DNA of 64,000 nt from Solibacillus sp. R5-41 (GTDB lineage: Bacteria > Bacillota > Bacilli > Bacillales_A > Planococcaceae), in contig NZ_CP024123.1 in assembly GCF_002736105.1 (NCBI RefSeq), positions 2,906,001 through 2,970,000 on the forward strand. Reading direction: 5' to 3'. The position numbers were made by a program, and so were the translations under genes. Shown here in pieces: positions 1 through 64,000 of this stretch; positions within the stretch are counted from its first letter, which is position 1, and the number at the start of each line of letters is the position of its first letter. The notes beneath the pieces are model-generated. The model was not told the origin of the DNA and did not search any database. It was given only the letters and a program-made list of their open reading frames with translations.

Positions 1-10
1 CAATGTAAAA

Positions 11-41
11 AAGGTATTTTGATTTTGAGTCAAAATACCTT
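11..41. terminator. Bidirectional rho-independent terminator
   Basis: A 12-bp inverted repeat (11-22 pairing with 30-41, 7-nt loop) is flanked by an A-run on the left and a T-run on the right. It lies directly after the stop of the minus-strand Nudix gene, so it terminates that gene and probably also a converging gene beyond the window edge. Confidence 0.8.
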
Positions 42-48
42 TTTTTGT

Positions 49-612
49 TTAAAGCTCGTATTTCTTTACTTTTTCAATGATTTTTTCATACACTGGCACC
101 ATATGCTGCTCAGCGCATTTTTCGGCTAAGTCGTCAATTCGAATCCAACCGACTGCGCTATTTTCATCAAGCTTTGCGTGTAAACTTTCCTCATCTGATA
201 CTTCAAATACGTATGTCGCATTGAAATGTAAATGAGGTGATACATAACTTCCATTTTTCATATGGCCTATAACTGTCAAAATATCTAAAGCAATCATATT
301 TTCTGTAATCACATGGACTTTTGAAACACCCGTTTCTTCCATCACTTCTTTTTGCGCAACTTTTAGTAAATCAGGCTCGCCATCCGCATGCCCGCCTGCC
401 CAGCTCCATGATTGATAAATATTATGATACACCATGAGTACATGCGTACGTGCAGGGTTGAATACGAGCGCAGATGCCGTAAAATGGAGAATTTCATTAT
501 TGCGCGTTAACACATCGGATAATGTAGTCATTACACGTAAAATTATGTCACGATCCTTTTGCTCCTGCTCATTATACGGCTCATATAATTCAATTTGGTC
601 ATGTAAATTCAT
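49..612 (-). CDS. Nudix hydrolase
   Basis: A 187-residue protein with a Nudix box at about residues 73-96, running from GGHADGE to KEVMEETG. The EExG core that binds the divalent metal is present. Nudix enzymes hydrolyse nucleoside diphosphates linked to another moiety; the substrate cannot be told from sequence. There is no signal peptide or membrane segment, so it should be cytoplasmic. The start is supported by a strong GGGGGG-type ribosome binding site a few bases upstream of ATG. It appears to be a single-gene unit, with a terminator immediately downstream and 63 bp separating it from yqeY. The family is clear; the specific substrate is unknown. Confidence 0.85.
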   Translation of the reverse strand: MNLHDQIELYEPYNEQEQKDRDIILRVMTTLSDVLTRNNEILHFTASALVFNPARTHVLMVYHNIYQSWSWAGGHADGEPDLLKVAQKEVMEETGVSKVHVITENMIALDILTVIGHMKNGSYVSPHLHFNATYVFEVSDEESLHAKLDENSAVGWIRIDDLAEKCAEQHMVPVYEKIIEKVKKYEL

Positions 613-675
613 AAGGAACCCCCCTTGTATGAATGATCATTACGATTCAGAAAGTTATGCCCACCTTCGTTCTAA

Positions 676-1104
676 TTAAGAAATTAAAGTTTTGACTGCT
701 TTTGAAATCGCGGCACCATCTGCTTTTCCAACTAATAATGGCTTGGCAATTTTCATTGCATCGCCCATATTCATGCCCGCTGAAACGCCTGCTTCTTGTA
801 GTGCAGAACGGATTTCCTCTTCAGAAAATTGCTTCGGTAAGAAACTTTTTAAAATCGTTAATTTCGCTTCTTCTTTTTCAATTAAATCTGCACGCTCTGC
901 TTTTTGTGCGCCTTCAAGTGATTGATTTGTTTGCTTAATTTCACGATTAATAATAGCGATTTCTTCTTCCGGAGAAAGCACGGCACCCTTTTCCTTTTCC
1001 GCTAAATCTAATGCCGATTTTACTAATGTTAAAACACCTTTTGCTAAGACATCCTTATCTCTCATCGCTTGCTTTAATTGTTCAAATACTACTGTTTTCA
1101 TCAT
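676..1104 (-). CDS. yqeY: GatB/YqeY domain protein
   Basis: A 142-residue soluble protein that reads as YqeY: an N-terminal helical segment with the NREIKQTNQS region, followed by a C-terminal helical domain like the tail of the GatB amidotransferase subunit. Family members are typically about 148 residues, so it is full length. Its biochemical role is not established; the GatB-like tail suggests tRNA binding. In B. subtilis the gene follows rpsU, but no rpsU lies next to it here, and its upstream neighbour is the ECF sigma/anti-sigma pair. An AAAGGAG site nine bases ahead of the ATG supports the start. Confidence 0.85.
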   Translation of the reverse strand: MMKTVVFEQLKQAMRDKDVLAKGVLTLVKSALDLAEKEKGAVLSPEEEIAIINREIKQTNQSLEGAQKAERADLIEKEEAKLTILKSFLPKQFSEEEIRSALQEAGVSAGMNMGDAMKIAKPLLVGKADGAAISKAVKTLIS

Positions 1105-1199
1105 GTTTAACTGCTCCTTTACTTATGGATTTTGAATAATCATAATCAGTTTTTACTTTACTCATTCACATTGTATCACGGAAGTAAACATGGAATAAA

Positions 1200-2435
1200 T
1201 TACTTTGTGACATTTTCTTCGATTAATGCTTTCAATTGTTTACTACTCCTTTGATACATTATCCAAACTTCAGGCTGACCAAATGGCATAATGATTAATT
1301 GTTTCCTTGTATTTTCCCAAATCGTATAGGAAGTATCATTGACGTGGACAATGTATAATGGTTTGTCATAATTTATATTGATAAACATATTGGCTTCCCA
1401 CGCTGCATTTTCAAGTAAGTGCTCCATTTGTTGGCGTGCATCATCCGCAAATGTCACTTCTTGAATTTCACTCGCCCGCTCATTCGGTAAAAGTACTTCA
1501 ATGTCTTCAGATAATGAAATTGCCTGCTCATTTAATTCATCAACAACACTCGTACCTAAATTTTTCAACTTAATATAATCGCCTACTTGTACAGGTACTT
1601 CGTCACCATTAAGTATCCATGAGGCGTATTTTTCTTCTGGTTGATTAAAAATTTGTTCATCTGTAAGTGTCGTTAGTTCCTGCGCTGTCATATTTTCAAT
1701 AAAATAAAACATGCTTCCATTCACCGATGCGACGACACCAGTTGTTGGCATTTGACTTGAATCATTCATTACTTTAATTTGATGCTTCTGCTGAAACTGT
1801 TCGATTTCTTTTGCAAAATGCTGTTCCATATAACGTGTTGCTTGCTGATTTGTGTATTCGCTTGCAATAATATCGTTCATGACCGGAAATTTTTTATACC
1901 ATTCATCATTTAATTTTGTTCGATAAATTTGTAGTTCAATAATCGTTAATAATAGCTGCTCATTAAATTGTTTTTGACTAATATTGCCCTTCTCTAATGT
2001 TTGCTGCTTTAAATTTTCTTGGTCTGGGTATTGGCTATAAACTTCAAATTGCTCTTTGTATTCTTCAGCGCTATATGTTAGATCATACTTTTTTGCGAGT
2101 TCCAAAACACCGAGCGCTTGTAAATAATTGTAAAAGCCATTTTCTTTATTAAAATCACTATTTCTCCACGAGATTTGCTCACTCGCTACATAAAACTCAT
2201 ACAATAGCTCATTTTTTTCAATGCTTGACCTCGCCTGTTTCGTATCAACGCTGAACTCTGTCATATACCAGCTTGCCATTAGCATCATAAACAGACATAA
2301 AATACCCACTGGAATAAGAAAAAACGGCTTTTTTCGTTTTGGTGATTTGTGATACAGTAATTTATTTTTTAATCGTTGCTCGCTCTCTTTCATATCCCCT
2401 GTCACTTCATTTAAAGCACGTTTATAATCATTCAT
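1200..2435 (-). CDS. Putative membrane-bound anti-sigma factor with SurA/PrsA-like region
   Basis: A 411-residue protein with a basic cytoplasmic N-terminus of about 35 residues, one hydrophobic segment at about residues 37-57 (FFLIPVGILCLFMM) and a large exported domain. The start overlaps the end of the upstream ECF sigma gene by 8 bp and has a GGAGG site, so the two are translationally coupled. Position and topology indicate an anti-sigma factor that holds the sigma factor at the membrane. The first half of the exported part is helical and Gln/Glu/Tyr-rich, resembling the N-terminal domain of SurA/PrsA foldases. I recognise no zinc-binding anti-sigma motif and no site-2 protease signature. 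The anti-sigma role is inferred from context. Confidence 0.6.
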   Translation of the reverse strand: MNDYKRALNEVTGDMKESEQRLKNKLLYHKSPKRKKPFFLIPVGILCLFMMLMASWYMTEFSVDTKQARSSIEKNELLYEFYVASEQISWRNSDFNKENGFYNYLQALGVLELAKKYDLTYSAEEYKEQFEVYSQYPDQENLKQQTLEKGNISQKQFNEQLLLTIIELQIYRTKLNDEWYKKFPVMNDIIASEYTNQQATRYMEQHFAKEIEQFQQKHQIKVMNDSSQMPTTGVVASVNGSMFYFIENMTAQELTTLTDEQIFNQPEEKYASWILNGDEVPVQVGDYIKLKNLGTSVVDELNEQAISLSEDIEVLLPNERASEIQEVTFADDARQQMEHLLENAAWEANMFININYDKPLYIVHVNDTSYTIWENTRKQLIIMPFGQPEVWIMYQRSSKQLKALIEENVTK

Positions 2436-2919
2436 GATTCAGCACCTCCCATTGCCCTTCTAATGTTGGCCTTAACTGCTCTCGTGCGCGTCGTAATTGG
2501 GTTTTCACTGTGTTTTCTGGTATCTCTAACAGTTCCGCTACCCGCTGAATTGACAGCTCTTCATAGTAGTACAATATAATGGGCTCACGATATTTTAATG
2601 GCAGTTTTAAAATCGCTGCCCCAATTTTTGAACGCTCCTCTTGCTGCACAACATGATCTGGGTCCGACGTTTTCATCCACCATTTCGTTTGTAATTGGAT
2701 TTTTTTATATGCCCAGCTTTTTAAGTAGTCCTTGCTTTTATTAATGGTCATCATCGTTAAATAAGCTTTTATTTGACCACGTTCTTCGTAATTGGATTGA
2801 TAAAATTTGATTAGCACATCTTGTACGACATCTTCCGCGGCAGCTTGATTTTTCAAATAAAAATAGGCAAGTCGTAATAAATGATTGCTGTATTCCTCGA
2901 TAATTTGCTCTAATTCCAA
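2428..2919 (-). CDS. ECF-family RNA polymerase sigma factor
   Basis: A sigma-70 family extracytoplasmic-function factor. Region 2 is visible as LAYFYLKNQAAAEDVVQDVL and region 4 as the C-terminal helix-turn-helix with IQRVAELLEIPENTVK. The chosen start is TTG at 2919, giving 163 residues, the usual ECF size. It is preceded by GGGGGAGAGG. An in-frame TTG at 2973 would add 18 residues but has no ribosome site and lies at the upstream edge of an ECF-type promoter, so it is rejected. The stop overlaps the putative anti-sigma gene by 8 bp. The stimulus and regulon are unknown; the promoter suggests autoregulation. Confidence 0.85.
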   Translation of the reverse strand: MELEQIIEEYSNHLLRLAYFYLKNQAAAEDVVQDVLIKFYQSNYEERGQIKAYLTMMTINKSKDYLKSWAYKKIQLQTKWWMKTSDPDHVVQQEERSKIGAAILKLPLKYREPIILYYYEELSIQRVAELLEIPENTVKTQLRRAREQLRPTLEGQWEVLNHE

Positions 2920-2945
2920 ATCCCTCTCCCCCTTCCCACTTGATA

Positions 2946-2972
2946 AACGATTGTCACAGGTTGTACGTTTCA
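2946..2972 (-). promoter_or_regulatory. Candidate autoregulatory ECF promoter
   Basis: On the minus strand TGAAAC (2972-2967) is followed after 17 bases by CGTT (2949-2946). This fits the TGAAAC / CGT-type -35/-10 pairs of Bacillus ECF sigma factors. It lies just upstream of the ribosome site for the TTG start at 2919, leaving a leader of about 20 nt. Confidence 0.6.
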
Positions 2973-3013
2973 AAAAATTGTATTTTCTATTATTTTACAT
3001 GAAAAACAAAAAA

Positions 3014-3039
3014 GCATAAGAAGAAAAATCCTCTTATAC
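3014..3039 (-). terminator. Terminator of the pst-phoU operon
   Basis: An 11-bp stem with wobble pairs (3014-3024 with 3029-3039) and a 4-nt loop is followed on the minus strand by a run of six T. It lies just beyond the stop of phoU. Confidence 0.75.
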
Positions 3040-3048
3040 TCGAGTCCA

Positions 3049-3702
3049 TCAATTATTTAATTCATAATGCTTACCTTTGACTAAGTAAAATAAATGCTCG
3101 GCGATATTCGTTGCATGATCTGCACAACGTTCTACATAGCGGCAAATAAACGATAAATTCGTAATTTGCGCGACATGCTCATTCGAAACATTCAGCTTCA
3201 ATAAATGACTAATCGTACTGCCGTATAATTCATCGACCTGGTCATCTAGCTCGGCAATTTCCTTTGCTTTTACCGTATTTTCTTCAATGAATGCTTCAAT
3301 AATATGGCGAAGCATAGACACGGTTTTATGGAACATTTCTTCTATCGGTTCTACACTTGTTATAAACGAATCTTTACCTATTCGAATCGTATCTTTCGCG
3401 ATATTTACTGCATAGTCACCTACTCGCTCCATATCGGACGCTGCTTTAATAACAACAATTAAACGGCGTAAATCCGTAGCGACCGGCTGCTGCTTAGCCA
3501 GTAATAAAATCACACGGTCATTAATCGCTTCCTCTAAATGATTAATTTGCGTATCCATATCAATGACAGTCAGTGCTAAATCAATATCTTTTGTCAAAAA
3601 TGCTTTAAATGAAAGCTCTAATGCATCGACACTTTTATCGCACAGCTCCATTAAATCTTGCTGTACCGCAATTAAATCATGTTCAAAACGCTCACGAACC
3701 AT
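3049..3702 (-). CDS. phoU: Phosphate signalling/transport regulator PhoU
   Basis: A 217-residue helical protein with the two PhoU repeats; both carry the conserved pattern seen here as SDMERVGDYAVNIA and RYVERCADHATNIAEH. PhoU links the Pst transporter to phosphate signalling, usually by damping uptake or the sensor kinase under phosphate sufficiency. The start is taken at ATG 3702, nine bases after AAAGGTGA, rather than the in-frame GTG at 3711 that abuts the same site. It is the last gene of the operon, 20 bp after pstB, and is followed by a terminator. The B. subtilis pst operon carries two pstB genes at this end instead of phoU. Confidence 0.95.
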   Translation of the reverse strand: MVRERFEHDLIAVQQDLMELCDKSVDALELSFKAFLTKDIDLALTVIDMDTQINHLEEAINDRVILLLAKQQPVATDLRRLIVVIKAASDMERVGDYAVNIAKDTIRIGKDSFITSVEPIEEMFHKTVSMLRHIIEAFIEENTVKAKEIAELDDQVDELYGSTISHLLKLNVSNEHVAQITNLSFICRYVERCADHATNIAEHLFYLVKGKHYELNN

Positions 3703-3722
3703 TGTTTCCACTCACCTTTCCC

Positions 3723-4544
3723 TTATCCAAATCGACCAGAAATATAATCTTCCGTACGCTGATCACTCGGAGTTGAGAAAATTGTATCGGTTTGGTCAAA
3801 TTCAATTACTTCGCCGTTTAAGAAAAATGCAGTCTTATCTGAAATACGCGCCGCCTGCTGCATGTTATGCGTAACGATGACAATCGAATAATTTGCTTTC
3901 ATTTCTTGAACAAGCTCTTCTACTTTTAATGTTGAAATCGGGTCAAGTGCACTTGTTGGCTCGTCCATTAAGATGACATCTGGCTCAATCGCTAAACAAC
4001 GTGCGATACAAATACGCTGTTGCTGACCACCTGATAAGCCATATGCATTTTGATTCAGACGATCCTTTACTTCATCCCAAATCGCTGCCCCTCGCAATGA
4101 CTTTTCAACAATTTCGTCTAAAATTTTCTTATTTTTAATCCCATGAATACGTGGTCCATAGGCGATATTGTCATAAATTGATTTCGGGAACGGATTCGGC
4201 TTTTGGAACACCATCCCTACTTTTGTACGCAATTCCTCTACTTCATAGCCTTTTTCAAAAATATTGCGACCACGGTAGTTCACTTCACCATTTGTACGGA
4301 CAATCGGAACAAGCTCTACCATACGATTCAACGCTTTAATATACGTTGATTTCCCACAGCCTGAAGGACCAATAATTGCCGTTACTTCATTTTCCTTCAT
4401 ATCTAAATTGATATCCTTAAGCGCATGATGCTCGCCGTACCAAAGATTGAAACCCTTCGATTCCATGACAGTAGATTGCTCATTTAGCTGAATAATTGGA
4501 CTTTTCGACTGTTGTTTCTCTAAGATTTGAACCAATTTTTCCAT
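3723..4544 (-). CDS. pstB: Phosphate ABC transporter ATP-binding protein PstB
   Basis: A 273-residue ABC ATPase. Walker A is GPSGCGKST at about residues 59-67, the signature is LSGGQQQR, and Walker B reads [11 protein letters not shown]. It energises phosphate import through PstC/PstA at the cytoplasmic face. Length and N-terminal extension match PstB. It starts 3 bp after the pstA stop. The ribosome site AGGAG touches the listed ATG, so translation may begin at the TTG three codons downstream, where spacing is nine bases. Only one pstB is present. Confidence 0.96.
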
Positions 4545-4547
4545 CTC

Positions 4548-5426
4548 CTAATAACGTTTTTGGAATTTATTTCGAATGAACACCGCAATGGAGTTCATAA
4601 AGATCAGTACCGCCATTAAAACAATAATTCCCGCTGATGCTACGTACTGGAACTCTTCTTGTGGACGTTTTGCCCAGTCGAAAATTTGCATCGGTAATGC
4701 GGTAAAGGTGTCTAGCATGCCTGTCGGTAAAAATTGTAGAATGACCGGAATCCCGATAACAACAAGCGGTGCCGTTTCCCCAATCGCACGTGATAATGCT
4801 AATATACTGCCCGTTAAAATTCCTGGAATGGCTGCTGGAATTACTACACGAATAATCGTTTGCCATTTTGTAGCCCCCATCCCGTACGAAGCTTCCCGCT
4901 GCTCTTTCGGTACAGAACGAATCGCCTCTTGTGCCGCTACGATAATAACAGGTAATATGAGCAAACTCATTGTTAGTCCTGCAGCTAAAATACTTTTCCC
5001 CATACCGAGCATACGAACGAATATCGTTAAACCAAGTAATCCAAATACAATCGAAGGAACACCTGCTAAGTTTGAAATGTTCATGCGAATAAAATCATTC
5101 AATTTATTTTTCTTTGCGTATTCCTCTAAATAAATGGCTGTACTTACCCCTAAAATAATCGAAACAGGTGCTACAACTGACATTAAATAGAGCGATCCAA
5201 CTAATGCCGCTTTTATCCCTGCATTTTCAGGTATGCGCGATGCAAAGTTTGTTAGAAAGTCAAAGTTTAAATAGCCTATTCCTTGTGAAAAGATTCGGTA
5301 TAATAAAATGGCCAGTGCGATTAATGCAAAGCTCGTTGCTGCAATAAATACACCTTTCCAAACTCGATTCCATACGAGGCGTTTATTCATTCGCTTCATC
5401 ACATGTTCCTGTTGTAAATAGCGCAT
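4548..5426 (-). CDS. pstA: Phosphate ABC transporter permease PstA
   Basis: A 292-residue integral membrane permease of the PstA type with about six hydrophobic segments. The cytoplasmic coupling motif (EAS-G-AT-W region, here REASYGMGATKWQ) is followed by PAAIPGILTG. It forms the membrane channel for phosphate with PstC. GAGGAG seven bases ahead of ATG supports the start. It follows pstC by 1 bp and precedes pstB by 3 bp, so it is tightly co-transcribed. Confidence 0.95.
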   Translation of the reverse strand: MRYLQQEHVMKRMNKRLVWNRVWKGVFIAATSFALIALAILLYRIFSQGIGYLNFDFLTNFASRIPENAGIKAALVGSLYLMSVVAPVSIILGVSTAIYLEEYAKKNKLNDFIRMNISNLAGVPSIVFGLLGLTIFVRMLGMGKSILAAGLTMSLLILPVIIVAAQEAIRSVPKEQREASYGMGATKWQTIIRVVIPAAIPGILTGSILALSRAIGETAPLVVIGIPVILQFLPTGMLDTFTALPMQIFDWAKRPQEEFQYVASAGIIVLMAVLIFMNSIAVFIRNKFQKRY

Positions 5427-5427
5427 T

Positions 5428-6372
5428 TTAATACTCCTCTCTGAATCGTTTTGAAATATAGCCAGCTAATAAGTTCATTGTTAATGTAAAGATAAATAAT
5501 GTGAAACCTACAGCATAAATAGAGTAATAAATCGTCGTACCATATCCTGCATCACCCGTCGTTACTTGTACGATGTAGGCTGTCATCGTTTGAATCGAAT
5601 CCGTCACACCAAAGTCAAATCTCGGTGTCGAGCCGCCTGCTAACGATACAATCATTGTTTCCCCAATAGCACGAGATACGGCAAGAACAATCGATGCAAT
5701 AATACCCGATAATGCAGCTGGTAAAACGACTTTTAACGATACTTCTAGTTTCGTAGCTCCTAAACCAAGTGCTCCTTCACGAATCGATTTCGGGACAGAG
5801 CTCATCGCATCTTCAGACATCGAAGCAATCATCGGTAATACCATAATGCCAACGACAATCCCCGGACTCACTGCATTAAATATTTTTAAACTAGGAATAA
5901 TGGCTTGTAAAATGGGTGTAACAAATGTTAATGCAAAGAATCCGTAAACAATGGTCGGTACACCTGCTAACACCTCTAATATTGGTTTAATCGTTTTGCG
6001 AACGCGCTCTGATGCGTATTCACTTAAATAAATAGCTGCACCTAAACCAAATGGAACTGCAACTAATATGGCGATCAATGTCACTTTAAATGTCCCTATT
6101 ATAAGAGGTAATACTCCGTAAAGTGGCTCTTTACCTGAAAACGGAAGCCATTCCTTACCGAATAAATAATCCGTGATGGAAACACGAGTAAAAAATTCTA
6201 CTGTCTCAAATATTAATGTGAAAACAATCCCAAAAGTCGTAAGTACCGAAATGGATGCTGCTAAAAATAGGCCCATAGGTATTATTTTTTCGATTACTTT
6301 CTTTCCTTTGCGATTGCGAGACTTGGCAATTAGCTGCTGTATCGGTGATGACTCTTGCTGCTTAGAAGTCAT
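5428..6372 (-). CDS. pstC: Phosphate ABC transporter permease PstC
   Basis: A permease of 314 residues with an amphipathic N-terminal region followed by about six membrane segments. It carries the coupling motif GALGLGATKLE and then LPAALSGI. The start is placed at ATG 6372, which has AAGGAG nine bases upstream. The reading frame stays open a further 20 codons, but that part contains this ribosome site and reads unlike PstC. The partner permease pstA begins 1 bp after its stop. Confidence 0.95.
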   Translation of the reverse strand: MTSKQQESSPIQQLIAKSRNRKGKKVIEKIIPMGLFLAASISVLTTFGIVFTLIFETVEFFTRVSITDYLFGKEWLPFSGKEPLYGVLPLIIGTFKVTLIAILVAVPFGLGAAIYLSEYASERVRKTIKPILEVLAGVPTIVYGFFALTFVTPILQAIIPSLKIFNAVSPGIVVGIMVLPMIASMSEDAMSSVPKSIREGALGLGATKLEVSLKVVLPAALSGIIASIVLAVSRAIGETMIVSLAGGSTPRFDFGVTDSIQTMTAYIVQVTTGDAGYGTTIYYSIYAVGFTLFIFTLTMNLLAGYISKRFREEY

Positions 6373-6447
6373 GGGTAAAACTCCTTCCATAGTTAAGAAG
6401 AAAAAATGCGGGGCAGGACATCTACCCCACACGCTTTTCTAGCAATA

Positions 6448-7410
6448 TTATTTTAAACCTTCTAATGTTTTTAAGCCTTCTTCATATTTTTCTTCTGGAA
6501 GACTTACATAACCAACTACTTCAGCCATTGTCCCTGCATGCTCTAAAGAGAATTTCGTAAAGTCATAAACTGCTTCATTATCTTTAATTGCACTGTTTTT
6601 AACATAAACGAATAGTGGACGAGATAATGGTGAATATTCACCTGATTCGATTGTATCGTTCGTCGGCTCTACGCCATCAACAGATACGACTTGTAACTTG
6701 TTTTGGTTTTCTAAGTAATACGCATAACCAAAGTAACCAATCGCGTTTTTATCTGCTGTAATCCCTTGTACTAATACGTTGTCATCTTCAGATAATGTCG
6801 CACTTTTCACAATATCTTCACCGTCTAAAATGACTTCATCAAAGTAGTCATACGTACCTGAGTCAGCTCCTGGTGAGTAGAAAACGATTTCTTCAGCTGG
6901 CCAAGAAGGATCGATATCTGACCATTTTTTTGTTGTGCCGTCTTCAACCCAAATTTTCTTTAATTGATCAACTGTTAAATCCTTTGCCCATGTATTTTCT
7001 GGGTGAATTACTACTGATAAACCGTCGTAGGCTAATTCAAATTCTGTGAAATCAATGCCTGCTGCCTCTAATTTTTCTTTTTCTTCATCTTTAATTGGGC
7101 GAGATGCATTTGAGAAATCTGTTTCACCATTGATGAATTTTTCGAATCCGCCGCCTGTACCCGATACACCAACAGATACGCGTACATCTTTCTGTACACC
7201 TGCGTACTCTTCAACTAACGCTTCTGTAATTGGGGCTACCGTAGATGAACCATCACCTGCAACTGTACCTGCTAATTGTGCATCGCCTGCTTGTGCTTGA
7301 TCTGTACCAGTTTTTGCAGGTTGTGTTGTATCACCTTCTCCACCACATGCACCTAATAGTAATGCTGATCCAAGTAATGCTGTTGATGTTAAGTACTGCC
7401 ACTTTTTCAT
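6448..7410 (-). CDS. pstS: Phosphate-binding lipoprotein PstS
   Basis: A 320-residue exported lipoprotein. It has a signal peptide with lipobox LGAC and the lipidated cysteine at residue 22, followed by a low-complexity Thr/Gln/Ala linker. The phosphate-binding fold has the typical GDGSSTVAPITEA start and SGTGGGFEKF segment, and SPGADSGTYDYF further on. It captures phosphate outside the membrane and delivers it to PstC/PstA. It is the first gene of the operon, 75 bp ahead of pstC, and lies downstream of a Pho-box promoter. Confidence 0.96.
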   Translation of the reverse strand: MKKWQYLTSTALLGSALLLGACGGEGDTTQPAKTGTDQAQAGDAQLAGTVAGDGSSTVAPITEALVEEYAGVQKDVRVSVGVSGTGGGFEKFINGETDFSNASRPIKDEEKEKLEAAGIDFTEFELAYDGLSVVIHPENTWAKDLTVDQLKKIWVEDGTTKKWSDIDPSWPAEEIVFYSPGADSGTYDYFDEVILDGEDIVKSATLSEDDNVLVQGITADKNAIGYFGYAYYLENQNKLQVVSVDGVEPTNDTIESGEYSPLSRPLFVYVKNSAIKDNEAVYDFTKFSLEHAGTMAEVVGYVSLPEEKYEEGLKTLEGLK

Positions 7411-7458
7411 TTGTAATTCCTCCGCTTGTTTTTAAAATTAATTTTTCTTACAGTTCTC

Positions 7459-7531
7459 ACTATAATGATAATTTGTTGAGAGGATGTATTTGATTCGTAA
7501 AGGATATGTAAAGGATTGTTCGAATTGTAAA
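7459..7531 (-). promoter_or_regulatory. Pho-box promoter of pst operon
   Basis: On the minus strand TTTACA (7512-7507) and TTTACG (7501-7496) stand 11 bp apart. A degenerate repeat, AATACA (7490-7485), lies one further 11-bp step on, and another TTTACA lies at 7531-7526. An 11-bp repeat of TT(A/T)ACA-like hexamers is the PhoP-binding pattern of Bacillus. A -10 hexamer TATAGT sits at 7464-7459, about 20 bp downstream of the last repeat, as expected for a PhoP-activated promoter lacking a good -35. Confidence 0.65.
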
Positions 7532-7595
7532 CTGAGAGGGGGTAGATTGTTATTGGAACCAATCCGCTATCATGGTAATTCGTTTCACGCATATT

Positions 7596-7635
7596 AAAAA
7601 TCCACCACTTTGTATGTGCAAAGTGGTGGATTTTT
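7596..7635. terminator. Strong bidirectional terminator
   Basis: A perfect 17-bp stem (7596-7612 with 7619-7635) and a 6-nt loop has A/T runs on both sides. It separates the small membrane-protein gene from the pst promoter region. Confidence 0.85.
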
Positions 7636-7667
7636 AATTTAGGACTCTAGTAGTTACATAAAAATTT

Positions 7668-8087
7668 CTATTGTACTTTCTTAACACTAGCAATATCGGC
7701 CAGTTTGATTTCTTGTTCCTGTATTTTAGATGGTTCCTTTTTTGTTTTGATCGTCGCAATATGTAATAAAATCGTTTTTGCATCTTTTTCTTTTGCATAG
7801 CCTTCAAACTTAGCATTATATATAATCGTACCGTCCTTTAATGTTACGGTCGCTTTTTTAGCGCTCACTAATTCTCGTAAAAAAGGATATTTATTGACAT
7901 TTCGTTCACGCTCAGCACGGACTAATCTTGGTCCTAATGAATAGATAATTAATTCAAAAATAAAAACATATACAACTGTTGTTAAAATGATCACCCATAT
8001 TGATATATTCATGGATGCTAGAATAATGGCATTACTAATAGCACCTAAAAAAACGATTCCGTGCGATATTTTATTTCTCATTATCAA
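7668..8087 (-). CDS. Small membrane protein of unknown function
   Basis: A 139-residue protein I do not recognise. Two hydrophobic segments at about residues 10-27 and 31-52 are joined by a short turn and followed by a charged cytoplasmic domain of about 85 residues rich in Lys and Glu (YAKEKDAKTILLHIATI, then EIKLADIASVKKVQ). The tail looks like a small beta-rich domain. It stands alone between two terminators and is probably monocistronic. It is absent from this position in the B. subtilis pbpA-pstS region as I know it. Confidence 0.6.
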   Translation of the reverse strand: MIMRNKISHGIVFLGAISNAIILASMNISIWVIILTTVVYVFIFELIIYSLGPRLVRAERERNVNKYPFLRELVSAKKATVTLKDGTIIYNAKFEGYAKEKDAKTILLHIATIKTKKEPSKIQEQEIKLADIASVKKVQ

Positions 8088-8158
8088 TCACCTCATATAG
8101 TAATAGCTTTCTATAAAAATTTTCTACTTTTAAGCAGGTTTTCTTAAATAAAGGTAAA

Positions 8159-8185
8159 AATCCCGTAGCTATTAACTACGGGATT
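8159..8185 (-). terminator. Terminator of pbpA
   Basis: A 10-bp stem (8159-8168 with 8176-8185) and 7-nt loop follow the pbpA stop; on the minus strand the stem is followed by TTTTT. Confidence 0.75.
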
Positions 8186-8190
8186 AAATT

Positions 8191-10401
8191 TTACTCAGTT
8201 ACCGTTTTTACTTCTTCATCTTCATCTAGCTTTTCATCAGAAGCTTTAATGATTGGTTTATCTACTTTACTAGAAGACAATCCTTCCTCCGCATATTTTT
8301 GCTTTAACTCAAAATATGCATCAACTAATTCTCTCGCTGCTAAATTCGCATGTGGTAAGTAGTTATTCTCAAAAATCGTCGTTGCCCATGGGAAAATAAT
8401 CGCATATGCAATTTCTGGATCTTCAAAAGGTGCATATCCTACATGGACGATATTAATCGTATCCGTACCGTATTTTTCCTCTTGAGGCCCATAATAAACT
8501 ACTTGGGCAGTACCTGTTTTACCAGCACCTGTGTAATCTGCTGTTGCAAACTGTTTACGTGCTGACCCATGTGAGCCAAAATAAACGCGGCGTAAGCCTT
8601 CTTGAACATGTTTAATTTCTTCTTCACTATTTTCAATACGGTTTAAAATCGTTGGTGTTACTTCCTCAACTACTTGACCTAAATTTTCACCATCTTTAGA
8701 AGGTTTTCGAATTTCCTTCAGCATGCGCGGCTGTATACGATAGCCACCGTTAGCAATCGTCGAAATATATTGCGCTAATTGCATGGTTGTATACGTATCA
8801 AACTGACCAATCGCTAAGTTTAGTAATTTGACATCCGTATCAGGATCGGCCTGATAACCAACCGCTTCGCCAGGTAAATCAACACCAGTAGGTACACCTA
8901 ATCCAAACTGGGCAAATTCATTGCGCATTGTTTGTAATGTACCATCTGCTAAACTAAATCGCATGCCTGGTGAATATGTTCTTCCTCCGATACCCATTGC
9001 AATTTTAAACATGTATACGTTGGAAGATCGCTCTAATGCTGTTAAATCATCCAACATAACGCTGCCATTCTTATTAAATAATGTATTTAGTGTAATATTC
9101 CCGATTTTCATTGGTGCATCAAGCATAACCGTCCCCGGTGTAATGACGCCTTCGTTATAGCCCATTAAAACCGTCGCAGCTTTTACTACAGAACCTGCTT
9201 CATAAGCCGTTGTAAAAGTACCATAAGAATAATCGACAATATATGGCTTGCCTGTTTCTTCATCCTTTTCGATTTTCTTTCCTACTACTGAAAGCAGTTC
9301 ACCCGTTTTTGGATTCATTGCAACCATAAAGCCACGATCTAATAACTCAGATCCTCCTTTAGACTTTAAATCTAATAACTGGCGCTCTAAAATTTCATCC
9401 GCTTTTTGTTGCAGTTCAATGTCAATCGTAGAAACTAAATCTTTTCCAGGTTCTCCGTCGTATGTTGTAACGGTTTCGACAACCTGACCTTTTTTATTCG
9501 TTAAGTTTTTGACTATTGATTTTTCACCTTGTAAAATTTCTTCGTATTGTGCTTCAAAATAACTTTCGCCAACACGATCATTTCGCGAATAATCGCGTGC
9601 TAAATAGTGATTTAAGTCGGATTTCGGAACCCCTTTACTCGGCACAGTCGTTCTTCCTAAAACCGCTAACGGTGATAATCGAACGCGCTTCCAATCCGTT
9701 GTCGTATTCACACCTGGCAAGTCCGTTAAATTTTCGGAAACACGTGCAAATTCATCGTCCGTCACATTTTCACCTTTAATAATTTGTGGAGATAAATTAT
9801 AGCCGGTCATCATTTCGCGATAAATCGCTAAAACTTCCAGGTCAAAATCTGTCATCTGAGCTAACTCTGCATCTGTTATCCGCTCACGAATTCGTCGGTC
9901 ATACTCGGCATTGAGCTCCTTTTTTTCGAGTTCTTCATGCTGTTCTTGGAATTCGTCCATTTCTTTTTTTGTTACTTTTGCTTTCGCTTCTTCATTATTT
10001 AGTAGTATCCAGAAGTCCAATTTATCGCGCTGTGTTATTTTATCAGTTGGCTGTTCGATTAAATGAGCTAACTTATTCGCAACTTCTAGCATATCCGCTT
10101 GTTTCGTCGTTTGCATTTTCGTGTAAGTAATCGCATTTTCTGGTTGATTGTCAATTAAAATTCGGCCATAGCGGTCAAAAATTCGTCCCCGCGGTACACT
10201 TGTATTTACTCGTACTTCTTCTTTTTGCTCTAATTTACGTACATAATCGTCTCCCTTGACAATTTGTAAATAGCCAAGTCGGAAAATTAATAAAGAAAAC
10301 AGTACAAATATTGAAAAGAAAAGGACGTTCATTCGAAAAGTTAAACTGGCACGATGTGTTGCCTTCGGATTCGATGTACGATTTTGCGGTATTTTTCGCA
10401 A
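8191..10401 (-). CDS. pbpA: Class B penicillin-binding protein (PBP2A-like transpeptidase)
   Basis: A 736-residue class B PBP. One N-terminal membrane anchor (about residues 26-46) is followed by a dimerisation domain beginning with SVPRGRIFDRYGR. The transpeptidase domain has the catalytic S404-V-V-K407, the SSN triad and K628-T-G. It crosslinks peptidoglycan at the outer membrane face. Size and position just upstream of pstS match B. subtilis pbpA. The C-terminus ends in an acidic tail (DEKLDEDEEV). Translation begins at TTG, with AAGGGGAG six bases upstream. The charged insertion in the dimerisation domain (about residues 140-175) looks like a flexible coiled-coil segment. Confidence 0.9.
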   Translation of the reverse strand: MRKIPQNRTSNPKATHRASLTFRMNVLFFSIFVLFSLLIFRLGYLQIVKGDDYVRKLEQKEEVRVNTSVPRGRIFDRYGRILIDNQPENAITYTKMQTTKQADMLEVANKLAHLIEQPTDKITQRDKLDFWILLNNEEAKAKVTKKEMDEFQEQHEELEKKELNAEYDRRIRERITDAELAQMTDFDLEVLAIYREMMTGYNLSPQIIKGENVTDDEFARVSENLTDLPGVNTTTDWKRVRLSPLAVLGRTTVPSKGVPKSDLNHYLARDYSRNDRVGESYFEAQYEEILQGEKSIVKNLTNKKGQVVETVTTYDGEPGKDLVSTIDIELQQKADEILERQLLDLKSKGGSELLDRGFMVAMNPKTGELLSVVGKKIEKDEETGKPYIVDYSYGTFTTAYEAGSVVKAATVLMGYNEGVITPGTVMLDAPMKIGNITLNTLFNKNGSVMLDDLTALERSSNVYMFKIAMGIGGRTYSPGMRFSLADGTLQTMRNEFAQFGLGVPTGVDLPGEAVGYQADPDTDVKLLNLAIGQFDTYTTMQLAQYISTIANGGYRIQPRMLKEIRKPSKDGENLGQVVEEVTPTILNRIENSEEEIKHVQEGLRRVYFGSHGSARKQFATADYTGAGKTGTAQVVYYGPQEEKYGTDTINIVHVGYAPFEDPEIAYAIIFPWATTIFENNYLPHANLAARELVDAYFELKQKYAEEGLSSSKVDKPIIKASDEKLDEDEEVKTVTE

Positions 10402-10457
10402 TATAAACTCCCCTTACTTTTTATAATCCCTTAAACTTAACATAGTCATGTCTTATT

Positions 10458-10466
10458 AGTATAACA
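10458..10466 (-). promoter_or_regulatory. Extended -10 promoter for pbpA
   Basis: On the minus strand TG-T-TATACT forms an extended -10 element about 55 bp upstream of the pbpA TTG start. The -35 region is weak, which fits an extended -10 promoter. Confidence 0.5.
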
Positions 10467-10586
10467 CTGTGATTGCTTTGAAAAAAGGGCGTAGTTTACA
10501 TTAAGACGGTTTGAAAAAAATAAAGGTTTCCAATTTAGATTGATTCGGTCAAAATGATAATAAAATGTTTCATTTGAGGTGAAAAA

Positions 10587-10955
10587 ATGGCTTTTTTAGC
10601 AGTTGGAATCGGTGGCGCATTCGGTGCATTGTTGCGTTTTTCATTAAGCGAATGGATGCTCGTTTCAAACGGCTTTCCATACATTACATTAAGTATCAAT
10701 TTAGTAGGGAGTTTTTTGCTCGCCTATTTACTTTTACGCCAAACAATCTTAAAAAGTCCACTCCTAAAATTAGGGGTGACTACTGGTTTTTTAGGCGGCT
10801 TTACGACCTTTTCTACATTTAGTTTAGAAGCTTTGACGTTTTTACAGCAGCAAATGTATGGAAGTGCCCTTATTTATGTCGGTTGTAGTAGCATTGGTTG
10901 CGTACTGGCAAGTTATTATGGATTTCGATTCGCTAAAAGGGGTGAACAAAGATGA
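10587..10955 (+). CDS. crcB: Fluoride channel subunit FluC/CrcB (first copy)
   Basis: A 122-residue membrane protein with four hydrophobic segments. It carries the CrcB/Fluc signatures GGAFGALLRF near the N-terminus and GFLGGFTTFSTFS in the third segment; the TTFSTF stretch lines the fluoride pore. These proteins form dual-topology dimers that export fluoride passively. The stop overlaps the start of a second crcB by 4 bp, so the pair is co-translated and probably forms the heterodimer typical of Gram-positive bacteria. No crcB-type riboswitch was found in the 185 bp upstream. Confidence 0.93.
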   Translation: MAFLAVGIGGAFGALLRFSLSEWMLVSNGFPYITLSINLVGSFLLAYLLLRQTILKSPLLKLGVTTGFLGGFTTFSTFSLEALTFLQQQMYGSALIYVGCSSIGCVLASYYGFRFAKRGEQR

Positions 10956-11296
10956 TCTATGTTGCACTAGGTGGCTTTTTCGGAGCCATTGCGCGTTACG
11001 GATTAAGCCAATTCATTCGTACCACTTTTAATACAACCTATCCGTTTGCTACATTTTTTATTAATTGTTTCGGTTCATTTTTCATCGGCATTGCAGTTGG
11101 ACAAGGCTTTTCAACATCGGTTCAACTTTTTGCGGTCATTGGTTTTCTAGGAGCTTTTACAACCTTTTCCACATTTTCATTTGAAGTCATTCAATTAGTT
11201 GAAAAAAAACAGGCGAAAATGGCATTCCTTTATTTGCTAAGCTCCATTTTGATTGGCATTATAATGGCTTTTATTGGGTTTCAAATAAGTCAATAG
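10952..11296 (+). CDS. crcB: Fluoride channel subunit FluC/CrcB (second copy)
   Basis: A 114-residue partner of the preceding gene with the same signatures, GGFFGAIARYGL and GFLGAFTTFSTFSF, and four membrane segments. The 4-bp ATGA overlap with the first copy implies coupled translation. Sequence divergence between the copies suits an antiparallel heterodimer in which each subunit has a fixed orientation. The pair lies in an accessory stretch between pbpA and sodA. Confidence 0.93.
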   Translation: MIYVALGGFFGAIARYGLSQFIRTTFNTTYPFATFFINCFGSFFIGIAVGQGFSTSVQLFAVIGFLGAFTTFSTFSFEVIQLVEKKQAKMAFLYLLSSILIGIIMAFIGFQISQ

Positions 11297-11385
11297 ACTA
11301 GCTAGAAATGTCCACAAACTAAGGCGGTTGGTTGTTAGAACAAGGATAATAAAAGCCTCTAATAGAATTAATATACGATAACTAA

Positions 11386-11949
11386 ATGAATAAAATTGTG
11401 AATGCTAATAAGGTGGTTATCGGAGCAGAACAATATGTTAATAACCCTGGATGGTTACATACTCAGAAAGAAGAATTAAATTTATTAGACGAAAATACAC
11501 GGCAAAATAGGTTTGATAAAAATTCAATTTCGGCTATTCTAGCTGAACACGTTTGGGAGCATCTTACATACGAAGAAGGTTTAAAGGCAGCAATAATATG
11601 TTTTAAATATCTAAAACCTTCTGGGTATATTCGGTGTGCAGTACCAGATGGCTATTTTCCTGACTCTTCCTACCAAAATACAGTTAAGGTAGGTGGCCCT
11701 GGACCTAAAGAACATCCAGCAGCGAGTCATAAAATAGTTTACAATTATAAAACGTTGATGAAAATGTTTGAAACCGTTGGATATAAGGTTAATTTACTAG
11801 AGTATTGTGATGAAGAAGGGCATTTTTATCAAAATAATTGGGATGGTGTGGATGGTGTAATTTTTCGTTCCAAAAAGTATGACCCTCGAAACCATGGAGA
11901 CGATCTTGCTTTTCCTTCTTTGATTGTTGATGCCATGAAATCAATATAA
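11386..11949 (+). CDS. SAM-dependent methyltransferase-like protein
   Basis: A 187-residue protein resembling small predicted methyltransferases of the COG4627 type. The conserved AEHVWEHLTYEEG and LKPSGYIRCAVPDG blocks correspond to motifs around the post-motif II region of class I enzymes. The AdoMet-binding glycine motif is weak: where relatives have G-x-G it reads VVIGAEQ, so activity is uncertain. There is no membrane segment. No good ribosome site precedes the ATG. It stands alone, followed by a terminator at 12059-12097, in an islet between conserved genes, which suggests acquisition. The substrate is unknown. Confidence 0.65.
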   Translation: MNKIVNANKVVIGAEQYVNNPGWLHTQKEELNLLDENTRQNRFDKNSISAILAEHVWEHLTYEEGLKAAIICFKYLKPSGYIRCAVPDGYFPDSSYQNTVKVGGPGPKEHPAASHKIVYNYKTLMKMFETVGYKVNLLEYCDEEGHFYQNNWDGVDGVIFRSKKYDPRNHGDDLAFPSLIVDAMKSI

Positions 11950-12058
11950 TTTAAAGTTTGTGAAGAAATGGACTTACAGTAATAACGACTTTAGTTGAAT
12001 ATTCGTATTCCGAAATAATCAAGCCTAATATAAAAATGAATAGCGATAAACAGTTTAT

Positions 12059-12097
12059 ACCTCGTATTTTGAATAAAATTTGTTCAAAATACGAGGT
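12059..12097 (+). terminator. Terminator after the methyltransferase-like gene
   Basis: A perfect 15-bp stem (12059-12073 with 12083-12097) with a 9-nt loop is followed by TTATTTTAT. It lies 110 bp beyond the stop codon, and nothing else is recognised between 11950 and 12243. Confidence 0.7.
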
Positions 12098-12243
12098 TTA
12101 TTTTATCCAAAAATTGAGTATTATCGGCAAATTTTAATTAATCTTTTTTAATAACACTTAAATATTTCTGTAGGCTAGTACATCACAGTAGGCATAATAC
12201 CCTGTCTGTTTCTATTGGTATTGAAAGGATTGTTGTAAAATCG

Positions 12244-12681
12244 TTATTTAGCGAGTTGCTGTTCATAGAGTGAGATCCAATGTTCCACCGTCATTTTTTG
12301 GCAAAGTTCTGCGATTAATTCGTACGGTATATGTTTTGTAGACGTCCACCGAATACAACTTTTCCCCATATTTAATTTCGTAGGTACGATTTCTTGATAG
12401 GCCTCTTGAAACCAGTGCAACAACTCAGGGTCGGCGTAAATACCCATATGATAAAGGGCTAAATGGCGTTTTTGTGGTGAGATACTTAAAAATGGTAAAG
12501 GTGTACCCGGTGTACAATGGTAACCTTTTGGATAAGTCGTGAGCGGTACACTATAAGCAATCATATTTCGATCCCGTGTCTTTTCAAATCCTTCAGGTAA
12601 GTTTTCATCTACAGTTGTCATTAATTTAACAAATGCATCATGCCATTTTTCATCTATTTCAGCGATAAATTCTTCAAACAT
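12244..12681 (-). CDS. DUF1801 (YdhG-like) family protein
   Basis: A 145-residue soluble protein of the DUF1801 family. The hallmark blocks are FLSISPQKRHLALYHMGIY, LNMGKSCIRW and the C-terminal IPYELIAELCQKMT. The family has an iron-chaperone-like fold but no firmly established reaction, so only the family is claimed. A GAGGTGG site precedes the ATG. It is monocistronic, between the terminators at 12059 and 12749, and part of the accessory islet inserted between pbpA and sodA. Confidence 0.8.
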   Translation of the reverse strand: MFEEFIAEIDEKWHDAFVKLMTTVDENLPEGFEKTRDRNMIAYSVPLTTYPKGYHCTPGTPLPFLSISPQKRHLALYHMGIYADPELLHWFQEAYQEIVPTKLNMGKSCIRWTSTKHIPYELIAELCQKMTVEHWISLYEQQLAK

Positions 12682-12748
12682 AGAGCCACCTCATTTTCGA
12701 TTATTTGATTCATATTTTACAGTATAACAGGAAAATATGGCATAGAAA

Positions 12749-12781
12749 AAACGCATGTTAAGTCATACTTAACATGCGTTT
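12749..12781. terminator. Bidirectional terminator
   Basis: A perfect 15-bp stem (12749-12763 with 12767-12781) closes a 3-nt loop, with an A-run at the left end. It lies 76 bp beyond the sodA stop and is well placed to end sodA transcription. Confidence 0.75.
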
Positions 12782-12856
12782 GAATGATTCTTATATTTTG
12801 TACCTGCCGCTTCGCTTTCGATACAGAAATAATCAAAATTGCATAAGCAATTTATA

Positions 12857-13462
12857 TTATTTAGCAGCTTGGAATTTAGCTTCTACTACATCCCAGTTTA
12901 CGATGTTCCAGAAAGCACCAATGTAGTCTGGACGACGGTTTTGGTAGTTTAAGTAGTAAGCGTGCTCCCAAACGTCTAAGCCTAGGATTGGCGTTTTGCC
13001 TTCCATTACTGGAGAGTCTTGGTTTGGAGTTGAAGTTACAGCAACTGAGTCACCGTCAACGATTAACCAAGCCCAGCCTGAACCGAAACGAGTAGTTGCA
13101 GCTTTAGCAAACTCTTCTTTGAAAGCGTCAAATGAACCGAATTTTGCATCGATTGCAGCTGCCACTTCGCCTACTGGAGTAGTTGAACCGCCTGGAGCGA
13201 TTAATTCCCAGAATAATGAGTGGTTAGCATGTCCGCCACCGTGATTACGTACTGGAGTTTGTTTGTCAGCTGGAAGTGCATCGATGTTTGAGATTAACTC
13301 GATAAGATCTTTGCCTTCAAATTCAGTACCTTCTACTGCACCGTTTAAACCTAAAACATACGTGTTGTGGTGTTTCGTGTGGTGAATTTCCATTGTTTTT
13401 GCATCGATATGTGGTTCTAATGCATCATACGCGTAAGTTAATTGTGGTAATTCAAAAGCCAT
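12857..13462 (-). CDS. sodA: Superoxide dismutase (Mn/Fe family)
   Basis: A 201-residue enzyme converting superoxide to oxygen and peroxide in the cytoplasm. Metal ligands lie in [10 protein letters not shown] (first His), [10 protein letters not shown] (second) and [10 protein letters not shown] (Asp and His). The GSGWAWL and NQDSP motifs are typical of the manganese form, as expected for Bacillales SodA. GGAGGAATTC precedes the ATG. It is flanked by yqgC upstream, as in B. subtilis; pbpA, which follows soon after in B. subtilis, is separated here by a 4.6-kb islet. Confidence 0.97.
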
Positions 13463-13668
13463 TGTGAATTCCTCCCTGGAACTAAAATTAATGTTGATTA
13501 CACTACTAGGTTATCAAATTTATGCGCCCCATACAACGAAAAAAATAGTAAATATAACATTTCAGTCTTTTGACGGAAGCACTGTATTTCTTTTCTATCG
13601 TGTAATCTAGTAATGTTTACCATATTCAGTGTACGACAAAGCGAATAGTTTTTTCAAATAATCGCACC

Positions 13669-14148
13669 TCAGATGGAAACAATAAATATTATTATCATAA
13701 TTACTTGAACGATACCTTTTGTAACAACTGAAGTTAAAAATCCGATAACCGATCCGACTCCTACTTTGATCGCTTGTTGAATCGATGTGCGTTCCACAAT
13801 AAGCTCTCCAATAATGGCCCCTAAAAATGGACCGACTATAATTCCTGCAAATGGAATGACAAAGGGACCGACTAACAAGCCAATTGTACTTCCCCACATG
13901 CCCGCTTTTGATCCACCAAACTTTTTGACACCGATTATATTAGAAATTGTATCAGCCACAAATAGTAAAATGACGAATAAAATTTCGATTAACCAAAACC
14001 ACCATGGTAAATCGGCAAAGCTATAAAATAATCCGTAAGCGATGAAACCGCCTAGTAAAAAAATAACCGATGGGATGATTGGATAAACGAGTCCAATAAA
14101 TGCGATGGCAAATAACGCAATGATAATTGTCCATGCTAAAATGTCCAA
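13669..14148 (-). CDS. yqgC: DUF456 membrane protein YqgC
   Basis: A 159-residue membrane protein of the DUF456 family. Its several hydrophobic segments have conserved glycine-rich loops (KFGGSKAGMWGSTIGLLVG and PFLGAIIGEL). Position next to sodA and length match B. subtilis YqgC. The start is taken at TTG 14148, eight bases after AAAGGAAG; the frame stays open 12 codons further upstream, but that part would place charged and cysteine residues before the first membrane helix. The function is unknown. Confidence 0.8.
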   Translation of the reverse strand: MDILAWTIIIALFAIAFIGLVYPIIPSVIFLLGGFIAYGLFYSFADLPWWFWLIEILFVILLFVADTISNIIGVKKFGGSKAGMWGSTIGLLVGPFVIPFAGIIVGPFLGAIIGELIVERTSIQQAIKVGVGSVIGFLTSVVTKGIVQVIMIIIFIVSI

Positions 14149-14508
14149 ACGGCAACACTTCCTTTCAATATTTGCAACCTGCATTTATGTAACTTTTCAT
14201 AAATTCTTTGCTATTAGAAAATATACGTATAACTTGGGGAAAAGTTTCAGTTTTTAGGGTTCTTCTATAGATTAAGTTGTTGGAAGTTTTCTTATTTTAA
14301 TTTTAATAAAGGGTGAACTAGCAATCCCAATTCCTTGACATACTAATTAATATATCAACTATCATATGAATTTCTTCAACTAGCTCACTCAGTTAGTTAC
14401 ATAAGCTTTTTTAATATGGGGAGCGTTCTTATCCATCTAACTCCCCCTCCTCACTCTACAAAACTATGATTTTTCATGTTAAGATACATTTCAAAGGAGC
14501 TATTACAT
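14149..14508. other. Intergenic region without a recognised gene
   Basis: This is the 360 bp between the divergent yqgC and yqgB starts. It is AT-rich. It contains the ribosome site AAGGAG for yqgB at 14494-14499 and a -10-like TAAGAT nearby. A minus-strand reading frame near 14320-14400 encodes about 24 helix-like residues but has stops on both sides and no start signal, so it is not called as a gene. Confidence 0.5.
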
Positions 14509-15018
14509 ATGAAAATTTCTCACATGCAATTATTTATTGATAGTTTAACCGACCCGAAAAAATTAGGAGCTTACCGTATTCTATCTATCGGAAAAGTCAT
14601 GCAGTATGCTTTTTTACTTATCGCAATACTAACAGCTTTTTCGTTTGGTCAATTCGTAACTACCGGTGCTGATGCTGTGTTTAGCTATGGTGATATTGAA
14701 CAATATGCAGCGGACGTGAAATGGATTGTTTATCCGATTGCGATTGTTTTTTTATTTGTGATGAGTACCGCCATTTTTTTTATTAAAGTTAGCTTATACG
14801 CACTTGCTGGGCAATTTTTAGTTAAGCCAATGAAACGTCGCGGTGAATATCGTCAAGTTTGGCGGACGGCAGTTTTTGCTAGTACTTGGGCAACATTGTT
14901 CTCTATGTTTGGTAGTCTATTCCGGTTTTCGTCTACGATTATTACGCTCATCAGCATTTTTATTACGATGGCGTTTATTATTTTCGCTTTAACAAAATAT
15001 CCCCTCGAAAAAAAATGA
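14509..15018 (+). CDS. yqgB: DUF1189 membrane protein YqgB
   Basis: A 169-residue protein of the DUF1189 family. A basic N-terminal amphipathic segment is followed by about four membrane spans. The body contains the conserved KVSLYALAGQFLVKPMKRRGEYRQ region as LYALAG and RRGEYRQVWR. It corresponds to B. subtilis yqgB by family and position. AAGGAG nine bases upstream selects ATG 14509 over an in-frame ATG 33 bp earlier. The function is unknown. Confidence 0.8.
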   Translation: MKISHMQLFIDSLTDPKKLGAYRILSIGKVMQYAFLLIAILTAFSFGQFVTTGADAVFSYGDIEQYAADVKWIVYPIAIVFLFVMSTAIFFIKVSLYALAGQFLVKPMKRRGEYRQVWRTAVFASTWATLFSMFGSLFRFSSTIITLISIFITMAFIIFALTKYPLEKK

Positions 15019-15069
15019 ATGTTTCCCTCTGTCTCACATATAGATTAGAAAGTAGATTTTACTCTATGT

Positions 15070-15225
15070 TTAACTTGTTTCAGCAGAAGTCCCCTACTTT
15101 TACAAGTGGAGGTTCAAACCCCAGCTGAATCAAGTTAATGCCCCGGCGGATGTCACAGATTTTTTAGGGTAACTTTTCGAGCTAGCTCGAAAAAATCTGG
15201 ACGCAATTACACCGAGGCGTAATTG
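15070..15225. repeat. Structured intergenic repeat element (most complete copy)
   Basis: Four nested structures fill the region between yqgB and yqfZ. A 15-bp inverted repeat with one mismatch (15070-15084 / 15124-15138) encloses a smaller hairpin and a GGTTCAAACCCC block that looks like a tRNA T-arm. A 9-bp stem (15156-15164 / 15191-15199) encloses the perfect palindrome 15174-15193. A 10-bp-arm palindrome lies at 15204-15225. The block at 15146-15163 recurs inverted at 54512-54529 (17 of 18), and the last palindrome recurs at 54671-54692 and, more diverged, at 57906-57927. It looks like a dispersed non-coding element; I see no ORF in it. Confidence 0.7.
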
Positions 15226-15246
15226 ATTAGAGACGGAGGGATTTTT

Positions 15247-15582
15247 TTGCGATATTTAATTGCCTCGATCATTATCGTTGCCATTGCCTTTGTGATCAAG
15301 GTCGATTTACAGGAAGGCACATTGCCACTCGCATCCTTTTATCAGCCGAAAACCGATTGCCAAAATGACGAAGAACTTACTTATGTGACTGTTCAAGTAA
15401 TGGAAGGTGATACGATGTACAGCTTATTTGCAGCTACCCCTTCTCCGATAAAAATGACCTACCCTGATCGACTTGCGAAATTTTATAAATTGAACCCACA
15501 CTTACAACTACAATCACTCGTTCCAGGTGAACAAATATTATTGCCTATGCAAACAAATCCGTTAAAAAATTGCACAAATTGA
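15247..15582 (+). CDS. yqfZ: LysM-like cell-surface protein, YqfZ-like
   Basis: A 111-residue protein with one N-terminal membrane segment (IASIIIVAIAFVIK) and a degenerate LysM-type module reading VMEGDTMYSLFA, then KLNPHLQLQSLVPGEQILLP. LysM modules bind peptidoglycan, so it probably sits at the outer membrane face. Family and position next to ispG match B. subtilis YqfZ. The start is TTG 15247, six bases after GGAGGG; an earlier in-frame TTG at 15223 lies in the repeat palindrome and has no ribosome site. Confidence 0.7.
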   Translation: MRYLIASIIIVAIAFVIKVDLQEGTLPLASFYQPKTDCQNDEELTYVTVQVMEGDTMYSLFAATPSPIKMTYPDRLAKFYKLNPHLQLQSLVPGEQILLPMQTNPLKNCTN

Positions 15583-15710
15583 AATCGTAGCGTTTCTTCC
15601 TTGTCCTTACAATCAGACACTGATAAAATAAGTGACAGTGACGGCTTACAAAAAGAATAGTTGAGTAGGTTCAACTACACATTCAAAAGCCTGAGAAGGA
15701 GAGAATTTTC

Positions 15711-16814
15711 ATGAGTGAAATCGTTCACCGTACAAAAACGCGTCCTGTGCGTGTCGGTAATTTAACAATTGGTGGCAATAACGAAGTCGTAATTCAAAGT
15801 ATGTGTACGACAAAAACACATGATGTTGAAGCGACTGTCGCTGAAATTAAACGTTTAGAAGAAGCTGGATGCCAAATTGTACGCGTAGCTGTTCCTGATG
15901 AGCGTGCAGCAGATGCAATTCCAGAAATAAAAAAACAAATCAATATCCCACTTGTGGCGGATATTCACTTTGACTACAAATTAGCATTAAAAGCAATCGA
16001 AGGCGGCATTGATAAGGTTCGTATTAACCCAGGGAATATTGGACGTCGCGAAAAAGTTGAAGCGGTTGTCAATGCTGCAAAAGCAAAAGGTATTCCAATT
16101 CGTATTGGGGTAAACGCTGGTTCTTTAGAGCGTCATATCCTTGAAAAATATGGCTACCCAACAGCGGATGGAATGGTCGAATCAGCACTTCATCACATAA
16201 AAATTTTAGAAGACTTAGACTTCCACGATATTATTGTGTCGATGAAAGCATCTGACGTAAACCTTGCGATTGAAGCTTATGAAAAAGCAGCTAAAGCATT
16301 CGATTACCCGCTTCACTTAGGGATTACAGAGTCAGGTACATTGTTTGCAGGTACGGTAAAATCCGCAGCTGGTTTAGGTGCCATTTTATCAAAAGGAATT
16401 GGAAACACATTACGTATTTCCCTTTCTGCTGATCCAGTGGAAGAAATCAAAGTAGCTCGTGAATTATTAAAATCATTCGCATTAGCTTCTAATATGGCGA
16501 CGTTAATTTCATGCCCAACTTGCGGACGTATTGAAATTGATTTAATTTCTATTGCCAATGAAGTAGAAGAATATATTTCTAAATTGGATGTGCCTTTAAA
16601 AGTAGCTGTACTTGGCTGCGCAGTAAATGGACCAGGTGAAGCACGTGAAGCAGATATCGGCATTGCTGGTGCACGTGGTGAAGGACTATTATTCATGAAG
16701 GGCAAAACAGTTCGTAAAGTGCCTGAGGAAACTATGGTAGAGGAACTAAAAAAAGAAATTGATAAATTAGCAGATGAAATGGTAAAAAAACGTGAAGCGG
16801 AAGCAAATGCGTAG
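15711..16814 (+). CDS. ispG: 4-hydroxy-3-methylbut-2-en-1-yl diphosphate synthase
   Basis: A 367-residue IspG (GcpE). It reductively converts methylerythritol cyclodiphosphate to HMBPP in the MEP pathway of isoprenoid synthesis. An N-terminal TIM-barrel is followed by the [4Fe-4S] domain with ligands C268, C271, C303 and E310 (CPTCGR and CAVNGPGEA). Length matches the short bacterial form, with the C-terminal acidic/basic tail seen in Bacillales. GAAGGAGAG precedes the ATG. A nucleotidase gene follows after 15 bp, so the two are likely co-transcribed. Confidence 0.97.
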
Positions 16815-16829
16815 ATAGGAGACGAGGAA

Positions 16830-17405
16830 ATGACGACTTTAAAACATCGATTCGGCATTGATATTGACGGGACGGTTACTTGTCCTGCTACGTTACTTCC
16901 ACATATTAATAAGCAATATAACATTAATATGACATTAGCAGATGTAACAGAATATGATTTTTTAAGTGGGTTTCCGTATCCTGTTAACCGTGATGAATTC
17001 CAAGCTTGGTTTAAGGAAAATGAGCCATTTATGTACGAGGTAAGTGAGCTGGCTGAAAATGCGCGGCAAATTTTACAGCAGTGGCAACCGAAGTATGAAC
17101 TGTATTATATTTCAGCTCGCGGGACAAATGTTCTGGAAATTACACAAAACTGGTTCCATGCATTCGATGTGCCATACGATCATATTGAGCTGATTGGCAA
17201 GCATGATAAAATTGCGATGGCCAAAAAGTATCAAGTAGAGGCATTTTTCGAGGATAAGCATGACAACGCTGTGGAAATCGCAGAACAATTAAACATTCCG
17301 GTTATTTTATTTAATACTCCTTATAATCAGCAAACCGTTCCAACTAACGTCATCCGCGTAAATAATTGGTTAGAGGCAAATAATTGGATTTCTAGAAACT
17401 TTTAA
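16830..17405 (+). CDS. yqfW: HAD-family 5'-nucleotidase-like protein, YqfW-like
   Basis: A 191-residue HAD-superfamily hydrolase. The catalytic motif is GIDIDGTV, where the first Asp is the nucleophile; a SARG motif II follows and FFEDKHDNAVEIA is the C-terminal acidic motif. It resembles the NT5C/YqfW group, predicted to dephosphorylate nucleoside monophosphates. B. subtilis yqfW lies near ispG. It overlaps no gene but starts 15 bp after ispG with a GGAGACGAGG site. The exact substrate is not determined from sequence. Confidence 0.8.
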   Translation: MTTLKHRFGIDIDGTVTCPATLLPHINKQYNINMTLADVTEYDFLSGFPYPVNRDEFQAWFKENEPFMYEVSELAENARQILQQWQPKYELYYISARGTNVLEITQNWFHAFDVPYDHIELIGKHDKIAMAKKYQVEAFFEDKHDNAVEIAEQLNIPVILFNTPYNQQTVPTNVIRVNNWLEANNWISRNF

Positions 17406-17418
17406 TACGCAAAGAAAC

Positions 17419-17452
17419 AAACACTTCAAGTTATTTTGAACTTGAGGTGTTT
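17419..17452 (+). terminator. Terminator of ispG-yqfW
   Basis: A 14-bp stem with one G-U pair (17419-17432 with 17439-17452), a 6-nt loop and a following CTTTTTGTTTT lie 14 bp beyond the stop. Confidence 0.85.
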
Positions 17453-17776
17453 CTTTTTGTTTTGGATTTTGTAAATCCAGTTTCGATTAAACTGATAATT
17501 ATTTTTCATATTACTTGTACTCTTTCTTGTTATCTTCCTTCTTTATGAACATAGTAAATTTACACGTGAAAATCAATGTTTAACCTAAGTTAAAAAACTT
17601 TGATATTTGTTGGAAATTTAATTTCTAAAATCACAATTTAATGTGAAAAACCACGAAACTTCCTCATTCGAACACAAAAAAACGCACAATAGCATAGAGC
17701 CATAAAGTGCGTTTCCTTGGTTAACTGTAAGCAAAACATCCTGTGAGAACTGCTTTGTATCCAACTTCATGTTGGC
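17453..17776. terminator. Convergent intergenic region with terminator of the peptide operon
   Basis: This is a gene-free stretch between converging genes. At 17680-17687 / 17707-17714 an 8-bp stem is followed on the minus strand by seven T, fitting a terminator for the operon ending at 17777. The AT-rich remainder (17460-17675) shows nothing recognisable. Confidence 0.6.
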
Positions 17777-18589
17777 CTAAAACAGACTCCCTACCCCAGT
17801 AATCGTCGTAGCTAAGTCTTCTCGGTAATTTTCGTGTGCGGGGTTTAAGCTGTTGATATTCACTTCATTTCCACCAAGTGAAGAATGGATGTAGCAATCA
17901 TCACTAATATACATTGCTACGTGGTCTGGGAAGAAGAGTAAATCCCCTCGTTGCATATCTTTTTGGTCGATGGCCTTTAGCGGGAAGCCGTCGACGATTT
18001 TTGCATCTCGGTAAATATACGCACCATTTAACATGTACGCCATCGAGCAAAGTCCTGAACAATCGATCCCAGCTGGCGTTTTCCCACCCCAGCGATAAGG
18101 AGTCCCTAAATAGCTAAAGGCTGCCTCGACTACTTGTTCACGGAATAAAGCTTGATTTAAAGTGTACACATGCATGCGTTCTTGCACCCAATCACTTCGT
18201 ACATAACCAATATCGCCTGTAACTAAACGCACTTTTGACCAGTTTGTTTCTACGTCGGCATCTTCTATCACATGAATAAAAGAACCACGTGGTAAAGTGA
18301 TAATTTTGGCACTTTGAATGATTGGATTCACTAAAACATCTGCAAAACTTTGAATGACCACATGCTTTGCTTGTTCAATCCATGTGTTTTTTAATGCTTG
18401 ATCGACTTCAATATTTTCCTTTAAGCAATAGCCTTCATAACGATAAAAAGTGCGGACTTTTGCCCATTTCTCATCGACATGTTCCACTATTTCTATCGGC
18501 ATACCGTACAACGCTTCATCCGCTATTTCCGCCTGCGTATTCGGTTCTGCTTGCAAATTAGCAATGGCTACTTTAATAAGAGCATTCAT
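17777..18589 (-). CDS. ykfC: NlpC/P60 endopeptidase (YkfC-like)
   Basis: A 270-residue protein with two SH3-like domains (about residues 1-65 and 75-140) and a C-terminal NlpC/P60 cysteine peptidase. The catalytic Cys is in GIDCSGLCS and the His in FPDHVAMYI. B. subtilis YkfC has this architecture and cleaves between D-Glu and the diamino acid of muropeptides bearing free L-Ala. No signal peptide is visible, so it should act on imported peptides in the cytoplasm. It is the last gene of the operon, 5 bp after the beta-lactamase-fold gene. The product L-Ala-D-Glu would feed the epimerase encoded upstream. Confidence 0.88.
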   Translation of the reverse strand: MNALIKVAIANLQAEPNTQAEIADEALYGMPIEIVEHVDEKWAKVRTFYRYEGYCLKENIEVDQALKNTWIEQAKHVVIQSFADVLVNPIIQSAKIITLPRGSFIHVIEDADVETNWSKVRLVTGDIGYVRSDWVQERMHVYTLNQALFREQVVEAAFSYLGTPYRWGGKTPAGIDCSGLCSMAYMLNGAYIYRDAKIVDGFPLKAIDQKDMQRGDLLFFPDHVAMYISDDCYIHSSLGGNEVNINSLNPAHENYREDLATTITGVGSLF

Positions 18590-18594
18590 TTTAT

Positions 18595-19377
18595 TTAGTT
18601 CCCCCTATCCCTTTGAAAATGCGCATATGCGATTTTTGAAATTTGACCGATGTATTGCCTCGCCTTCTCATTGTCAGTGACCTCTGTCAGGAACACGCCG
18701 ATAAAATAATCCACTTGCTCGGTAAAAACAATGCCGACATCATGGTCGACGGTGTCCAAACCACCCGTTTTATGAGCGATTTTGACATCATCGACTAAAT
18801 ATCGTTTAAGCGATTCATGACTTCGTTGACGCAATAAAATATTTAAGGCCACTTCATTCCATTCATGTGCCAGCAGTTTTCCTGCATAAATTTGATGAAA
18901 TAAATGCTGCATATCACGAGCTGTTGTGACATTATCAAAGCCTTTTTGTTGGCGCTCAAAATCCATCATTTTCCGCTGAACAGACGTCGATTTTAGCCCG
19001 ATTTGCTGAAAATAATAATTTAAAGTCTCTATCCCGATAAAATCAATACACATATTTGTTGCCGTATTATCACTTGTAATAATCATCCACAGCAGTAACT
19101 CATGCAGCGTAGCCGTCTTTTGCTTTTGCTCCGTTAACACGCTAAAATCAACGACATTGTCACTAGTAATCGGTACAACTTGTGAAAGCTGTCCATTCGT
19201 TTTCTCAAGATGATGTAATACCGCCATCAAAATCGGCACTTTAATGACACTCGCACTTGAAAAAACGGATTGTGTATTTTTTTCTATAAGTGATTCATTC
19301 GTTCGATAATCTTGGATGATAACATGCACACGATACGGAATTTGATCAAGTAGCTGCGCCAACTGTTGTTTATACAT
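18595..19377 (-). CDS. Class A beta-lactamase-fold serine hydrolase
   Basis: A 260-residue serine hydrolase. The class A signature order is present: SVIK at residues 43-46, SDN at 102-104, a candidate general-base Glu at about 141 (DFERQQ) and KTG at 203-205. It starts with no signal peptide, so it is probably cytoplasmic, which is unusual for the fold. The start is ATG 19377, 2 bp after the L,D-carboxypeptidase stop; an upstream extension in frame overlaps that gene and is rejected. Being embedded in a peptide-salvage operon suggests D,D- or L,D-peptidase or amidase activity on wall peptides rather than antibiotic resistance. That function is inferred. Confidence 0.8.
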   Translation of the reverse strand: MYKQQLAQLLDQIPYRVHVIIQDYRTNESLIEKNTQSVFSSASVIKVPILMAVLHHLEKTNGQLSQVVPITSDNVVDFSVLTEQKQKTATLHELLLWMIITSDNTATNMCIDFIGIETLNYYFQQIGLKSTSVQRKMMDFERQQKGFDNVTTARDMQHLFHQIYAGKLLAHEWNEVALNILLRQRSHESLKRYLVDDVKIAHKTGGLDTVDHDVGIVFTEQVDYFIGVFLTEVTDNEKARQYIGQISKIAYAHFQRDRGN

Positions 19378-19379
19378 GA

Positions 19380-20318
19380 CTAATCTACGACCGTAATCAT
19401 TTTTGCAGTTGCATCGACCTTCACCGTTTTCCCGAGTGGTAACGACATCGTTGGTAATACATGCCCACAAGTCACATTCATTAAAATCGGAATATTTAAT
19501 GGTGTTAAAATTTCATCCACAAGCGTTTCTAAACGCAAACTATTTTCTGGATGCTCTGGATCTGGAGGACCACAATCCGTCCACCCTCCTAACAAAATGC
19601 CCGCTAAGCCTTCAAGCTTCCCTGTTAACTGCAATTGAGTCAGCATGCGGTCAATGCGCTGTTCATTTTCCTCAACATCTTCTAAAAATAAAATTTTACC
19701 ATGCAAGTTTATCTCATACGGCGTACCTAAAGAGGCCACCACGAGTGTTAAGTTTCCACCTACTAATTGCCCTGTCGCAGTACCCGGAACAACTGTGATC
19801 AAATCCTCACCAGGAGGATTCGCTAATTGATAGTCACTCCACTGTGTATTCGTCACGCTGTTAATGAAATAATCCCAAGTGTAGTCATCCATTTTTTCAC
19901 GAATAAATTCGGTCGATGGCATCGGTGTATGGTACGTAACTAAATCACATTGCTGATTCATCACGATATGTAATGCCGTTACATCACTATATCCTGCGAA
20001 TACTTTTGGATTTTGCTTAATCGTATCCAAATCAAGCATCGGTAATATTTTTGTTGCCCCGTAGCCACCACGAATACTGAAAATCCCATCAATTTCAGGG
20101 TTGGCAAACATCGCATTCAGTTCCCTCGCACGCAATTCGTCACTCCCTGCTAAATACCCATGACGCGCACGACATGTTTCACCTACAACGACCTTAAATC
20201 CTAGTTTTTCAACCGCTTCAATCGCAGGCTGCAGTTTATCCGGTGGCGTCGCTCCAGAAGCACTGACTAACGCTACTGTATCACCTTTTTTTAATGATTT
20301 TGGAATGACCATTGTCAT
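19380..20318 (-). CDS. ykfA: Muropeptide L,D-carboxypeptidase (S66 family, LdcA/YkfA-like)
   Basis: A 312-residue S66 peptidase. The nucleophile region reads [11 protein letters not shown], the catalytic Glu lies in ILFLEDVEE and the His in TCGHVLP. RGGYGA precedes the nucleophile as in LdcA. It removes the terminal D-Ala from tetrapeptides during cytoplasmic wall recycling. It overlaps the upstream ATPase gene by 4 bp, confirming cotranscription. B. subtilis ykfA is linked to ykfB and ykfC in the dpp-ykf region, as here. Confidence 0.9.
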
Positions 20319-21277
20319 ACAAGACTCCCCCTCTTTTCTAATTGTTGACGATAGCTCTCCTGTTCATCACTATTCCCTAAAACAAAATGCCCCGTTTCTA
20401 TTTCCACAAATTCGGGTGGATCTTCCTCATAACGATGCTGCGTTGGATCATACACTTGCAACGTCTTTTGGCGCTCTTTATGCGGATTCGGTTCAGGAAC
20501 TGCTGCCATCAATGCTTTTGTATACGGATGAAGTGGATTATTAAAGAGCTTATCAGTTTCACCGAGCTCAACAATTTTCCCCTTATAAATAACCGCTGTA
20601 CGATCAGTAATAAATCGAACAATCGAAAGATCATGGGCTATAAACAAATACGTTAAATCCTTTTGCTCCTGCAAATTTGAAAGTAAATTTAACACTTGTG
20701 CACGAATTGAAACGTCAAGGGCAGAAATCGGTTCATCCGCCACAATAAATTCCGGATCCATCACAAGCGATCTCGCAATGCCGATACGCTGACGTTGCCC
20801 ACCTGAAAACTCGTGTGGAAACCGAGATGCGAACTCTGGCAATAAGCCGACTTCAAGCAGTGCGTTTTTCACTTTTTGCATGCGTTCTTCTTCAGACTTA
20901 AAGCGCTTATTGCTAATTAACCCTTCTGAAATAATGTAATCCACTTTTGCACGTTCATTGAGTGAAGCACCAGGATCTTGGAAAATCATTTGAATCTTTT
21001 GTGTAATTTCCTTATCCCACGCTTTCGGAATACGTCCGTTTATTTTTTGACCATGAAATAAAATTTCTCCCTTGGAAACGGGGTTAATTCGCATAATCGC
21101 ACGTCCAATTGTCGTTTTACCTGAGCCCGATTCTCCAACTAATCCAAACGTTTCCCCTTTGTAAATATCAAAGCTTACATCATCCACAGCTTTAAACTGT
21201 TTCTTTCCACTGCCAAAAATAATATCAATATTTTTTACTTCGATTAATTTTTCTTTCGTCGGTTTACTCATTGGCAT
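20315..21277 (-). CDS. Oligopeptide/dipeptide ABC transporter ATPase (OppF/DppF type)
   Basis: A 320-residue ABC ATPase. It has Walker [13 protein letters not shown], signature [14 protein letters not shown], Walker [13 protein letters not shown] and the C-terminal oligopeptide extension ([15 protein letters not shown]). It energises peptide import together with the neighbouring OppD-type ATPase. The start is ATG 21277, five bases after GGGAG, overlapping the previous gene by 14 bp; a longer in-frame extension to 21325 lacks a ribosome site. The stop overlaps the L,D-carboxypeptidase start by 4 bp. Confidence 0.92.
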
Positions 21278-22310
21278 AGCGTCTCCCTTCTTCAAAAAAA
21301 GCTTGTAACACTTTAGGAGGCTCAACTTTTGGTGCCTTTAAATCAAGCAACCACGTTCTCGCAAAATGGGTGTCGGTCACTTTAAAGAATGGAGGACGTT
21401 CCACAAAATCAATTTTTAATGCATACTGATTACGCGGCGCAAAGGCATCCCCTTTTATTTCCTTGAATAAATTCGGCGGTGTCCCTTTTATCGAATATAG
21501 GTCTTCCCCCTTTTCCCCTAATTGAGGAAGCGAAGAAATTAATGCCCATGTGTAAGGATGTTTGGCATTAAAGAATACTTCATCCGTTTTTCCGACTTCA
21601 ATAATGTCTCCTGCATACATGACAGCAATGCGGTCCGCTACTTTTGCAACGACACCAAGGTCATGCGTAATATATATTGTCGACAACCCGTATTTTTGCT
21701 GTAAGTTCGTTAATAACTGTAATATTTGCGCCTGTATCGTAACATCTAGCGCCGTCGTTGGTTCATCACAAATTAATACGTCTGGGTTACAAGCGACCGC
21801 AATTGCTATAACAATCCTTTGACGCATCCCACCTGAAAACTCATGTGGATACTGTTTATAGCGTCGTTCTACTTCGTGAATGCCGACATCTCGTAATAGC
21901 TGCAATGTTTTCTCGTACGCTTCTTTGCCCTTTAAATTTTGATGTAGCACGACACTTTCTTCGATTTGCTTCCCTACTGTTTTCAATGGATTTAAGCTCG
22001 TCATCGGATCTTGCGTAACCATCGCGATTTGCTTGCCGCGAATTTTTAACCAATCCTTTTCCGTCTTGAATTTCGTTAAATCATGCCCGTTATAGGAAAT
22101 TCTCCCCGAATCAATATAGCCGTTTTTATCTAGCAAGCCCATAATCGACTTCACTAACACCGATTTCCCCGAACCTGATTCCCCTACGATTGCCAAGCTT
22201 TCTCCTTTATATAAATCAAGTGAAATATCTCGAATGGCCGTTAATGTTTGACCGCGCAATTTAAATTTTATGACTAAATTTTTTATAGATAATATAGGCT
22301 GTTGTTCCAT
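21264..22310 (-). CDS. Oligopeptide/dipeptide ABC transporter ATPase (OppD/DppD type)
   Basis: A 348-residue ABC ATPase. Walker A is [12 protein letters not shown], the signature [13 protein letters not shown] and Walker [13 protein letters not shown]. The C-terminal peptide-transporter extension ([14 protein letters not shown]) continues longer than in its partner. It pairs with the OppF-type ATPase as a heterodimer. AAGGGGTGG seven bases before ATG 22310 sets the start, 13 bp after the permease stop. Confidence 0.92.
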
Positions 22311-22323
22311 CGTTCGCCACCCC

Positions 22324-23298
22324 TTACACGTGATTTTTTGGATCTGCAGCATCTGCAAATGAATTACCGATTATATAAAAGGCAATTGTAATAACACTTA
22401 GGACAATACTAGGGAAAATTAATTGATAGCGTAAATCAGGTGACATCATCAGTACGCGCCCTTCATTAATTAAGTTTCCTAATGACGGTACACTTACTGG
22501 TAGCCCTAGTCCGATATACGTTAAAAATACTTCTGCCCCAATAGCAAATGGCACCGCTAAGCTCATGCGTAACATAATAACCGAAATTAAATACGGCAAT
22601 AAGTTTTTCAAAATAATACGATATCCGGGTGTTCCTAATGTTTTCGATGCTAAGTTATACTCACGGTCACGTAAAATTACAATCTGATTTCGTAAAAAGC
22701 GTGCCATTTCTACCCAGCCCGTAATACACATTGCAATAATAATTGTCGAAACACTTGGTCTTAAAATATACGACATTAATATAAGGACGATTGTTGTTGG
22801 AATATTATCGACGATGTTATAAAGCTGCGTAAATGGCATTTCGAGTTTCCTAGAGAAGCCCCATAACGCACCAATCGTAAAGCCGACAATTACTTCAATC
22901 ATTGCAACGACAAAGCCAATGTATAATGAAGTTCGTGTCCCTTCCCAAATGCGCGACCATAAATCCTGCCCGATGGAGTTCGTTCCAAACCAATATTCCT
23001 CATTCGGTGCTACATTTCGGTCTTGCATGCCTGTATCTGGATTAATATAAATCTCAGTAGGTGACTTTTGATTCGGTAAATACGGCTGAATAAGCGTAAA
23101 GCCGATAATAAAGACAACCATAAACAATAAGAAGACTGCTATTTTATTTTTTAGAAAAGAGTGCCATGTAGAACGCCAATAGGAATAATTTGAGTAGGCC
23201 GTTTCTTCTGCCTTTGTATCATCCGCCATAGCAAAGTCAAATAATGTTTCATTCGATTTATCCGAAATATTCTGAATCTCTTTTGTATATAAGCCCAT
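22324..23298 (-). CDS. Peptide ABC transporter permease (OppC/DppC type)
   Basis: A 324-residue permease. It has a cytoplasmic N-terminus of about 45 residues, one membrane segment, a long exported loop with the NSIGQDLWSRIWEGTR motif and five more spans. The coupling motif (ASKTLGTPGYRIILKNLLP region) is characteristic of OppC-type proteins. It shares one base with the stop of the OppB-type gene, so translation is coupled. It forms half of the peptide channel. Confidence 0.92.
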   Translation of the reverse strand: MGLYTKEIQNISDKSNETLFDFAMADDTKAEETAYSNYSYWRSTWHSFLKNKIAVFLLFMVVFIIGFTLIQPYLPNQKSPTEIYINPDTGMQDRNVAPNEEYWFGTNSIGQDLWSRIWEGTRTSLYIGFVVAMIEVIVGFTIGALWGFSRKLEMPFTQLYNIVDNIPTTIVLILMSYILRPSVSTIIIAMCITGWVEMARFLRNQIVILRDREYNLASKTLGTPGYRIILKNLLPYLISVIMLRMSLAVPFAIGAEVFLTYIGLGLPVSVPSLGNLINEGRVLMMSPDLRYQLIFPSIVLSVITIAFYIIGNSFADAADPKNHV

Positions 23299-24242
23299 TA
23301 GCGTACACTGTCTCCTTTCCCTAATTTAATTCGAGGGTCTACAACGGCCATTAATAAGTCACCTAAAATTAAGCCAATAATTCCGAGTGATGAAAAGAAG
23401 ATAACGAGCCCTTGTACAACTGTGTTATCTTGACGTTGAATCGCATCTACTAATAGCCCACCCATTCCTGGAATCGAATACAATGATTCAATATAAATCG
23501 AGCCGGTAATCGTAAATAAAATGGTAGCTGGCAAATATTGCGCCATAGGAATAAAGGCGTTTCGCAATACATGGCGGAACATAATTGTGCGTTCCTTCAC
23601 GCCCTTTGCACGAGCTAGTTTAATATAATCTTTATTTAGCTCATCCACCATGTAACGTCTCATCCACATCGCATAGGACGCAATCGGACCAAGTGCCATT
23701 GAAATGAGCGGTAAGATCCAACTAATTGGATTGTATTCATCAAATAACATCGGCCAGCCGAACCAACCCGTAACATACATTTGAATCATAAGAAAATATA
23801 CCATCGCCGGAACAGCCACAATGAATACAATATAGCCTGTCCCTAATCGATCTAGCCACCGCCCTTTAAACTGGGCCATTAAAATACCAAGTGGTACTCC
23901 GACTAATAAAGAAAGCGCAACGGCACCTAATCCAAATAAAATCGAATACATCATTTTGTCTTCTATAATATCTACTACTGGTACATCCGTACGATACGTA
24001 ACGGATTTCCCTAAATCCCCTTGGAATAAACCTTTATAAAAATTCCCCAATTGTACAATTAATGGATCTCTTAACCCTAAATTAGTTAAGTAAATTTCCT
24101 GTTGAGCCTCTGACATTTTTTCAGCCGCTGCCCCTAAATAACCTTCCTCAGGCATTAATCGTAATAGGGAGAAAACAATTGTGATAATGATAAATAGTGT
24201 GAAAATGGATTGTACTAATCTTTTTCCTATGTATTTCAGCAT
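23298..24242 (-). CDS. Peptide ABC transporter permease (OppB/DppB type)
   Basis: A 314-residue permease of the OppB class. It starts with the usual YIGKRLVQSIFTLF helix and has the DPLIVQLGNFYKGL loop and a coupling segment (YIKLARAKGVKERTIMFRHVLRNAF region). There are about six membrane spans. GAGGAGG precedes the ATG. It lies 145 bp after the binding-protein gene, across a stem-loop, and one base overlaps the following permease. Confidence 0.92.
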   Translation of the reverse strand: MLKYIGKRLVQSIFTLFIIITIVFSLLRLMPEEGYLGAAAEKMSEAQQEIYLTNLGLRDPLIVQLGNFYKGLFQGDLGKSVTYRTDVPVVDIIEDKMMYSILFGLGAVALSLLVGVPLGILMAQFKGRWLDRLGTGYIVFIVAVPAMVYFLMIQMYVTGWFGWPMLFDEYNPISWILPLISMALGPIASYAMWMRRYMVDELNKDYIKLARAKGVKERTIMFRHVLRNAFIPMAQYLPATILFTITGSIYIESLYSIPGMGGLLVDAIQRQDNTVVQGLVIFFSSLGIIGLILGDLLMAVVDPRIKLGKGDSVR

Positions 24243-24323
24243 CGTAAGCTCCTCCTCGTTACTATTTTTCTTTTGTTGGTTCTCTACATAACGTATGCGC
24301 TATTGTCTACTAAAATAAGAAAA

Positions 24324-24352
24324 GAGATGCAGAAAATATTTTCTGTCATCTC
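24324..24352 (-). terminator. Intercistronic stem-loop after the peptide-binding gene
   Basis: An inverted repeat (GAGATG plus the perfect 16-bp palindrome 24330-24345 plus CATCTC, one bulged base) is followed on the minus strand by TTTTCTTATTTT. It is probably a leaky terminator or mRNA-stabilising structure that lets the binding protein be made in excess over the permeases. Confidence 0.6.
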
Positions 24353-24387
24353 CTGTCCTTACAACGAAATCAAATCATTCATTGTGA

Positions 24388-26238
24388 TTAGTTTGAAGCA
24401 TTTGCTAAAGCTTCAGCACGTTCTTTTTCCCATGCTTCTTTAGCAGATTTATATTCTTCATTGCTCATTGGCTTTTCTAGGAGTGTTTGACCTTTAAATT
24501 TCTCTGATGTTACACCAAATGGTGAGTATTGTGATTCGAATGGATTTAATTTAGATGCGACATAGCCACCGCCACCTACTGCGTATGGGATAACGAATGC
24601 TTCTTCAATTAAAAAGGCTTCTGCTTTTGCAAATAACTCATAACGTTTTGCAGGATCTACTTCTACTTTTGCTGCATCTACTAAGTTTTGGTATGTGTTT
24701 TTACCGTTTGCTTCTTGGTAACCTTCAGCAAGCTCTGGCTTATTATATGTTCCACCTTCTGTAAATGGATCTGTGTAAGTTGATGGATCTGCAAAGTCAG
24801 GGCCCCAGTTTGCTTCGATGATTGAGAATTTACCTGGACGACGAACTTCACCTAAGAAGCCAGTTGCTGGACCTGCTTCAATCACAATGTCTACATAGTC
24901 TGTACCTAATAATTTTTCCACTTGTTGCTCAACAACTTGAGAACGATTTGCCCACTCTGGACTACCTGAGTTATAAGGCATTACTACTTTAACTGGGAAT
25001 GTTGCTTTTCCAGCTAATGCTGCCATTGCTTTTTCTTTATACTCTGCAGCTAAATCTGCATTAAATGAATCATTGTTTGTAATCGCTTTTAATGGCTCTA
25101 ATTGTGTATAGTCCACACCACTAACATCCACGAAGTTTTTTGGCGTTACCGTATTTGTTACTAAGTCTTTTGGATTGTATGGTTCCATCGTTAACAACGC
25201 GGATACACGGTCTAACGCATGGTAAATTGATTTACGGAAATCTTTATTATTTACTGCTATTTTCCAGTTTTCCGGCTCAAATTGTGCATCATATTGTGGA
25301 TTGAAGTTTAATGCATAGAAATACGTATAGAAATTGTTTGTATTTTGACGCACTAAGTTTTTCTTGTCCTCATCATTTAACCATTGATCTAAAATCGAAG
25401 TTGGTACACTTGTTGCATCAATTTCACCACGTAAGAATAACTCTGGTGCTACAGTCGCAGCTTCTTTATTGTACTTGTATCGAATGCGGTCAATTTTCAC
25501 TTGATCTTTATCCCAGTAAGTTGCGTTTTTCACTAATACACGCTCATTTTGCGGCTCGAATTTGTCTAAAATATACGCGCCATTGTATAGGAAGTTTTCA
25601 CGTGTCGTACCAAAACCTTCCCCTTTTTCAGCTAAAAATGCGCCGTTTACTGGGAAGAAACATACATAGTTTAACATGGATAAGAAATAAGGCGTTGATC
25701 CCTCTAATGTGTATTCAAGTGTGTATTCATCTAATGCTTTTACACCAACTTGTGAGAAATCTGTTATTTCACCTGTATTAAAAGCATTACCATTTTTAAC
25801 AACCGTGGCAATCCAAGATGTTGATGATTCATTTTTTGCATCTAATACATAATTTAATCCGTCTACGAAATCTTGTGCGACTACATCGGCATATTCTTTG
25901 CCGTCATGTGATACCCACTTTACACCTTCACGAATTTTAAATGTCCAAACCGTCGCATCCGCATTTGACTCCCAGCTTTCTGCAAGACTTGGTTTTACAA
26001 TGCCGTACTCATCATATTCGATCAGACCGTCTACTAAGTTTGCTGCAACTGCAAATTCATTTGTTTCTGACGTTTTTAAGTAGTTGAGTGTTTTGATTTC
26101 ACCAGAATAAACCGTCTTATACTCAACTGGCTTTGAATCTGATTTTGAATCCCCTTTTGTGTCTGAGTCTGCTTTATCACTACAAGCGGCTAAAACAAGC
26201 ACAAACATACATGTTAATAACAATAAATACTTTCTCAC
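24388..26238 (-). CDS. Peptide-binding lipoprotein (OppA/DppE/MppA-like)
   Basis: A 616-residue extracytoplasmic solute-binding protein, family 5. The signal peptide has lipobox LAAC with the lipidated cysteine at residue 19, then an Asp/Ser/Lys-rich linker. The family 5 signature region appears at about residues 85-110 (SLAESWESNADATVWTFKIR). It captures peptides for the adjacent permease. In this operon the likely ligands are muropeptide stem peptides, as for B. subtilis DppE, but this is inferred from neighbours. The start is GTG with GGGGG seven bases upstream. It lies 52 bp after the epimerase gene. Confidence 0.9.
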   Translation of the reverse strand: MRKYLLLLTCMFVLVLAACSDKADSDTKGDSKSDSKPVEYKTVYSGEIKTLNYLKTSETNEFAVAANLVDGLIEYDEYGIVKPSLAESWESNADATVWTFKIREGVKWVSHDGKEYADVVAQDFVDGLNYVLDAKNESSTSWIATVVKNGNAFNTGEITDFSQVGVKALDEYTLEYTLEGSTPYFLSMLNYVCFFPVNGAFLAEKGEGFGTTRENFLYNGAYILDKFEPQNERVLVKNATYWDKDQVKIDRIRYKYNKEAATVAPELFLRGEIDATSVPTSILDQWLNDEDKKNLVRQNTNNFYTYFYALNFNPQYDAQFEPENWKIAVNNKDFRKSIYHALDRVSALLTMEPYNPKDLVTNTVTPKNFVDVSGVDYTQLEPLKAITNNDSFNADLAAEYKEKAMAALAGKATFPVKVVMPYNSGSPEWANRSQVVEQQVEKLLGTDYVDIVIEAGPATGFLGEVRRPGKFSIIEANWGPDFADPSTYTDPFTEGGTYNKPELAEGYQEANGKNTYQNLVDAAKVEVDPAKRYELFAKAEAFLIEEAFVIPYAVGGGGYVASKLNPFESQYSPFGVTSEKFKGQTLLEKPMSNEEYKSAKEAWEKERAEALANASN

Positions 26239-26290
26239 ACAAAAACCCCCTATTTTCTCTTTTCATATACGCTTTGCAAGTTAATAACCC

Positions 26291-27367
26291 TTACAAAGTT
26301 TCTATTAAAAACCCTAATCCTGGCTGATCGGTCATTTGAATTTTTTCGCCTTCAAAAATCGGTCCGCCATCAACTGGATCTTCAACACAAAGACTCGGTC
26401 CATCTAAATCCACCATTGTGATATTTTTGTTTGCCGCTGCAAAATGAGCTGCGGCACTAACACTAATTTTCGTTTCCAGCATGCATCCAATCATGCATTC
26501 TATCCCACTCGCTTCTGCAATATTACATAGCTTTTGCGCTTGAAAGATACCCCCGGTTTTCATTAGCTTAATATTGATTAAATCCGCAGCACGCATGTGG
26601 ATGAGTGACAGTGCTTCCTTTGGTGAAAAAACACTCTCATCCGCTAATATAGGTGTTCGCGTATGATTTGTTACATAGTGCATGCCCGATAGATCACTGT
26701 AATGAACAGGCTGCTCTACCAACTCAATATTGACTCCTTTATCCTCCAGCTGACCGATAATTCGAACCGCTTCCTTTGGCGTCCATCCTTGGTTTGCATC
26801 TACCCGTAAAACGACATCCGGTCCAACGGCTTTTCGAATCGCAACAACACGATCCACATCCGTTTGTGCATCTTTTCCGACCTTTACTTTTAATATTGAA
26901 AAACCACGATGTACGGCTTGTAAGCTATCTCGTACCATTTCTTCGCTATCATTAACACTAATCGTAATATCCGTCGTCAATTGCTGGCGAAACCCACCTA
27001 ATATTTGGTAAAGTGGTGCTTTATATTTTTTTGCCCATAAATCATAAAGTGCCATATCTACCGCTGCCTTTGCACTCGTATTTTTATATAGGCTATGCTC
27101 TATGCGGTCCAATATGCTAGCTAGTTCTTCAATTTCCATTCCGATAATGATCGGTGCAAAAACATGCTCAATTGCATGTGTAATCGATGCAAGCGTTTCT
27201 CCCGTAATGACCACGGTCGGAGCTGCTTCCCCCATACCTACTTGCCCATCATCCGTGTAAATATGCACCGCAACGTTTTTTATTGTATGCACGGTACGTA
27301 ACGCGGTTTTAAATGGTGTGATGAGTGGTGCTTCCACTATGCCGACTTTTATTTTTGTAATTTTCAT
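26291..27367 (-). CDS. ykfB: Dipeptide epimerase (L-Ala-D/L-Glu epimerase type)
   Basis: A 358-residue enolase-superfamily enzyme of the muconate-lactonising subgroup. The catalytic lysine pair K160-V-K162 is followed by metal ligands D190, E218 and D243 (RVDANQGW, VEQP, ADES) and the second lysine in INIKLMKTGG. These match the B. subtilis YkfB layout. It interconverts L-Ala-D-Glu and L-Ala-L-Glu so that wall dipeptides can be hydrolysed by ordinary peptidases. It starts 17 bp after dppA with an AGGTGAG site. Some enolase relatives use other dipeptides; the context supports L-Ala-D/L-Glu. Confidence 0.9.
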   Translation of the reverse strand: MKITKIKVGIVEAPLITPFKTALRTVHTIKNVAVHIYTDDGQVGMGEAAPTVVITGETLASITHAIEHVFAPIIIGMEIEELASILDRIEHSLYKNTSAKAAVDMALYDLWAKKYKAPLYQILGGFRQQLTTDITISVNDSEEMVRDSLQAVHRGFSILKVKVGKDAQTDVDRVVAIRKAVGPDVVLRVDANQGWTPKEAVRIIGQLEDKGVNIELVEQPVHYSDLSGMHYVTNHTRTPILADESVFSPKEALSLIHMRAADLINIKLMKTGGIFQAQKLCNIAEASGIECMIGCMLETKISVSAAAHFAAANKNITMVDLDGPSLCVEDPVDGGPIFEGEKIQMTDQPGLGFLIETL

Positions 27368-27384
27368 GTTCTCACCTGCTGCAT

Positions 27385-28179
27385 TTAAGTTAAAAACTGT
27401 AAAATTCGTAAAACTTCATAAAAATCAGTTGTTTCAAATAACACGATATTATGTGCTTTAAATTTTGCACCTGGATAAAATGAATTGCGATACGCTTTAA
27501 TATGATCTTTGTAAATAAGTTCAAGTTCAAATTTCGCTGGAAGCTCTACTTGGATTTTTTCACGTTCCACATGCATTGCTTGTTCGATTAAGTTCTTTGT
27601 TTCTTTTAAAGTTTTTTGTGGGCTTACATTAATCGTAGCCGAGCCAATTCCATCCTTTGTTGCATATGTGACAATTTGGTCATTTATTTTTGCAATATGC
27701 TCTGTTAATGCCTGATCCCCACTGACAAAGGCAACCGGTACTTTATGGAGTGCGGCAGCATATGTATTAATCATAAATTCACTTGCATACTGCCCATTAA
27801 TTTTCACATCAGCAATCATGCTTAATGTGTGTGCTAATGGATTGCGTTCGCTACCTCCCTCACTGTGGTACCCAATGAAAATAGCGCGATCAAATGTTGC
27901 ATCTAATCCTGCGACCATGCACATCGGATCCATTGTCCAACCACGAATGATTTTAACGTTTTCAGGTAAATCCTCTAAAAGAATATTGCGTGCTGAATCA
28001 TGCGCATCTTTTAGTAAAATTTCCGTCGCGCCCCCTGCAACCGCACCTTCAATTGCAGCAAGTACTTCCTTTGTCATTTGCTTTTGAAAATAATGATAAT
28101 CCGCTAAGTTTAACTCCGTTTCATTCCAATGTGTCGTACCTGTAATCCCTTCAATATCTGCACTAATGTATACTTTCAT
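27385..28179 (-). CDS. dppA: D-aminopeptidase DppA (M55)
   Basis: A 264-residue zinc peptidase. Conserved ligands are D8 and E10 (ISADIEG), H60 (KDAHD), H105 (GYHSEGG) and E134 (ASEF); H117 is in the position of the proposed catalytic His. B. subtilis DppA hydrolyses D-Ala-D-Ala and D-Ala-Gly-Gly. It is cytoplasmic, with no signal peptide. The start overlaps the upstream D,D-dipeptidase gene by 4 bp. Two enzymes able to open D,D-dipeptides therefore stand side by side. Confidence 0.93.
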   Translation of the reverse strand: MKVYISADIEGITGTTHWNETELNLADYHYFQKQMTKEVLAAIEGAVAGGATEILLKDAHDSARNILLEDLPENVKIIRGWTMDPMCMVAGLDATFDRAIFIGYHSEGGSERNPLAHTLSMIADVKINGQYASEFMINTYAAALHKVPVAFVSGDQALTEHIAKINDQIVTYATKDGIGSATINVSPQKTLKETKNLIEQAMHVEREKIQVELPAKFELELIYKDHIKAYRNSFYPGAKFKAHNIVLFETTDFYEVLRILQFLT

Positions 28180-28922
28180 TTGTATCGATACTCCTTTAAT
28201 TCGTTTTTTTCAATCGTCGCAATGATGGCTCCGTAAAAGGCTGCCGGTTCATGTGCTTTCCTTGCCCACGTCACATTTCCAAAATCATAATGCCACCATT
28301 CCTCTGAATAATTTTTAAAGCCTGCACTAGTCATGCAATTAAACAGCAGTCTGCGATTTTTGAATGCTTCCGGATTTTCATCAGCATTTGTCTCAAAATA
28401 AGCTGTTGCAGATTTCGAGTTTGTTTCATCAAAGGCTGTCCCTAAGTCGAGTGGGTTTCCGAATGAATCACCCAACGTTAAATCAACGGCCCCTCCCGTT
28501 AAATGGGGTGCCGGGTAGCCTTCTTCAATGCTTGGATAGGCCACATATTTTAATGTTTCTTTTTGTACTTCTTGTTCGCTCCAACTAGGATTGGTCAAGG
28601 CAATTTCTTGCTGCACTTGATCAAATAAAAACTGTTGAACTTGTAAAGGTCGATAGCCGTCATACACGATGAAGCTATAGGATTTGGGTAACTCAGCTAA
28701 TGCCTGATTTAATCGCTCCGTTACACCTTGGCGTAAATAAATTGATTGTAAACTATTCGGTATTTTTTGATCATAATAGCTGGATCGAATAAATAATCGA
28801 TTTTTTATCGACTTCAACGCAACTAACGGTTCTCGTGTTTCCTTAATGACTGGTTTTTTATCAGCTGAATGTAGATGTTGTATTGGTTTTAATAAATTTT
28901 CTGAAATTGTTGTGCACCTCAT
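28176..28922 (-). CDS. D-alanyl-D-alanine dipeptidase (VanX/DdpX family, M15D)
   Basis: A protein of about 248 residues of the VanX family. The zinc ligands are the His and Asp of APHLTGGAVDLTLG and the His of EEWWHYDFG, with the preceding Glu as the catalytic base. VIYDGYRPLQVQ is the conserved VanX block. It hydrolyses D-Ala-D-Ala released from pentapeptides. No van ligase or sensor genes are near, so a catabolic (DdpX-like) role is more likely than vancomycin resistance. The ATG at 28922 lacks a clear ribosome site; GTG 28925 is an alternative. A CodY-like box lies within its first codons. It is the first gene of the 11-kb operon. Confidence 0.88.
   Translation of the reverse strand: MRCTTISENLLKPIQHLHSADKKPVIKETREPLVALKSIKNRLFIRSSYYDQKIPNSLQSIYLRQGVTERLNQALAELPKSYSFIVYDGYRPLQVQQFLFDQVQQEIALTNPSWSEQEVQKETLKYVAYPSIEEGYPAPHLTGGAVDLTLGDSFGNPLDLGTAFDETNSKSATAYFETNADENPEAFKNRRLLFNCMTSAGFKNYSEEWWHYDFGNVTWARKAHEPAAFYGAIIATIEKNELKEYRYK
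28895..28909. promoter_or_regulatory. CodY-box-like sequence at the head of the peptide operon
   Basis: AATTTTCTGAAATTG matches the CodY consensus AATTTTCWGAAAATT at 13 of 15 positions. It lies 14-28 bp inside the first gene. CodY represses the dpp operon of B. subtilis from a site close to the promoter, so this is a plausible operator; alternatively the true start codon is downstream of it. Confidence 0.5.
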
Positions 28923-29065
28923 CACTTAAGAAAATATAAAAAATTTAGAAGTTTTAGAGTTTTCAGTTATTTTATTAAATTATCATATCTTTGACGATTT
29001 TGGAAGTTTTTTCTTTAAATTTGTCCAATGATGGTAGAAATACCTGTTTACATTTAATTATCCTT

Positions 29066-29110
29066 AAAGAGGGGAAGTTTATTAGATTGAATTCCCGAAC
29101 TTCCCCCTTT
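29066..29110. terminator. Terminator after the P1-family peptidase gene
   Basis: The inverted repeat AAAGAGGGGAAGTT (29066-29079) / AACTTCCCCCTTT (29098-29110) lies just beyond the stop at 29114 and ahead of the operon start at 28922. It separates the peptidase from the peptide operon. Confidence 0.7.
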
Positions 29111-29113
29111 TAA

Positions 29114-30160
29114 TTATTCAAAAATAAATTGTTCGACTTGATTTCCGTGGCGCCCAATTGTTGTTTTGGCTTGTGCTAACGAATTGATGATGGCTTCTTC
29201 TGTCGCTTCGGCTGCCGCCGTAAATAATTGATTCATAATCGGGTGATCTTCCCGGATTTGCACACGAGATTCAATGTGCTCTGCTATTTGATGTGGGATT
29301 TCATGTGCCGTGGTAAAGCCGATGACAATATCACCACTACCATTAGAAAAATGACTACCTGTTCGTCCAAGCCCGATACCACAACGTTTTATAACACGCT
29401 TCAGTTGTCGACTACTTAGTGGTGCATCCGTTGCAAGTACGATCATTATCGACCCATCTGTAGGTGCAATGGTAGAATTTTCTTGTGTTGAATTTTTCTT
29501 ATAGTGTTCTTTCAAAAATTCACTACTCGTACCGAAATTACTCAGTACAAGGCAACCAATTGTATAAGATTCACTGCTATCTTCTAGTGCAACCACACGA
29601 GAAGATGAGCCAATTCCCCCTTTATAGCCAAAGCAAATCATTCCTTTCCCTGCTCCTACTGCTCCTTCTTCTGCCGTTTCTTCCATTGCACATTTGATTG
29701 CTTCCATCGCGTGCTCTGGGGTCACGGGGCAATGGCGAATGGAATTTAAATAACTATCATTACATTCCCCTACTACTATATTGACTGTGCCGGTTGTTAA
29801 CCCAATTTCTTCATTTTGACTTAATAAATAATTGAGCGTTCCTTGAGTTACAGCAGGCACTCCAAATGTATTCGTTAACATAATCGGTGACTCAATTACG
29901 CCCAGCTCATTCACTTGCACGAGCCCCGTTGTTTTTCCAAAACCATTCAAAACATAACTCGCTGCCGTTACTTTTTGACGAAACAAATTTCCACCATGTG
30001 GCAATATCGCCGTGACACCTGTACAAGCAACATCACCATTTTCATTAATCGGATGATCTAAAGTGACATGACCAACCTTTACACCAGCTACGTCTGTAAT
30101 GCAATTCTTATTCCCGGGCTTTAGCTGCCCAATTTTTATACCATACTCACTTACCTTCAT
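29114..30160 (-). CDS. P1 (DmpA/BapA) family aminopeptidase
   Basis: A protein of about 348 residues of the DmpA family, self-cleaving N-terminal nucleophile hydrolases. The processing site is in KGGIGSSSRV, where cleavage before the first Ser would create the nucleophile. GAVGAGKGM precedes it as in the family. DmpA-type enzymes release N-terminal D- or L-residues or beta-amino acids from small peptides. The start is ATG 30160, 11 bases after GGAG; upstream GTG/TTG codons sit on the ribosome site. It stands next to the peptide-salvage operon and may contribute to it, but a terminator separates them. Confidence 0.9.
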   Translation of the reverse strand: MKVSEYGIKIGQLKPGNKNCITDVAGVKVGHVTLDHPINENGDVACTGVTAILPHGGNLFRQKVTAASYVLNGFGKTTGLVQVNELGVIESPIMLTNTFGVPAVTQGTLNYLLSQNEEIGLTTGTVNIVVGECNDSYLNSIRHCPVTPEHAMEAIKCAMEETAEEGAVGAGKGMICFGYKGGIGSSSRVVALEDSSESYTIGCLVLSNFGTSSEFLKEHYKKNSTQENSTIAPTDGSIMIVLATDAPLSSRQLKRVIKRCGIGLGRTGSHFSNGSGDIVIGFTTAHEIPHQIAEHIESRVQIREDHPIMNQLFTAAAEATEEAIINSLAQAKTTIGRHGNQVEQFIFE

Positions 30161-30206
30161 AAAATTCAACACTCCTTTATCCTATGTATTTGGAAATCTA
30201 GTTAAA

Positions 30207-30239
30207 TTAGGAGCTACCATCAAATGTGGCAACTCCTAA
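30207..30239 (-). terminator. Weak terminator-like hairpin
   Basis: TTAGGAG (30207-30213) pairs with CTCCTAA (30233-30239), with partial pairing inside. It lies downstream of the cstA remnant on the minus strand and is followed by ATTTAA only. Confidence 0.4.
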
Positions 30240-30296
30240 AATGATGAATCGTTTATTTTGTAACGTAATCAGATACGTCTATATCTAACTCTAAAT

Positions 30297-30572
30297 CTAC
30301 GCCACGCTTCTAAATGCCGCCATAAAAAAGATGGTAACTGTTACTAATGTGAGGACAGACCCAACGCTATACGAAATCGATAATGACTGACCAAAGCCCA
30401 TATTAGTCTCATAAATAATATACACAAAACACATACTCGTCATAAATATTGCTGGAATTGTCGCAACTCCAATGATTTTTATGCTTTATTCCCCAAATAC
30501 TTTCTCGACAAATTTACCGCACGTGAAATATCCAACAATTAACAGAATAATACAAACCAAAAATGTAATCAT
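30297..30572 (-). pseudogene. cstA-like carbon starvation transporter remnant, internally deleted
   Basis: Reading the minus strand from ATG 30572 gives an N-terminus with GYFTCGKFVEKVFGE that resembles the start of CstA-family peptide/pyruvate transporters. A TAA stop follows at codon 29 (30488-30486). The same frame continues without shift into a membrane segment with IPAIFMTSMCFVYIIYE and a C-terminal span ending in AAFRSVA before the stop at 30297. This reads like the beginning and end of a protein of several hundred residues joined in frame with the middle lost. It covers 92 codons including both stops. The assignment rests on recognised motifs, not a search. Confidence 0.6.
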
Positions 30573-30605
30573 TCTCTCACCCTTACTAATTTTTTTATTA
30601 TTCAC

Positions 30606-30663
30606 ACTATATCAACACTGTTATATAACATCAAGTTTTTTTAAGGAACTATATAACAGTGTT
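30606..30663 (-). promoter_or_regulatory. Promoter with paired inverted operators for the cstA remnant
   Basis: On the minus strand TTGATG (30634-30629) and TATAGT (30611-30606) are spaced by 17 bp. A perfect 14-bp inverted repeat frames it: AACACTGTTATATA at 30614-30627 lies in the promoter spacer and its complement at 30650-30663 lies upstream of -35. The left copy also extends into the 12-bp palindrome TGTTATATAACA. Two identical inverted sites over a promoter are typical of repressor operators; the repressor is not encoded next to it. Confidence 0.55.
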
Positions 30664-30735
30664 AACTCATAAAATTTAATGTATAACTATGTAAACCAAC
30701 AACAAAATATGATTCGCTTGTCTTCAAAACAAAAA

Positions 30736-30762
30736 AAAGCGTCCCTTAAGTAGGTGCGCTTT
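30736..30762 (-). terminator. Terminator of the small ORF
   Basis: AAAGCG (30736-30741) pairs with CGCTTT (30757-30762), with further CCT/AGG pairing inside; on the minus strand eight T follow. It lies 74 bp beyond the stop of the 42-residue ORF. Confidence 0.6.
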
Positions 30763-30835
30763 CTAGTCAGCTTTCGAGAAATAGGTGTAGTGGTTGAGCA
30801 ACTATCATCTTCTTGAACGCAAAATTTCTCATGTA

Positions 30836-30964
30836 TTAAATATCTATAATTCCTCTTGACCAACGATCTACGAAGCTTTCAAATGTGATCCCATAACGGT
30901 TATACACTTCATGATAGACGAAATAAGTCCCCAGTTTATCTAACATTTCATCATTAATTCTCAT
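30836..30964 (-). CDS. Small hypothetical protein, 42 residues
   Basis: A short ORF starting MRINDEMLDKLGTYFVYHE and ending in WSRGIIDI. It has an AAAGGG site about eight bases before the ATG and a terminator downstream, so it looks like a real small gene. The product is soluble and aromatic-rich, with no membrane segment. I do not recognise the family. A further 29-codon frame ends 19 bp upstream (30984-31073) but has no ribosome site. Confidence 0.5.
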   Translation of the reverse strand: MRINDEMLDKLGTYFVYHEVYNRYGITFESFVDRWSRGIIDI

Positions 30965-31171
30965 CGTATCAACCCTTTCTTTTTCAACTTTGAGCGATAA
31001 TGTCGTGCTCCCCATTTCGATTCGCTGTTAGTTCTAACATACCCGTAATTCCCTTTTTTAATACAAGCTTCATTGTTGTAAATCGTTCACAAACATGCCC
31101 GAAATCATCCTGTTACAGTGCGTTCATTTTAGTAAGATGAATGTATACATATGAACGATGGAGGGACTGTT

Positions 31172-31684
31172 ATGCGAAATTTCCTTACAATTTGCGGCCT
31201 GCTTTTTTTATCATTATTGTTAGCAGGCTGTACTCAAGCACTTGGCGATATTAAAAATGCGGCGGCCGGCATCAACTCTAAAGCTAATGAAGCGGCAACA
31301 TCGATTTCATTAGATGTTCATTCCGTTCGCGCCGTTGAAATCCAATTTGATCATCAAACATTTACAATTAACGACCTTTTTAAAAGTATTTTACGTGATG
31401 TACAGTGGCATTATGAAAAAAAAGACGATCAAAATGAATTAAAAATTACGGGTACGTGGAACGAAAATGGTCTTTTTGCAAGCCACAATTTTGATGACAC
31501 AATGAAAAAACAGCTTACTGTAAACGGGCATATCGAAGTGATTTTATCTTTTGAAAATAACGTGTTGAACGAGGAGAAGACTGTAATCAGCATGTATTTA
31601 CATCAGGAGAAACTCGTTGAGCAACACGGAAAAGATGATTTACATGCACTTTATGCTCTTTATTTAGAAAATATCCCCGAATAA
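31172..31684 (+). CDS. Putative lipoprotein
   Basis: A 170-residue exported lipoprotein. Its signal peptide has lipobox LAGC and the lipidated cysteine at residue 20. The mature part begins with an Ala/Asn-rich helical linker (ALGDIKNAAAGINSKANEA), then a beta-rich domain of about 120 residues that I do not recognise. GGAGGG six bases before ATG 31172 sets the start over an in-frame ATG 21 bp earlier. It is monocistronic with its own terminator. Confidence 0.75.
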   Translation: MRNFLTICGLLFLSLLLAGCTQALGDIKNAAAGINSKANEAATSISLDVHSVRAVEIQFDHQTFTINDLFKSILRDVQWHYEKKDDQNELKITGTWNENGLFASHNFDDTMKKQLTVNGHIEVILSFENNVLNEEKTVISMYLHQEKLVEQHGKDDLHALYALYLENIPE

Positions 31685-31694
31685 TTCAAAGTAG

Positions 31695-31731
31695 AAGCCA
31701 TCATTTTTTCCTTTTTAGGAAGTGATGGCTT
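31695..31731 (+). terminator. Terminator of the lipoprotein gene
   Basis: AAGCCATCA (31695-31703) pairs with TGATGGCTT (31723-31731), with additional TTCC/GGAA pairing inside, followed by TTTT. Confidence 0.8.
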
Positions 31732-31856
31732 TTTACTATAGGCTGAATTGCTATATTCTACATTTCGCATTAATCCATAATTACAATGGGAAAATTTCAT
31801 CATTTTTAATGAATTTTTCATAATTTTATAAATATACTTTAATTTCATAGGAAATT

Positions 31857-31865
31857 TGTTATACT
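31857..31865 (+). promoter_or_regulatory. Extended -10 promoter for the first EAL gene
   Basis: TG-T-TATACT, about 40 bp upstream of the GTG start, with no strong -35. Confidence 0.45.
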
Positions 31866-31904
31866 GAAGTTAAAATTCGACCTACCACTAAGGGGGGAAC
31901 TTTC

Positions 31905-34079
31905 GTGCACATAAATCCATTGATGCCTCTATCACGCGATAACTTATTGATTTGGTTAAAAAGTTTTAGTGACCAACTCTCTAAAGGTACTCTGATCCTT
32001 GACTTCCATGATAAAAGTTTACCCATTCTACATATTAATAATGATTTTTTACAGCTAACTGGTTATAGTAAAGAGGCATTAATTGGGGAAAATATATCTA
32101 TTCTTAATGGACAAAAAACGAATTTAGATTTATATAATGAATTGCTTTATTCCTTAAAATATGGGGTTTCTAATAAATTTACTCTATTACATTACTCCAA
32201 ATGTGGCTCTGCCTTTTGGAACAGAATTATTGTACATCCGATTCGAGATGAACATAATGCAGTGGAATATTTACTTTTAACGTGCGAGGATCATACAGAG
32301 TTAGAATTAAATAAAATGCTTTCGAAACTTGAGCATGAAGTGTATGCAGAAATCGATAACGGGGATAATTTGCAATCCATTTTGACATTAATCTCAGAAA
32401 AAATCGAAAGCTATTATATTCGTAACGTATATTGTACAATTCACCTAATTGAACATCAAAACAAAACTAAATCGATTGGTTCCAATTTATTGCCTTTACA
32501 TATTATTCGGCAACTAGAATTACTTGAGGTCGCATCATATATGGGTTACAACACGCAGGCCGTCTATTTAAAAGAATTATCGCTTACCGAAAATGTAACG
32601 AAACTTTTTCAAGATCATCAACTCAACTTAGTTAAAACTTCATGGACAAAACCAATTTTAACTCCTCAACAACAAATTTCTGGTATTTTGACATTATGGC
32701 ACCAAGAAAATACCGAGTTAAAGCAAGATGATCTAAATTATTTAAATCGATTAGCTTTACTCATTCAATTAGCGATTAATTATGCCGAACAAAAATTAGA
32801 ATTACAAAGATTAGCTTTTTATGATATTGATACAAATATTCCGAACGTCCATTATTTCCAGAAAACATTAAAACAATGGATTGATGACGGAAATGAAGGA
32901 TTTATCGCAATAATCCACCCAAGTGAGTTCAATAACTTAGTCGATTTATATGGACGAAAAGCAGGGGATGATTTACTACGTCAAATCGTTGAACGGTTGC
33001 AACAAGAAACTACTCCTGGCGAGGAATTTATTGCACGGTTTTCTAATTCAATTATTGTCGCAAATAAATCAACTGTACATCATCTGAAAACATATGAATC
33101 TCGATTGCAGCCATTAACGTTCCATCCTTATTTGATTAACGAAAAGAAAAACTATATTACATTAAAAATTGGGGTTAGTAATTTTCATCATGCGTCCGTT
33201 GTGGAAGATTGCATTCATCAAGCCGACATCGCCTTAACAAAAGCCCGCTCGATAAACGGTACAAATGTCGCGTTGTTTGAAGAAGATAGTAATAAAAAGC
33301 TTGCTGAAGAAATGGAAACGTTTAATCAACTTGTTTACGGCATTCAAAATGGCGAATTTACCGTTCATTTACAGCCAAAAATTAATATTACTACGTTAGA
33401 AATTGAAGGATTTGAAGCATTGTCGCGCTGGAACTCTCATGTGTTAGGCAATGTATCACCGGCTATATTTATTCCAATCGCTGAGAAAACAGGAAAAATT
33501 AAAGACATCGATTCTTTAAACTTTAAAACCGTACTTTCTTGGTTACAAAAACGTGTCATCGAAGGAAAAAAAGTTTATCCGATTGCTATTAATATTTCAC
33601 CCGATTATTTTTATGACGTTGACTTTTTAAAGGATATTGCACGCATTTTCGAACAATTCAATGTGCCTGCAAATTACATCCGATTCGAAGTGACCGAAAG
33701 TATAGAACTTGTGGATTTCACAAAAGCAAAAGACATTTTACAACAACTGAAAGAAATTGGCATCGAAAGTTCAATTGATGATTTTGGTGTAGGCTTTTCA
33801 TCATTGAGCTACTTACCACATTTGCCGTTTTCAGAAATAAAAATTGATCGCAGCTTCATTAAATCTATGAAAAATCCTGGTGTTTATGCCGTTGTTCAAA
33901 CAATTATTCAGCTCGCGCAAAATATTTATATGCGTGCTATTGCAGAAGGCATCGAAACAGAAGAACAATTAAAAATGCTCCAGTCAATGGGCTGTCCAGC
34001 GGGGCAAGGGTATTATTTTTACAAGCCGATGCCCATAATAGAAATCGATCAACTTATTGATTTACATATGGTCAATTAA
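31905..34079 (+). CDS. PAS-GAF-like-GGDEF(degenerate)-EAL protein, putative c-di-GMP phosphodiesterase
   Basis: A 724-residue cytoplasmic protein. An N-terminal PAS domain of LOV-like sequence (about 25-135) carries GENISILNG where photoactive LOV domains have GRNCRFLQ, so the flavin-binding Cys is missing. A GAF-like region follows (about 140-300). The GGDEF domain (about 315-450) has its signature replaced by ARFSNSII, so cyclase activity is unlikely. The EAL domain looks intact: E504-A-L, NISP, ESIEL, DDFG at about 625, AEGIE at about 680. It probably degrades cyclic di-GMP in response to a ligand at the PAS domain. GTG start after GGGGGG. Paralogous to 55546-57747. Confidence 0.88.
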   Translation: MHINPLMPLSRDNLLIWLKSFSDQLSKGTLILDFHDKSLPILHINNDFLQLTGYSKEALIGENISILNGQKTNLDLYNELLYSLKYGVSNKFTLLHYSKCGSAFWNRIIVHPIRDEHNAVEYLLLTCEDHTELELNKMLSKLEHEVYAEIDNGDNLQSILTLISEKIESYYIRNVYCTIHLIEHQNKTKSIGSNLLPLHIIRQLELLEVASYMGYNTQAVYLKELSLTENVTKLFQDHQLNLVKTSWTKPILTPQQQISGILTLWHQENTELKQDDLNYLNRLALLIQLAINYAEQKLELQRLAFYDIDTNIPNVHYFQKTLKQWIDDGNEGFIAIIHPSEFNNLVDLYGRKAGDDLLRQIVERLQQETTPGEEFIARFSNSIIVANKSTVHHLKTYESRLQPLTFHPYLINEKKNYITLKIGVSNFHHASVVEDCIHQADIALTKARSINGTNVALFEEDSNKKLAEEMETFNQLVYGIQNGEFTVHLQPKINITTLEIEGFEALSRWNSHVLGNVSPAIFIPIAEKTGKIKDIDSLNFKTVLSWLQKRVIEGKKVYPIAINISPDYFYDVDFLKDIARIFEQFNVPANYIRFEVTESIELVDFTKAKDILQQLKEIGIESSIDDFGVGFSSLSYLPHLPFSEIKIDRSFIKSMKNPGVYAVVQTIIQLAQNIYMRAIAEGIETEEQLKMLQSMGCPAGQGYYFYKPMPIIEIDQLIDLHMVN

Positions 34080-34117
34080 TTCATGTACTTTTGAGAAAAT
34101 TTTATTTTTTCATTAAT

Positions 34118-34168
34118 AAAAAGCTGTCATCAAAAGTCATTTCCGACGACTTTTGAGACAGCTTTTTT
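34118..34168. terminator. Terminator of the first EAL gene
   Basis: A long imperfect stem (AAAAAGCTGTC... at 34118-34138 with 34148-34168) is followed by TTTTTTAA. Confidence 0.8.
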
Positions 34169-34241
34169 AATTTCATTCATCAGAAGACACGCAATTATAT
34201 ATGCGGTGTGATGAATATGGTATTCGTTTTTCCAGTGGGTG

Positions 34242-34889
34242 TTAGGCTAAGTTCGTCGGTAAATCAGCTGCTAAAAACGCAATCAAATCTAGGATATTTT
34301 GTTCGTTTACACCATGACCAACCGGATATATTTTAAACGCAACATCCGTGCCATAATCATTGAAAAATGCGGCGCTTTGCTCTGCCCAAACAAGTGGGAA
34401 ATCGTAATCATATTCACCATGTGAAATGAAGATTTTTGATTGATCCATTGCTTTTTTGCTGTATTCAAGTGCAACAAATTCTGGTAAATAACCACTCAGC
34501 GATGCAGTCCCTCGAATCGCATTGCCCATGACAACCGCTAAAGATTGTGCAACGGCCGCGCCTTGGTTAAAGCCTACGACATAAATTTGCGTCGGGTCTA
34601 TTTTGTATTCTTCAATCGCTTCATGAATAAAGTTCTCCGTCACTTTAATCACTTTGTCAAAAATGCTACGCGCAGGTTTACCTTCCTCTTCAAACGTATA
34701 AAAAGCGTATCCTGGACGATGTTCAATCGGACCTTGTAAGCTGAAAATATGGCATTGTGCCGAAAAAGACTCCACTAATTGGATTAAATCTTGCTCATTG
34801 CTCCCTAAACCATGCAAAAGAAAAATCGCTGGATGCTTGTCTCCTTCAACATGAGGGGCTATATGTTTAAAATTATATGGTGATTTCAT
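34242..34889 (-). CDS. Carboxylesterase/phospholipase-like alpha/beta hydrolase lacking the nucleophile Ser
   Basis: A 215-residue alpha/beta hydrolase of the carboxylesterase/phospholipase family: LLHGLGSNEQDL oxyanion block, nucleophile elbow, Asp region in SHGEYDYDFP and His in YPVGHGVN. In the elbow the expected GFSQG reads GFNQG; the codon at 34568-34566 is AAC, where AGC would give Ser. The enzyme should therefore be inactive as a serine hydrolase, or the change is a recent mutation or a sequencing error. AAAGGAG precedes the ATG. It lies 11 bp downstream of the hypothetical gene at 34901-35464, so they are probably an operon. Confidence 0.85.
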   Translation of the reverse strand: MKSPYNFKHIAPHVEGDKHPAIFLLHGLGSNEQDLIQLVESFSAQCHIFSLQGPIEHRPGYAFYTFEEEGKPARSIFDKVIKVTENFIHEAIEEYKIDPTQIYVVGFNQGAAVAQSLAVVMGNAIRGTASLSGYLPEFVALEYSKKAMDQSKIFISHGEYDYDFPLVWAEQSAAFFNDYGTDVAFKIYPVGHGVNEQNILDLIAFLAADLPTNLA

Positions 34890-34900
34890 TGTTTTCTCCT

Positions 34901-35464
34901 TTAGGTAAGTTCCATTTGATTGACGAATTGATCGGCATAATAAGCAATATAGCCATCTATCATTTTTAATGTTTCTTCCATATTTCCTTTTGTTAAAATC
35001 ATTGCTTCATTCACAGTAATATGCGTTAAAAAATCGATCCGCAGAGTGTGTTGTAACGATGCATACGCATAATCATAAATGACTTCCTCATCCGTCACAT
35101 TTAACGCTTCATATTGTTTATGAAAGGCTTTCGTATAATCATCCATTTTTTCAGCGACATCTTGACGAATTCGCATTTGCTGCGCCATTAATTCACTTTC
35201 AATGGTCGAGATTTTCGGTACTTGGCCAGCTCCGTAAGTTTCAATGATCATTTGTTTCCACGCCGTTTTATTGTCTTCAAAGTAGGCAATATTTAACATG
35301 AGTCGATCATAAAAATCCACGGTTGATTTTGCAGATTGACGTTTGTCGTTTACGTTTTGCTGAATCACTTGTTCGAACGTTTTCACATCTGCGTTTTTTG
35401 TAAGAAGGAAAATTTGTTGCTCAATATATGTTGTGATTTCTTTTTGGATTGAATCTGTTAGCAC
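34901..35464 (-). CDS. Hypothetical protein
   Basis: A 187-residue, acidic, predicted all-helical soluble protein that I do not recognise. No membrane segment, signal peptide or metal motif is visible; Gln, Asp and Tyr are abundant. The start is GTG with AAGGGAG 11 bases upstream. The esterase-like gene follows after 11 bp, suggesting a shared transcript and perhaps a shared role. It lies between tkt and the EAL gene, in an accessory position. Confidence 0.6.
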   Translation of the reverse strand: MLTDSIQKEITTYIEQQIFLLTKNADVKTFEQVIQQNVNDKRQSAKSTVDFYDRLMLNIAYFEDNKTAWKQMIIETYGAGQVPKISTIESELMAQQMRIRQDVAEKMDDYTKAFHKQYEALNVTDEEVIYDYAYASLQHTLRIDFLTHITVNEAMILTKGNMEETLKMIDGYIAYYADQFVNQMELT

Positions 35465-35553
35465 TTAGCTATACACTCCCTTACCCTCAAGTTGCTTTTT
35501 CAAGTTTTATCGTACCATTGTCGATTCATTTAAGCACGCCAATTGTCCAAAAA

Positions 35554-35583
35554 AATGCCACTCGCTTGGATGCGAATGGCATT
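35554..35583 (-). terminator. Terminator of tkt
   Basis: AATGCCACTCGC (35554-35565) pairs with GCGAATGGCATT (35572-35583) with one mismatch; on the minus strand a T-run follows. Confidence 0.8.
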
Positions 35584-35602
35584 ATCATAAAGCATCTTGT
35601 AA

Positions 35603-37597
35603 TTATAGTGCTTTTACTTTTGCTACAATGTTTTCTACTGTAAATCCGTACTTTTCAATTACTAATTCACCTGGAGCAGATGCGCCGAATTGATCAATGG
35701 CAAGGACATCACCTTCGAAGCCAACATATTTATGCCAGCCAAATGAAGCACCCATTTCAATTGCTAAACGCTTTGTAATTGCTTTCGGTAAAACCGATTC
35801 TTTGTATTCTTTTGATTGTTTTTCGAAACGATCCATTGCTGGCATTGATACAACTGATGCATCAATTCCTTCTGCTAAAAGTGCTTTTTGCGCTTCTACT
35901 GCTAAACCTACTTCTGAACCAGTCGCAATTAAAATCGCATCTGCTATTTCTTTTGTCGCTGGTGATACGATGTAAGCACCTTTATTAACCCCGTCATAAA
36001 CCGTCTCTAATGACGCATCTAATACTGGTAAGTTTTGACGAGAAAGTACTAAAACTGTTGGCGTTGATTCGCTTGATACAGCTAATTTCCATGCTGCAGC
36101 CGATTCATTCGCATCTGCTGGACGCATTACGGATAAGTTTGGCATCGCGCGTAAAGCTGCTAAATGCTCGATTGGCTCATGCGTAGGACCATCTTCCCCT
36201 ACCGCTACTGAGTCATGAGTAAATACGTACGTTACAGGTAAGCCCATTAACGCAGATAAACGAATTGCTGGACGCACATAGTCAGAGAATACGAAGAACG
36301 TGCCTCCGAATACATTTACACCACCATGTAAAGCCATACCGTTCATTGCAGCACCCATTGCAAATTCACGTACACCAAACCAAATATTTCGACCTTCTGG
36401 TGTTTCAGCGAAGAAATCTCCAGCGCCTTTAATCGTTGTTTTGTTTGAACCTGCTAAGTCAGCTGAACCACCGAAGAATGATGGTAAGTTTTTCGCGATT
36501 GCATTAATTGCATCACCTGAAGATGAACGTGTTGCAACTGATTTACCCGCTTCATAAACAGGTAATTCTGATGCGAAATCTTCTGGTAAATTATTTTCCA
36601 TTGCATTGACAAATTGTTGTGCCAGCTCTGGATATTCATTTTTATAGCTTGCGAATAATTCATTCCAAGCCGCTTCTGGTTGTACACCTTGTACATCTGT
36701 TGCTGCTTTAAATGTATCATATACATCAGCAGGTACGTGGAATGGCTCATGTTCCCATTCATATGCTGCTTTTGTTAATACCACTTCGTCTGTACCAAGT
36801 GGTGCACCGTGTGAATCTGCTTTACCCGATTTGTTTGGAGAACCAAAACCAATTACCGTCTTCACTTCGATAATTGTTGGACCACCTGTGTTTTGTTTTG
36901 CTTGTTCGATTGCTGCATTCAGTGCTGCTACATCAGTACCATCTTGTACTTTTAAGTAGTTCCAGCTATATGACTCGAATCGTTTTTGGATGTTTTCAGA
37001 GAATGACTTTTCTAAATCACCATCAAGTGAAATATCATTTGAATCGTATAACACAATCAATTTATCTAATTGTAAGTGACCTGCAAGTGAAATTGCCTCT
37101 GCAGCTACACCTTCCATTAAGTCGCCATCGCCACAAAGTGCAAATGTATAATGGTCAACAATTTCATGACCTGGTTTATTGTAAGTTGCTGCAAGATGAC
37201 GTTCTGCCATTGCCATACCAACAGTCATCGCAATCCCTTGACCTAATGGGCCTGTTGTCGCTTCAACACCTACTGTATGACCGTATTCTGGATGTCCTGG
37301 TGTTAATGAGTCCCATTGACGGAAGTTTTTAATCTCATCCATTTCTAACCCGTATCCACCTAGGTGTAACAAGCTATATAAAAGCATTGAACCATGACCT
37401 GCTGATAATACGAAACGATCGCGGTTATACCATTTTGGATTTAGAGGATTGTGGCGTAATTGCTTTGTCCATAAAGTGTAAGCCATTGGTGCAGCGCCCA
37501 TTGGAAGTCCTGGGTGACCTGAGTTCGCTTTTTCAATTGCGTCGATTGATAGTGTACGGATAGCGTTAATTGCTAACTGATCCATATGTTGTGTCAT
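35603..37597 (-). CDS. tkt: Transketolase
   Basis: A 664-residue thiamine-diphosphate enzyme of the pentose phosphate pathway, moving two-carbon units between ketoses and aldoses. The N-terminal half has the diphosphate/Mg motif [11 protein letters not shown] and the HGxP-type HSMLL and PGHPEYG loops. The pyrimidine-binding domain carries the [16 protein letters not shown] stretch that binds cofactor and substrate, followed by a C-terminal regulatory domain. Length is standard. It follows ynzC as in B. subtilis, 139 bp away. AGAAAGGATG precedes the ATG. Confidence 0.97.
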
Positions 37598-37736
37598 TAT
37601 GTGACATCCTTTCTCGTGCGTTATTTATTCATACTTCAGTTTAGACAAAAACGGACAAGAAAACAATCCTTTATCATAACGTTTTATAAAATATGACATA
37701 CTCAATGATAATTATGTCATATTAATTAATATGATG

Positions 37737-37973
37737 TTAGTTGATGAATTTATTTTGGTCTTTAATTTGCTTGATTTTGTCAGGTGTTACGTCATTTCCT
37801 TCTTCATCTACAACTTTCACATGCTCAATCGTATCACGCATTGTTGAGCGGAAAACATCTAAATATTCTTTTCTTAAAGCAGTACGTTCTTTCGCCTGTT
37901 CCTCTGATAGCATGCCCTCTTTCGCTAACTTTGATAATTCATTAATTCGAGCTATTTTTTCTTTTGATAACAT
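37737..37973 (-). CDS. ynzC: DUF896 protein YnzC
   Basis: A 78-residue basic, helical protein of the DUF896 family: MLSKEKIARINELSKLA then SEEQAKERTALRKEYL. B. subtilis YnzC is of the same size and lies between yneB and tkt. The function is unknown; the B. subtilis gene belongs to the SOS-linked yneA operon. The start is ATG 37973, seven bases after AAAGGTGAG. Here it is separated from yneB by a glycosyltransferase islet, so the SOS linkage may be lost. Confidence 0.88.
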   Translation of the reverse strand: MLSKEKIARINELSKLAKEGMLSEEQAKERTALRKEYLDVFRSTMRDTIEHVKVVDEEGNDVTPDKIKQIKDQNKFIN

Positions 37974-38022
37974 TTTATTCTCACCTTTCAAATTTACAAG
38001 TATACACAATAATAACGTTATG

Positions 38023-38045
38023 AAAAAAAGACTCGAAGTGCAAGT
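38023..38045. repeat. Direct repeat, left copy, flanking the glycosyltransferase islet
   Basis: These 23 bp (seven A, then GACTCGAAGTGCAAGT) match 39244-39266 at 21 of 23 positions in the same orientation. The right copy is part of the yneB terminator, so this copy looks like a duplicated fragment of it. Confidence 0.55.
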
Positions 38046-38208
38046 AAATTATCTTAGTAATAGCTAACAATTTCAATTGAAATGTTAATAGTTTGATGCT
38101 TGCCATCAAATAAGTTATTCGAATGCGCAAAATAATGGGTTATAGTCAAATTTTACTTATGGGACGTCATTCCCGATTAGTGGCTTCTATTTTATTCAAA
38201 CCGGTCTA

Positions 38209-38937
38209 TTATCTTTCCTGGTTATCATAATATGTTTTATTTGCATAGTTTTGATCAGATCCATTTAAATAGGCTAGTATTACTTTTGGGTTTTCCAATA
38301 ATACCCAGTCTCCATATGTGTCAAACCTTCTACAGGAAGTAGTCATGCCATTTTTTATAGTGCCCCACTTTTTGTTACTTTTCTTTCCGTAATCTTTTAG
38401 CCGTTTGGCGAAATCGGCATCTTCGGCCATAAGCATATTTTCATTAAAGCCATTGATTGCCATAAAGTCTTTTCTATAGCACCAAAAAATACCCACTGAA
38501 ATGGCTCCATACTTGAAAAGTAAAGGGACAATAAGTAACAAGGCAGAAACGACAATTCCAAGAGACATTCTTTCAAACTTCCCGTTTGCACCACCGCCTA
38601 TGTAATTCCCGGAGGTTAATAACCGCTCTACATTAGACAATAGGTCCACTGACATTTGGGTATCTGCATCTATAGTAATAATTACTTCGCCACTTGCTAG
38701 TGCAGCACCCGCATTACGGATTTTAGATAAGTTTTTATCTTCATTTTTCAATGTAATACAATGATACGATTTTGCAATTTCTTCTGTTTTGTCTGTACAT
38801 CGATTTAATACAACAATAATCTCAACTTGATTCGTATATCCTTTTGAAGCCGCTACAATTGAATCCAAACATTTTCCAATATATTTTTCTTCATTGTGTG
38901 CAGGAATAATAATAGAAAACTTAATATTTTCTGTCAT
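38209..38937 (-). CDS. Family 2 glycosyltransferase
   Basis: A 242-residue GT2-type glycosyltransferase. The N-terminal nucleotide-sugar fold (SIIIPAHNEEKYIGKCLDSI) is followed by the DxD-type motif TIDADTQ and an acidic motif in MLMAEDADFAKRL. A hydrophobic stretch at about residues 128-148 (IVVSALLLIVPLL) could dip into the membrane. It transfers a sugar from a nucleotide donor to an unknown acceptor. GAGGAGG precedes the ATG. It interrupts the yneB-ynzC order conserved with B. subtilis and is flanked by a direct repeat, so it is probably an insertion. Confidence 0.83.
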   Translation of the reverse strand: MTENIKFSIIIPAHNEEKYIGKCLDSIVAASKGYTNQVEIIVVLNRCTDKTEEIAKSYHCITLKNEDKNLSKIRNAGAALASGEVIITIDADTQMSVDLLSNVERLLTSGNYIGGGANGKFERMSLGIVVSALLLIVPLLFKYGAISVGIFWCYRKDFMAINGFNENMLMAEDADFAKRLKDYGKKSNKKWGTIKNGMTTSCRRFDTYGDWVLLENPKVILAYLNGSDQNYANKTYYDNQER

Positions 38938-39243
38938 ACTTCATTCCTCCTCTTCGAATTGTTGTAACAATGTCATAACTAAATTATATGCAGCTAATCG
39001 AATTTTTTATTAATAAAAACTACCAATTTTCGGCATATTTAGTTACAAATTTCGCAACATTTTATTAAGTTAGTTTCAATATGATGAGTCATCAGGAGAA
39101 CCTATCTCCTTAGTAAAAGCATAATTTCAGACGTGACACAAAAATTGTGAAACTACTAGCTATCATTGTGCAAGGTTTACGCCATATCCATGCAAAAAAT
39201 GCCAGTTAAGATAATTTCCAGATGTTTAGCTAAAAATCCGCTA
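38938..39243. other. Intergenic region upstream of the glycosyltransferase
   Basis: AT-rich and without a convincing ORF. A -10-like TATAAT on the minus strand at 38988-38983 may serve the glycosyltransferase. A 6-bp hairpin AGGAGA/TCTCCT lies at 39094-39110. Nothing else is recognised. Confidence 0.4.
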
Positions 39244-39249
39244 AAAAAA

Positions 39250-40259
<1,010 letters not shown>

Positions 40260-40289
40260 AATAATTCGCCCCTTTTAGAATATACGTTC

Positions 40290-40382
40290 GGAATACATGT
40301 TCTATATATTAATGCGAACGTACGTTTTTGTCAACCTCTTTTAGAACCTATGTTTGCATTCTTGTTCGCATACTGGTATACT
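40290..40382. promoter_or_regulatory. Divergent lexA/yneA promoters with LexA (SOS) boxes
   Basis: For lexA, TTGCAT (40354-40359), 17 bp and TATACT (40377-40382) with an extended TG. For yneA on the minus strand, TTGACA (40334-40329), 17 bp and TAATAT (40311-40306). Three sites resemble the Bacillus SOS box CGAAC-N4-GTTC: CGAACGTACGTTTT at 40315-40328 inside the yneA spacer, AGAACCTATGTTTG at 40343-40356 on the lexA -35, and GGAATACATGTTCT at 40290-40303. LexA would repress both directions. Confidence 0.75.
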
Positions 40383-40419
40383 TAATTTAATAAATCTACT
40401 TATATAAGAGGTGAGAGCG

Positions 40420-41040
40420 TTGACAAAAATTTCAAAACGACAAGAAGCCATTTTAGCTTTTATAAAAGATGAAGTTCGTACAAAAGGCTATCCACCATCT
40501 GTCCGAGAAATCGGTGAAGCTGTTGGTTTAGCTTCAAGTTCAACTGTCCATGGGCATCTAGCTCGTTTAGAAAGTAAAGGACTTATTCGTCGTGACCCGA
40601 CAAAACCGCGTGCCATTGAAATTCTTGAACAAGGAGACTCCACAATACCAAAACAAGGCGTCATTCATGTTCCACTAATCGGAAAAGTGACTGCTGGCCT
40701 CCCTATTTCTGCTATTGAAGATATTCAGGAATACTTCCCGCTACCCGATACATACGGTTCTTCTGAGGATGAATTATTCATGCTTGAAATTATGGGAGAA
40801 TCTATGATTGAAGCTGGTATTTTAAATGGTGATTACGTGATTGTTAAAAAGAGTTCTACAGCAAGTAACGGTGAAATCGTTGTGGCTATGACGGAAGATG
40901 ATGAAGCAACGGTTAAGCGCTTCTATAAAGAAAAAACATATTTCCGTTTACAGCCTGAAAATAGTTCAATGGAGCCAATTATCGTCAACCAAGTAACGAT
41001 TCTTGGAAAAGTCGTTGGATTATACCGCAACGTGCATTAA
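40420..41040 (+). CDS. lexA: LexA repressor
   Basis: A 206-residue SOS repressor. The N-terminal winged helix ([15 protein letters not shown], then [21 protein letters not shown]) binds SOS boxes. The self-cleavage site is A92-G93 (VTAGLP), with catalytic S128 (GESMIEAG) and K166 (TVKRF). The start is TTG 40420, five bases after GAGGTGA, which gives the MTKISKRQ beginning of B. subtilis LexA; the GTG at 40411 overlaps the ribosome site. Divergent from yneA. Confidence 0.97.
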
Positions 41041-41045
41041 AACAT

Positions 41046-41083
41046 AAAAGCAGCAAAACGTATCGTAACGTTTTGCTGCTTTT
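41046..41083. terminator. Bidirectional terminator between lexA and the C26 amidotransferase
   Basis: A perfect 16-bp stem (41046-41061 with 41068-41083), 6-nt loop, followed by T-rich sequence on the plus strand, between convergent genes. Confidence 0.85.
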
Positions 41084-41087
41084 TCTT

Positions 41088-41780
41088 TTATTTCTTTGTA
41101 GAAGCATCTATAAAACTTTTAAATAGTTTGTCAGATGGTGCATCATTTTCAAGCCCTTCTGGATGCCACTGGACACCGATACAATACGGATGCGTTGGAT
41201 GCTCAATCCCTTCAATGACACCGTCTTTTGCACGGGCATTGATAATAAATCCATCCGCCACTGCATCAATAGCCTGATGGTGGAATGAATTCGTTAAAAT
41301 CGTGGCCGCCCCAACAATTTGTTGCAGCTTTGATGGCTCGAGCTCCACTGTATGCGTAACTTCATGGCGCAGCGAAACTTGTGTATGTTTCAATACGTTT
41401 TCCACTTGTGTATCAATATCTTGATATAATGTCCCACCAAATGCCACGTTCATCACTTGCTCACCACGACAAATGCCTAAAATCGGTATTTCCCGTTCAA
41501 ATGCGCGTTTCATAATAAGCATGTCACTTTTATCCCGTTCATCAATGACGACACCGAGCTTAAAATGGGGTTCTTGCCCAAATATTAAAGGATTCACATC
41601 ATAACCACCAATTGATACAACACCGTCCACGATATCAAGTACTTGCTCGATATTTTCTTCGTTAATAACCGGCAAACAAATGGGCGTGCCACCTGCTTTT
41701 TTAATTGCATTAATGTATGTATTATTAATCTCTTTTTTACCTTCAACAGGATGCATCGTTAAGCCAATAACAGGTTTCAT
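41088..41780 (-). CDS. Class I glutamine amidotransferase-like peptidase C26 (gamma-glutamyl hydrolase type)
   Basis: A 230-residue class I glutamine amidotransferase-fold enzyme. The catalytic Cys is in GICRGEQVMN and the His/Glu pair in VQWHPEG. It belongs to the C26 group that includes gamma-glutamyl-GABA hydrolase (PuuD) and gamma-glutamyl hydrolases. The substrate is unclear. GGAGG six bases before ATG 41780 sets the start; an in-frame extension of 13 codons lacks a ribosome site. It is monocistronic, converging with lexA. Confidence 0.85.
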   Translation of the reverse strand: MKPVIGLTMHPVEGKKEINNTYINAIKKAGGTPICLPVINEENIEQVLDIVDGVVSIGGYDVNPLIFGQEPHFKLGVVIDERDKSDMLIMKRAFEREIPILGICRGEQVMNVAFGGTLYQDIDTQVENVLKHTQVSLRHEVTHTVELEPSKLQQIVGAATILTNSFHHQAIDAVADGFIINARAKDGVIEGIEHPTHPYCIGVQWHPEGLENDAPSDKLFKSFIDASTKK

Positions 41781-41858
41781 AATTGTCCTCCCAAAAATGT
41801 GATAATCGTAGCATACCACTAATTATCAGATTTGTGTGAACATTTAAATATTACCCCA

Positions 41859-42611
41859 TCAAAATAATGATCCATACCACTGTAAAATCGGTTCGCCGTA
41901 AAAATAGACAATGATTGCAGCGAGTGCGATGGAAGGTCCAAATGGGACAGGTGTCTTTCTGCCCTTTTTACGGATTTTTAAGATGATGATACCCACCACC
42001 ATGCCGATCATCGCCGCTAAAAAGAGCGTCAATAGCGTCTGTACCGTACCAAGGACAAGGCCGATGACGAAAAACAATTTAATGTCTCCCCCGCCCATGC
42101 CTCCTTTTGACACGACTGCAATTAATAATAAAATACCAAACCCAATTATTGCCCCTATTAAACTATCCCACCATGGTTCGAGTGGTGAAAATACGCGCGC
42201 AGTGATTAATAATGGAAGGAAAAATAATAATACTTTATCCGGAATGATCATATACGCAATATCAGAAACAGTAATAATCATAAGTAACGAAATAAATAAT
42301 AGTGCCACGGCTAACTCTGACTGCCAACCAATTATCCAATACGAAAAGGCAAATAAACTAGCTGTTAAAAGCTCTGTTATCATATAAATTGGCGAATAAC
42401 GCACACCACAGCCCCGACATTTCCCGCGCAATAATACAAACGAAAAAACAGGAATGAGGTCGATTATTGTTAGTTGACGTTGGCAGTTTGTGCAATGGGA
42501 CCCTGGAGAAATAATGGACTCTTTTTTAGGTACCCGCAAACCGACCACGTTGAAAAAAGAGCCGAAGACAGCACCAAAAATGAAGGCAAAAATCGTATAT
42601 GTAATCTCCAT
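41859..42611 (-). CDS. Prepilin peptidase (ComC/PilD family)
   Basis: A 250-residue membrane aspartic peptidase. The N-terminal domain has two CxxC pairs (CTNCQ, CRGCG) for zinc, flanked by hydrophobic segments. The catalytic aspartates are in TVSDIAYMIIPD and GMGGGDIKL. It cleaves and N-methylates type IV pilin-like precursors, in Bacillales mainly the competence pseudopilins (B. subtilis ComC). ATG 42611 has AGGAG eight bases upstream; a TTG two codons earlier is too close. No pilin genes are adjacent. Confidence 0.92.
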   Translation of the reverse strand: MEITYTIFAFIFGAVFGSFFNVVGLRVPKKESIISPGSHCTNCQRQLTIIDLIPVFSFVLLRGKCRGCGVRYSPIYMITELLTASLFAFSYWIIGWQSELAVALLFISLLMIITVSDIAYMIIPDKVLLFFLPLLITARVFSPLEPWWDSLIGAIIGFGILLLIAVVSKGGMGGGDIKLFFVIGLVLGTVQTLLTLFLAAMIGMVVGIIILKIRKKGRKTPVPFGPSIALAAIIVYFYGEPILQWYGSLF

Positions 42612-42756
42612 ATGCAACGCTCCTATCTAAGTTCCGCTCGTACTTTTATTAGCTTCATAATAAAAAGGTGTCACTTATATGTCTACCGTTACAGTATTTG
42701 AATGCACCACTGTAAATGCATTTACTTCATCTCGTATTAAATAATAATTCGAATTA

Positions 42757-43302
42757 CTATTGATTCACTTGCCCCATAAAATATGCTCGAACTTCCTGCC
42801 AGTTATTCACCCGCTCAAAACCTTCTACTGTTGCATTATAAGGCATGGCATACATAATACCTGTACCTTTGAACGCGGCTAACTGGTCTGGGCTATCATC
42901 AATTAAATAATCAGTATGTATGACTGCCTTGTTTCCACAAAAGACGATATTTTGTGTTTTCAAAAAAGGTAAATATTGCATTAACCAATCGTATTTTGCA
43001 TTAAACGAACCTGGGACATCCATTGCTGCGGTTGCGATGAAAATTTCATAATGCTCTTGAAGCTCTTGAATAACCTCAATCGCATCCGGATCTAGCAACT
43101 CTAAATCACGGAAATAATCTGGTTCATTTATGAGCTCAAACAATTTTTTAGCGTCCTCTTTTGGTAAGTCACGCTGTGTTGTAAGTAAAAATTCTTCATC
43201 AGTAAAACTTGTGCCAAAGTTTTCATTGTATGTAGCACGTAGCTTTTTATAAAAATCGGCTAACACTTGGTCCATATCAATCGCAATACTTTTCTTCAAC
43301 AA
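42757..43302 (-). CDS. 5'(3')-deoxyribonucleotidase-like HAD hydrolase
   Basis: A 181-residue HAD phosphatase. Motif I is AIDMDQVLAD (nucleophile and acid/base Asp), motif II lies in FIATAAMD and motif IV in YLIDDSPDQL. It closely resembles bacterial NT5C-type deoxyribonucleotidases. It should dephosphorylate (deoxy)nucleoside monophosphates. A second, more distant nucleotidase is at 16830-17405. A perfect 14-bp palindrome (42712-42725) lies just downstream. It appears monocistronic. Confidence 0.82.
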   Translation of the reverse strand: MLKKSIAIDMDQVLADFYKKLRATYNENFGTSFTDEEFLLTTQRDLPKEDAKKLFELINEPDYFRDLELLDPDAIEVIQELQEHYEIFIATAAMDVPGSFNAKYDWLMQYLPFLKTQNIVFCGNKAVIHTDYLIDDSPDQLAAFKGTGIMYAMPYNATVEGFERVNNWQEVRAYFMGQVNQ

Positions 43303-43474
43303 AACACCCTCCTCTTTCTACCTAGTTAAAGTGTAATCAACAAGCAGACAGGAAACAAGTAATTCCCTTACCTTTTTACAATTTATAAAACAACAGATAC
43401 ATTTCAAGAAATTTTTTACAAAAGAAACGAACTTGTGGGTAATGAAGAATAGTCATGTGGGCATTAATTAATAA

Positions 43475-43507
43475 AAAGCGTTGAGGCCAAGTAGCCCCAA
43501 CGCTTTC
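43475..43507 (-). terminator. Terminator of glnRA
   Basis: AAAGCGTTGAGG (43475-43486) pairs with the segment ending in CCAACGCTTT (43494-43507) with a small internal mismatch; on the minus strand TTTTTA follows. Confidence 0.8.
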
Positions 43508-43510
43508 TTC

Positions 43511-44845
43511 TTAATACATTTTTAAATATTGGTCGCGTTCCCATTGGTGAACAGTTGAACGGTACATGTCGAACTCAATTTCTTTTGCTTCCTTGAAGTT
43601 CGCATAAATGTGACTACCTAATGCTTTTTGAATCACTTTATCTTTTGCAAGTAATGCTAATGCATCATCTAATGCTGACGGTAAGTTATCAATACCATTT
43701 GCTTGACGCTCTTCTTCAGTCATCACGTAGATATTACGGTTGATTGCTGGTGGTGGTGTTAATTGTTGACGAATTCCTTCAAGACCTGCTTCTAAAATAA
43801 CAGCCATCGCTAAATATGGATTTGCTGCTGGGTCAACTGAACGTACTTCAACACGAGTTGATATACCACGAGAAGATGGAATACGAATAAGTGGTGAACG
43901 ATTTTGTGCTGACCATGCTACGTAACATGGTGCTTCATAGCCTGGTACTAAACGTTTATACGAGTTGACTGTTGGATTCGTAATCGCTGTAAAACCTTGT
44001 ACGTGCTTTAAAATACCTGCCATGAATTGCATTGCACTTTCAGATAAGCCTAGTTCAGTTGTTTCATCATAAAACGCATTTACTTTACCTTTAAATAATG
44101 AAACGTTAAAGTGCATACCTGAACCTGCTTCACCGAATAATGGTTTTGGCATAAATGTTGCATGTAAACCGTGCTTACGAGCAATTGTTTTAACAACTAG
44201 CTTGAATGTTTGAATATTATCACATGCTGTAATCGCATCTGCATATTTGAAGTCAATTTCGTGTTGACCAGGTGCTACTTCATGGTGAGATGCTTCAATT
44301 TCAAAGCCCATTTCCTCAAGCTCTAAAACGATGTCACGACGGCAGTTTTCACCTAAGTCAGTTGGCGCTAAGTCGAAATAGCCACCGTTATCATTTACTT
44401 CTAAAGTTGGCTCACCTTTAGCATCTAACTTGAATAAGAAGAATTCTGGCTCAGGTCCTAAGTTGAAATCTGTGAAACCTAGCTCTTTCATTTCCTCTAA
44501 TACGCGCTTTAAGTTGTTACGTGGGTCACCCGCAAATGGTGTACCATTTGGATTATAAATATCACAAATGAAACGTGCTACTTTGCCTTTTTCAGCTGTC
44601 CAAGGGAATATCATAAATGAATCATAATCAGGGTATAAATACATATCAGACTCTTCGATACGAACGAAACCTTCAATTGAAGAACCATCAAACATCATTT
44701 TATTATCTAATGCTTTATCTAATTGACTAACTGGAATTTCAACATTTTTGATTGTTCCTAAAATATCCGTAAATTGTAAACGAATAAATTTCACTTCTTC
44801 TTCTTGTACGAGACGTTTAATATCGTCTTTTGTATATTTTCCCAC
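43511..44845 (-). CDS. glnA: Glutamine synthetase type I
   Basis: A 444-residue dodecameric glutamine synthetase making glutamine from glutamate, ammonia and ATP. The beta-grasp domain contains [20 protein letters not shown], the metal-binding [10 protein letters not shown] and [11 protein letters not shown], and the [13 protein letters not shown] ammonium loop are intact. It is the short GSI-alpha form that lacks the adenylylation loop, as in B. subtilis. The start is GTG 44845, giving the M-G-K-Y-T beginning and the B. subtilis length; an in-frame GTG at 44857 overlaps the ribosome site. It follows glnR. Confidence 0.97.
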
Positions 44846-44900
44846 TGTGTTCCACACTCCTAAAATGGTTTCTTTACCGAAAATTCGGTGGCTCTATAAT

Positions 44901-45287
44901 TTACACATTTCTGTTAAAACGTGATAAATCCCCTTGACGAATGGACGTTTTTTGCATGCGATTAGCTTGACGCCTCTCTTCACGCATTATTTCACGAAGC
45001 TCTGAATCCGATATTTCTTTATTGGCAGCTTTTGTTGCGGATTCATTTTTCTTTGCGAACACCCTTTTGACTTCTGCCATGTTCACGCCTTGCTCTAGAA
45101 TGTCTTTTACTTCCAATAAAATATCTACGTCGTTTAATGAAAACATGCGTCGATTTCCTGCTGTTCTGTGAGGCTGAATTAAATTATGTTCTTCATAGTA
45201 GCGAATTTGCCTTGCTGTTAAATCAGTTAATTGCATAACAATACTCATCGACAATAACGGCATCGTGCGCCGGATTTCACTACTCAC
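44901..45287 (-). CDS. glnR: MerR-family nitrogen regulator GlnR
   Basis: A 128-residue MerR-family repressor. A winged-helix domain with TARQIRYYEEHNLIQP and RRMFSLNDVDILLEV is followed by a helical dimerisation segment and a C-terminal tail (RQGDLSRF) that in B. subtilis contacts feedback-inhibited glutamine synthetase. It represses glnRA under nitrogen excess. The start is GTG, after GGAGGATG. It shares a transcript with glnA, 55 bp downstream, and has tandem GlnR sites in its promoter. Confidence 0.95.
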   Translation of the reverse strand: MSSEIRRTMPLLSMSIVMQLTDLTARQIRYYEEHNLIQPHRTAGNRRMFSLNDVDILLEVKDILEQGVNMAEVKRVFAKKNESATKAANKEISDSELREIMREERRQANRMQKTSIRQGDLSRFNRNV

Positions 45288-45315
45288 ATGAATTCATCCT
45301 CCTTACTTACGATTT

Positions 45316-45366
45316 ATAATAAAACATGTAAATTCCATTGTCAATTTTGTGTAAGGAAAGCTAACA
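45316..45366 (-). promoter_or_regulatory. glnRA promoter with two GlnR/TnrA sites
   Basis: On the minus strand TTGACA (45344-45339), 17 bp and TATTAT (45321-45316) form the promoter. A perfect TGTNA-N7-TNACA site (TGTTA-N7-TTACA) occupies 45366-45350. A second site with one mismatch (TGACA-N7-TTACA) occupies 45343-45327, overlapping -35. Centre spacing is 23 bp, as in the paired GlnR operators of B. subtilis. Confidence 0.85.
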
Positions 45367-45430
45367 TGAGTTTTTTCTAAGTAGAAAATCCATGTAAATA
45401 GTAGCAAAAGTTGGTCTTTTTTTCATGAGA

Positions 45431-46678
45431 TTATTTCAACGTTTGAACAGCTAAACAAATCGCATATTTTACATGCTCATACGTTAAGCCGCCTTGAATA
45501 AACGCTGTGTACGGTGGGCGGATTGGGCCATCTGCTGTTAACTCAATACTCGACCCTTGGACAAACGTTCCGGCTGCCATAATGACATCATCCTCATAAC
45601 CTGGCATATACGCTGGTTCCGGTGCGAAATGGGCATTAATTGGCGAAGCAGCTTGAATTTCTCGACAAAACGCCACCATTTGCTCCGCTGTTTGGAATGA
45701 CACGGACTGAATCAAATCGGTACGCTGTTCACTAAAATGAGGCGCAGTTGTCATTCCTAACTCTTCAAGCATTGCCGCTGTAAAGATCGCCCCTTTTAAA
45801 CTTTGCGCAACAATATGAGGCGCCATGAAGAAACCTTGATAAAAATCAGCTAACGTATTTAATGTTGCGCCTGCCTCTGCCCCAATGCCTGGAGACGTCA
45901 TGCGATACGCACATTTTTCTACTAAATCCGCGCGTCCGGCAATATAGCCACCAATTTTAGCTAAACCACCACCCGGATTTTTAATTAAAGAACCCGCCAT
46001 TAAATCGGCACCTATTTCTGTTGGTTCCAATGTTTCAACAAATTCCCCATAACAGTTGTCCACAAAAATAATTGCTTGCGGTGTGATTTCGCGAATTTTT
46101 TTAACCATTTCGCGAATGTCTTCTATTGTAAATGAAGGGCGGCTTGCATATCCTTTTGAACGTTGAATGGCGACCATTTTTGTGTTGTCGTTGATCGCTT
46201 GACGAACACCATGCCAATCAATTTCTTTATTATCAATTAAATCCACATGTGAATAGCCGATTTTATAGTCTTTTAGTGAGCCTGTATCCTTCTCGCCACC
46301 ATCAACAATAGATTGCAACGTATCATAAGGCTTTCCAGTAATGTAAACGAGCTCATCTCCAGGACGTAATACACCGAATAAACTTAATGTAATCGCATGT
46401 GTTCCTGAAATAATTTGCGGGCGGACAATTGCGGCTTCTGCTCCGAATACTTCGGCATACACACGCTCTAAATTATCGCGTCCTTCGTCATCATAGCCAT
46501 AGCCAGTTGAAGGATGCAGGTGAAAATCACTTACTTGATTATTGCGAAATGCAGCCAATACCTTTTGCTGATTGAAAAATGCCCGTTCATCCACTTTTTT
46601 ATGATAACCAAACACTTTTTCCTCCATGCGTGTAGCAAGAGCAAGTGTTTCATCTGTTAATTTTGTTTGAAATGCCAT
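45431..46678 (-). CDS. ynbB: PLP-dependent YnbB-like protein (methionine gamma-lyase/aluminium resistance family)
   Basis: A 415-residue fold type I pyridoxal-phosphate enzyme-like protein. The lysine that would hold the cofactor lies in AGSLIKNPGGGLAKIGG, and FVDNCYGEFVE is the Asp loop of the family. It is annotated in related genomes as aluminium resistance protein or methionine gamma-lyase family; the reaction is not established. The position upstream of glnR matches B. subtilis ynbB. ATG 46678 has GGAG nine bases upstream; an in-frame ATG at 46693 contains that site. Confidence 0.85.
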   Translation of the reverse strand: MAFQTKLTDETLALATRMEEKVFGYHKKVDERAFFNQQKVLAAFRNNQVSDFHLHPSTGYGYDDEGRDNLERVYAEVFGAEAAIVRPQIISGTHAITLSLFGVLRPGDELVYITGKPYDTLQSIVDGGEKDTGSLKDYKIGYSHVDLIDNKEIDWHGVRQAINDNTKMVAIQRSKGYASRPSFTIEDIREMVKKIREITPQAIIFVDNCYGEFVETLEPTEIGADLMAGSLIKNPGGGLAKIGGYIAGRADLVEKCAYRMTSPGIGAEAGATLNTLADFYQGFFMAPHIVAQSLKGAIFTAAMLEELGMTTAPHFSEQRTDLIQSVSFQTAEQMVAFCREIQAASPINAHFAPEPAYMPGYEDDVIMAAGTFVQGSSIELTADGPIRPPYTAFIQGGLTYEHVKYAICLAVQTLK

Positions 46679-46798
46679 TGTAACTATCTCCATTCTTAAC
46701 TTTTTATATCCTTCCCATTATACATGAATGCGTATGTATTTTGACGGAATGTTGAAAAACTGCTATTCTCATGATTATTAGATGATAGGGGGATCACA

Positions 46799-47413
46799 AT
46801 GGCTTGGGAGGTTTTTAGTGTCATTGGTACCGTTGCATTCGCTATTTCGGGGGCAATCGTCGCAATGGAGGAAGAATATGACCTTTTTGGTGTTTATATT
46901 TTAGGAATTGTTACGGCATTTGGTGGAGGCGCGATTCGAAATATATTAATTGGGCTACCCGTTTCTACGTTATGGAGTCAGGAAATGATGTTCCAAATTG
47001 CGCTAGCTGCCATTACGATTTTCTTCATTATTCCCAATCGTTTAATTAAACATTGGAACCGTTGGGGGAATTTTACCGATGCCATTGGATTATCGGCTTT
47101 TGCCATTCAAGGGGCTATGCATGCCGTTTCACTCGATTTGCCTATAGGTGCGGTCATTGTTGCAGCTGTCTTAACCGGTGCTGGCGGAGGGATTGTTCGA
47201 GATTTACTCGCTGGAAGAAAACCAATTGTTCTTCATCATGAAATATACGGCGTTTGGGCGGCGAGTGCGGGACTGATTATTGGGCTTGAATTATTGACCG
47301 GGGACCTCTTTTTATTCGCACTTTTTATCATCATTACAATATTGCGCATTTTATCCTATACATATGGTTGGCATTTACCGCGCCGAAAAATTCAATCCAT
47401 ACGGAATCCTTGA
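46799..47413 (+). CDS. TRIC-type cation channel family protein (UPF0126/YvgT-like)
   Basis: A 204-residue membrane protein with about seven hydrophobic segments in two similar halves. Each half has a glycine-rich motif (GGGAIRNILIG and GAGGGIVRDLLAG) typical of prokaryotic TRIC channels, which conduct monovalent cations as trimers. The ATG follows GGGGG. It is divergent from ynbB and ends at a terminator. The physiological role is unknown. Confidence 0.88.
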   Translation: MAWEVFSVIGTVAFAISGAIVAMEEEYDLFGVYILGIVTAFGGGAIRNILIGLPVSTLWSQEMMFQIALAAITIFFIIPNRLIKHWNRWGNFTDAIGLSAFAIQGAMHAVSLDLPIGAVIVAAVLTGAGGGIVRDLLAGRKPIVLHHEIYGVWAASAGLIIGLELLTGDLFLFALFIIITILRILSYTYGWHLPRRKIQSIRNP

Positions 47414-47427
47414 ATTTATTTGTACGC

Positions 47428-47475
47428 AAAAAAGCACAATAGCGATTCATTTCACACTCGCCATTGTGCTTTTTT
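47428..47475. terminator. Bidirectional terminator
   Basis: AAAAAAGCACAAT (47428-47440) pairs with ATTGTGCTTTTTT (47463-47475), with a small inner GCGA/TCGC pairing, between convergent genes. Confidence 0.85.
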
Positions 47476-47484
47476 CTTGAAAGA

Positions 47485-47787
47485 TTATTTAAATTCTAGC
47501 TCGCCATCATATGCAAGCATTCCGCCTTCCAAATTCGTTACATCGAATCCTTGAGCCGCTAAATATTCACATGCATTGGCACTACGCACGCCACCTTTGC
47601 ATACGACAATATATGGTTTTGACGCATCTAATTGTGCTGTACTTTCCGGAATCGAGCCTAATGGAATATGTACTGCCCCTGGAATCATGCCTTCTTCCAC
47701 TTCAAAATCTTCGCGTACATCAATGACATGTAAATCTTCATTGGCATCTAGTAAGTTTAATAACTCATCTGTTGTTAATGTTTTCAT
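47485..47787 (-). CDS. Rhodanese-like domain protein
   Basis: A 100-residue single rhodanese domain. The active-site Cys is in VVCKGGVRS, preceded by HVIDVREDFEVEEG and AVHIPLGSIP. It probably carries a persulfide sulfur for transfer reactions; the acceptor is not evident. ATG 47787 with a GGGGG site is preferred to an in-frame ATG at 47805. It lies downstream of hfq with a gap of 69 bp. Confidence 0.9.
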   Translation of the reverse strand: MKTLTTDELLNLLDANEDLHVIDVREDFEVEEGMIPGAVHIPLGSIPESTAQLDASKPYIVVCKGGVRSANACEYLAAQGFDVTNLEGGMLAYDGELEFK

Positions 47788-47856
47788 TTTATAAAATACC
47801 CCCATACTTCAGTTTCAATTGTCATTATAAGTGATACAACGACAAACTGCGAACTT

Positions 47857-48084
47857 TTATTCTTCGTCAGCTCCGAGCGTTACTGGTTTTGCAGGGATAA
47901 ATGTTGAGATAGCATGCTTATAAATCAATTGTTGCTTTCCTTCTGAATCTAATAAAACGGTAAAATTATCGTAAGACTTTATGATGCCTTTTAATTGGAA
48001 ACCATTCAATAAAAAGACGGTTACAAAAATATTATTTTTTCGTAAACTATTTAAAAATGTATCTTGTAAATTAATCGTTTTCAT
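47857..48084 (-). CDS. hfq: RNA chaperone Hfq
   Basis: A 75-residue Sm-fold protein. The Sm1 region is [32 protein letters not shown] and the Sm2 motif reads YKHAISTF. Hexamers bind small RNAs and A-rich tails. The short acidic tail (GADEE) is typical of Gram-positive Hfq. It lies 76 bp downstream of miaA, the usual bacterial order. Confidence 0.95.
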
Positions 48085-48160
48085 GAAAGTACTCCCCTCT
48101 TCTATATTTATTCATTACATAATAAACATTCGGCAAGCGTAGTGTACTTTCCTTCATGAA

Positions 48161-49060
48161 TTAGAAAAAACTTTGCACCTTATCCCAATCATTGCCAATC
48201 CATTGAACATCCATTTTATTTCTAAAATACGTCAATTGTCTTTTTGCATAGCGTCGTGAGTTTTGCTTAATTTGTTCGGTCGCTTCTTCTAACGTCAGTA
48301 AACCATCAAAATAAGCATACATTTCCTTATAACCTATCGCCTTAATCGATTGGACATCGCGAATTTCATCGTCGTAAAGCGCGCGTACTTCATCCACTAA
48401 GCCCGCTTCGAGCATGAGACCCACTCGTAAATTAATGCGTTCATACAGCTTTTCACGGTCCATGTCCATCCCGATAATTAAATGATTGTATAAGGCCACA
48501 TCCCCACGATTAAACTGGTCTTCCGCTCGAGAAACACCTGCTAATTCCGCCATTTCAAGGGCGCGAATGACTCTTCTTGTATTATTCGGGTGAATTTGCG
48601 CTGCCGCAGCTGCATCGATTTGTACTAATTTTTGATGCATTACTTCCGGGCCAAGCTGTTCTAATTCTTCGTAATATTTACTGCGCGCTTCCTCATTCAC
48701 CTCTTGCTTCGTAAACTGAAAATCATAGATCACAGACTGGACATATAATCCCGTTCCCCCAACTATGATTGGCAGTTTCCCACGTGCTTGAATTTCTGCC
48801 ATTTTTTCTCGAACAAGTTGCTGATAATCCGCCACCGAAAAGCTATCAGTTGGATCTTTAAAACTTAATAAATGGTGCGGTATTCCGTCCATTTCCTGCT
48901 CCGTAATTTTAGCTGTTCCAATGTCCATTCGTTTATAAATTTGCATTGAATCGCCGTTAATTACTTCACCATTCATTTCCTTAGCTAAACGGATGCTTAG
49001 TGCTGTCTTTCCTGATGCGGTAGGGCCAATAATTGCCACTACGTCTAACTTATTTTCCAT
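48161..49060 (-). CDS. miaA: tRNA dimethylallyltransferase
   Basis: A 299-residue enzyme adding a dimethylallyl group to A37 of tRNAs that read U-starting codons. P-loop [11 protein letters not shown] at residues 13-23, then [18 protein letters not shown] and the GGTGLYVQ motif. MiaB, encoded at 58467-60002, methylthiolates the product. It overlaps the upstream lipase-like gene by 11 bp, so the two are cotranscribed. Confidence 0.96.
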
Positions 49061-49973
49061 CTTTTAACCACCGTACGATCATTTCATAAGAATATTTTTT
49101 GTTGCGCTCATTTAAAATTTCATGGCGCTTCCCTTCAAAGAGATACACCTTAACTTTTTCTAATCCTGCCTCTTGAAGCTGTTGCCCCACTTGAACGACA
49201 CCTTTTCCTGCATCCCCTACTGGATCCTCACTTCCGCTCACTAAAAGAATCGGTAAGGATGGGCGGATTCTTGAATTTTCACTGACTTTATTGAGCATTA
49301 ATAAGCCATCTGTTAAATCTGCGAAAAATTGTGTCGTTGCAATAAATCCACATTTTTCATCTTGAATATATTTTTGTACTTGTTCCTCATCAGTTGAAAG
49401 CCAATCAAATGACGTTTTTGCGTTTTCAATTTTGTTATTGAAATTGCCAAAACTTAATTTATCTAATAAGGGACTTTCCACAGTCGCGCCTTTTACTTTT
49501 ACAAGCTGCTTTGCTAAAACATTCCCTGCTAAATGAAGCGGTTTGACTGCACCTGTCCCACTTAAAATGACGTTGTCGAGCAAATAACTATATTGTTGGA
49601 TAAAGCGGCGTGCAATAAACGAGCCCATGCTATGTCCAAATAACGTGAGCGATTTTATGTCCAGCTGTTGTCGTAGCGATTCAATCACTTCAAAAACATC
49701 CCTTACAACACGCTCAAATCCATCCTCCTCGGCGAAAAAACCAAATTGACCATTTTGTTCCGCTGTTGCACCATGTCCGCGATGATCGTGCATCGACACG
49801 GAATAGCCTTCGTCACATAAAAATTCAGCAAAATGTTCATAACGTGCTGAATGCTCTGCCATCCCGTGCAAAATATGCATATGTCCGATCGCTTTCTCAG
49901 AAGGTATATACGTTGTGACAAATACTTCGTGCCCATCACTCATTTGTAAATAACATGTTTTTTTATCCAACAT
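49050..49973 (-). CDS. Alpha/beta hydrolase, monoacylglycerol lipase-like
   Basis: A 307-residue alpha/beta hydrolase of the serine aminopeptidase S33/monoacylglycerol lipase group. [10 protein letters not shown] is the oxyanion region, the nucleophile Ser lies in FGHSMGSF, the acid Asp in SGSEDPVGD and the His in GKRHEILNE. Likely substrates are glycerolipids or related esters. It lacks a signal peptide. AAAGGGTG precedes the ATG. It lies between mutL (21 bp) and miaA (11-bp overlap) and probably belongs to a mutSL-miaA transcript. Confidence 0.87.
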
Positions 49974-49994
49974 TTTTCACCCTTTCCTTTTTGC

Positions 49995-51878
49995 TTACAT
50001 CACACGTTTAAACATTTTTTCCACTTCATATGTTGTGAAATGAACTAATACCGGTCGCCCATGTGGACAAGTAAATGGGTTTTCCGCTGCTCGTAAATCC
50101 GTTAGTAAGCGCTCCATTTGTTCTTTATCAAGAAAATGATTGGCTTTAATTGATTTTTTACAGCTCATCATAATGGCCGCGGCCTCTCGTAATTTCTTAA
50201 TATCCGTTTTCCTCGTTTTTAACACTTGTTCAATGAGTTCTTCAATGACTTCTTGTTCCTCACCTTTTGGAAACCACGTTGGATATTCGCGAATGACAAA
50301 CGAGGCATGCCCAAACTCTTCTAAAAACACACCTACTTCTTCAAGCGCACTCATAGACTCTTTTAAGATGAGTGCCTCGTCCGCAGCATAATGGAAAGTT
50401 AGCGGCATGAGTAACGCTTGTCGCTCATTTGCGTTCACCTCTCCAACCTTCTCTTTGAAATATTCATATTTAATCCGTTCCTGCGCAGCATGCTGATCGA
50501 TTAAATAAAAGCCATCCTCCATTTGCGCTACGATATATGTCCCGTGGATTTGACCAACAATTTCTAACTGCGGGAATGGTTGCTTAGGTGTTTCGGCTAG
50601 CTGTTCTTCGATGATTTCATGTTGGAACGGTTCATTTGGAATCGGCTTCACCTGTGTCATGTAGGGCGATCCAACTGTTTCAGAAGATTTTGGTCGTTCT
50701 ACCTGCTCATAGTATGGGGCTGGGGCAAATGGTTCCTTCACGACAGATTGTTGCTCATTTGTTAAACGCTCAACAAGTTCATCCATCTTCGTTTCATCCA
50801 ATGTTGCGGCTGAGGTTTTCGAAGGATTCCATAAGTTCATTTGCTCGCCTGGTACTCGCACAGGTTTTTCTATCTTTTCAGCGAGCGGCACACGAATGAC
50901 GTCGCGAATCGTTTGACGTAGCGTATCTTCAATTAATTTTAGCAGCTCTGGTTCTTTACTTAACCGTACTTGATGCTTGGCTGGGTGCACATTCACATCC
51001 GTTAATTGCGGGTCCCCTTCCACATAAAGTAACACGATTGGAAAGCGTTCAATTGGTAAAAATGTATGGTAGGCATCGGTAATCGCCTTTTGAATGACGT
51101 AATGCTTCACCCAACGACCGTTCACAAATAACGACATATAATTTTTCGATGCGCGTGTCACCTCTGGCAAGGAAGCAAAACCATGAATTTTATAATCTTG
51201 ATTGGTTCCTTCAAAGGCAATCATCTTTTTTGCGTTGTGCGTCCCGTATATCGCGGCTAACACTTGCTGCACTTGTCCGCGCCCATTTGTTTGTAGTAAC
51301 GTTTGCCCATTGTGAACAAGTTTAATCGCCACCGTAGGATACCCAAGCGCAATACGATTAACAAAATCAATTGTATGTCCCAGTTCCGTTTGAATCGTTT
51401 TTAAATATTTTAAGCGCGCAGGCGTATTAAAAAACAGTTGCGCCACCGTAATATCCGTCCCTTTTCTTAATGATGTCGGTTGATGCTCCTTCAAGTGTCC
51501 CCCTTCTAAATAAAGGTGGACACCCCCTTCACCATCCGAAGTACGCAGCGTAAATTTCGAAACGGATGCAATCGATGCTAATGCCTCCCCGCGGAAGCCA
51601 AGTGTACGAATTCGGAATAAATCTTGTTCCTTTTCAATTTTGGAAGTTGCATGACGGGAAAAGGATTTGAGCGCATCTTCTTCATCCATCCCGCTGCCAT
51701 TATCCACGACTTGAATGGAGCTTAATCCTGCTTCTTCGAGGAAAATTTCAATCGACGTACTATGTGCATCAATCGCATTTTCGACCAGCTCTTTAACGAC
51801 CGATGAAGGACGTTCTACTACTTCCCCGGCAGCAATTTTATTGGATAACCATTCATCCATAATATGAATTTTCCCCAT
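49995..51878 (-). CDS. mutL: DNA mismatch repair protein MutL
   Basis: A 627-residue MutL. The GHKL ATPase domain has IAAGEVVERPSSVVKEL and DNGSGM, then GFRGEALASIASV. A variable Pro/Glu-rich linker (about residues 340-430) leads to the C-terminal endonuclease domain with DQHAAQERIKYE and the metal site ending in CPHGRPV. MutL is recruited by MutS and nicks the strand in organisms without MutH. AGGAGGG precedes the ATG, and mutS ends 13 bp upstream. Confidence 0.97.
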   Translation of the reverse strand: MGKIHIMDEWLSNKIAAGEVVERPSSVVKELVENAIDAHSTSIEIFLEEAGLSSIQVVDNGSGMDEEDALKSFSRHATSKIEKEQDLFRIRTLGFRGEALASIASVSKFTLRTSDGEGGVHLYLEGGHLKEHQPTSLRKGTDITVAQLFFNTPARLKYLKTIQTELGHTIDFVNRIALGYPTVAIKLVHNGQTLLQTNGRGQVQQVLAAIYGTHNAKKMIAFEGTNQDYKIHGFASLPEVTRASKNYMSLFVNGRWVKHYVIQKAITDAYHTFLPIERFPIVLLYVEGDPQLTDVNVHPAKHQVRLSKEPELLKLIEDTLRQTIRDVIRVPLAEKIEKPVRVPGEQMNLWNPSKTSAATLDETKMDELVERLTNEQQSVVKEPFAPAPYYEQVERPKSSETVGSPYMTQVKPIPNEPFQHEIIEEQLAETPKQPFPQLEIVGQIHGTYIVAQMEDGFYLIDQHAAQERIKYEYFKEKVGEVNANERQALLMPLTFHYAADEALILKESMSALEEVGVFLEEFGHASFVIREYPTWFPKGEEQEVIEELIEQVLKTRKTDIKKLREAAAIMMSCKKSIKANHFLDKEQMERLLTDLRAAENPFTCPHGRPVLVHFTTYEVEKMFKRVM

Positions 51879-51891
51879 CCGGCATCCCTCC

Positions 51892-54492
51892 TTATTTATT
51901 GTCTAAAAGCTTTTGTTGCCATTCATATAAAACGGTCATGGCTTGCATCGGTGTTGTGCCCATTACATTTAATTTCGAAATGGCTTCGAGCACTTGTTGT
52001 TCCGCTTCCGATATAGCTGGGGCATCTGCCATTTGAAATAATGTTAGTTGCTCCACAGGCTCTTGAACCGTTTGCGCGAACGCAGGCTGTTCCTCAATTT
52101 TTACAGTTGCTTGTCGCGCATCCTTCGCCTCAAATTCCGCTAATAATGCTCTTGCTCGCTGTAAAATCGGCTGGGGCATTTCGGCCAGTTCTGCCACGTG
52201 TACGCCGTAACTTTTATCTGCTGCACCGTTCTTTACTTTGTGTAAAAATACAACACGACCATCTTGCTCCGTCGCACTTACATGAACATTTTGCAAACGG
52301 TCTAATTGCGTTTCTAAATCCGTTAACTCATGATAATGCGTTGAAAATAACGTATTCGCGCCAATTTCAGTATGAATATATTCCATCATCGCTTGCGCCA
52401 AACTCATCCCGTCATAAGTCGATGTGCCGCGCCCAATTTCATCGAACAGCATTAAACTATTTTTCGTTGCATGGGTAATGGCATGTTGTGATTCAATCAT
52501 TTCGACCATAAACGTAGATTGACCCGCAGCTAAATCATCCGCTGCGCCAATTCGTGTAAAGATTTGATCAGTAATCGGTAATACCGCCTCTTGTGCCGGT
52601 ACGTAACAGCCCATTTGTGCGAGCACGACAATGAGTGCTACTTGTCGCATATACGTACTTTTACCCGACATATTCGGTCCCGTAATGAGCATCATATTTT
52701 TTTGTTCTGATAATAAACAGTCATTCGGTACATAGCTTTGCTTATTGAGCATTTTTTCTACAACAGGGTGACGCCCTTCGATAATTTTCAGTGCGCGGCC
52801 TTCATGAAATACCGGCTTCGTAAAACGATATTTATCAGTTACGTTCGCAAAACTCATGTACACATCAAGCTCACTAATTTGTGCAGCCAAAGCTTGTACA
52901 CGCGGAATGTACATTTTTAACTGTTCACGTAAAGTGACGAATAAATCATATTCTAACGCTAAGCTTTGCTCCTCTGCATTTAAAATAAGCGCCTCTTTTT
53001 CTTTTAACTCTTCTGTAATAAATCGCTCAGCATTAGCTAAAGTTTGTTTTCGTTCAAAGCGTGATAAATCGGTATTGCTTAAATGCGATTTCGTAATTTC
53101 AATATAGTAGCCAAAAACACGGTTATAGCCGATTTTTAAATTTTTAATGCCAGTTAATTCACGCTCTTTTTGCTCTAATTGAGCAATCCAGTCTTTGCCG
53201 TTTCGAGAGGCGTCACGGTATTGATCGAGCTGTTCATTAAAGCCATCTCGCATAACATCCCCTTCTTTAATCGAAATCGGCGGATGGTCTGTAATCGCAT
53301 CCGTCAGCAATTTTTCTACATCCTGACATAAATCGAAATTTTCGCCCAATTGAACTAATTGCGATCGACCACTTTGCACGAGTTTTTCTTGAATCGCTGG
53401 CACTTGGCGTAACGATTCTCTCAGCTGCGCCAAATCACGACCGCCTACCGAACCAAATGCAACTCGCCCAGCTAAACGTTCTAAATCATACACATTTTTT
53501 AGAAGTTGCTGTAACTCTTCACGAACAAAAAACTCTTCCAGTAATTCCGTCACAACTTCCTGTCTTGCTTCAATAGCTGCTTTTTTGGCAAGCGGCTGGT
53601 GCAACCATTGCTTTAATTTACGTCCGCCCATTGCTGTTACCGTTTCATCTAATAGCCATAAAAGTGTCCCTTTTGAATCGCCACCACGAATCGATTGAAT
53701 GAGCTCTAAATTGCGTTTTGAATTCGTATCAATTTTTAATGTCGTTTTTTCTTCTAAATAAGTAAATGCTTGAATATGGTACAAAGAACGCATTTGAGTT
53801 CTTTCCGCATATTGGAGTAATCGCTTTGCAACCGCTTGTAACGAGTTTGGGATATTTTGAACATATTGTACAGCACGTTCCTCATCCATTTCCATCTCTT
53901 CCAGCGATACAACAATACCAGCATTCATGGCATAATCCGCAATTTCTAGCTGCAATTGCTCTGTGACAATGACTTCTTTTATTGCATAGGCTTGAAGTTG
54001 CTGAATTAATTCTTTCACATGCCCTTCAATTAATGACACATTCGCTTCACCCGTTGAAATATCTAAATAAGCAAATGCCATCTCATTTTCGGATAAACTT
54101 TCAGCGGCTGCGATAAAGTGATTCGTTTTTCCATCAAGTGCTTTTCCTTCCATAATTGTACCTGGCGTCACAAGCTGTACAACTTCTCGTTTCACAACAC
54201 CTTTTGCCTGTTTAGGATCTTCCGTCTGCTCGCAAATCGCTACTTTAAATCCTTTTGCTACAAGCGTTTCAATATAACCTTGCGCAGCATGATGCGGCAC
54301 GCCGCACATGGGAATCGGGTTGTCGGTATTACCAGCGCGTGCAGTTAATGTAATTTCTAAAAGCTGCGATGCTTTTACCGCATCTTCAAAAAATAATTCA
54401 TAAAAATCGCCTAATCGGTAAAATACGAAGGCATCTTGATAATCTTTTTTTACATCTAAATATTGGAGCATCATTGGTGTATATGTTGTCAT
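51892..54492 (-). CDS. mutS: DNA mismatch repair protein MutS
   Basis: An 866-residue mismatch sensor. The N-terminal mismatch-binding loop has FYRLGDFYELF (Phe-x-Glu wedge). Connector, lever and clamp domains follow. The ATPase has Walker A GPNMSGKST at about residues 604-612 and DEIGRGTSTYDG. The C-terminal linker carries the beta-clamp-type QLTLF motif. It forms the mutSL operon, upstream of mutL. Length is standard for Bacillales. Confidence 0.97.
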   Translation of the reverse strand: MTTYTPMMLQYLDVKKDYQDAFVFYRLGDFYELFFEDAVKASQLLEITLTARAGNTDNPIPMCGVPHHAAQGYIETLVAKGFKVAICEQTEDPKQAKGVVKREVVQLVTPGTIMEGKALDGKTNHFIAAAESLSENEMAFAYLDISTGEANVSLIEGHVKELIQQLQAYAIKEVIVTEQLQLEIADYAMNAGIVVSLEEMEMDEERAVQYVQNIPNSLQAVAKRLLQYAERTQMRSLYHIQAFTYLEEKTTLKIDTNSKRNLELIQSIRGGDSKGTLLWLLDETVTAMGGRKLKQWLHQPLAKKAAIEARQEVVTELLEEFFVREELQQLLKNVYDLERLAGRVAFGSVGGRDLAQLRESLRQVPAIQEKLVQSGRSQLVQLGENFDLCQDVEKLLTDAITDHPPISIKEGDVMRDGFNEQLDQYRDASRNGKDWIAQLEQKERELTGIKNLKIGYNRVFGYYIEITKSHLSNTDLSRFERKQTLANAERFITEELKEKEALILNAEEQSLALEYDLFVTLREQLKMYIPRVQALAAQISELDVYMSFANVTDKYRFTKPVFHEGRALKIIEGRHPVVEKMLNKQSYVPNDCLLSEQKNMMLITGPNMSGKSTYMRQVALIVVLAQMGCYVPAQEAVLPITDQIFTRIGAADDLAAGQSTFMVEMIESQHAITHATKNSLMLFDEIGRGTSTYDGMSLAQAMMEYIHTEIGANTLFSTHYHELTDLETQLDRLQNVHVSATEQDGRVVFLHKVKNGAADKSYGVHVAELAEMPQPILQRARALLAEFEAKDARQATVKIEEQPAFAQTVQEPVEQLTLFQMADAPAISEAEQQVLEAISKLNVMGTTPMQAMTVLYEWQQKLLDNK

Positions 54493-54746
54493 TCTTAATT
54501 TCCCTCACTTCAAAATCTGTGACATCTGCTAAAGGCTTGGGCCATTAGGATGTTGATCATTCAGATGTTGTGACAATGCGCGCATTCTTAATAAGAATAT
54601 GCTCTGAATGAAGATAAACTTGTATCTGCTATTATACCACTTGTGAAATAATTTTCCTTCCTTGCGCAATCAATTACGCCTCGGCGTAATTGCGTCAGGG
54701 GCTTTATCTTTATTCAGTGGGCGTTTAACGCACACTGAATAAAGAT
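54493..54746. repeat. Intergenic repeat cluster between mutS and cotE
   Basis: Three structured blocks. Block 54512-54529 matches 15146-15163 inverted (17 of 18), with weaker similarity continuing to about 54580. The perfect palindrome 54671-54692 (10-bp arms, TC loop) and its flanks match the element at 15204-15225 over 29 bp with one difference when inverted. A long hairpin at 54706-54746 has a perfect 14-bp outer stem and an inner GCGTT/AACGC stem. No ORF is seen. Confidence 0.65.
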
Positions 54747-54753
54747 AAAAAAA

Positions 54754-54779
54754 GCTCAAGCTGATAATAAGCTTTGAGC
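54754..54779 (-). terminator. Terminator of cotE
   Basis: GCTCAAGC (54754-54761) pairs with GCTTTGAGC (54771-54779) with one bulge; on the minus strand seven T follow. Confidence 0.75.
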
Positions 54780-54815
54780 AAGGTGTTCGCGCTAATTAAA
54801 TTTTGCCAAATCCTT

Positions 54816-55385
54816 TTAACAGGACGATGAGGATTCGCATGGATAATCCGGCGAACTAGATGAACATGAGGACGATGATGAGCTTGAAGAACATGATTGT
54901 GTCGAACTTTCGTCAAACTTCCAGTCATCTTCGCAATCGATTGGGTGCACGCTCACAACAACCGTCGTTTCCCCAATAATCTCCACTAAAAATTCTCGTT
55001 CAATTTTGACGTTAATTTTATCCCCATGCTTTGTAATAACCGCTTCAATACAGTTTGGTTGTTGCAATACACAAACTTTCACATCATCTGAATCTTTACA
55101 ATCATCGTCTCGGAATGTTAGCTTAATACGGTCTTTATATGAAACTGTTTCAGTAAATACCGCCGTTTTAGAATGATTATGATACGCATACCATACATTG
55201 ACATCAAACTTCCCTGAAACCTCAACATACTTCCCAATTCGTTTTGCTTGATAGTGATGATTAATTACCCAACAGCCGAGAATACTCGTCGGCGCATTCG
55301 GTGGACAGAGCGTTTCGCAACATTCCGTACGCTTTTTTCCTTTGGCAATCACGGCTCTCGTCACAATTTGACGTAAACGCTTCAC
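54816..55385 (-). CDS. cotE: Outer spore coat morphogenetic protein CotE, with Ser/Cys-rich tail
   Basis: A 189-residue CotE. The body matches B. subtilis CotE: ITKAVVAKG-like start (VTRAVIAKGKK), SILGCWVINHHYQAKRIGK, VSGKFDVNVWYAY, VLQQPNCIEAVI, EREFLVEIIGETTVVV. CotE directs assembly of the outer spore coat. B. subtilis CotE ends in an acidic tail; here about 30 residues of mostly serine with four cysteines form the end instead. The N-terminal part also has extra cysteines (ECCETLC). This shows a spore-former. Position between ricA and mutS is conserved. Confidence 0.93.
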   Translation of the reverse strand: MKRLRQIVTRAVIAKGKKRTECCETLCPPNAPTSILGCWVINHHYQAKRIGKYVEVSGKFDVNVWYAYHNHSKTAVFTETVSYKDRIKLTFRDDDCKDSDDVKVCVLQQPNCIEAVITKHGDKINVKIEREFLVEIIGETTVVVSVHPIDCEDDWKFDESSTQSCSSSSSSSSCSSSSPDYPCESSSSC

Positions 55386-55418
55386 CGAAAATCTCCCCTT
55401 TCTTTAACTACTCGAAAT

Positions 55419-55426
55419 AGTGTATG
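55419..55426 (-). promoter_or_regulatory. Possible sporulation sigma (E/K-type) -10 for cotE
   Basis: CATACACT on the minus strand fits the CATA-NNN-T -10 consensus of SigE/SigK and lies 34 bp ahead of the cotE start. The -35 is not convincing. Confidence 0.35.
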
Positions 55427-55545
55427 CGGCTGTTGCCTAAAGGGTGAAATAATCCTAATGGAATAGCAAAATCATAAACAACCGCCTTCTCGCAGTTGAC
55501 TTCTATATAGAGGGAACTCCCTTTTTGGCGAAAAAAACCCACCCT

Positions 55546-57747
55546 TTAATGGACAGCTGGATTTCTTTGTAATAATTCGTCGACTTCTTGAAGCGGCATT
55601 GGCTTGTAATAATAATAGCCTTGCCCGCTGTTACAGCCGAGTTGCTGGAGCTCTTTATGCTGCTCCTCGGTTTCAATGCCTTCTGCAACACAACGCATAT
55701 TTAAGTTTCTGGAAAGATGAATAATCGTTCTAATAACCGCATTCATACGCGGGTCGGCTAAATTATCGACAAAGCTTTTATCGATTTTAATTTCTTCAAA
55801 TGGGAGTTCCCGCAAGTAGCTCAATGATGAATACCCGACACCGAAGTCATCAATAGACGTTGCGATGCCATACTCCTTCAGATCATTAATGATCTTCTTC
55901 GCACGCCTCACATTATCCAATTCAATACTTTCGGTAATTTCAAATTTAATATACTTCGGATCAATCCCATACTTTTCAATTATCTCAATAGAATTTTCCA
56001 CAAATGTCGGGTGATAGAAATGACTTGGTGAAATATTCACCGATACTTGGTACATAGTTAAGTCGGCATCTTTTCTGCGTTTTTGCCATTCTAAAACTTT
56101 TTTAAAAATAGCACGGTCTATTTTAGTAATATTCCCTGTATTTTCTGCCACTGGGATAAATAATGCAGGAGATACAAAACCAAGTTTAGGAGAAATCCAG
56201 CGAGCCAAAGCTTCAAAGCTATCAATTTCACCTGTTTGTATATCCACTTTTGGCTGAAGCATTGGCACAAACTCATTTTTCCTTAAACCCATTGCAATAT
56301 TTGCTAGTACATTCATTTCCTTCGCTACGGTTTCCACTTGTTCCACTTCAAACTTCTTAATGACCGTGCCGACACTTTTTAACGCGTTTGACAGGGCCGT
56401 ATCAGCTTGGCGAATTGCCTGATGAATCGATGTCTCTTGGCAAAACTTAGAGGTACCCACTTTCAATGTGACGAACACCTCTTTTTTATCAATGCAGTAG
56501 GGCTCAAATATTAGCTGATCCAATTCGGATTGTTTAAATTGCAATTCTCTAATTTTAAGTTTAGAAGCAATTATAATCGCCGAGTTTGTATAACGCGCTA
56601 CGTGTATTTCATGCGATGAAAGAACACTTTGTAATCGGGTGGCTATCTTTTTTAATATTTCGTCGCCACCTTTTCGGCCATATAAATCAACAATTTTTTG
56701 ATATTCTCCAGGCTCAACAATATACACATAACCGTCGTCACGGTTCGCGTCCCATTGATTCATCATCTTCGTTTTAAAGCCTTCAAAATTGCTCAGACCC
56801 GTTGCAGAATCAAAAAAGGCAAGCGAATGAATCGCGTTTTTTTGCTTATAATAATTGACCGCTAACGTAATAATGGGAGCAATATTATTTATCAATTTAT
56901 AATCAGTCGCTTGAGGGTCCATTTCTTGATCCGAATAAATCATAAATAAACCGATAATTTCCTCTTCTTTATTAAAAATCGGTTGACTCCAATATGACAC
57001 AATATTTTTTTCATCAATTAAACTCTTAAATTCCTCATAATATTTCGTTGTTTTTATATTTTTAATAAAAGTGGCATGTTTATCAAAACTTGACGCATAA
57101 TCCCGATTCTCGCTGCCAATAAAGAAAGCTTGATAATCGGATTCTTTTAATATTTTTGATAAATCACCATGAATATTTTTTACTTTTCTATTTTCATTTA
57201 ACAAAAGGATGGTACAGTAACATTGTTTTCTAAATGTCTCTTTTACATGGTTGCAAATCTCACCTAAAACATAGTCGATGGAATCCCCTTTTTCTAAACT
57301 GAAAAAAACTGCTTTTTCTAGCTCTACTAGTGTTTCCACATTCATAGTATCGGTCACGTCATTCATCATTAAAAGACAATATTGAAGTACGCCATTTAGA
57401 TCCTTTAGAGGTAAAATCGTCACTTCATTCCAAAATACAGAACCATTTTTCCGGTAATGGAACGAAGATGTTTTAAACGATAGACCATTTTCTATACATT
57501 CTTGAATGGCTTCTTCATTTAGGACATCTGTTAATGGACCATGTAAAATATTTAATTTTCTACCAATTAATTCTAAATCACTGTATTCAGTCATGCGCGT
57601 GAAGACATGATTCACAAAATCTATAACATTGTCTTTTGCTGGATTGATTACTACAACAGCCGAATCAAATTGCCTAGCCATCTGACACAACCAAAAATAC
57701 ATGTCATCCTTGTCGAAGTTTTGATTGTAATATTTGTACATTTCCAT
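55546..57747 (-). CDS. Second PAS-GAF-like-GGDEF(degenerate)-EAL protein
   Basis: A 733-residue paralogue of the gene at 31905-34079 with the same order of domains. The N-terminal LOV-like PAS reads GRKLNILHG where LOV has GRNCRFLQ, so the Cys is again absent. The GGDEF signature is replaced by ARYTNSAII at about residue 383, while YGRKGGDEILKK just before is the helix, not the active motif. The EAL domain is intact: EAL at about 508, NISP, ESIEL, DDFGVGYSSL, AEGIE. Probable c-di-GMP phosphodiesterase. It sits between cotE and ricA, which adjoin in B. subtilis, so it is an insertion. Confidence 0.88.
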   Translation of the reverse strand: MEMYKYYNQNFDKDDMYFWLCQMARQFDSAVVVINPAKDNVIDFVNHVFTRMTEYSDLELIGRKLNILHGPLTDVLNEEAIQECIENGLSFKTSSFHYRKNGSVFWNEVTILPLKDLNGVLQYCLLMMNDVTDTMNVETLVELEKAVFFSLEKGDSIDYVLGEICNHVKETFRKQCYCTILLLNENRKVKNIHGDLSKILKESDYQAFFIGSENRDYASSFDKHATFIKNIKTTKYYEEFKSLIDEKNIVSYWSQPIFNKEEEIIGLFMIYSDQEMDPQATDYKLINNIAPIITLAVNYYKQKNAIHSLAFFDSATGLSNFEGFKTKMMNQWDANRDDGYVYIVEPGEYQKIVDLYGRKGGDEILKKIATRLQSVLSSHEIHVARYTNSAIIIASKLKIRELQFKQSELDQLIFEPYCIDKKEVFVTLKVGTSKFCQETSIHQAIRQADTALSNALKSVGTVIKKFEVEQVETVAKEMNVLANIAMGLRKNEFVPMLQPKVDIQTGEIDSFEALARWISPKLGFVSPALFIPVAENTGNITKIDRAIFKKVLEWQKRRKDADLTMYQVSVNISPSHFYHPTFVENSIEIIEKYGIDPKYIKFEITESIELDNVRRAKKIINDLKEYGIATSIDDFGVGYSSLSYLRELPFEEIKIDKSFVDNLADPRMNAVIRTIIHLSRNLNMRCVAEGIETEEQHKELQQLGCNSGQGYYYYKPMPLQEVDELLQRNPAVH

Positions 57748-57779
57748 TAGTCCTTCCTAGTAGAATCCATTTTTTATGA

Positions 57780-57788
57780 ATTATAGCA
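57780..57788 (-). promoter_or_regulatory. Extended -10 promoter for the second EAL gene
   Basis: TG-C-TATAAT on the minus strand, 33 bp ahead of the ATG; no clear -35. Confidence 0.5.
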
Positions 57789-57905
57789 AAATTATCTATT
57801 AATTACGATAGAACAATATACATTTTTCACTGTTTTATAACATTTTTTTCAAATTTCTAGTCAAATTTACTTTATAATTTAACAAATAAAAAACATACTT
57901 CAAAT

Positions 57906-57927
57906 CAATTATACCTCGGTATAATTG
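57906..57927. repeat. Diverged copy of the palindromic repeat
   Basis: CAATTATACC-TC-GGTATAATTG is a perfect 10-bp-arm palindrome with compensated changes relative to CAATTACGCC-TC-GGCGTAATTG at 54671-54692. Paired changes that keep the stem suggest selection on structure. Confidence 0.6.
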
Positions 57928-57997
57928 GTTAAAGGCGCGGCATTTTCAGCTAAAATTCTGCTACTCGACGTCTTTTCGGTGAAAGAAAAAATAAAAA

Positions 57998-58017
57998 CAG
58001 CCCTCCATTGAGAGCTG
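57998..58017 (-). terminator. Terminator of miaB-ricA
   Basis: CAGCCCTC (57998-58005) pairs with GAGAGCTG (58010-58017), one G-U pair, 4-nt loop; on the minus strand TTTTTATTTTTTC follows. Confidence 0.75.
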
Positions 58018-58035
58018 CTTTTATATAACAGTTTA

Positions 58036-58470
58036 TTATGAACAAGATCCTGGTACGCTGTTTCTTACTTTTGAGCCTGTTTCGCCTTTTAAAACGTCGC
58101 CACCTGTATTTTCAATGACTTCAGTAGTTACGTTGTTTGCAATGGCATTCGAAACAAGTTGCAATAATTCATTCACATCTGTTTGTGATTGTTTAAATTG
58201 TTGGACAACCGGAAGTGAATCAATTTCCTCTTCAATTCCTGTAATTTTTCCTTCAATCATTTTTAATGCTTTTTCCTTCCCTAAGTGCTGGAAGTTAACT
58301 GCTTGTTTTTGAAGCGTTTTTAATGAAGCGATTTTTTCACGAACAAATTGGTTTTCGTTAATTTGCTCCTCAGCCTTTTTGAAAAATTCTACTTCTTCTG
58401 TGTTGGCAATCATATGGGCGATTTCTCTGGCTTTTTCTACGATTTCATCTTTAGAATATAATTTTGTCAT
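58036..58470 (-). CDS. ricA: RicA (YmcA) RNase Y regulatory protein
   Basis: A 144-residue helical protein of the YlbF/YmcA family: [22 protein letters not shown] and [20 protein letters not shown]. In B. subtilis RicA with RicF and RicT forms an Fe-S-containing complex that directs RNase Y and affects sporulation, competence and biofilm formation. The C-terminal Cys (PGSCS) is at a position compatible with a cluster ligand. It overlaps miaB by 4 bp, as a coupled pair. Confidence 0.9.
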
Positions 58471-60002
58471 TTTGCTAATCCCACCTCTTCTTTTACTTCT
58501 TCCACAAATTCACCTAATAATGAATGACTTTTTGCTTCTGTTACTTTCACAAGCACGCGTTGTCCGATATATTTCGGATCTGCCTTGAAGTTAACAAGTC
58601 GATTTTTGCGCGTATATCCTGCAAGCACATCATCACGTCTTTTACTGCTACCTTCTACAAGCACTTCAACAATTTGTCCTTCTAATTCTTTTAATGCCTT
58701 TGCAGAAAATTCAGCGACGACATTATTTAGACGGTGTAATCGCTCCTTTTTCACTTCATCCGGCACATTATCCGTCATTTTAGCAGCGGGTGTTCCTTCA
58801 CGAGGCGAATAAATATACGTAAACGCCATTTCAAAACCTACTTCACGATACAAATCGAGCGTTTCTTGGAATTGCTCTTCTGTTTCATTTGGGTAACCAA
58901 CGATAATATCTGTCGTCAATGTTACATTCGGTATTGCTGTTTTAATTTTCTCTACTAATTGTAGGAAATGCTCACGCGTATATTTGCGCGCCATAATTTT
59001 TAAAATTTCATTAGAGCCCGATTGAACTGGTAAATGGATATGTTCAACCAAATTGCCGCCTTTTGCTAGCACTTCGATTAAATGATCATCAAAGTCGCGC
59101 GGATGACTCGTCGTAAAACGAATACGTGGAATATCAATTTTTCGTATCGCTTCCATCAAATCGCCTAAACGGTATTCTACATCTTCAAAATCTTTTCCGT
59201 ATGCATTGACGTTTTGTCCAAGTAGCATAATTTCTTTGTAACCTTGCGCTGCGAGTTCTCGCACTTCTTGAATAATCTCTTCTGGTCGACGAGAACGTTC
59301 CTTTCCACGCGTATACGGTACAATGCAGTATGTACAAAATTTATCACAGCCGTACATGATGTTCACCCAAGCTTTAATCGAACCGAGACGTTTTTTCGGA
59401 AGGTTTTCAATCACATCGCCTTCTTTTGACCAAACTTCTACGACTATTTCTTTAGACATGTACGCTTCGTTTAAAATATGTGGTAAACGGTGAATATTAT
59501 GCGTACCGAAAACCATGTCGACATGTTGGTACTGTTTTAAAATACGATTGACAACAGATTCTTCTTGTGACATACATCCACAAACACCGATTAACATTTC
59601 TGGATTTTGTCGTTTATATTTAAGCAAGAAGCCGAGCTCACCAAATACTTTATTTTCCGCACCTTCACGAATCGCACATGTGTTTAATAGCACAACATCC
59701 GCTTCCTCGATCTGCTCAGTAGATGTGTAGCCAAGCTGCATGAAAATACCCGCCATTACTTCTGTATCATGTTCATTCATTTGACAGCCATATGTTCGGA
59801 TGTAAAATTTACGCCCTTCCCCCATATGTAAAAACTTCTCTTCAATATCAAAATCTTTGTGGTACTTCACTTCTTCTTTCCCACGTTTTTTCGCATCTTT
59901 TAATGAAGGAGCAGTAAACACTTTCTCAAAATATTTACTATAGTCTTTTTCTTGTTGTGGTTGCTTTACTTGTTGACTGGCTAGTCGTTGTTCTTCGTTC
60001 AT
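58467..60002 (-). CDS. miaB: tRNA-2-methylthio-N6-dimethylallyladenosine synthase
   Basis: A 511-residue radical-SAM methylthiotransferase. The N-terminal UPF0004 domain has YGCQMNEHD and further cysteines for the auxiliary cluster ([18 protein letters not shown]). The radical-SAM cluster motif is [15 protein letters not shown], and a C-terminal TRAM domain reads [21 protein letters not shown]. It methylthiolates i6A37 made by MiaA. The start is ATG 60002, with AAAGGGG about ten bases upstream; the TTG at 60008 is too close. ricA overlaps by 4 bp. Confidence 0.96.
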
Positions 60003-60074
60003 CGACAATTAGCCCCTTTCTTTCTTGTTCACTCATTTCATCATTATAGCGAATGTCCCTATGTTCCGACAAGC

Positions 60075-60419
60075 TTAGTCAACTAATTGTTTATAGCTTT
60101 GTGGGTCATTTGTACGCAAAATTGTAAGAAATGTGACACTTAACTTTATTACTTGTGACCAATTCATTGCGTATTTCGCCTCAAATTGATGTTTTGGTAG
60201 TTTTAATACATCTTTAAAAACAAGTTGCGCATCCAGTTGCTGTTCTTCTAAATAAGCAAGAAACGCCAAAAATAACTTATGATCCTCTAACTGTAAGTTC
60301 TTGTTTTGTAATAATGAATCCAGTTTATCATGTGGTGAATTCCTACGTTGGAATAATTCTTCTAGCTGTATTTCAAGCTGTTCATTTTTATATTGAAGAA
60401 AATTAATAATATTAGACAT
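60075..60419 (-). CDS. Hypothetical protein
   Basis: A 114-residue soluble, helical protein (MSNIINFLQYKNEQLEIQLEEL) with a coiled-coil-like beginning and no recognised domain. The start is ATG 60419 after GGGG; a 22-codon in-frame extension is hydrophobic and has no ribosome site. It lies between miaB and an MFS gene on the same strand, with gaps of 72 and 88 bp. The function is unknown. Confidence 0.55.
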   Translation of the reverse strand: MSNIINFLQYKNEQLEIQLEELFQRRNSPHDKLDSLLQNKNLQLEDHKLFLAFLAYLEEQQLDAQLVFKDVLKLPKHQFEAKYAMNWSQVIKLSVTFLTILRTNDPQSYKQLVD

Positions 60420-60507
60420 TGCATTTCCCCATTTTGCTATGACTTGTACACTGACTACTGTAACAAAGTTTGCGCTGGAATACATTGAAAAACTCCCTCG
60501 TCCTCTC

Positions 60508-61701
60508 CTATACTCCCTTAAAGTGCCGCATCGCGTAAATCATTAGAAGTGCACAAAGGAAAAATAAGCTCGTCATAAAGAGACCTGCTAATCCGTAGCC
60601 ACCTTGCTCGATGAAATAACCAAAAAGTGGGGGAATTAAAAAGACACCAATCGAGGCAACAGTTACACTATAGCCGCTCGCGAAACCACTTAATGAGCGG
60701 TCAACACTTTCCACTGCGAGCATCATCCAAATACCATTAAAACCTGACAACGCAAATCCAATGAATGCGATGAATATGACAATTAATACAACCGATTGAG
60801 TTAAATAAAGGCCCATCAAACTTACTGAGCTAATGATTGTAATACCTAGCAGGACAAGCCATCGATTGCCCGCAAATAGACGATCACTAATGACTCCCCA
60901 TAATACCCTACCAGCAGCTCCACATAATTCTGATAATGCGAGACAAAGACCCGCTACATAAATTGTCCAGTCTTTCGTTTCGACTAAAAACAATATTAAA
61001 AAAGTATTAAATGTCATTTGAACACCCATTAAAATAAAGGCCGAACTATTTGTAAAAAACAGCATTTTGGATCGATTTAATAATTTTACCTGTGACCAAA
61101 GCGGTTCTTTAGATTGGACTGGCTTCTCTATCCACGGTAAGCGGCTAAAAAAATAACTACTAATGAAACAGACAATAACGAGTACAAGCACCGCCAATGT
61201 GACCGTCCATCTCCACCCAATAAACATCGCTAACGGTAGAAGTAAAATACTGATGGCTGCAGAAGCAAGCGTAATCGACATTTGTTTCACGCCCATCGGC
61301 AATGTTAATTTGGATACCGGAAATTCATATACAAGTAGTTTATTTGTTACAGGATGCATCCCACCATAACCGAGCCCAGCAACTAAAATACAAAAAAAGG
61401 CTAGGTAAAAATTATCCATCCACGCAAAAACTAAAAAGCTTCCTGCAACTACGCTCATTAACACAAGTATCAACTTTCTTGTATTCACACGATCCGAATA
61501 ATAGCCAATCGGCATCGTCGCCAAAAATTGCCCAATAAAAAGTGCAGTTGGAAACAAGCCCAACTGCATTTTTGTTAACGCTAAGTCATCTCCAATATAT
61601 ACCATGAAAGGGCTTAAGCTTCTGCCAACAAACGCGGTAAAAAACTGACCTACCAGTATGAGTAGAACCATAATTTGGCCCTGTTGCAGCAACTTTTTCA
61701 T
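60508..61701 (-). CDS. Major facilitator superfamily transporter
   Basis: A 397-residue MFS protein with 12 predicted spans. The conserved loop motif between helices 2 and 3 reads GYYSDRVNTRKL, and the second-half equivalent GVISDRLFAGNR. The substrate cannot be assigned. It follows the TRAP genes by 14 bp on the same strand, so it may move a related compound, perhaps exporting or importing an organic acid. GAAAGAGGTG precedes the ATG. Confidence 0.9.
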   Translation of the reverse strand: MKKLLQQGQIMVLLILVGQFFTAFVGRSLSPFMVYIGDDLALTKMQLGLFPTALFIGQFLATMPIGYYSDRVNTRKLILVLMSVVAGSFLVFAWMDNFYLAFFCILVAGLGYGGMHPVTNKLLVYEFPVSKLTLPMGVKQMSITLASAAISILLLPLAMFIGWRWTVTLAVLVLVIVCFISSYFFSRLPWIEKPVQSKEPLWSQVKLLNRSKMLFFTNSSAFILMGVQMTFNTFLILFLVETKDWTIYVAGLCLALSELCGAAGRVLWGVISDRLFAGNRWLVLLGITIISSVSLMGLYLTQSVVLIVIFIAFIGFALSGFNGIWMMLAVESVDRSLSGFASGYSVTVASIGVFLIPPLFGYFIEQGGYGLAGLFMTSLFFLCALLMIYAMRHFKGV

Positions 61702-61715
61702 AGAAACACCTCTTT

Positions 61716-62996
61716 CTACATTCCTAACATTTTCGGAACAAAAAGCACTAGGTCTGGTATATATGTAAGGAATAATAAAACAATGAACGAGATGACGATG
61801 AACGGGAATACACTTTTTACAAGTGTCTCAAACTTCACATCTGCCATTGAAGACACGATAAATAACCCTGTCCCAACTGGTGGCGTTAATAATCCAAGTG
61901 TTAAATTAATACAAATAATTACCCCAAAATGCACGGGATCAATGTTTAATGCCACCACAAGCGGCATCAAAACAGGTACTAAAATAATCAGTGCCGCAAT
62001 TCCGTCGAGTAACATGCCGACGACAAGTAATGCAAGATTTACAAGTAATAAAAATACCCAAGGACTTTCTGTAATACTTAACATGCTATCCACTAATAAT
62101 TGCGGGATTCTTTCAAATGCAATCATCCAACCAAAAATATTTGCCATAATAATTAAATACGTAACGGTTGCAGTATTTGTTACTGTACTAATTAACATCT
62201 TCGGTATTTTCTTCAAATCTAATTCGCGATAGAAAAATAGTCCTACAATAATGGCAATTAAACAGGCAACGGCCGCTGACTCTGTCGCTGTAAAAATCCC
62301 CATTAAAATCCCGACAACAACCGTTATAGGAATTAATAATGCTGGAAGTACTTGAATTGTACTTTTCAAAATTAGCTTTAATGACGCTCGCTCACTTTTT
62401 GGAAAGTTTTGCTTATACCCCATAAATGAAATAACCCCGATAAATACAAGACCATAAATAATACCAGGCACAATTCCCGCCATAAACAGTGCCCCAATGG
62501 ACGTACTCGAAAGCGTTCCATAGATGATAAAAATCATACTTGGTGGAATAATCGGAGCAATAATGGAAGAAGCTAATGTAATAGACGCTGCAAATTCGCG
62601 TTTATACCCCTCTTTTTCCATTTGCGGCACCATCACTTTGCTCATCATCGCAGCTTGTGCATTGGCAGAACCTAAAATAGACGCCAGGAACATATTCGCC
62701 ACTACCGTTACATAGGCAAGTCCACCTTTATAGTGACCAATCAGTACTCGGGCAAATTGTACGAGACGCGCCGTAATCCCACCTTCATTCATAATTTCGC
62801 CCATTAACATGAATAGCGGAATTGCGAGTAATCCAAAATTTTCGAGACTCGAATACATACGTAGTGGAGTAGAATCAAGTAACATGATTTGTCCATTTAA
62901 AAGGAAATAAATAATCGTAATAATACCTAAAACCATTGCAATAGGAATGCCCATTATTAATAACAAAAAGAAAATGGCGATCGTTAAAAATGTCAT
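61716..62996 (-). CDS. dctM: TRAP transporter large permease (DctM)
   Basis: A 426-residue membrane protein of the DctM family, with about 12 segments. The GIPIAMVLGI start and the TASSIIAPIIPPS-type (LASSIIAPIIPPSM) and LTPPVGTGLFI motifs are the large TRAP subunit signatures. With DctQ and DctP it imports C4-dicarboxylates or other organic acids using the sodium gradient. It starts 1 bp after dctQ. The exact solute is unknown. Confidence 0.94.
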   Translation of the reverse strand: MTFLTIAIFFLLLIMGIPIAMVLGIITIIYFLLNGQIMLLDSTPLRMYSSLENFGLLAIPLFMLMGEIMNEGGITARLVQFARVLIGHYKGGLAYVTVVANMFLASILGSANAQAAMMSKVMVPQMEKEGYKREFAASITLASSIIAPIIPPSMIFIIYGTLSSTSIGALFMAGIVPGIIYGLVFIGVISFMGYKQNFPKSERASLKLILKSTIQVLPALLIPITVVVGILMGIFTATESAAVACLIAIIVGLFFYRELDLKKIPKMLISTVTNTATVTYLIIMANIFGWMIAFERIPQLLVDSMLSITESPWVFLLLVNLALLVVGMLLDGIAALIILVPVLMPLVVALNIDPVHFGVIICINLTLGLLTPPVGTGLFIVSSMADVKFETLVKSVFPFIVISFIVLLFLTYIPDLVLFVPKMLGM

Positions 62997-62997
62997 A

Positions 62998-63519
62998 CTA
63001 ACTCACGCCCCCTTCTACATTTTCTACTACTTCAGGTTCACCGTTCACAATATTATTCAAAAAACGAGTCAAAATATGAATAAAAGCAAACACCAGTCCT
63101 ATTGGAACAGCACTATATGGAATCCACATCGGAATTTGTAGCGCACTTGATTTTTGAATAAGCATCGATGGCAGCATAATCCACTTCATCGAATAAAAAA
63201 TTAAGACTCCTAAAAATACAATCATCGTTAAATCCTGTGCACTGCGTAGCCACCTTTTCTTGCTGTCTGAAATCGCATCATACAGAAATGTAACAGAAGC
63301 TTGGGTGCCATATTTCAGGCCCCAGCTTCCACCAATAAAGGATGTCCAAATCAATAAGAAAATGGAGACTTCACCAGCCCAAGGGATTGGATCTTTTAGG
63401 AAGTAACGATAACAAACTGCAGCAATCATCAATATTGCTAACGCACCCATCAAAACCGCCATAATCAATTCTTCCAGCTTTGTTAGGAAATCACTGAATT
63501 TAGTCAATAATTGTACCAC
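62998..63519 (-). CDS. dctQ: TRAP transporter small permease (DctQ)
   Basis: A 173-residue protein with four membrane segments. The family block PIPWAGEVSIFLLIWTSFIGG lies in the second segment. GTG start after GGGGGG. It is required with DctM for uptake and lies between dctP (19 bp) and dctM (1 bp). Confidence 0.93.
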   Translation of the reverse strand: MVQLLTKFSDFLTKLEELIMAVLMGALAILMIAAVCYRYFLKDPIPWAGEVSIFLLIWTSFIGGSWGLKYGTQASVTFLYDAISDSKKRWLRSAQDLTMIVFLGVLIFYSMKWIMLPSMLIQKSSALQIPMWIPYSAVPIGLVFAFIHILTRFLNNIVNGEPEVVENVEGGVS

Positions 63520-63538
63520 TCAAAATCCCCCCTAGAGA

Positions 63539-64000
63539 CTAGTTACGTGCAGCTTCGATAAAGCGTTTCATTAGATCTGATTTTGCACTATATTCATTAT
63601 CGAATAATTTGATTTCTTCTGCGTATACTTCAGCACCTAATTCAGTAACTGTCATGCCCTGGTCTGCCAATTTCGCTTTAAAATCTTCCTCTTGTGCCGA
63701 ACGTGTATCTACTGCATATTTTGAAGCGACAACTAATGACTCTGTAATGATTTTTTGCGCATCAGCAGACAAATCATTAAAGGCTTTATCGTTCGTCAAA
63801 ATGATTGATGGCCATACCATATGGTTCGTTACCGTCGCGTATTTTGCTACCTCAGAATATTTATTTGTAATCGTCGCATCTAAGTCCATATCCATTCCGT
63901 CAATTACACCAGTTTGTAATGCTGAGTATACTTCTGGTAGCGGTAATGCCTCAGGTGCTGCACCTGTTGATTGATAGAAGAATGTCAGCGGTGGAGACGG
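63539..64000 (-). CDS. dctP: TRAP transporter solute-binding protein DctP, C-terminal part
   Basis: The C-terminal 153 codons of a DctP-family periplasmic-type binding protein, open to the right window edge. ALQTGVIDGMDMD and the KYATVTNHMVWPSI region are typical, followed by the NDKAFNDLSADAQKII family motif. The N-terminal signal region lies outside the window. It is the first known gene of the TRAP operon. Confidence 0.9.
   Translation of the reverse strand, partial: PSPPLTFFYQSTGAAPEALPLPEVYSALQTGVIDGMDMDLDATITNKYSEVAKYATVTNHMVWPSIILTNDKAFNDLSADAQKIITESLVVASKYAVDTRSAQEEDFKAKLADQGMTVTELGAEVYAEEIKLFDNEYSAKSDLMKRFIEAARN

What the first reader, a model, noticed from the sequence alone, without database searches (positions are those of the whole stretch)
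17777..28922. Eleven-kb peptidoglycan-peptide salvage operon combining dpp, ykf, VanX-like and beta-lactamase-fold genes
Ten genes in one orientation, mostly with 4-bp or shorter spacing, encode in order a D-Ala-D-Ala dipeptidase (VanX/DdpX), DppA, a dipeptide epimerase, an OppA-type binding protein, OppB/C/D/F, an L,D-carboxypeptidase, a class A beta-lactamase-fold hydrolase and an NlpC/P60 endopeptidase. B. subtilis has dpp-ykf genes for this; here a second D,D-dipeptidase and the beta-lactamase-fold enzyme are built in. Together they could import stem peptides and take them fully apart to usable amino acids. The pathway is inferred.
Basis: partly seen in the sequence, partly recalled or inferred. 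Interest (0 to 1): 0.72.

Follow-up and report, generated by a model that had tools for sequence, protein, structure and literature searches.

The report
Cell-wall peptide salvage operon, infC-like start
A row of eleven bacterial genes appears to import and dismantle cell-wall peptides; it is a variant of a known Bacillus system, but its first gene, whose enzyme could attack the cell's own wall precursor, seems to use a weak start codon of the kind best known from one translation-factor gene.

Summary
The operon is real. Eleven genes (not ten) run on the minus strand, 28925 to 17777, in a Solibacillus-group genome, ending in a good terminator.

Gene order is kept in 40 of 40 Planococcaceae loci fetched (chosen for carrying the Bla-like gene). 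By a crude check the enzymes lack export signals and the binding protein is a lipoprotein: import, then cytoplasmic breakdown. It is a variant of dpp-ykf.

The 'beta-lactamase' is unlikely to be one: the catalytic omega-loop glutamate position is Met in 86 of 89 sequences, and it resembles the D,D-peptidase PBP-A. Relatives lie beside cell-wall-peptide genes in 33 of 48 loci outside the family; more distant paralogues do so on the same strand in 0 of 20. Six Cytobacillus/Neobacillus/Bacillus loci carry it at the end of a dpp-ykf series.

New: the vanX-like first gene apparently starts at AUU/AUA/AUC behind a Shine-Dalgarno sequence in 40 of 48 distinct copies, the layout of infC. I propose this throttles an enzyme that would hydrolyse the cell's own D-Ala-D-Ala. 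No activity or translation start was measured.

The parts
29114..30172 (-). S58 (DmpA/BapA-type) aminopeptidase, conserved upstream neighbour; by my reading ATG 30160 fits the ribosome site better than GTG 30172
   Evidence: Pfam S58 372 bits; PDB relatives 2drh, 1b65 (DmpA, name recalled), beta-peptidyl aminopeptidase 3n2w; upstream in 39 of 40 loci
29064..29113 (-). terminator-like hairpin after S58, suggesting a separate transcript
   Evidence: fold -18.5 kcal/mol, z -2.68, 4 of 200 shuffles as good
28969..28997 (-). promoter-like hexamers upstream of the vanX-like gene (weak: 9 of 12; 18 sites in the region against 44 in shuffles)
28915..28920 (-). Shine-Dalgarno GAGGTG of the vanX-like gene
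28905..28907 (-). proposed ATT (AUU) start codon of the vanX-like gene
28176..28907 (-). VanX-like D,D-dipeptidase (M15D), 243 aa from ATT; the ORF opens at GTG 28925
27385..28179 (-). DppA, M55 D-aminopeptidase; overlaps vanX-like stop by 4 nt
   Evidence: Pfam M55 283 bits; B. subtilis DppA 1hi9 E 1.2e-24
26291..27367 (-). L-Ala-D/L-Glu epimerase (YkfB type)
   Evidence: L-Ala-D/L-Glu epimerase 1jpm 394 bits, E 6.6e-117
24388..26238 (-). oligopeptide-binding lipoprotein
   Evidence: SBP_bac_5 196 bits; lipobox; closest solved AliB, AliC, AliD, AmiA; DppE and MppA further down
23298..24242 (-). OppB-type permease
   Evidence: BPD_transp_1 130 bits
22324..23298 (-). OppC-type permease
   Evidence: BPD_transp_1 and OppC_N; NCBIfam OppC 330 bits, below its 370 cut-off
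21264..22310 (-). OppD-type ATPase
   Evidence: ABC_tran and oligo_HPY
20315..21277 (-). OppF-type ATPase
   Evidence: ABC_tran and oligo_HPY
19380..20318 (-). S66 L,D-carboxypeptidase (LdcA/YkfA/MccF family)
   Evidence: S66 and S66C 137 and 126 bits; best PDB matches are MccF
18595..19377 (-). class A beta-lactamase-fold serine enzyme without the omega-loop glutamate; predicted cytoplasmic D,D-peptidase
17777..18589 (-). NlpC/P60 gamma-D-Glu-diamino-acid endopeptidase, DPP VI/YkfC type, two SH3 stretches, no signal peptide seen
   Evidence: best PDB match named dipeptidyl-peptidase VI, 3npf
17671..17722 (-). terminator hairpin at operon end
   Evidence: fold -35.2 kcal/mol for 17670-17776, z -3.95, 0 of 200 shuffles as good

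Best explanation
A cell-wall stem-peptide uptake and catabolism operon, a Planococcaceae variant of Bacillus dpp-ykf. Oligopeptides released from peptidoglycan are caught by the binding lipoprotein and imported by OppBCDF (inferred). [quoted passage not shown] LdcA removes the next D-Ala, NlpC/P60 cuts L-Ala-gamma-D-Glu from the diamino acid, the epimerase makes L-Ala-L-Glu for ordinary dipeptidases, and DppA and the VanX-like enzyme split D-Ala-D-Ala (all inferred from families). Because a cytoplasmic D-Ala-D-Ala dipeptidase also attacks the cell's own wall precursor, the vanX-like gene is held at low translation by an infC-like initiation site, a Shine-Dalgarno followed by AUU, AUA or AUC. 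The sequence pattern is shown; the throttle and its reason are inferred.
For: Families and solved relatives; only the binding protein has a lipobox and no enzyme has a hydrophobic N-terminus by a crude scan; order kept in 40 of 40 loci; in L156 (G032) the whole SBP-OppBCDF-LdcA-Bla block is missing from the locus while S58, VanX, DppA, Epi and NlpC remain, so transport, LdcA and Bla behave as one module. Bla-like partner genes in 33 of 48 loci outside the family against 0 of 20 on the same strand for paralogues. Start codon: 31 of 36 Shine-Dalgarno-placed vanX starts are non-canonical (12 more genes had no placed start under that rule) against 22 of 393 for the other 11 genes; 40 of 48 distinct genes carry ATT, ATA or ATC there under a looser ribosome-site rule, and 18 of those 40 have no ATG/GTG/TTG after the in-frame stop; differences by codon position are 45/27/76 just after the proposed start (16 pairs), 24/30/24 upstream (10 pairs); infC shows the same layout in 24 of 24 readable loci of 30 fetched, and 5 of 6 stand-alone VanX paralogues have ATG or TTG.
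Against: No activity, transcript or start site was measured. LdcA's nearest solved relatives are MccF immunity proteins, and the binding protein's are general oligopeptide binders, so specificity for stem peptides is untested. The VanX-like gene is missing in 9 of 40 loci and the epimerase in 6 of 40. In the window itself GTG 28925 and ATG 28922 are in frame before the ATT, though without a ribosome site of their own; 22 of the 40 genes have such upstream codons. 7 of 48 vanX genes do have ATG or TTG at the site, so a weak codon is not required everywhere. In 3 of 48 (L041, L067, L082) a canonical codon further downstream also has a ribosome site. The sequences are related, some nearly identical at the site, so the counts are not independent events. 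The same start-codon rule also gave 9 non-canonical picks for LdcA, so it has some error.
Confidence: 0.7

Rival explanations
1. An ordinary peptide-nutrition operon for general peptides, including D-amino-acid ones, with no special tie to peptidoglycan.
For: Binding protein closest to the oligopeptide binders AliB, AliC, AliD and AmiA; S66 closest to MccF in the PDB.
Against: The epimerase (394 bits to the L-Ala-D/L-Glu epimerase 1jpm) and a DPP VI-like NlpC/P60 point to cell-wall substrates, and the set is kept together.
Confidence: 0.15
2. The Bla-like enzyme is a true beta-lactamase that protects the cell.
For: Class A fold; NCBIfam class A model 136 bits, under its 200 cut-off.
Against: Omega-loop glutamate position is Met in 86 and Gly in 3 of 89 sequences; no export signal by a crude scan; sits in catabolic operons.
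Confidence: 0.05
3. The Bla-like enzyme does another step, for example hydrolysis of the epimerase's L-Ala-L-Glu or of bridge amino acids, not D,D-carboxypeptidase work.
For: Outside the family the epimerase (25 of 48 loci) and NlpC/P60 (24 of 48) are its commonest partners, the epimerase in several loci without NlpC or LdcA.
Against: Fold neighbours with known function near the top of the list are the D,D-peptidase PBP-A and beta-lactamases, which act on D-Ala-D-Ala or its antibiotic mimics (PMC11189452, passages).
Confidence: 0.3
4. The vanX-like gene simply starts at GTG/ATG upstream or at a canonical codon downstream, and the AUH codon is chance.
For: Upstream canonical codons exist in the window and in 22 of the 40 AUH genes; a downstream canonical codon with a ribosome site exists in 3 of 48.
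Against: 18 of 40 have none after the in-frame stop; upstream ones mostly lie inside or before the Shine-Dalgarno; codon bias begins after the AUH codon; infC in the same family looks the same.
Confidence: 0.15

Closest known systems
Bacillus subtilis dppABCDE-ykfABCD operon
   Same: D-aminopeptidase DppA, peptide ABC importer, YkfA (S66), YkfB epimerase, YkfC NlpC/P60; described in passages of PMC2954226 and PMC3305447; gene order recalled
   Different: Here another gene order, a divergent DppA (90 bits to 1hi9), an added VanX-like gene and Bla-like gene, a short DPP VI-type NlpC/P60, an S58 neighbour. Six Cytobacillus/Neobacillus/Bacillus loci carry a dpp-ykf series plus the Bla-like gene
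Dipeptidyl-peptidase VI of Bacillus sphaericus
   Same: cytoplasmic NlpC/P60 found during sporulation, specific for murein peptides with N-terminal L-Ala (PMC2954226, passages)
   Different: the passages I read give no operon context; identity with the window protein not measured
PBP-A of Thermosynechococcus
   Different: PBP-A belongs to a cyanobacterial family with an additional N-terminal domain; the window protein has no visible export signal and sits in a catabolic operon
VanX / DdpX
   Same: M15D sequence and best fold match, metal and active-site residues kept (residue roles recalled)
   Different: far below the NCBIfam VanX (48 of 320 bits) and PRK10178 D-Ala-D-Ala dipeptidase (81 of 176) cut-offs; extra N-terminal segment
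infC, S. aureus cvfC1 and ccpN start sites
   Same: conserved AUU or AUA start behind an extended Shine-Dalgarno; cvfC1 is the first gene of an operon (PMC13009471, passages)
   Different: none of these encodes a D,D-dipeptidase

Membership tests
dpp-ykf stem-peptide operon | D-aminopeptidase, peptide importer, S66, epimerase and NlpC/P60 genes together | tested here: met
dpp-ykf stem-peptide operon | binding protein specific for murein tripeptide (as DppE) | not testable with these tools
   DppE is a more distant match (142 bits) than AliB (260 bits)
dpp-ykf stem-peptide operon | CodY control (recalled for B. subtilis dpp) | tested here: inconclusive
   2-mismatch site at 28895-28909, but 10 sites in window against 15.2 expected; 5 of 40 loci have a 2-mismatch site matched by at most 3% of shuffles
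class A beta-lactamase | SxxK, SDN and KTG motifs | tested here: met
class A beta-lactamase | omega-loop catalytic glutamate (Glu166) | tested here: not met
   Met at the aligned position; 86 Met and 3 Gly of 89 sequences, window included
class A beta-lactamase | export signal | tested here: not met
   crude hydropathy check only
PBP-A-like D,D-peptidase | class A fold with a non-acidic residue at the glutamate position | tested here: met
PBP-A-like D,D-peptidase | D-Ala release from pentapeptide | not testable with these tools
   needs enzyme assay
VanX/DdpX D,D-dipeptidase (M15D) | HxxxxxxD and ExxH metal motifs and DGYRP arginine | tested here: met
   H141, D148, E209, H212, R92; H212 replaced by Tyr in 1 of 11 (L056); roles recalled
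VanX/DdpX D,D-dipeptidase (M15D) | NCBIfam equivalog score | tested here: not met
   48 of 320 and 81 of 176 bits
infC-like non-canonical initiation | Shine-Dalgarno 3-10 nt (mostly 6-8) before AUU/AUA/AUC, conserved | tested here: met
   40 of 48 distinct genes; infC control
infC-like non-canonical initiation | measured initiation there and response to IF3 | not testable with these tools
   needs Ribo-Ret or reporter

The most novel reading that the evidence does not exclude
In Planococcaceae a cytoplasmic D-Ala-D-Ala dipeptidase gene is under infC-type translational restraint: a conserved AUU/AUA/AUC start with a strong Shine-Dalgarno makes its synthesis depend on initiation fidelity (IF3), so that salvage of D-Ala-D-Ala is coupled to growth state and the cell's own wall precursor is spared. 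Beside it, an apparently unrecognised family of cytoplasmic PBP-A-like D,D-peptidases, marked by an omega-loop RKM(M/L)DF signature, is a standard part of Gram-positive stem-peptide catabolism.
Probability: 0.45. Interest if true: 0.68.

Novelty: new variant of a known kind. Interest (0 to 1): 0.52.

Why it matters
Stem-peptide recycling in Gram-positive bacteria is less mapped than in E. coli. The operon gives a nearly complete predicted pathway in one likely transcript, puts a sporulation enzyme described long ago in B. sphaericus into a plausible genetic context, and points to a cytoplasmic penicillin-binding-type enzyme whose Pfam family name says beta-lactamase. The start-codon pattern makes a testable case of how a cell can afford an enzyme that destroys its own cell-wall precursor.

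Tried and rejected
CodY box: a near match at the vanX-like start is no more than chance for the window and is not kept at that place in relatives. Rfam: nothing in 14000-33000 at gathering scores. Viral contigs: no relative of the Bla-like protein. Simple promoter scan: fewer sites than in shuffles, so the promoter is only suggestive. Two of the 20 control loci (L158, L173) do have epimerase and NlpC (L173 also LdcA and DppA) in the fetched stretch, but on the opposite strand; they count against a clean contrast. The 48 non-family loci are part of the best 80 of 266 relatives, some on short contigs; one (L118) had no separate Bla call in the script, so its strand was not required, though its partner genes lie on the strand of the match. 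The omega-loop motif test (33 of 38 with the motif have partner genes, 0 of 10 without) was made after seeing the data, on related sequences. Five motif-bearing loci (L122, L129, L131, L143, L145) have no partner genes. In one search, LdcA shows 9 non-canonical picks, most likely artefacts of the spacing limits, so the method has some error. The peptidoglycan type of Solibacillus and Lysinibacillus (L-Lys with D-Glu or D-Asp bridge) is recalled; one search found no paper. The idea that S58 removes beta-linked bridge residues is speculation from recalled BapA chemistry. What I found in print rests, open-licence PMC papers only; six papers were seen in passages, the rest as listings.
Full report
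What is there. Five of ten junctions are 4 bp or less or overlap; the largest gap is 145 bp before OppB. A strong hairpin with a T tract follows NlpC/P60, and a weaker terminator-like hairpin separates the block from an S58 aminopeptidase gene upstream. No Rfam family matches at gathering scores.

Conservation. Of 200 family genomes, 122 have a Bla-like match at E 0.001 and 61 (own included, my count from the listing) at 50% identity or more. I fetched 40 of the other 60. All 40 keep DppA and the SBP-OppBCDF-LdcA-Bla-NlpC order on one strand; S58 is upstream in 39, the epimerase is present in 34, the VanX-like gene in 31, one of them in two pieces. Six genomes without the epimerase here still have homologues elsewhere, at 35-38% identity at best, so whether the step is covered there is open. 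One genome of the genus without a Bla-like match (G032; locus L156) lacks the whole SBP-to-Bla block at this locus and keeps S58, VanX, DppA, epimerase and NlpC/P60. The own genome has one M55 gene and one PF01427 gene, both in this operon, two S66 genes, four NlpC/P60 genes and five PF13354 matches, one of each in the operon.

Predicted work of the parts. Only the binding protein has a lipobox; none of the enzymes has a hydrophobic N-terminus by a crude scan, so the enzymes are read as cytoplasmic. The epimerase is very close to the L-Ala-D/L-Glu epimerase 1jpm (394 bits; that 1jpm is from B. subtilis is recalled). NlpC/P60 has two SH3 stretches and its best matches are chains named dipeptidyl-peptidase VI; [quoted passage not shown] DppA is a divergent relative of B. 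subtilis DppA. The S66 protein is closest to MccF in the PDB, though it carries the RGGYG stretch that I recall as LdcA-like. The binding protein is closest to general oligopeptide binders. B. subtilis DppE binds murein tripeptide (PMC10009517, passages). The pathway is thus well supported as a set and inferred step by step.

The start of the vanX-like gene. In the window the only ribosome site near the start is GAGGTG at 28915-28920, followed 7 nt later by ATT at 28905-28907; GTG 28925 and ATG 28922 lie before it without a site of their own. In 48 distinct genes (window included; distinct by the neighbouring dppA sequence, some still nearly identical at the site) the codon so placed is ATT 19, ATA 17, ATC 4, ATG 5, TTG 2, with none in L050, although the script preferred a canonical codon where both lay at an accepted distance from the same site; in 18 of the 40 non-canonical cases no ATG, GTG or TTG exists between the in-frame stop and that codon. 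With one stricter rule for all genes, 31 of 36 placed vanX starts are non-canonical (12 more had no placed start) against 22 of 393 for the other eleven genes. Differences between relatives show a third-position excess immediately after the codon (45/27/76 in 16 pairs) and none upstream (24/30/24 in 10 pairs) (small numbers). A canonical codon downstream with a ribosome site was found in 3 of 48. infC in the same family has the same layout, GGAGGTGG then ATT, in 24 of 24 loci that the script could read of 30 (the script's picks: ATT 23, ATC 1), while 5 of 6 stand-alone VanX paralogues have ATG or TTG at a ribosome site. In S. aureus, conserved AUU and AUA starts with extended Shine-Dalgarno sequences limit initiation of cvfC1 and ccpN, and infC starts with AUA (PMC13009471, passages); IF3 represses such starts (PMC5472188, passages). 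A cytoplasmic D-Ala-D-Ala dipeptidase would compete with wall synthesis, which gives a reason for restraint; this is inference, and agrees with the gene being the one most often missing.

Verdict. The points that go beyond it are the glutamate-less PBP-A-like partner enzyme and the infC-like start of the vanX-like gene.

Noticed in passing
window 29114-30172: S58 DmpA/BapA-type aminopeptidase kept directly upstream in 39 of 40 loci; might remove bridge residues from imported peptides (speculation).
   Followed up: partly
L156 (G032): The locus lacks the whole SBP-OppBCDF-LdcA-Bla block; S58, VanX, DppA, epimerase and NlpC/P60 remain. Whether an importer or S66 gene lies elsewhere in that genome was not checked.
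   Followed up: partly
L050 and L056: vanX-like gene in two pieces in L050; in L056 a metal-site histidine is Tyr. Signs that the gene is dispensable.
   Followed up: no
L056, L058, L061, L062, L064, L071: Epimerase gene missing between DppA and the binding protein; only homologues of 35-38% identity at best elsewhere in these genomes.
   Followed up: partly
L050, L060, L063, L066, L068, L070 upstream of operon: Recurring AATTRTCTAAAAATT-like element (one mismatch more in L060), in L060, L063, L066 and L070 at 36-51 nt before the first gene; a possible CodY-type or other operator.
   Followed up: no
L106 8809-9906; L109 12069-13064: Related clostridial clusters carry a C39-like peptidase or an M19 dipeptidase near the Bla-like gene.
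   Followed up: no
L158, L173: Paralogous Bla-fold genes lie near ykf-type genes on the opposite strand in one other Planococcaceae genus.
   Followed up: no
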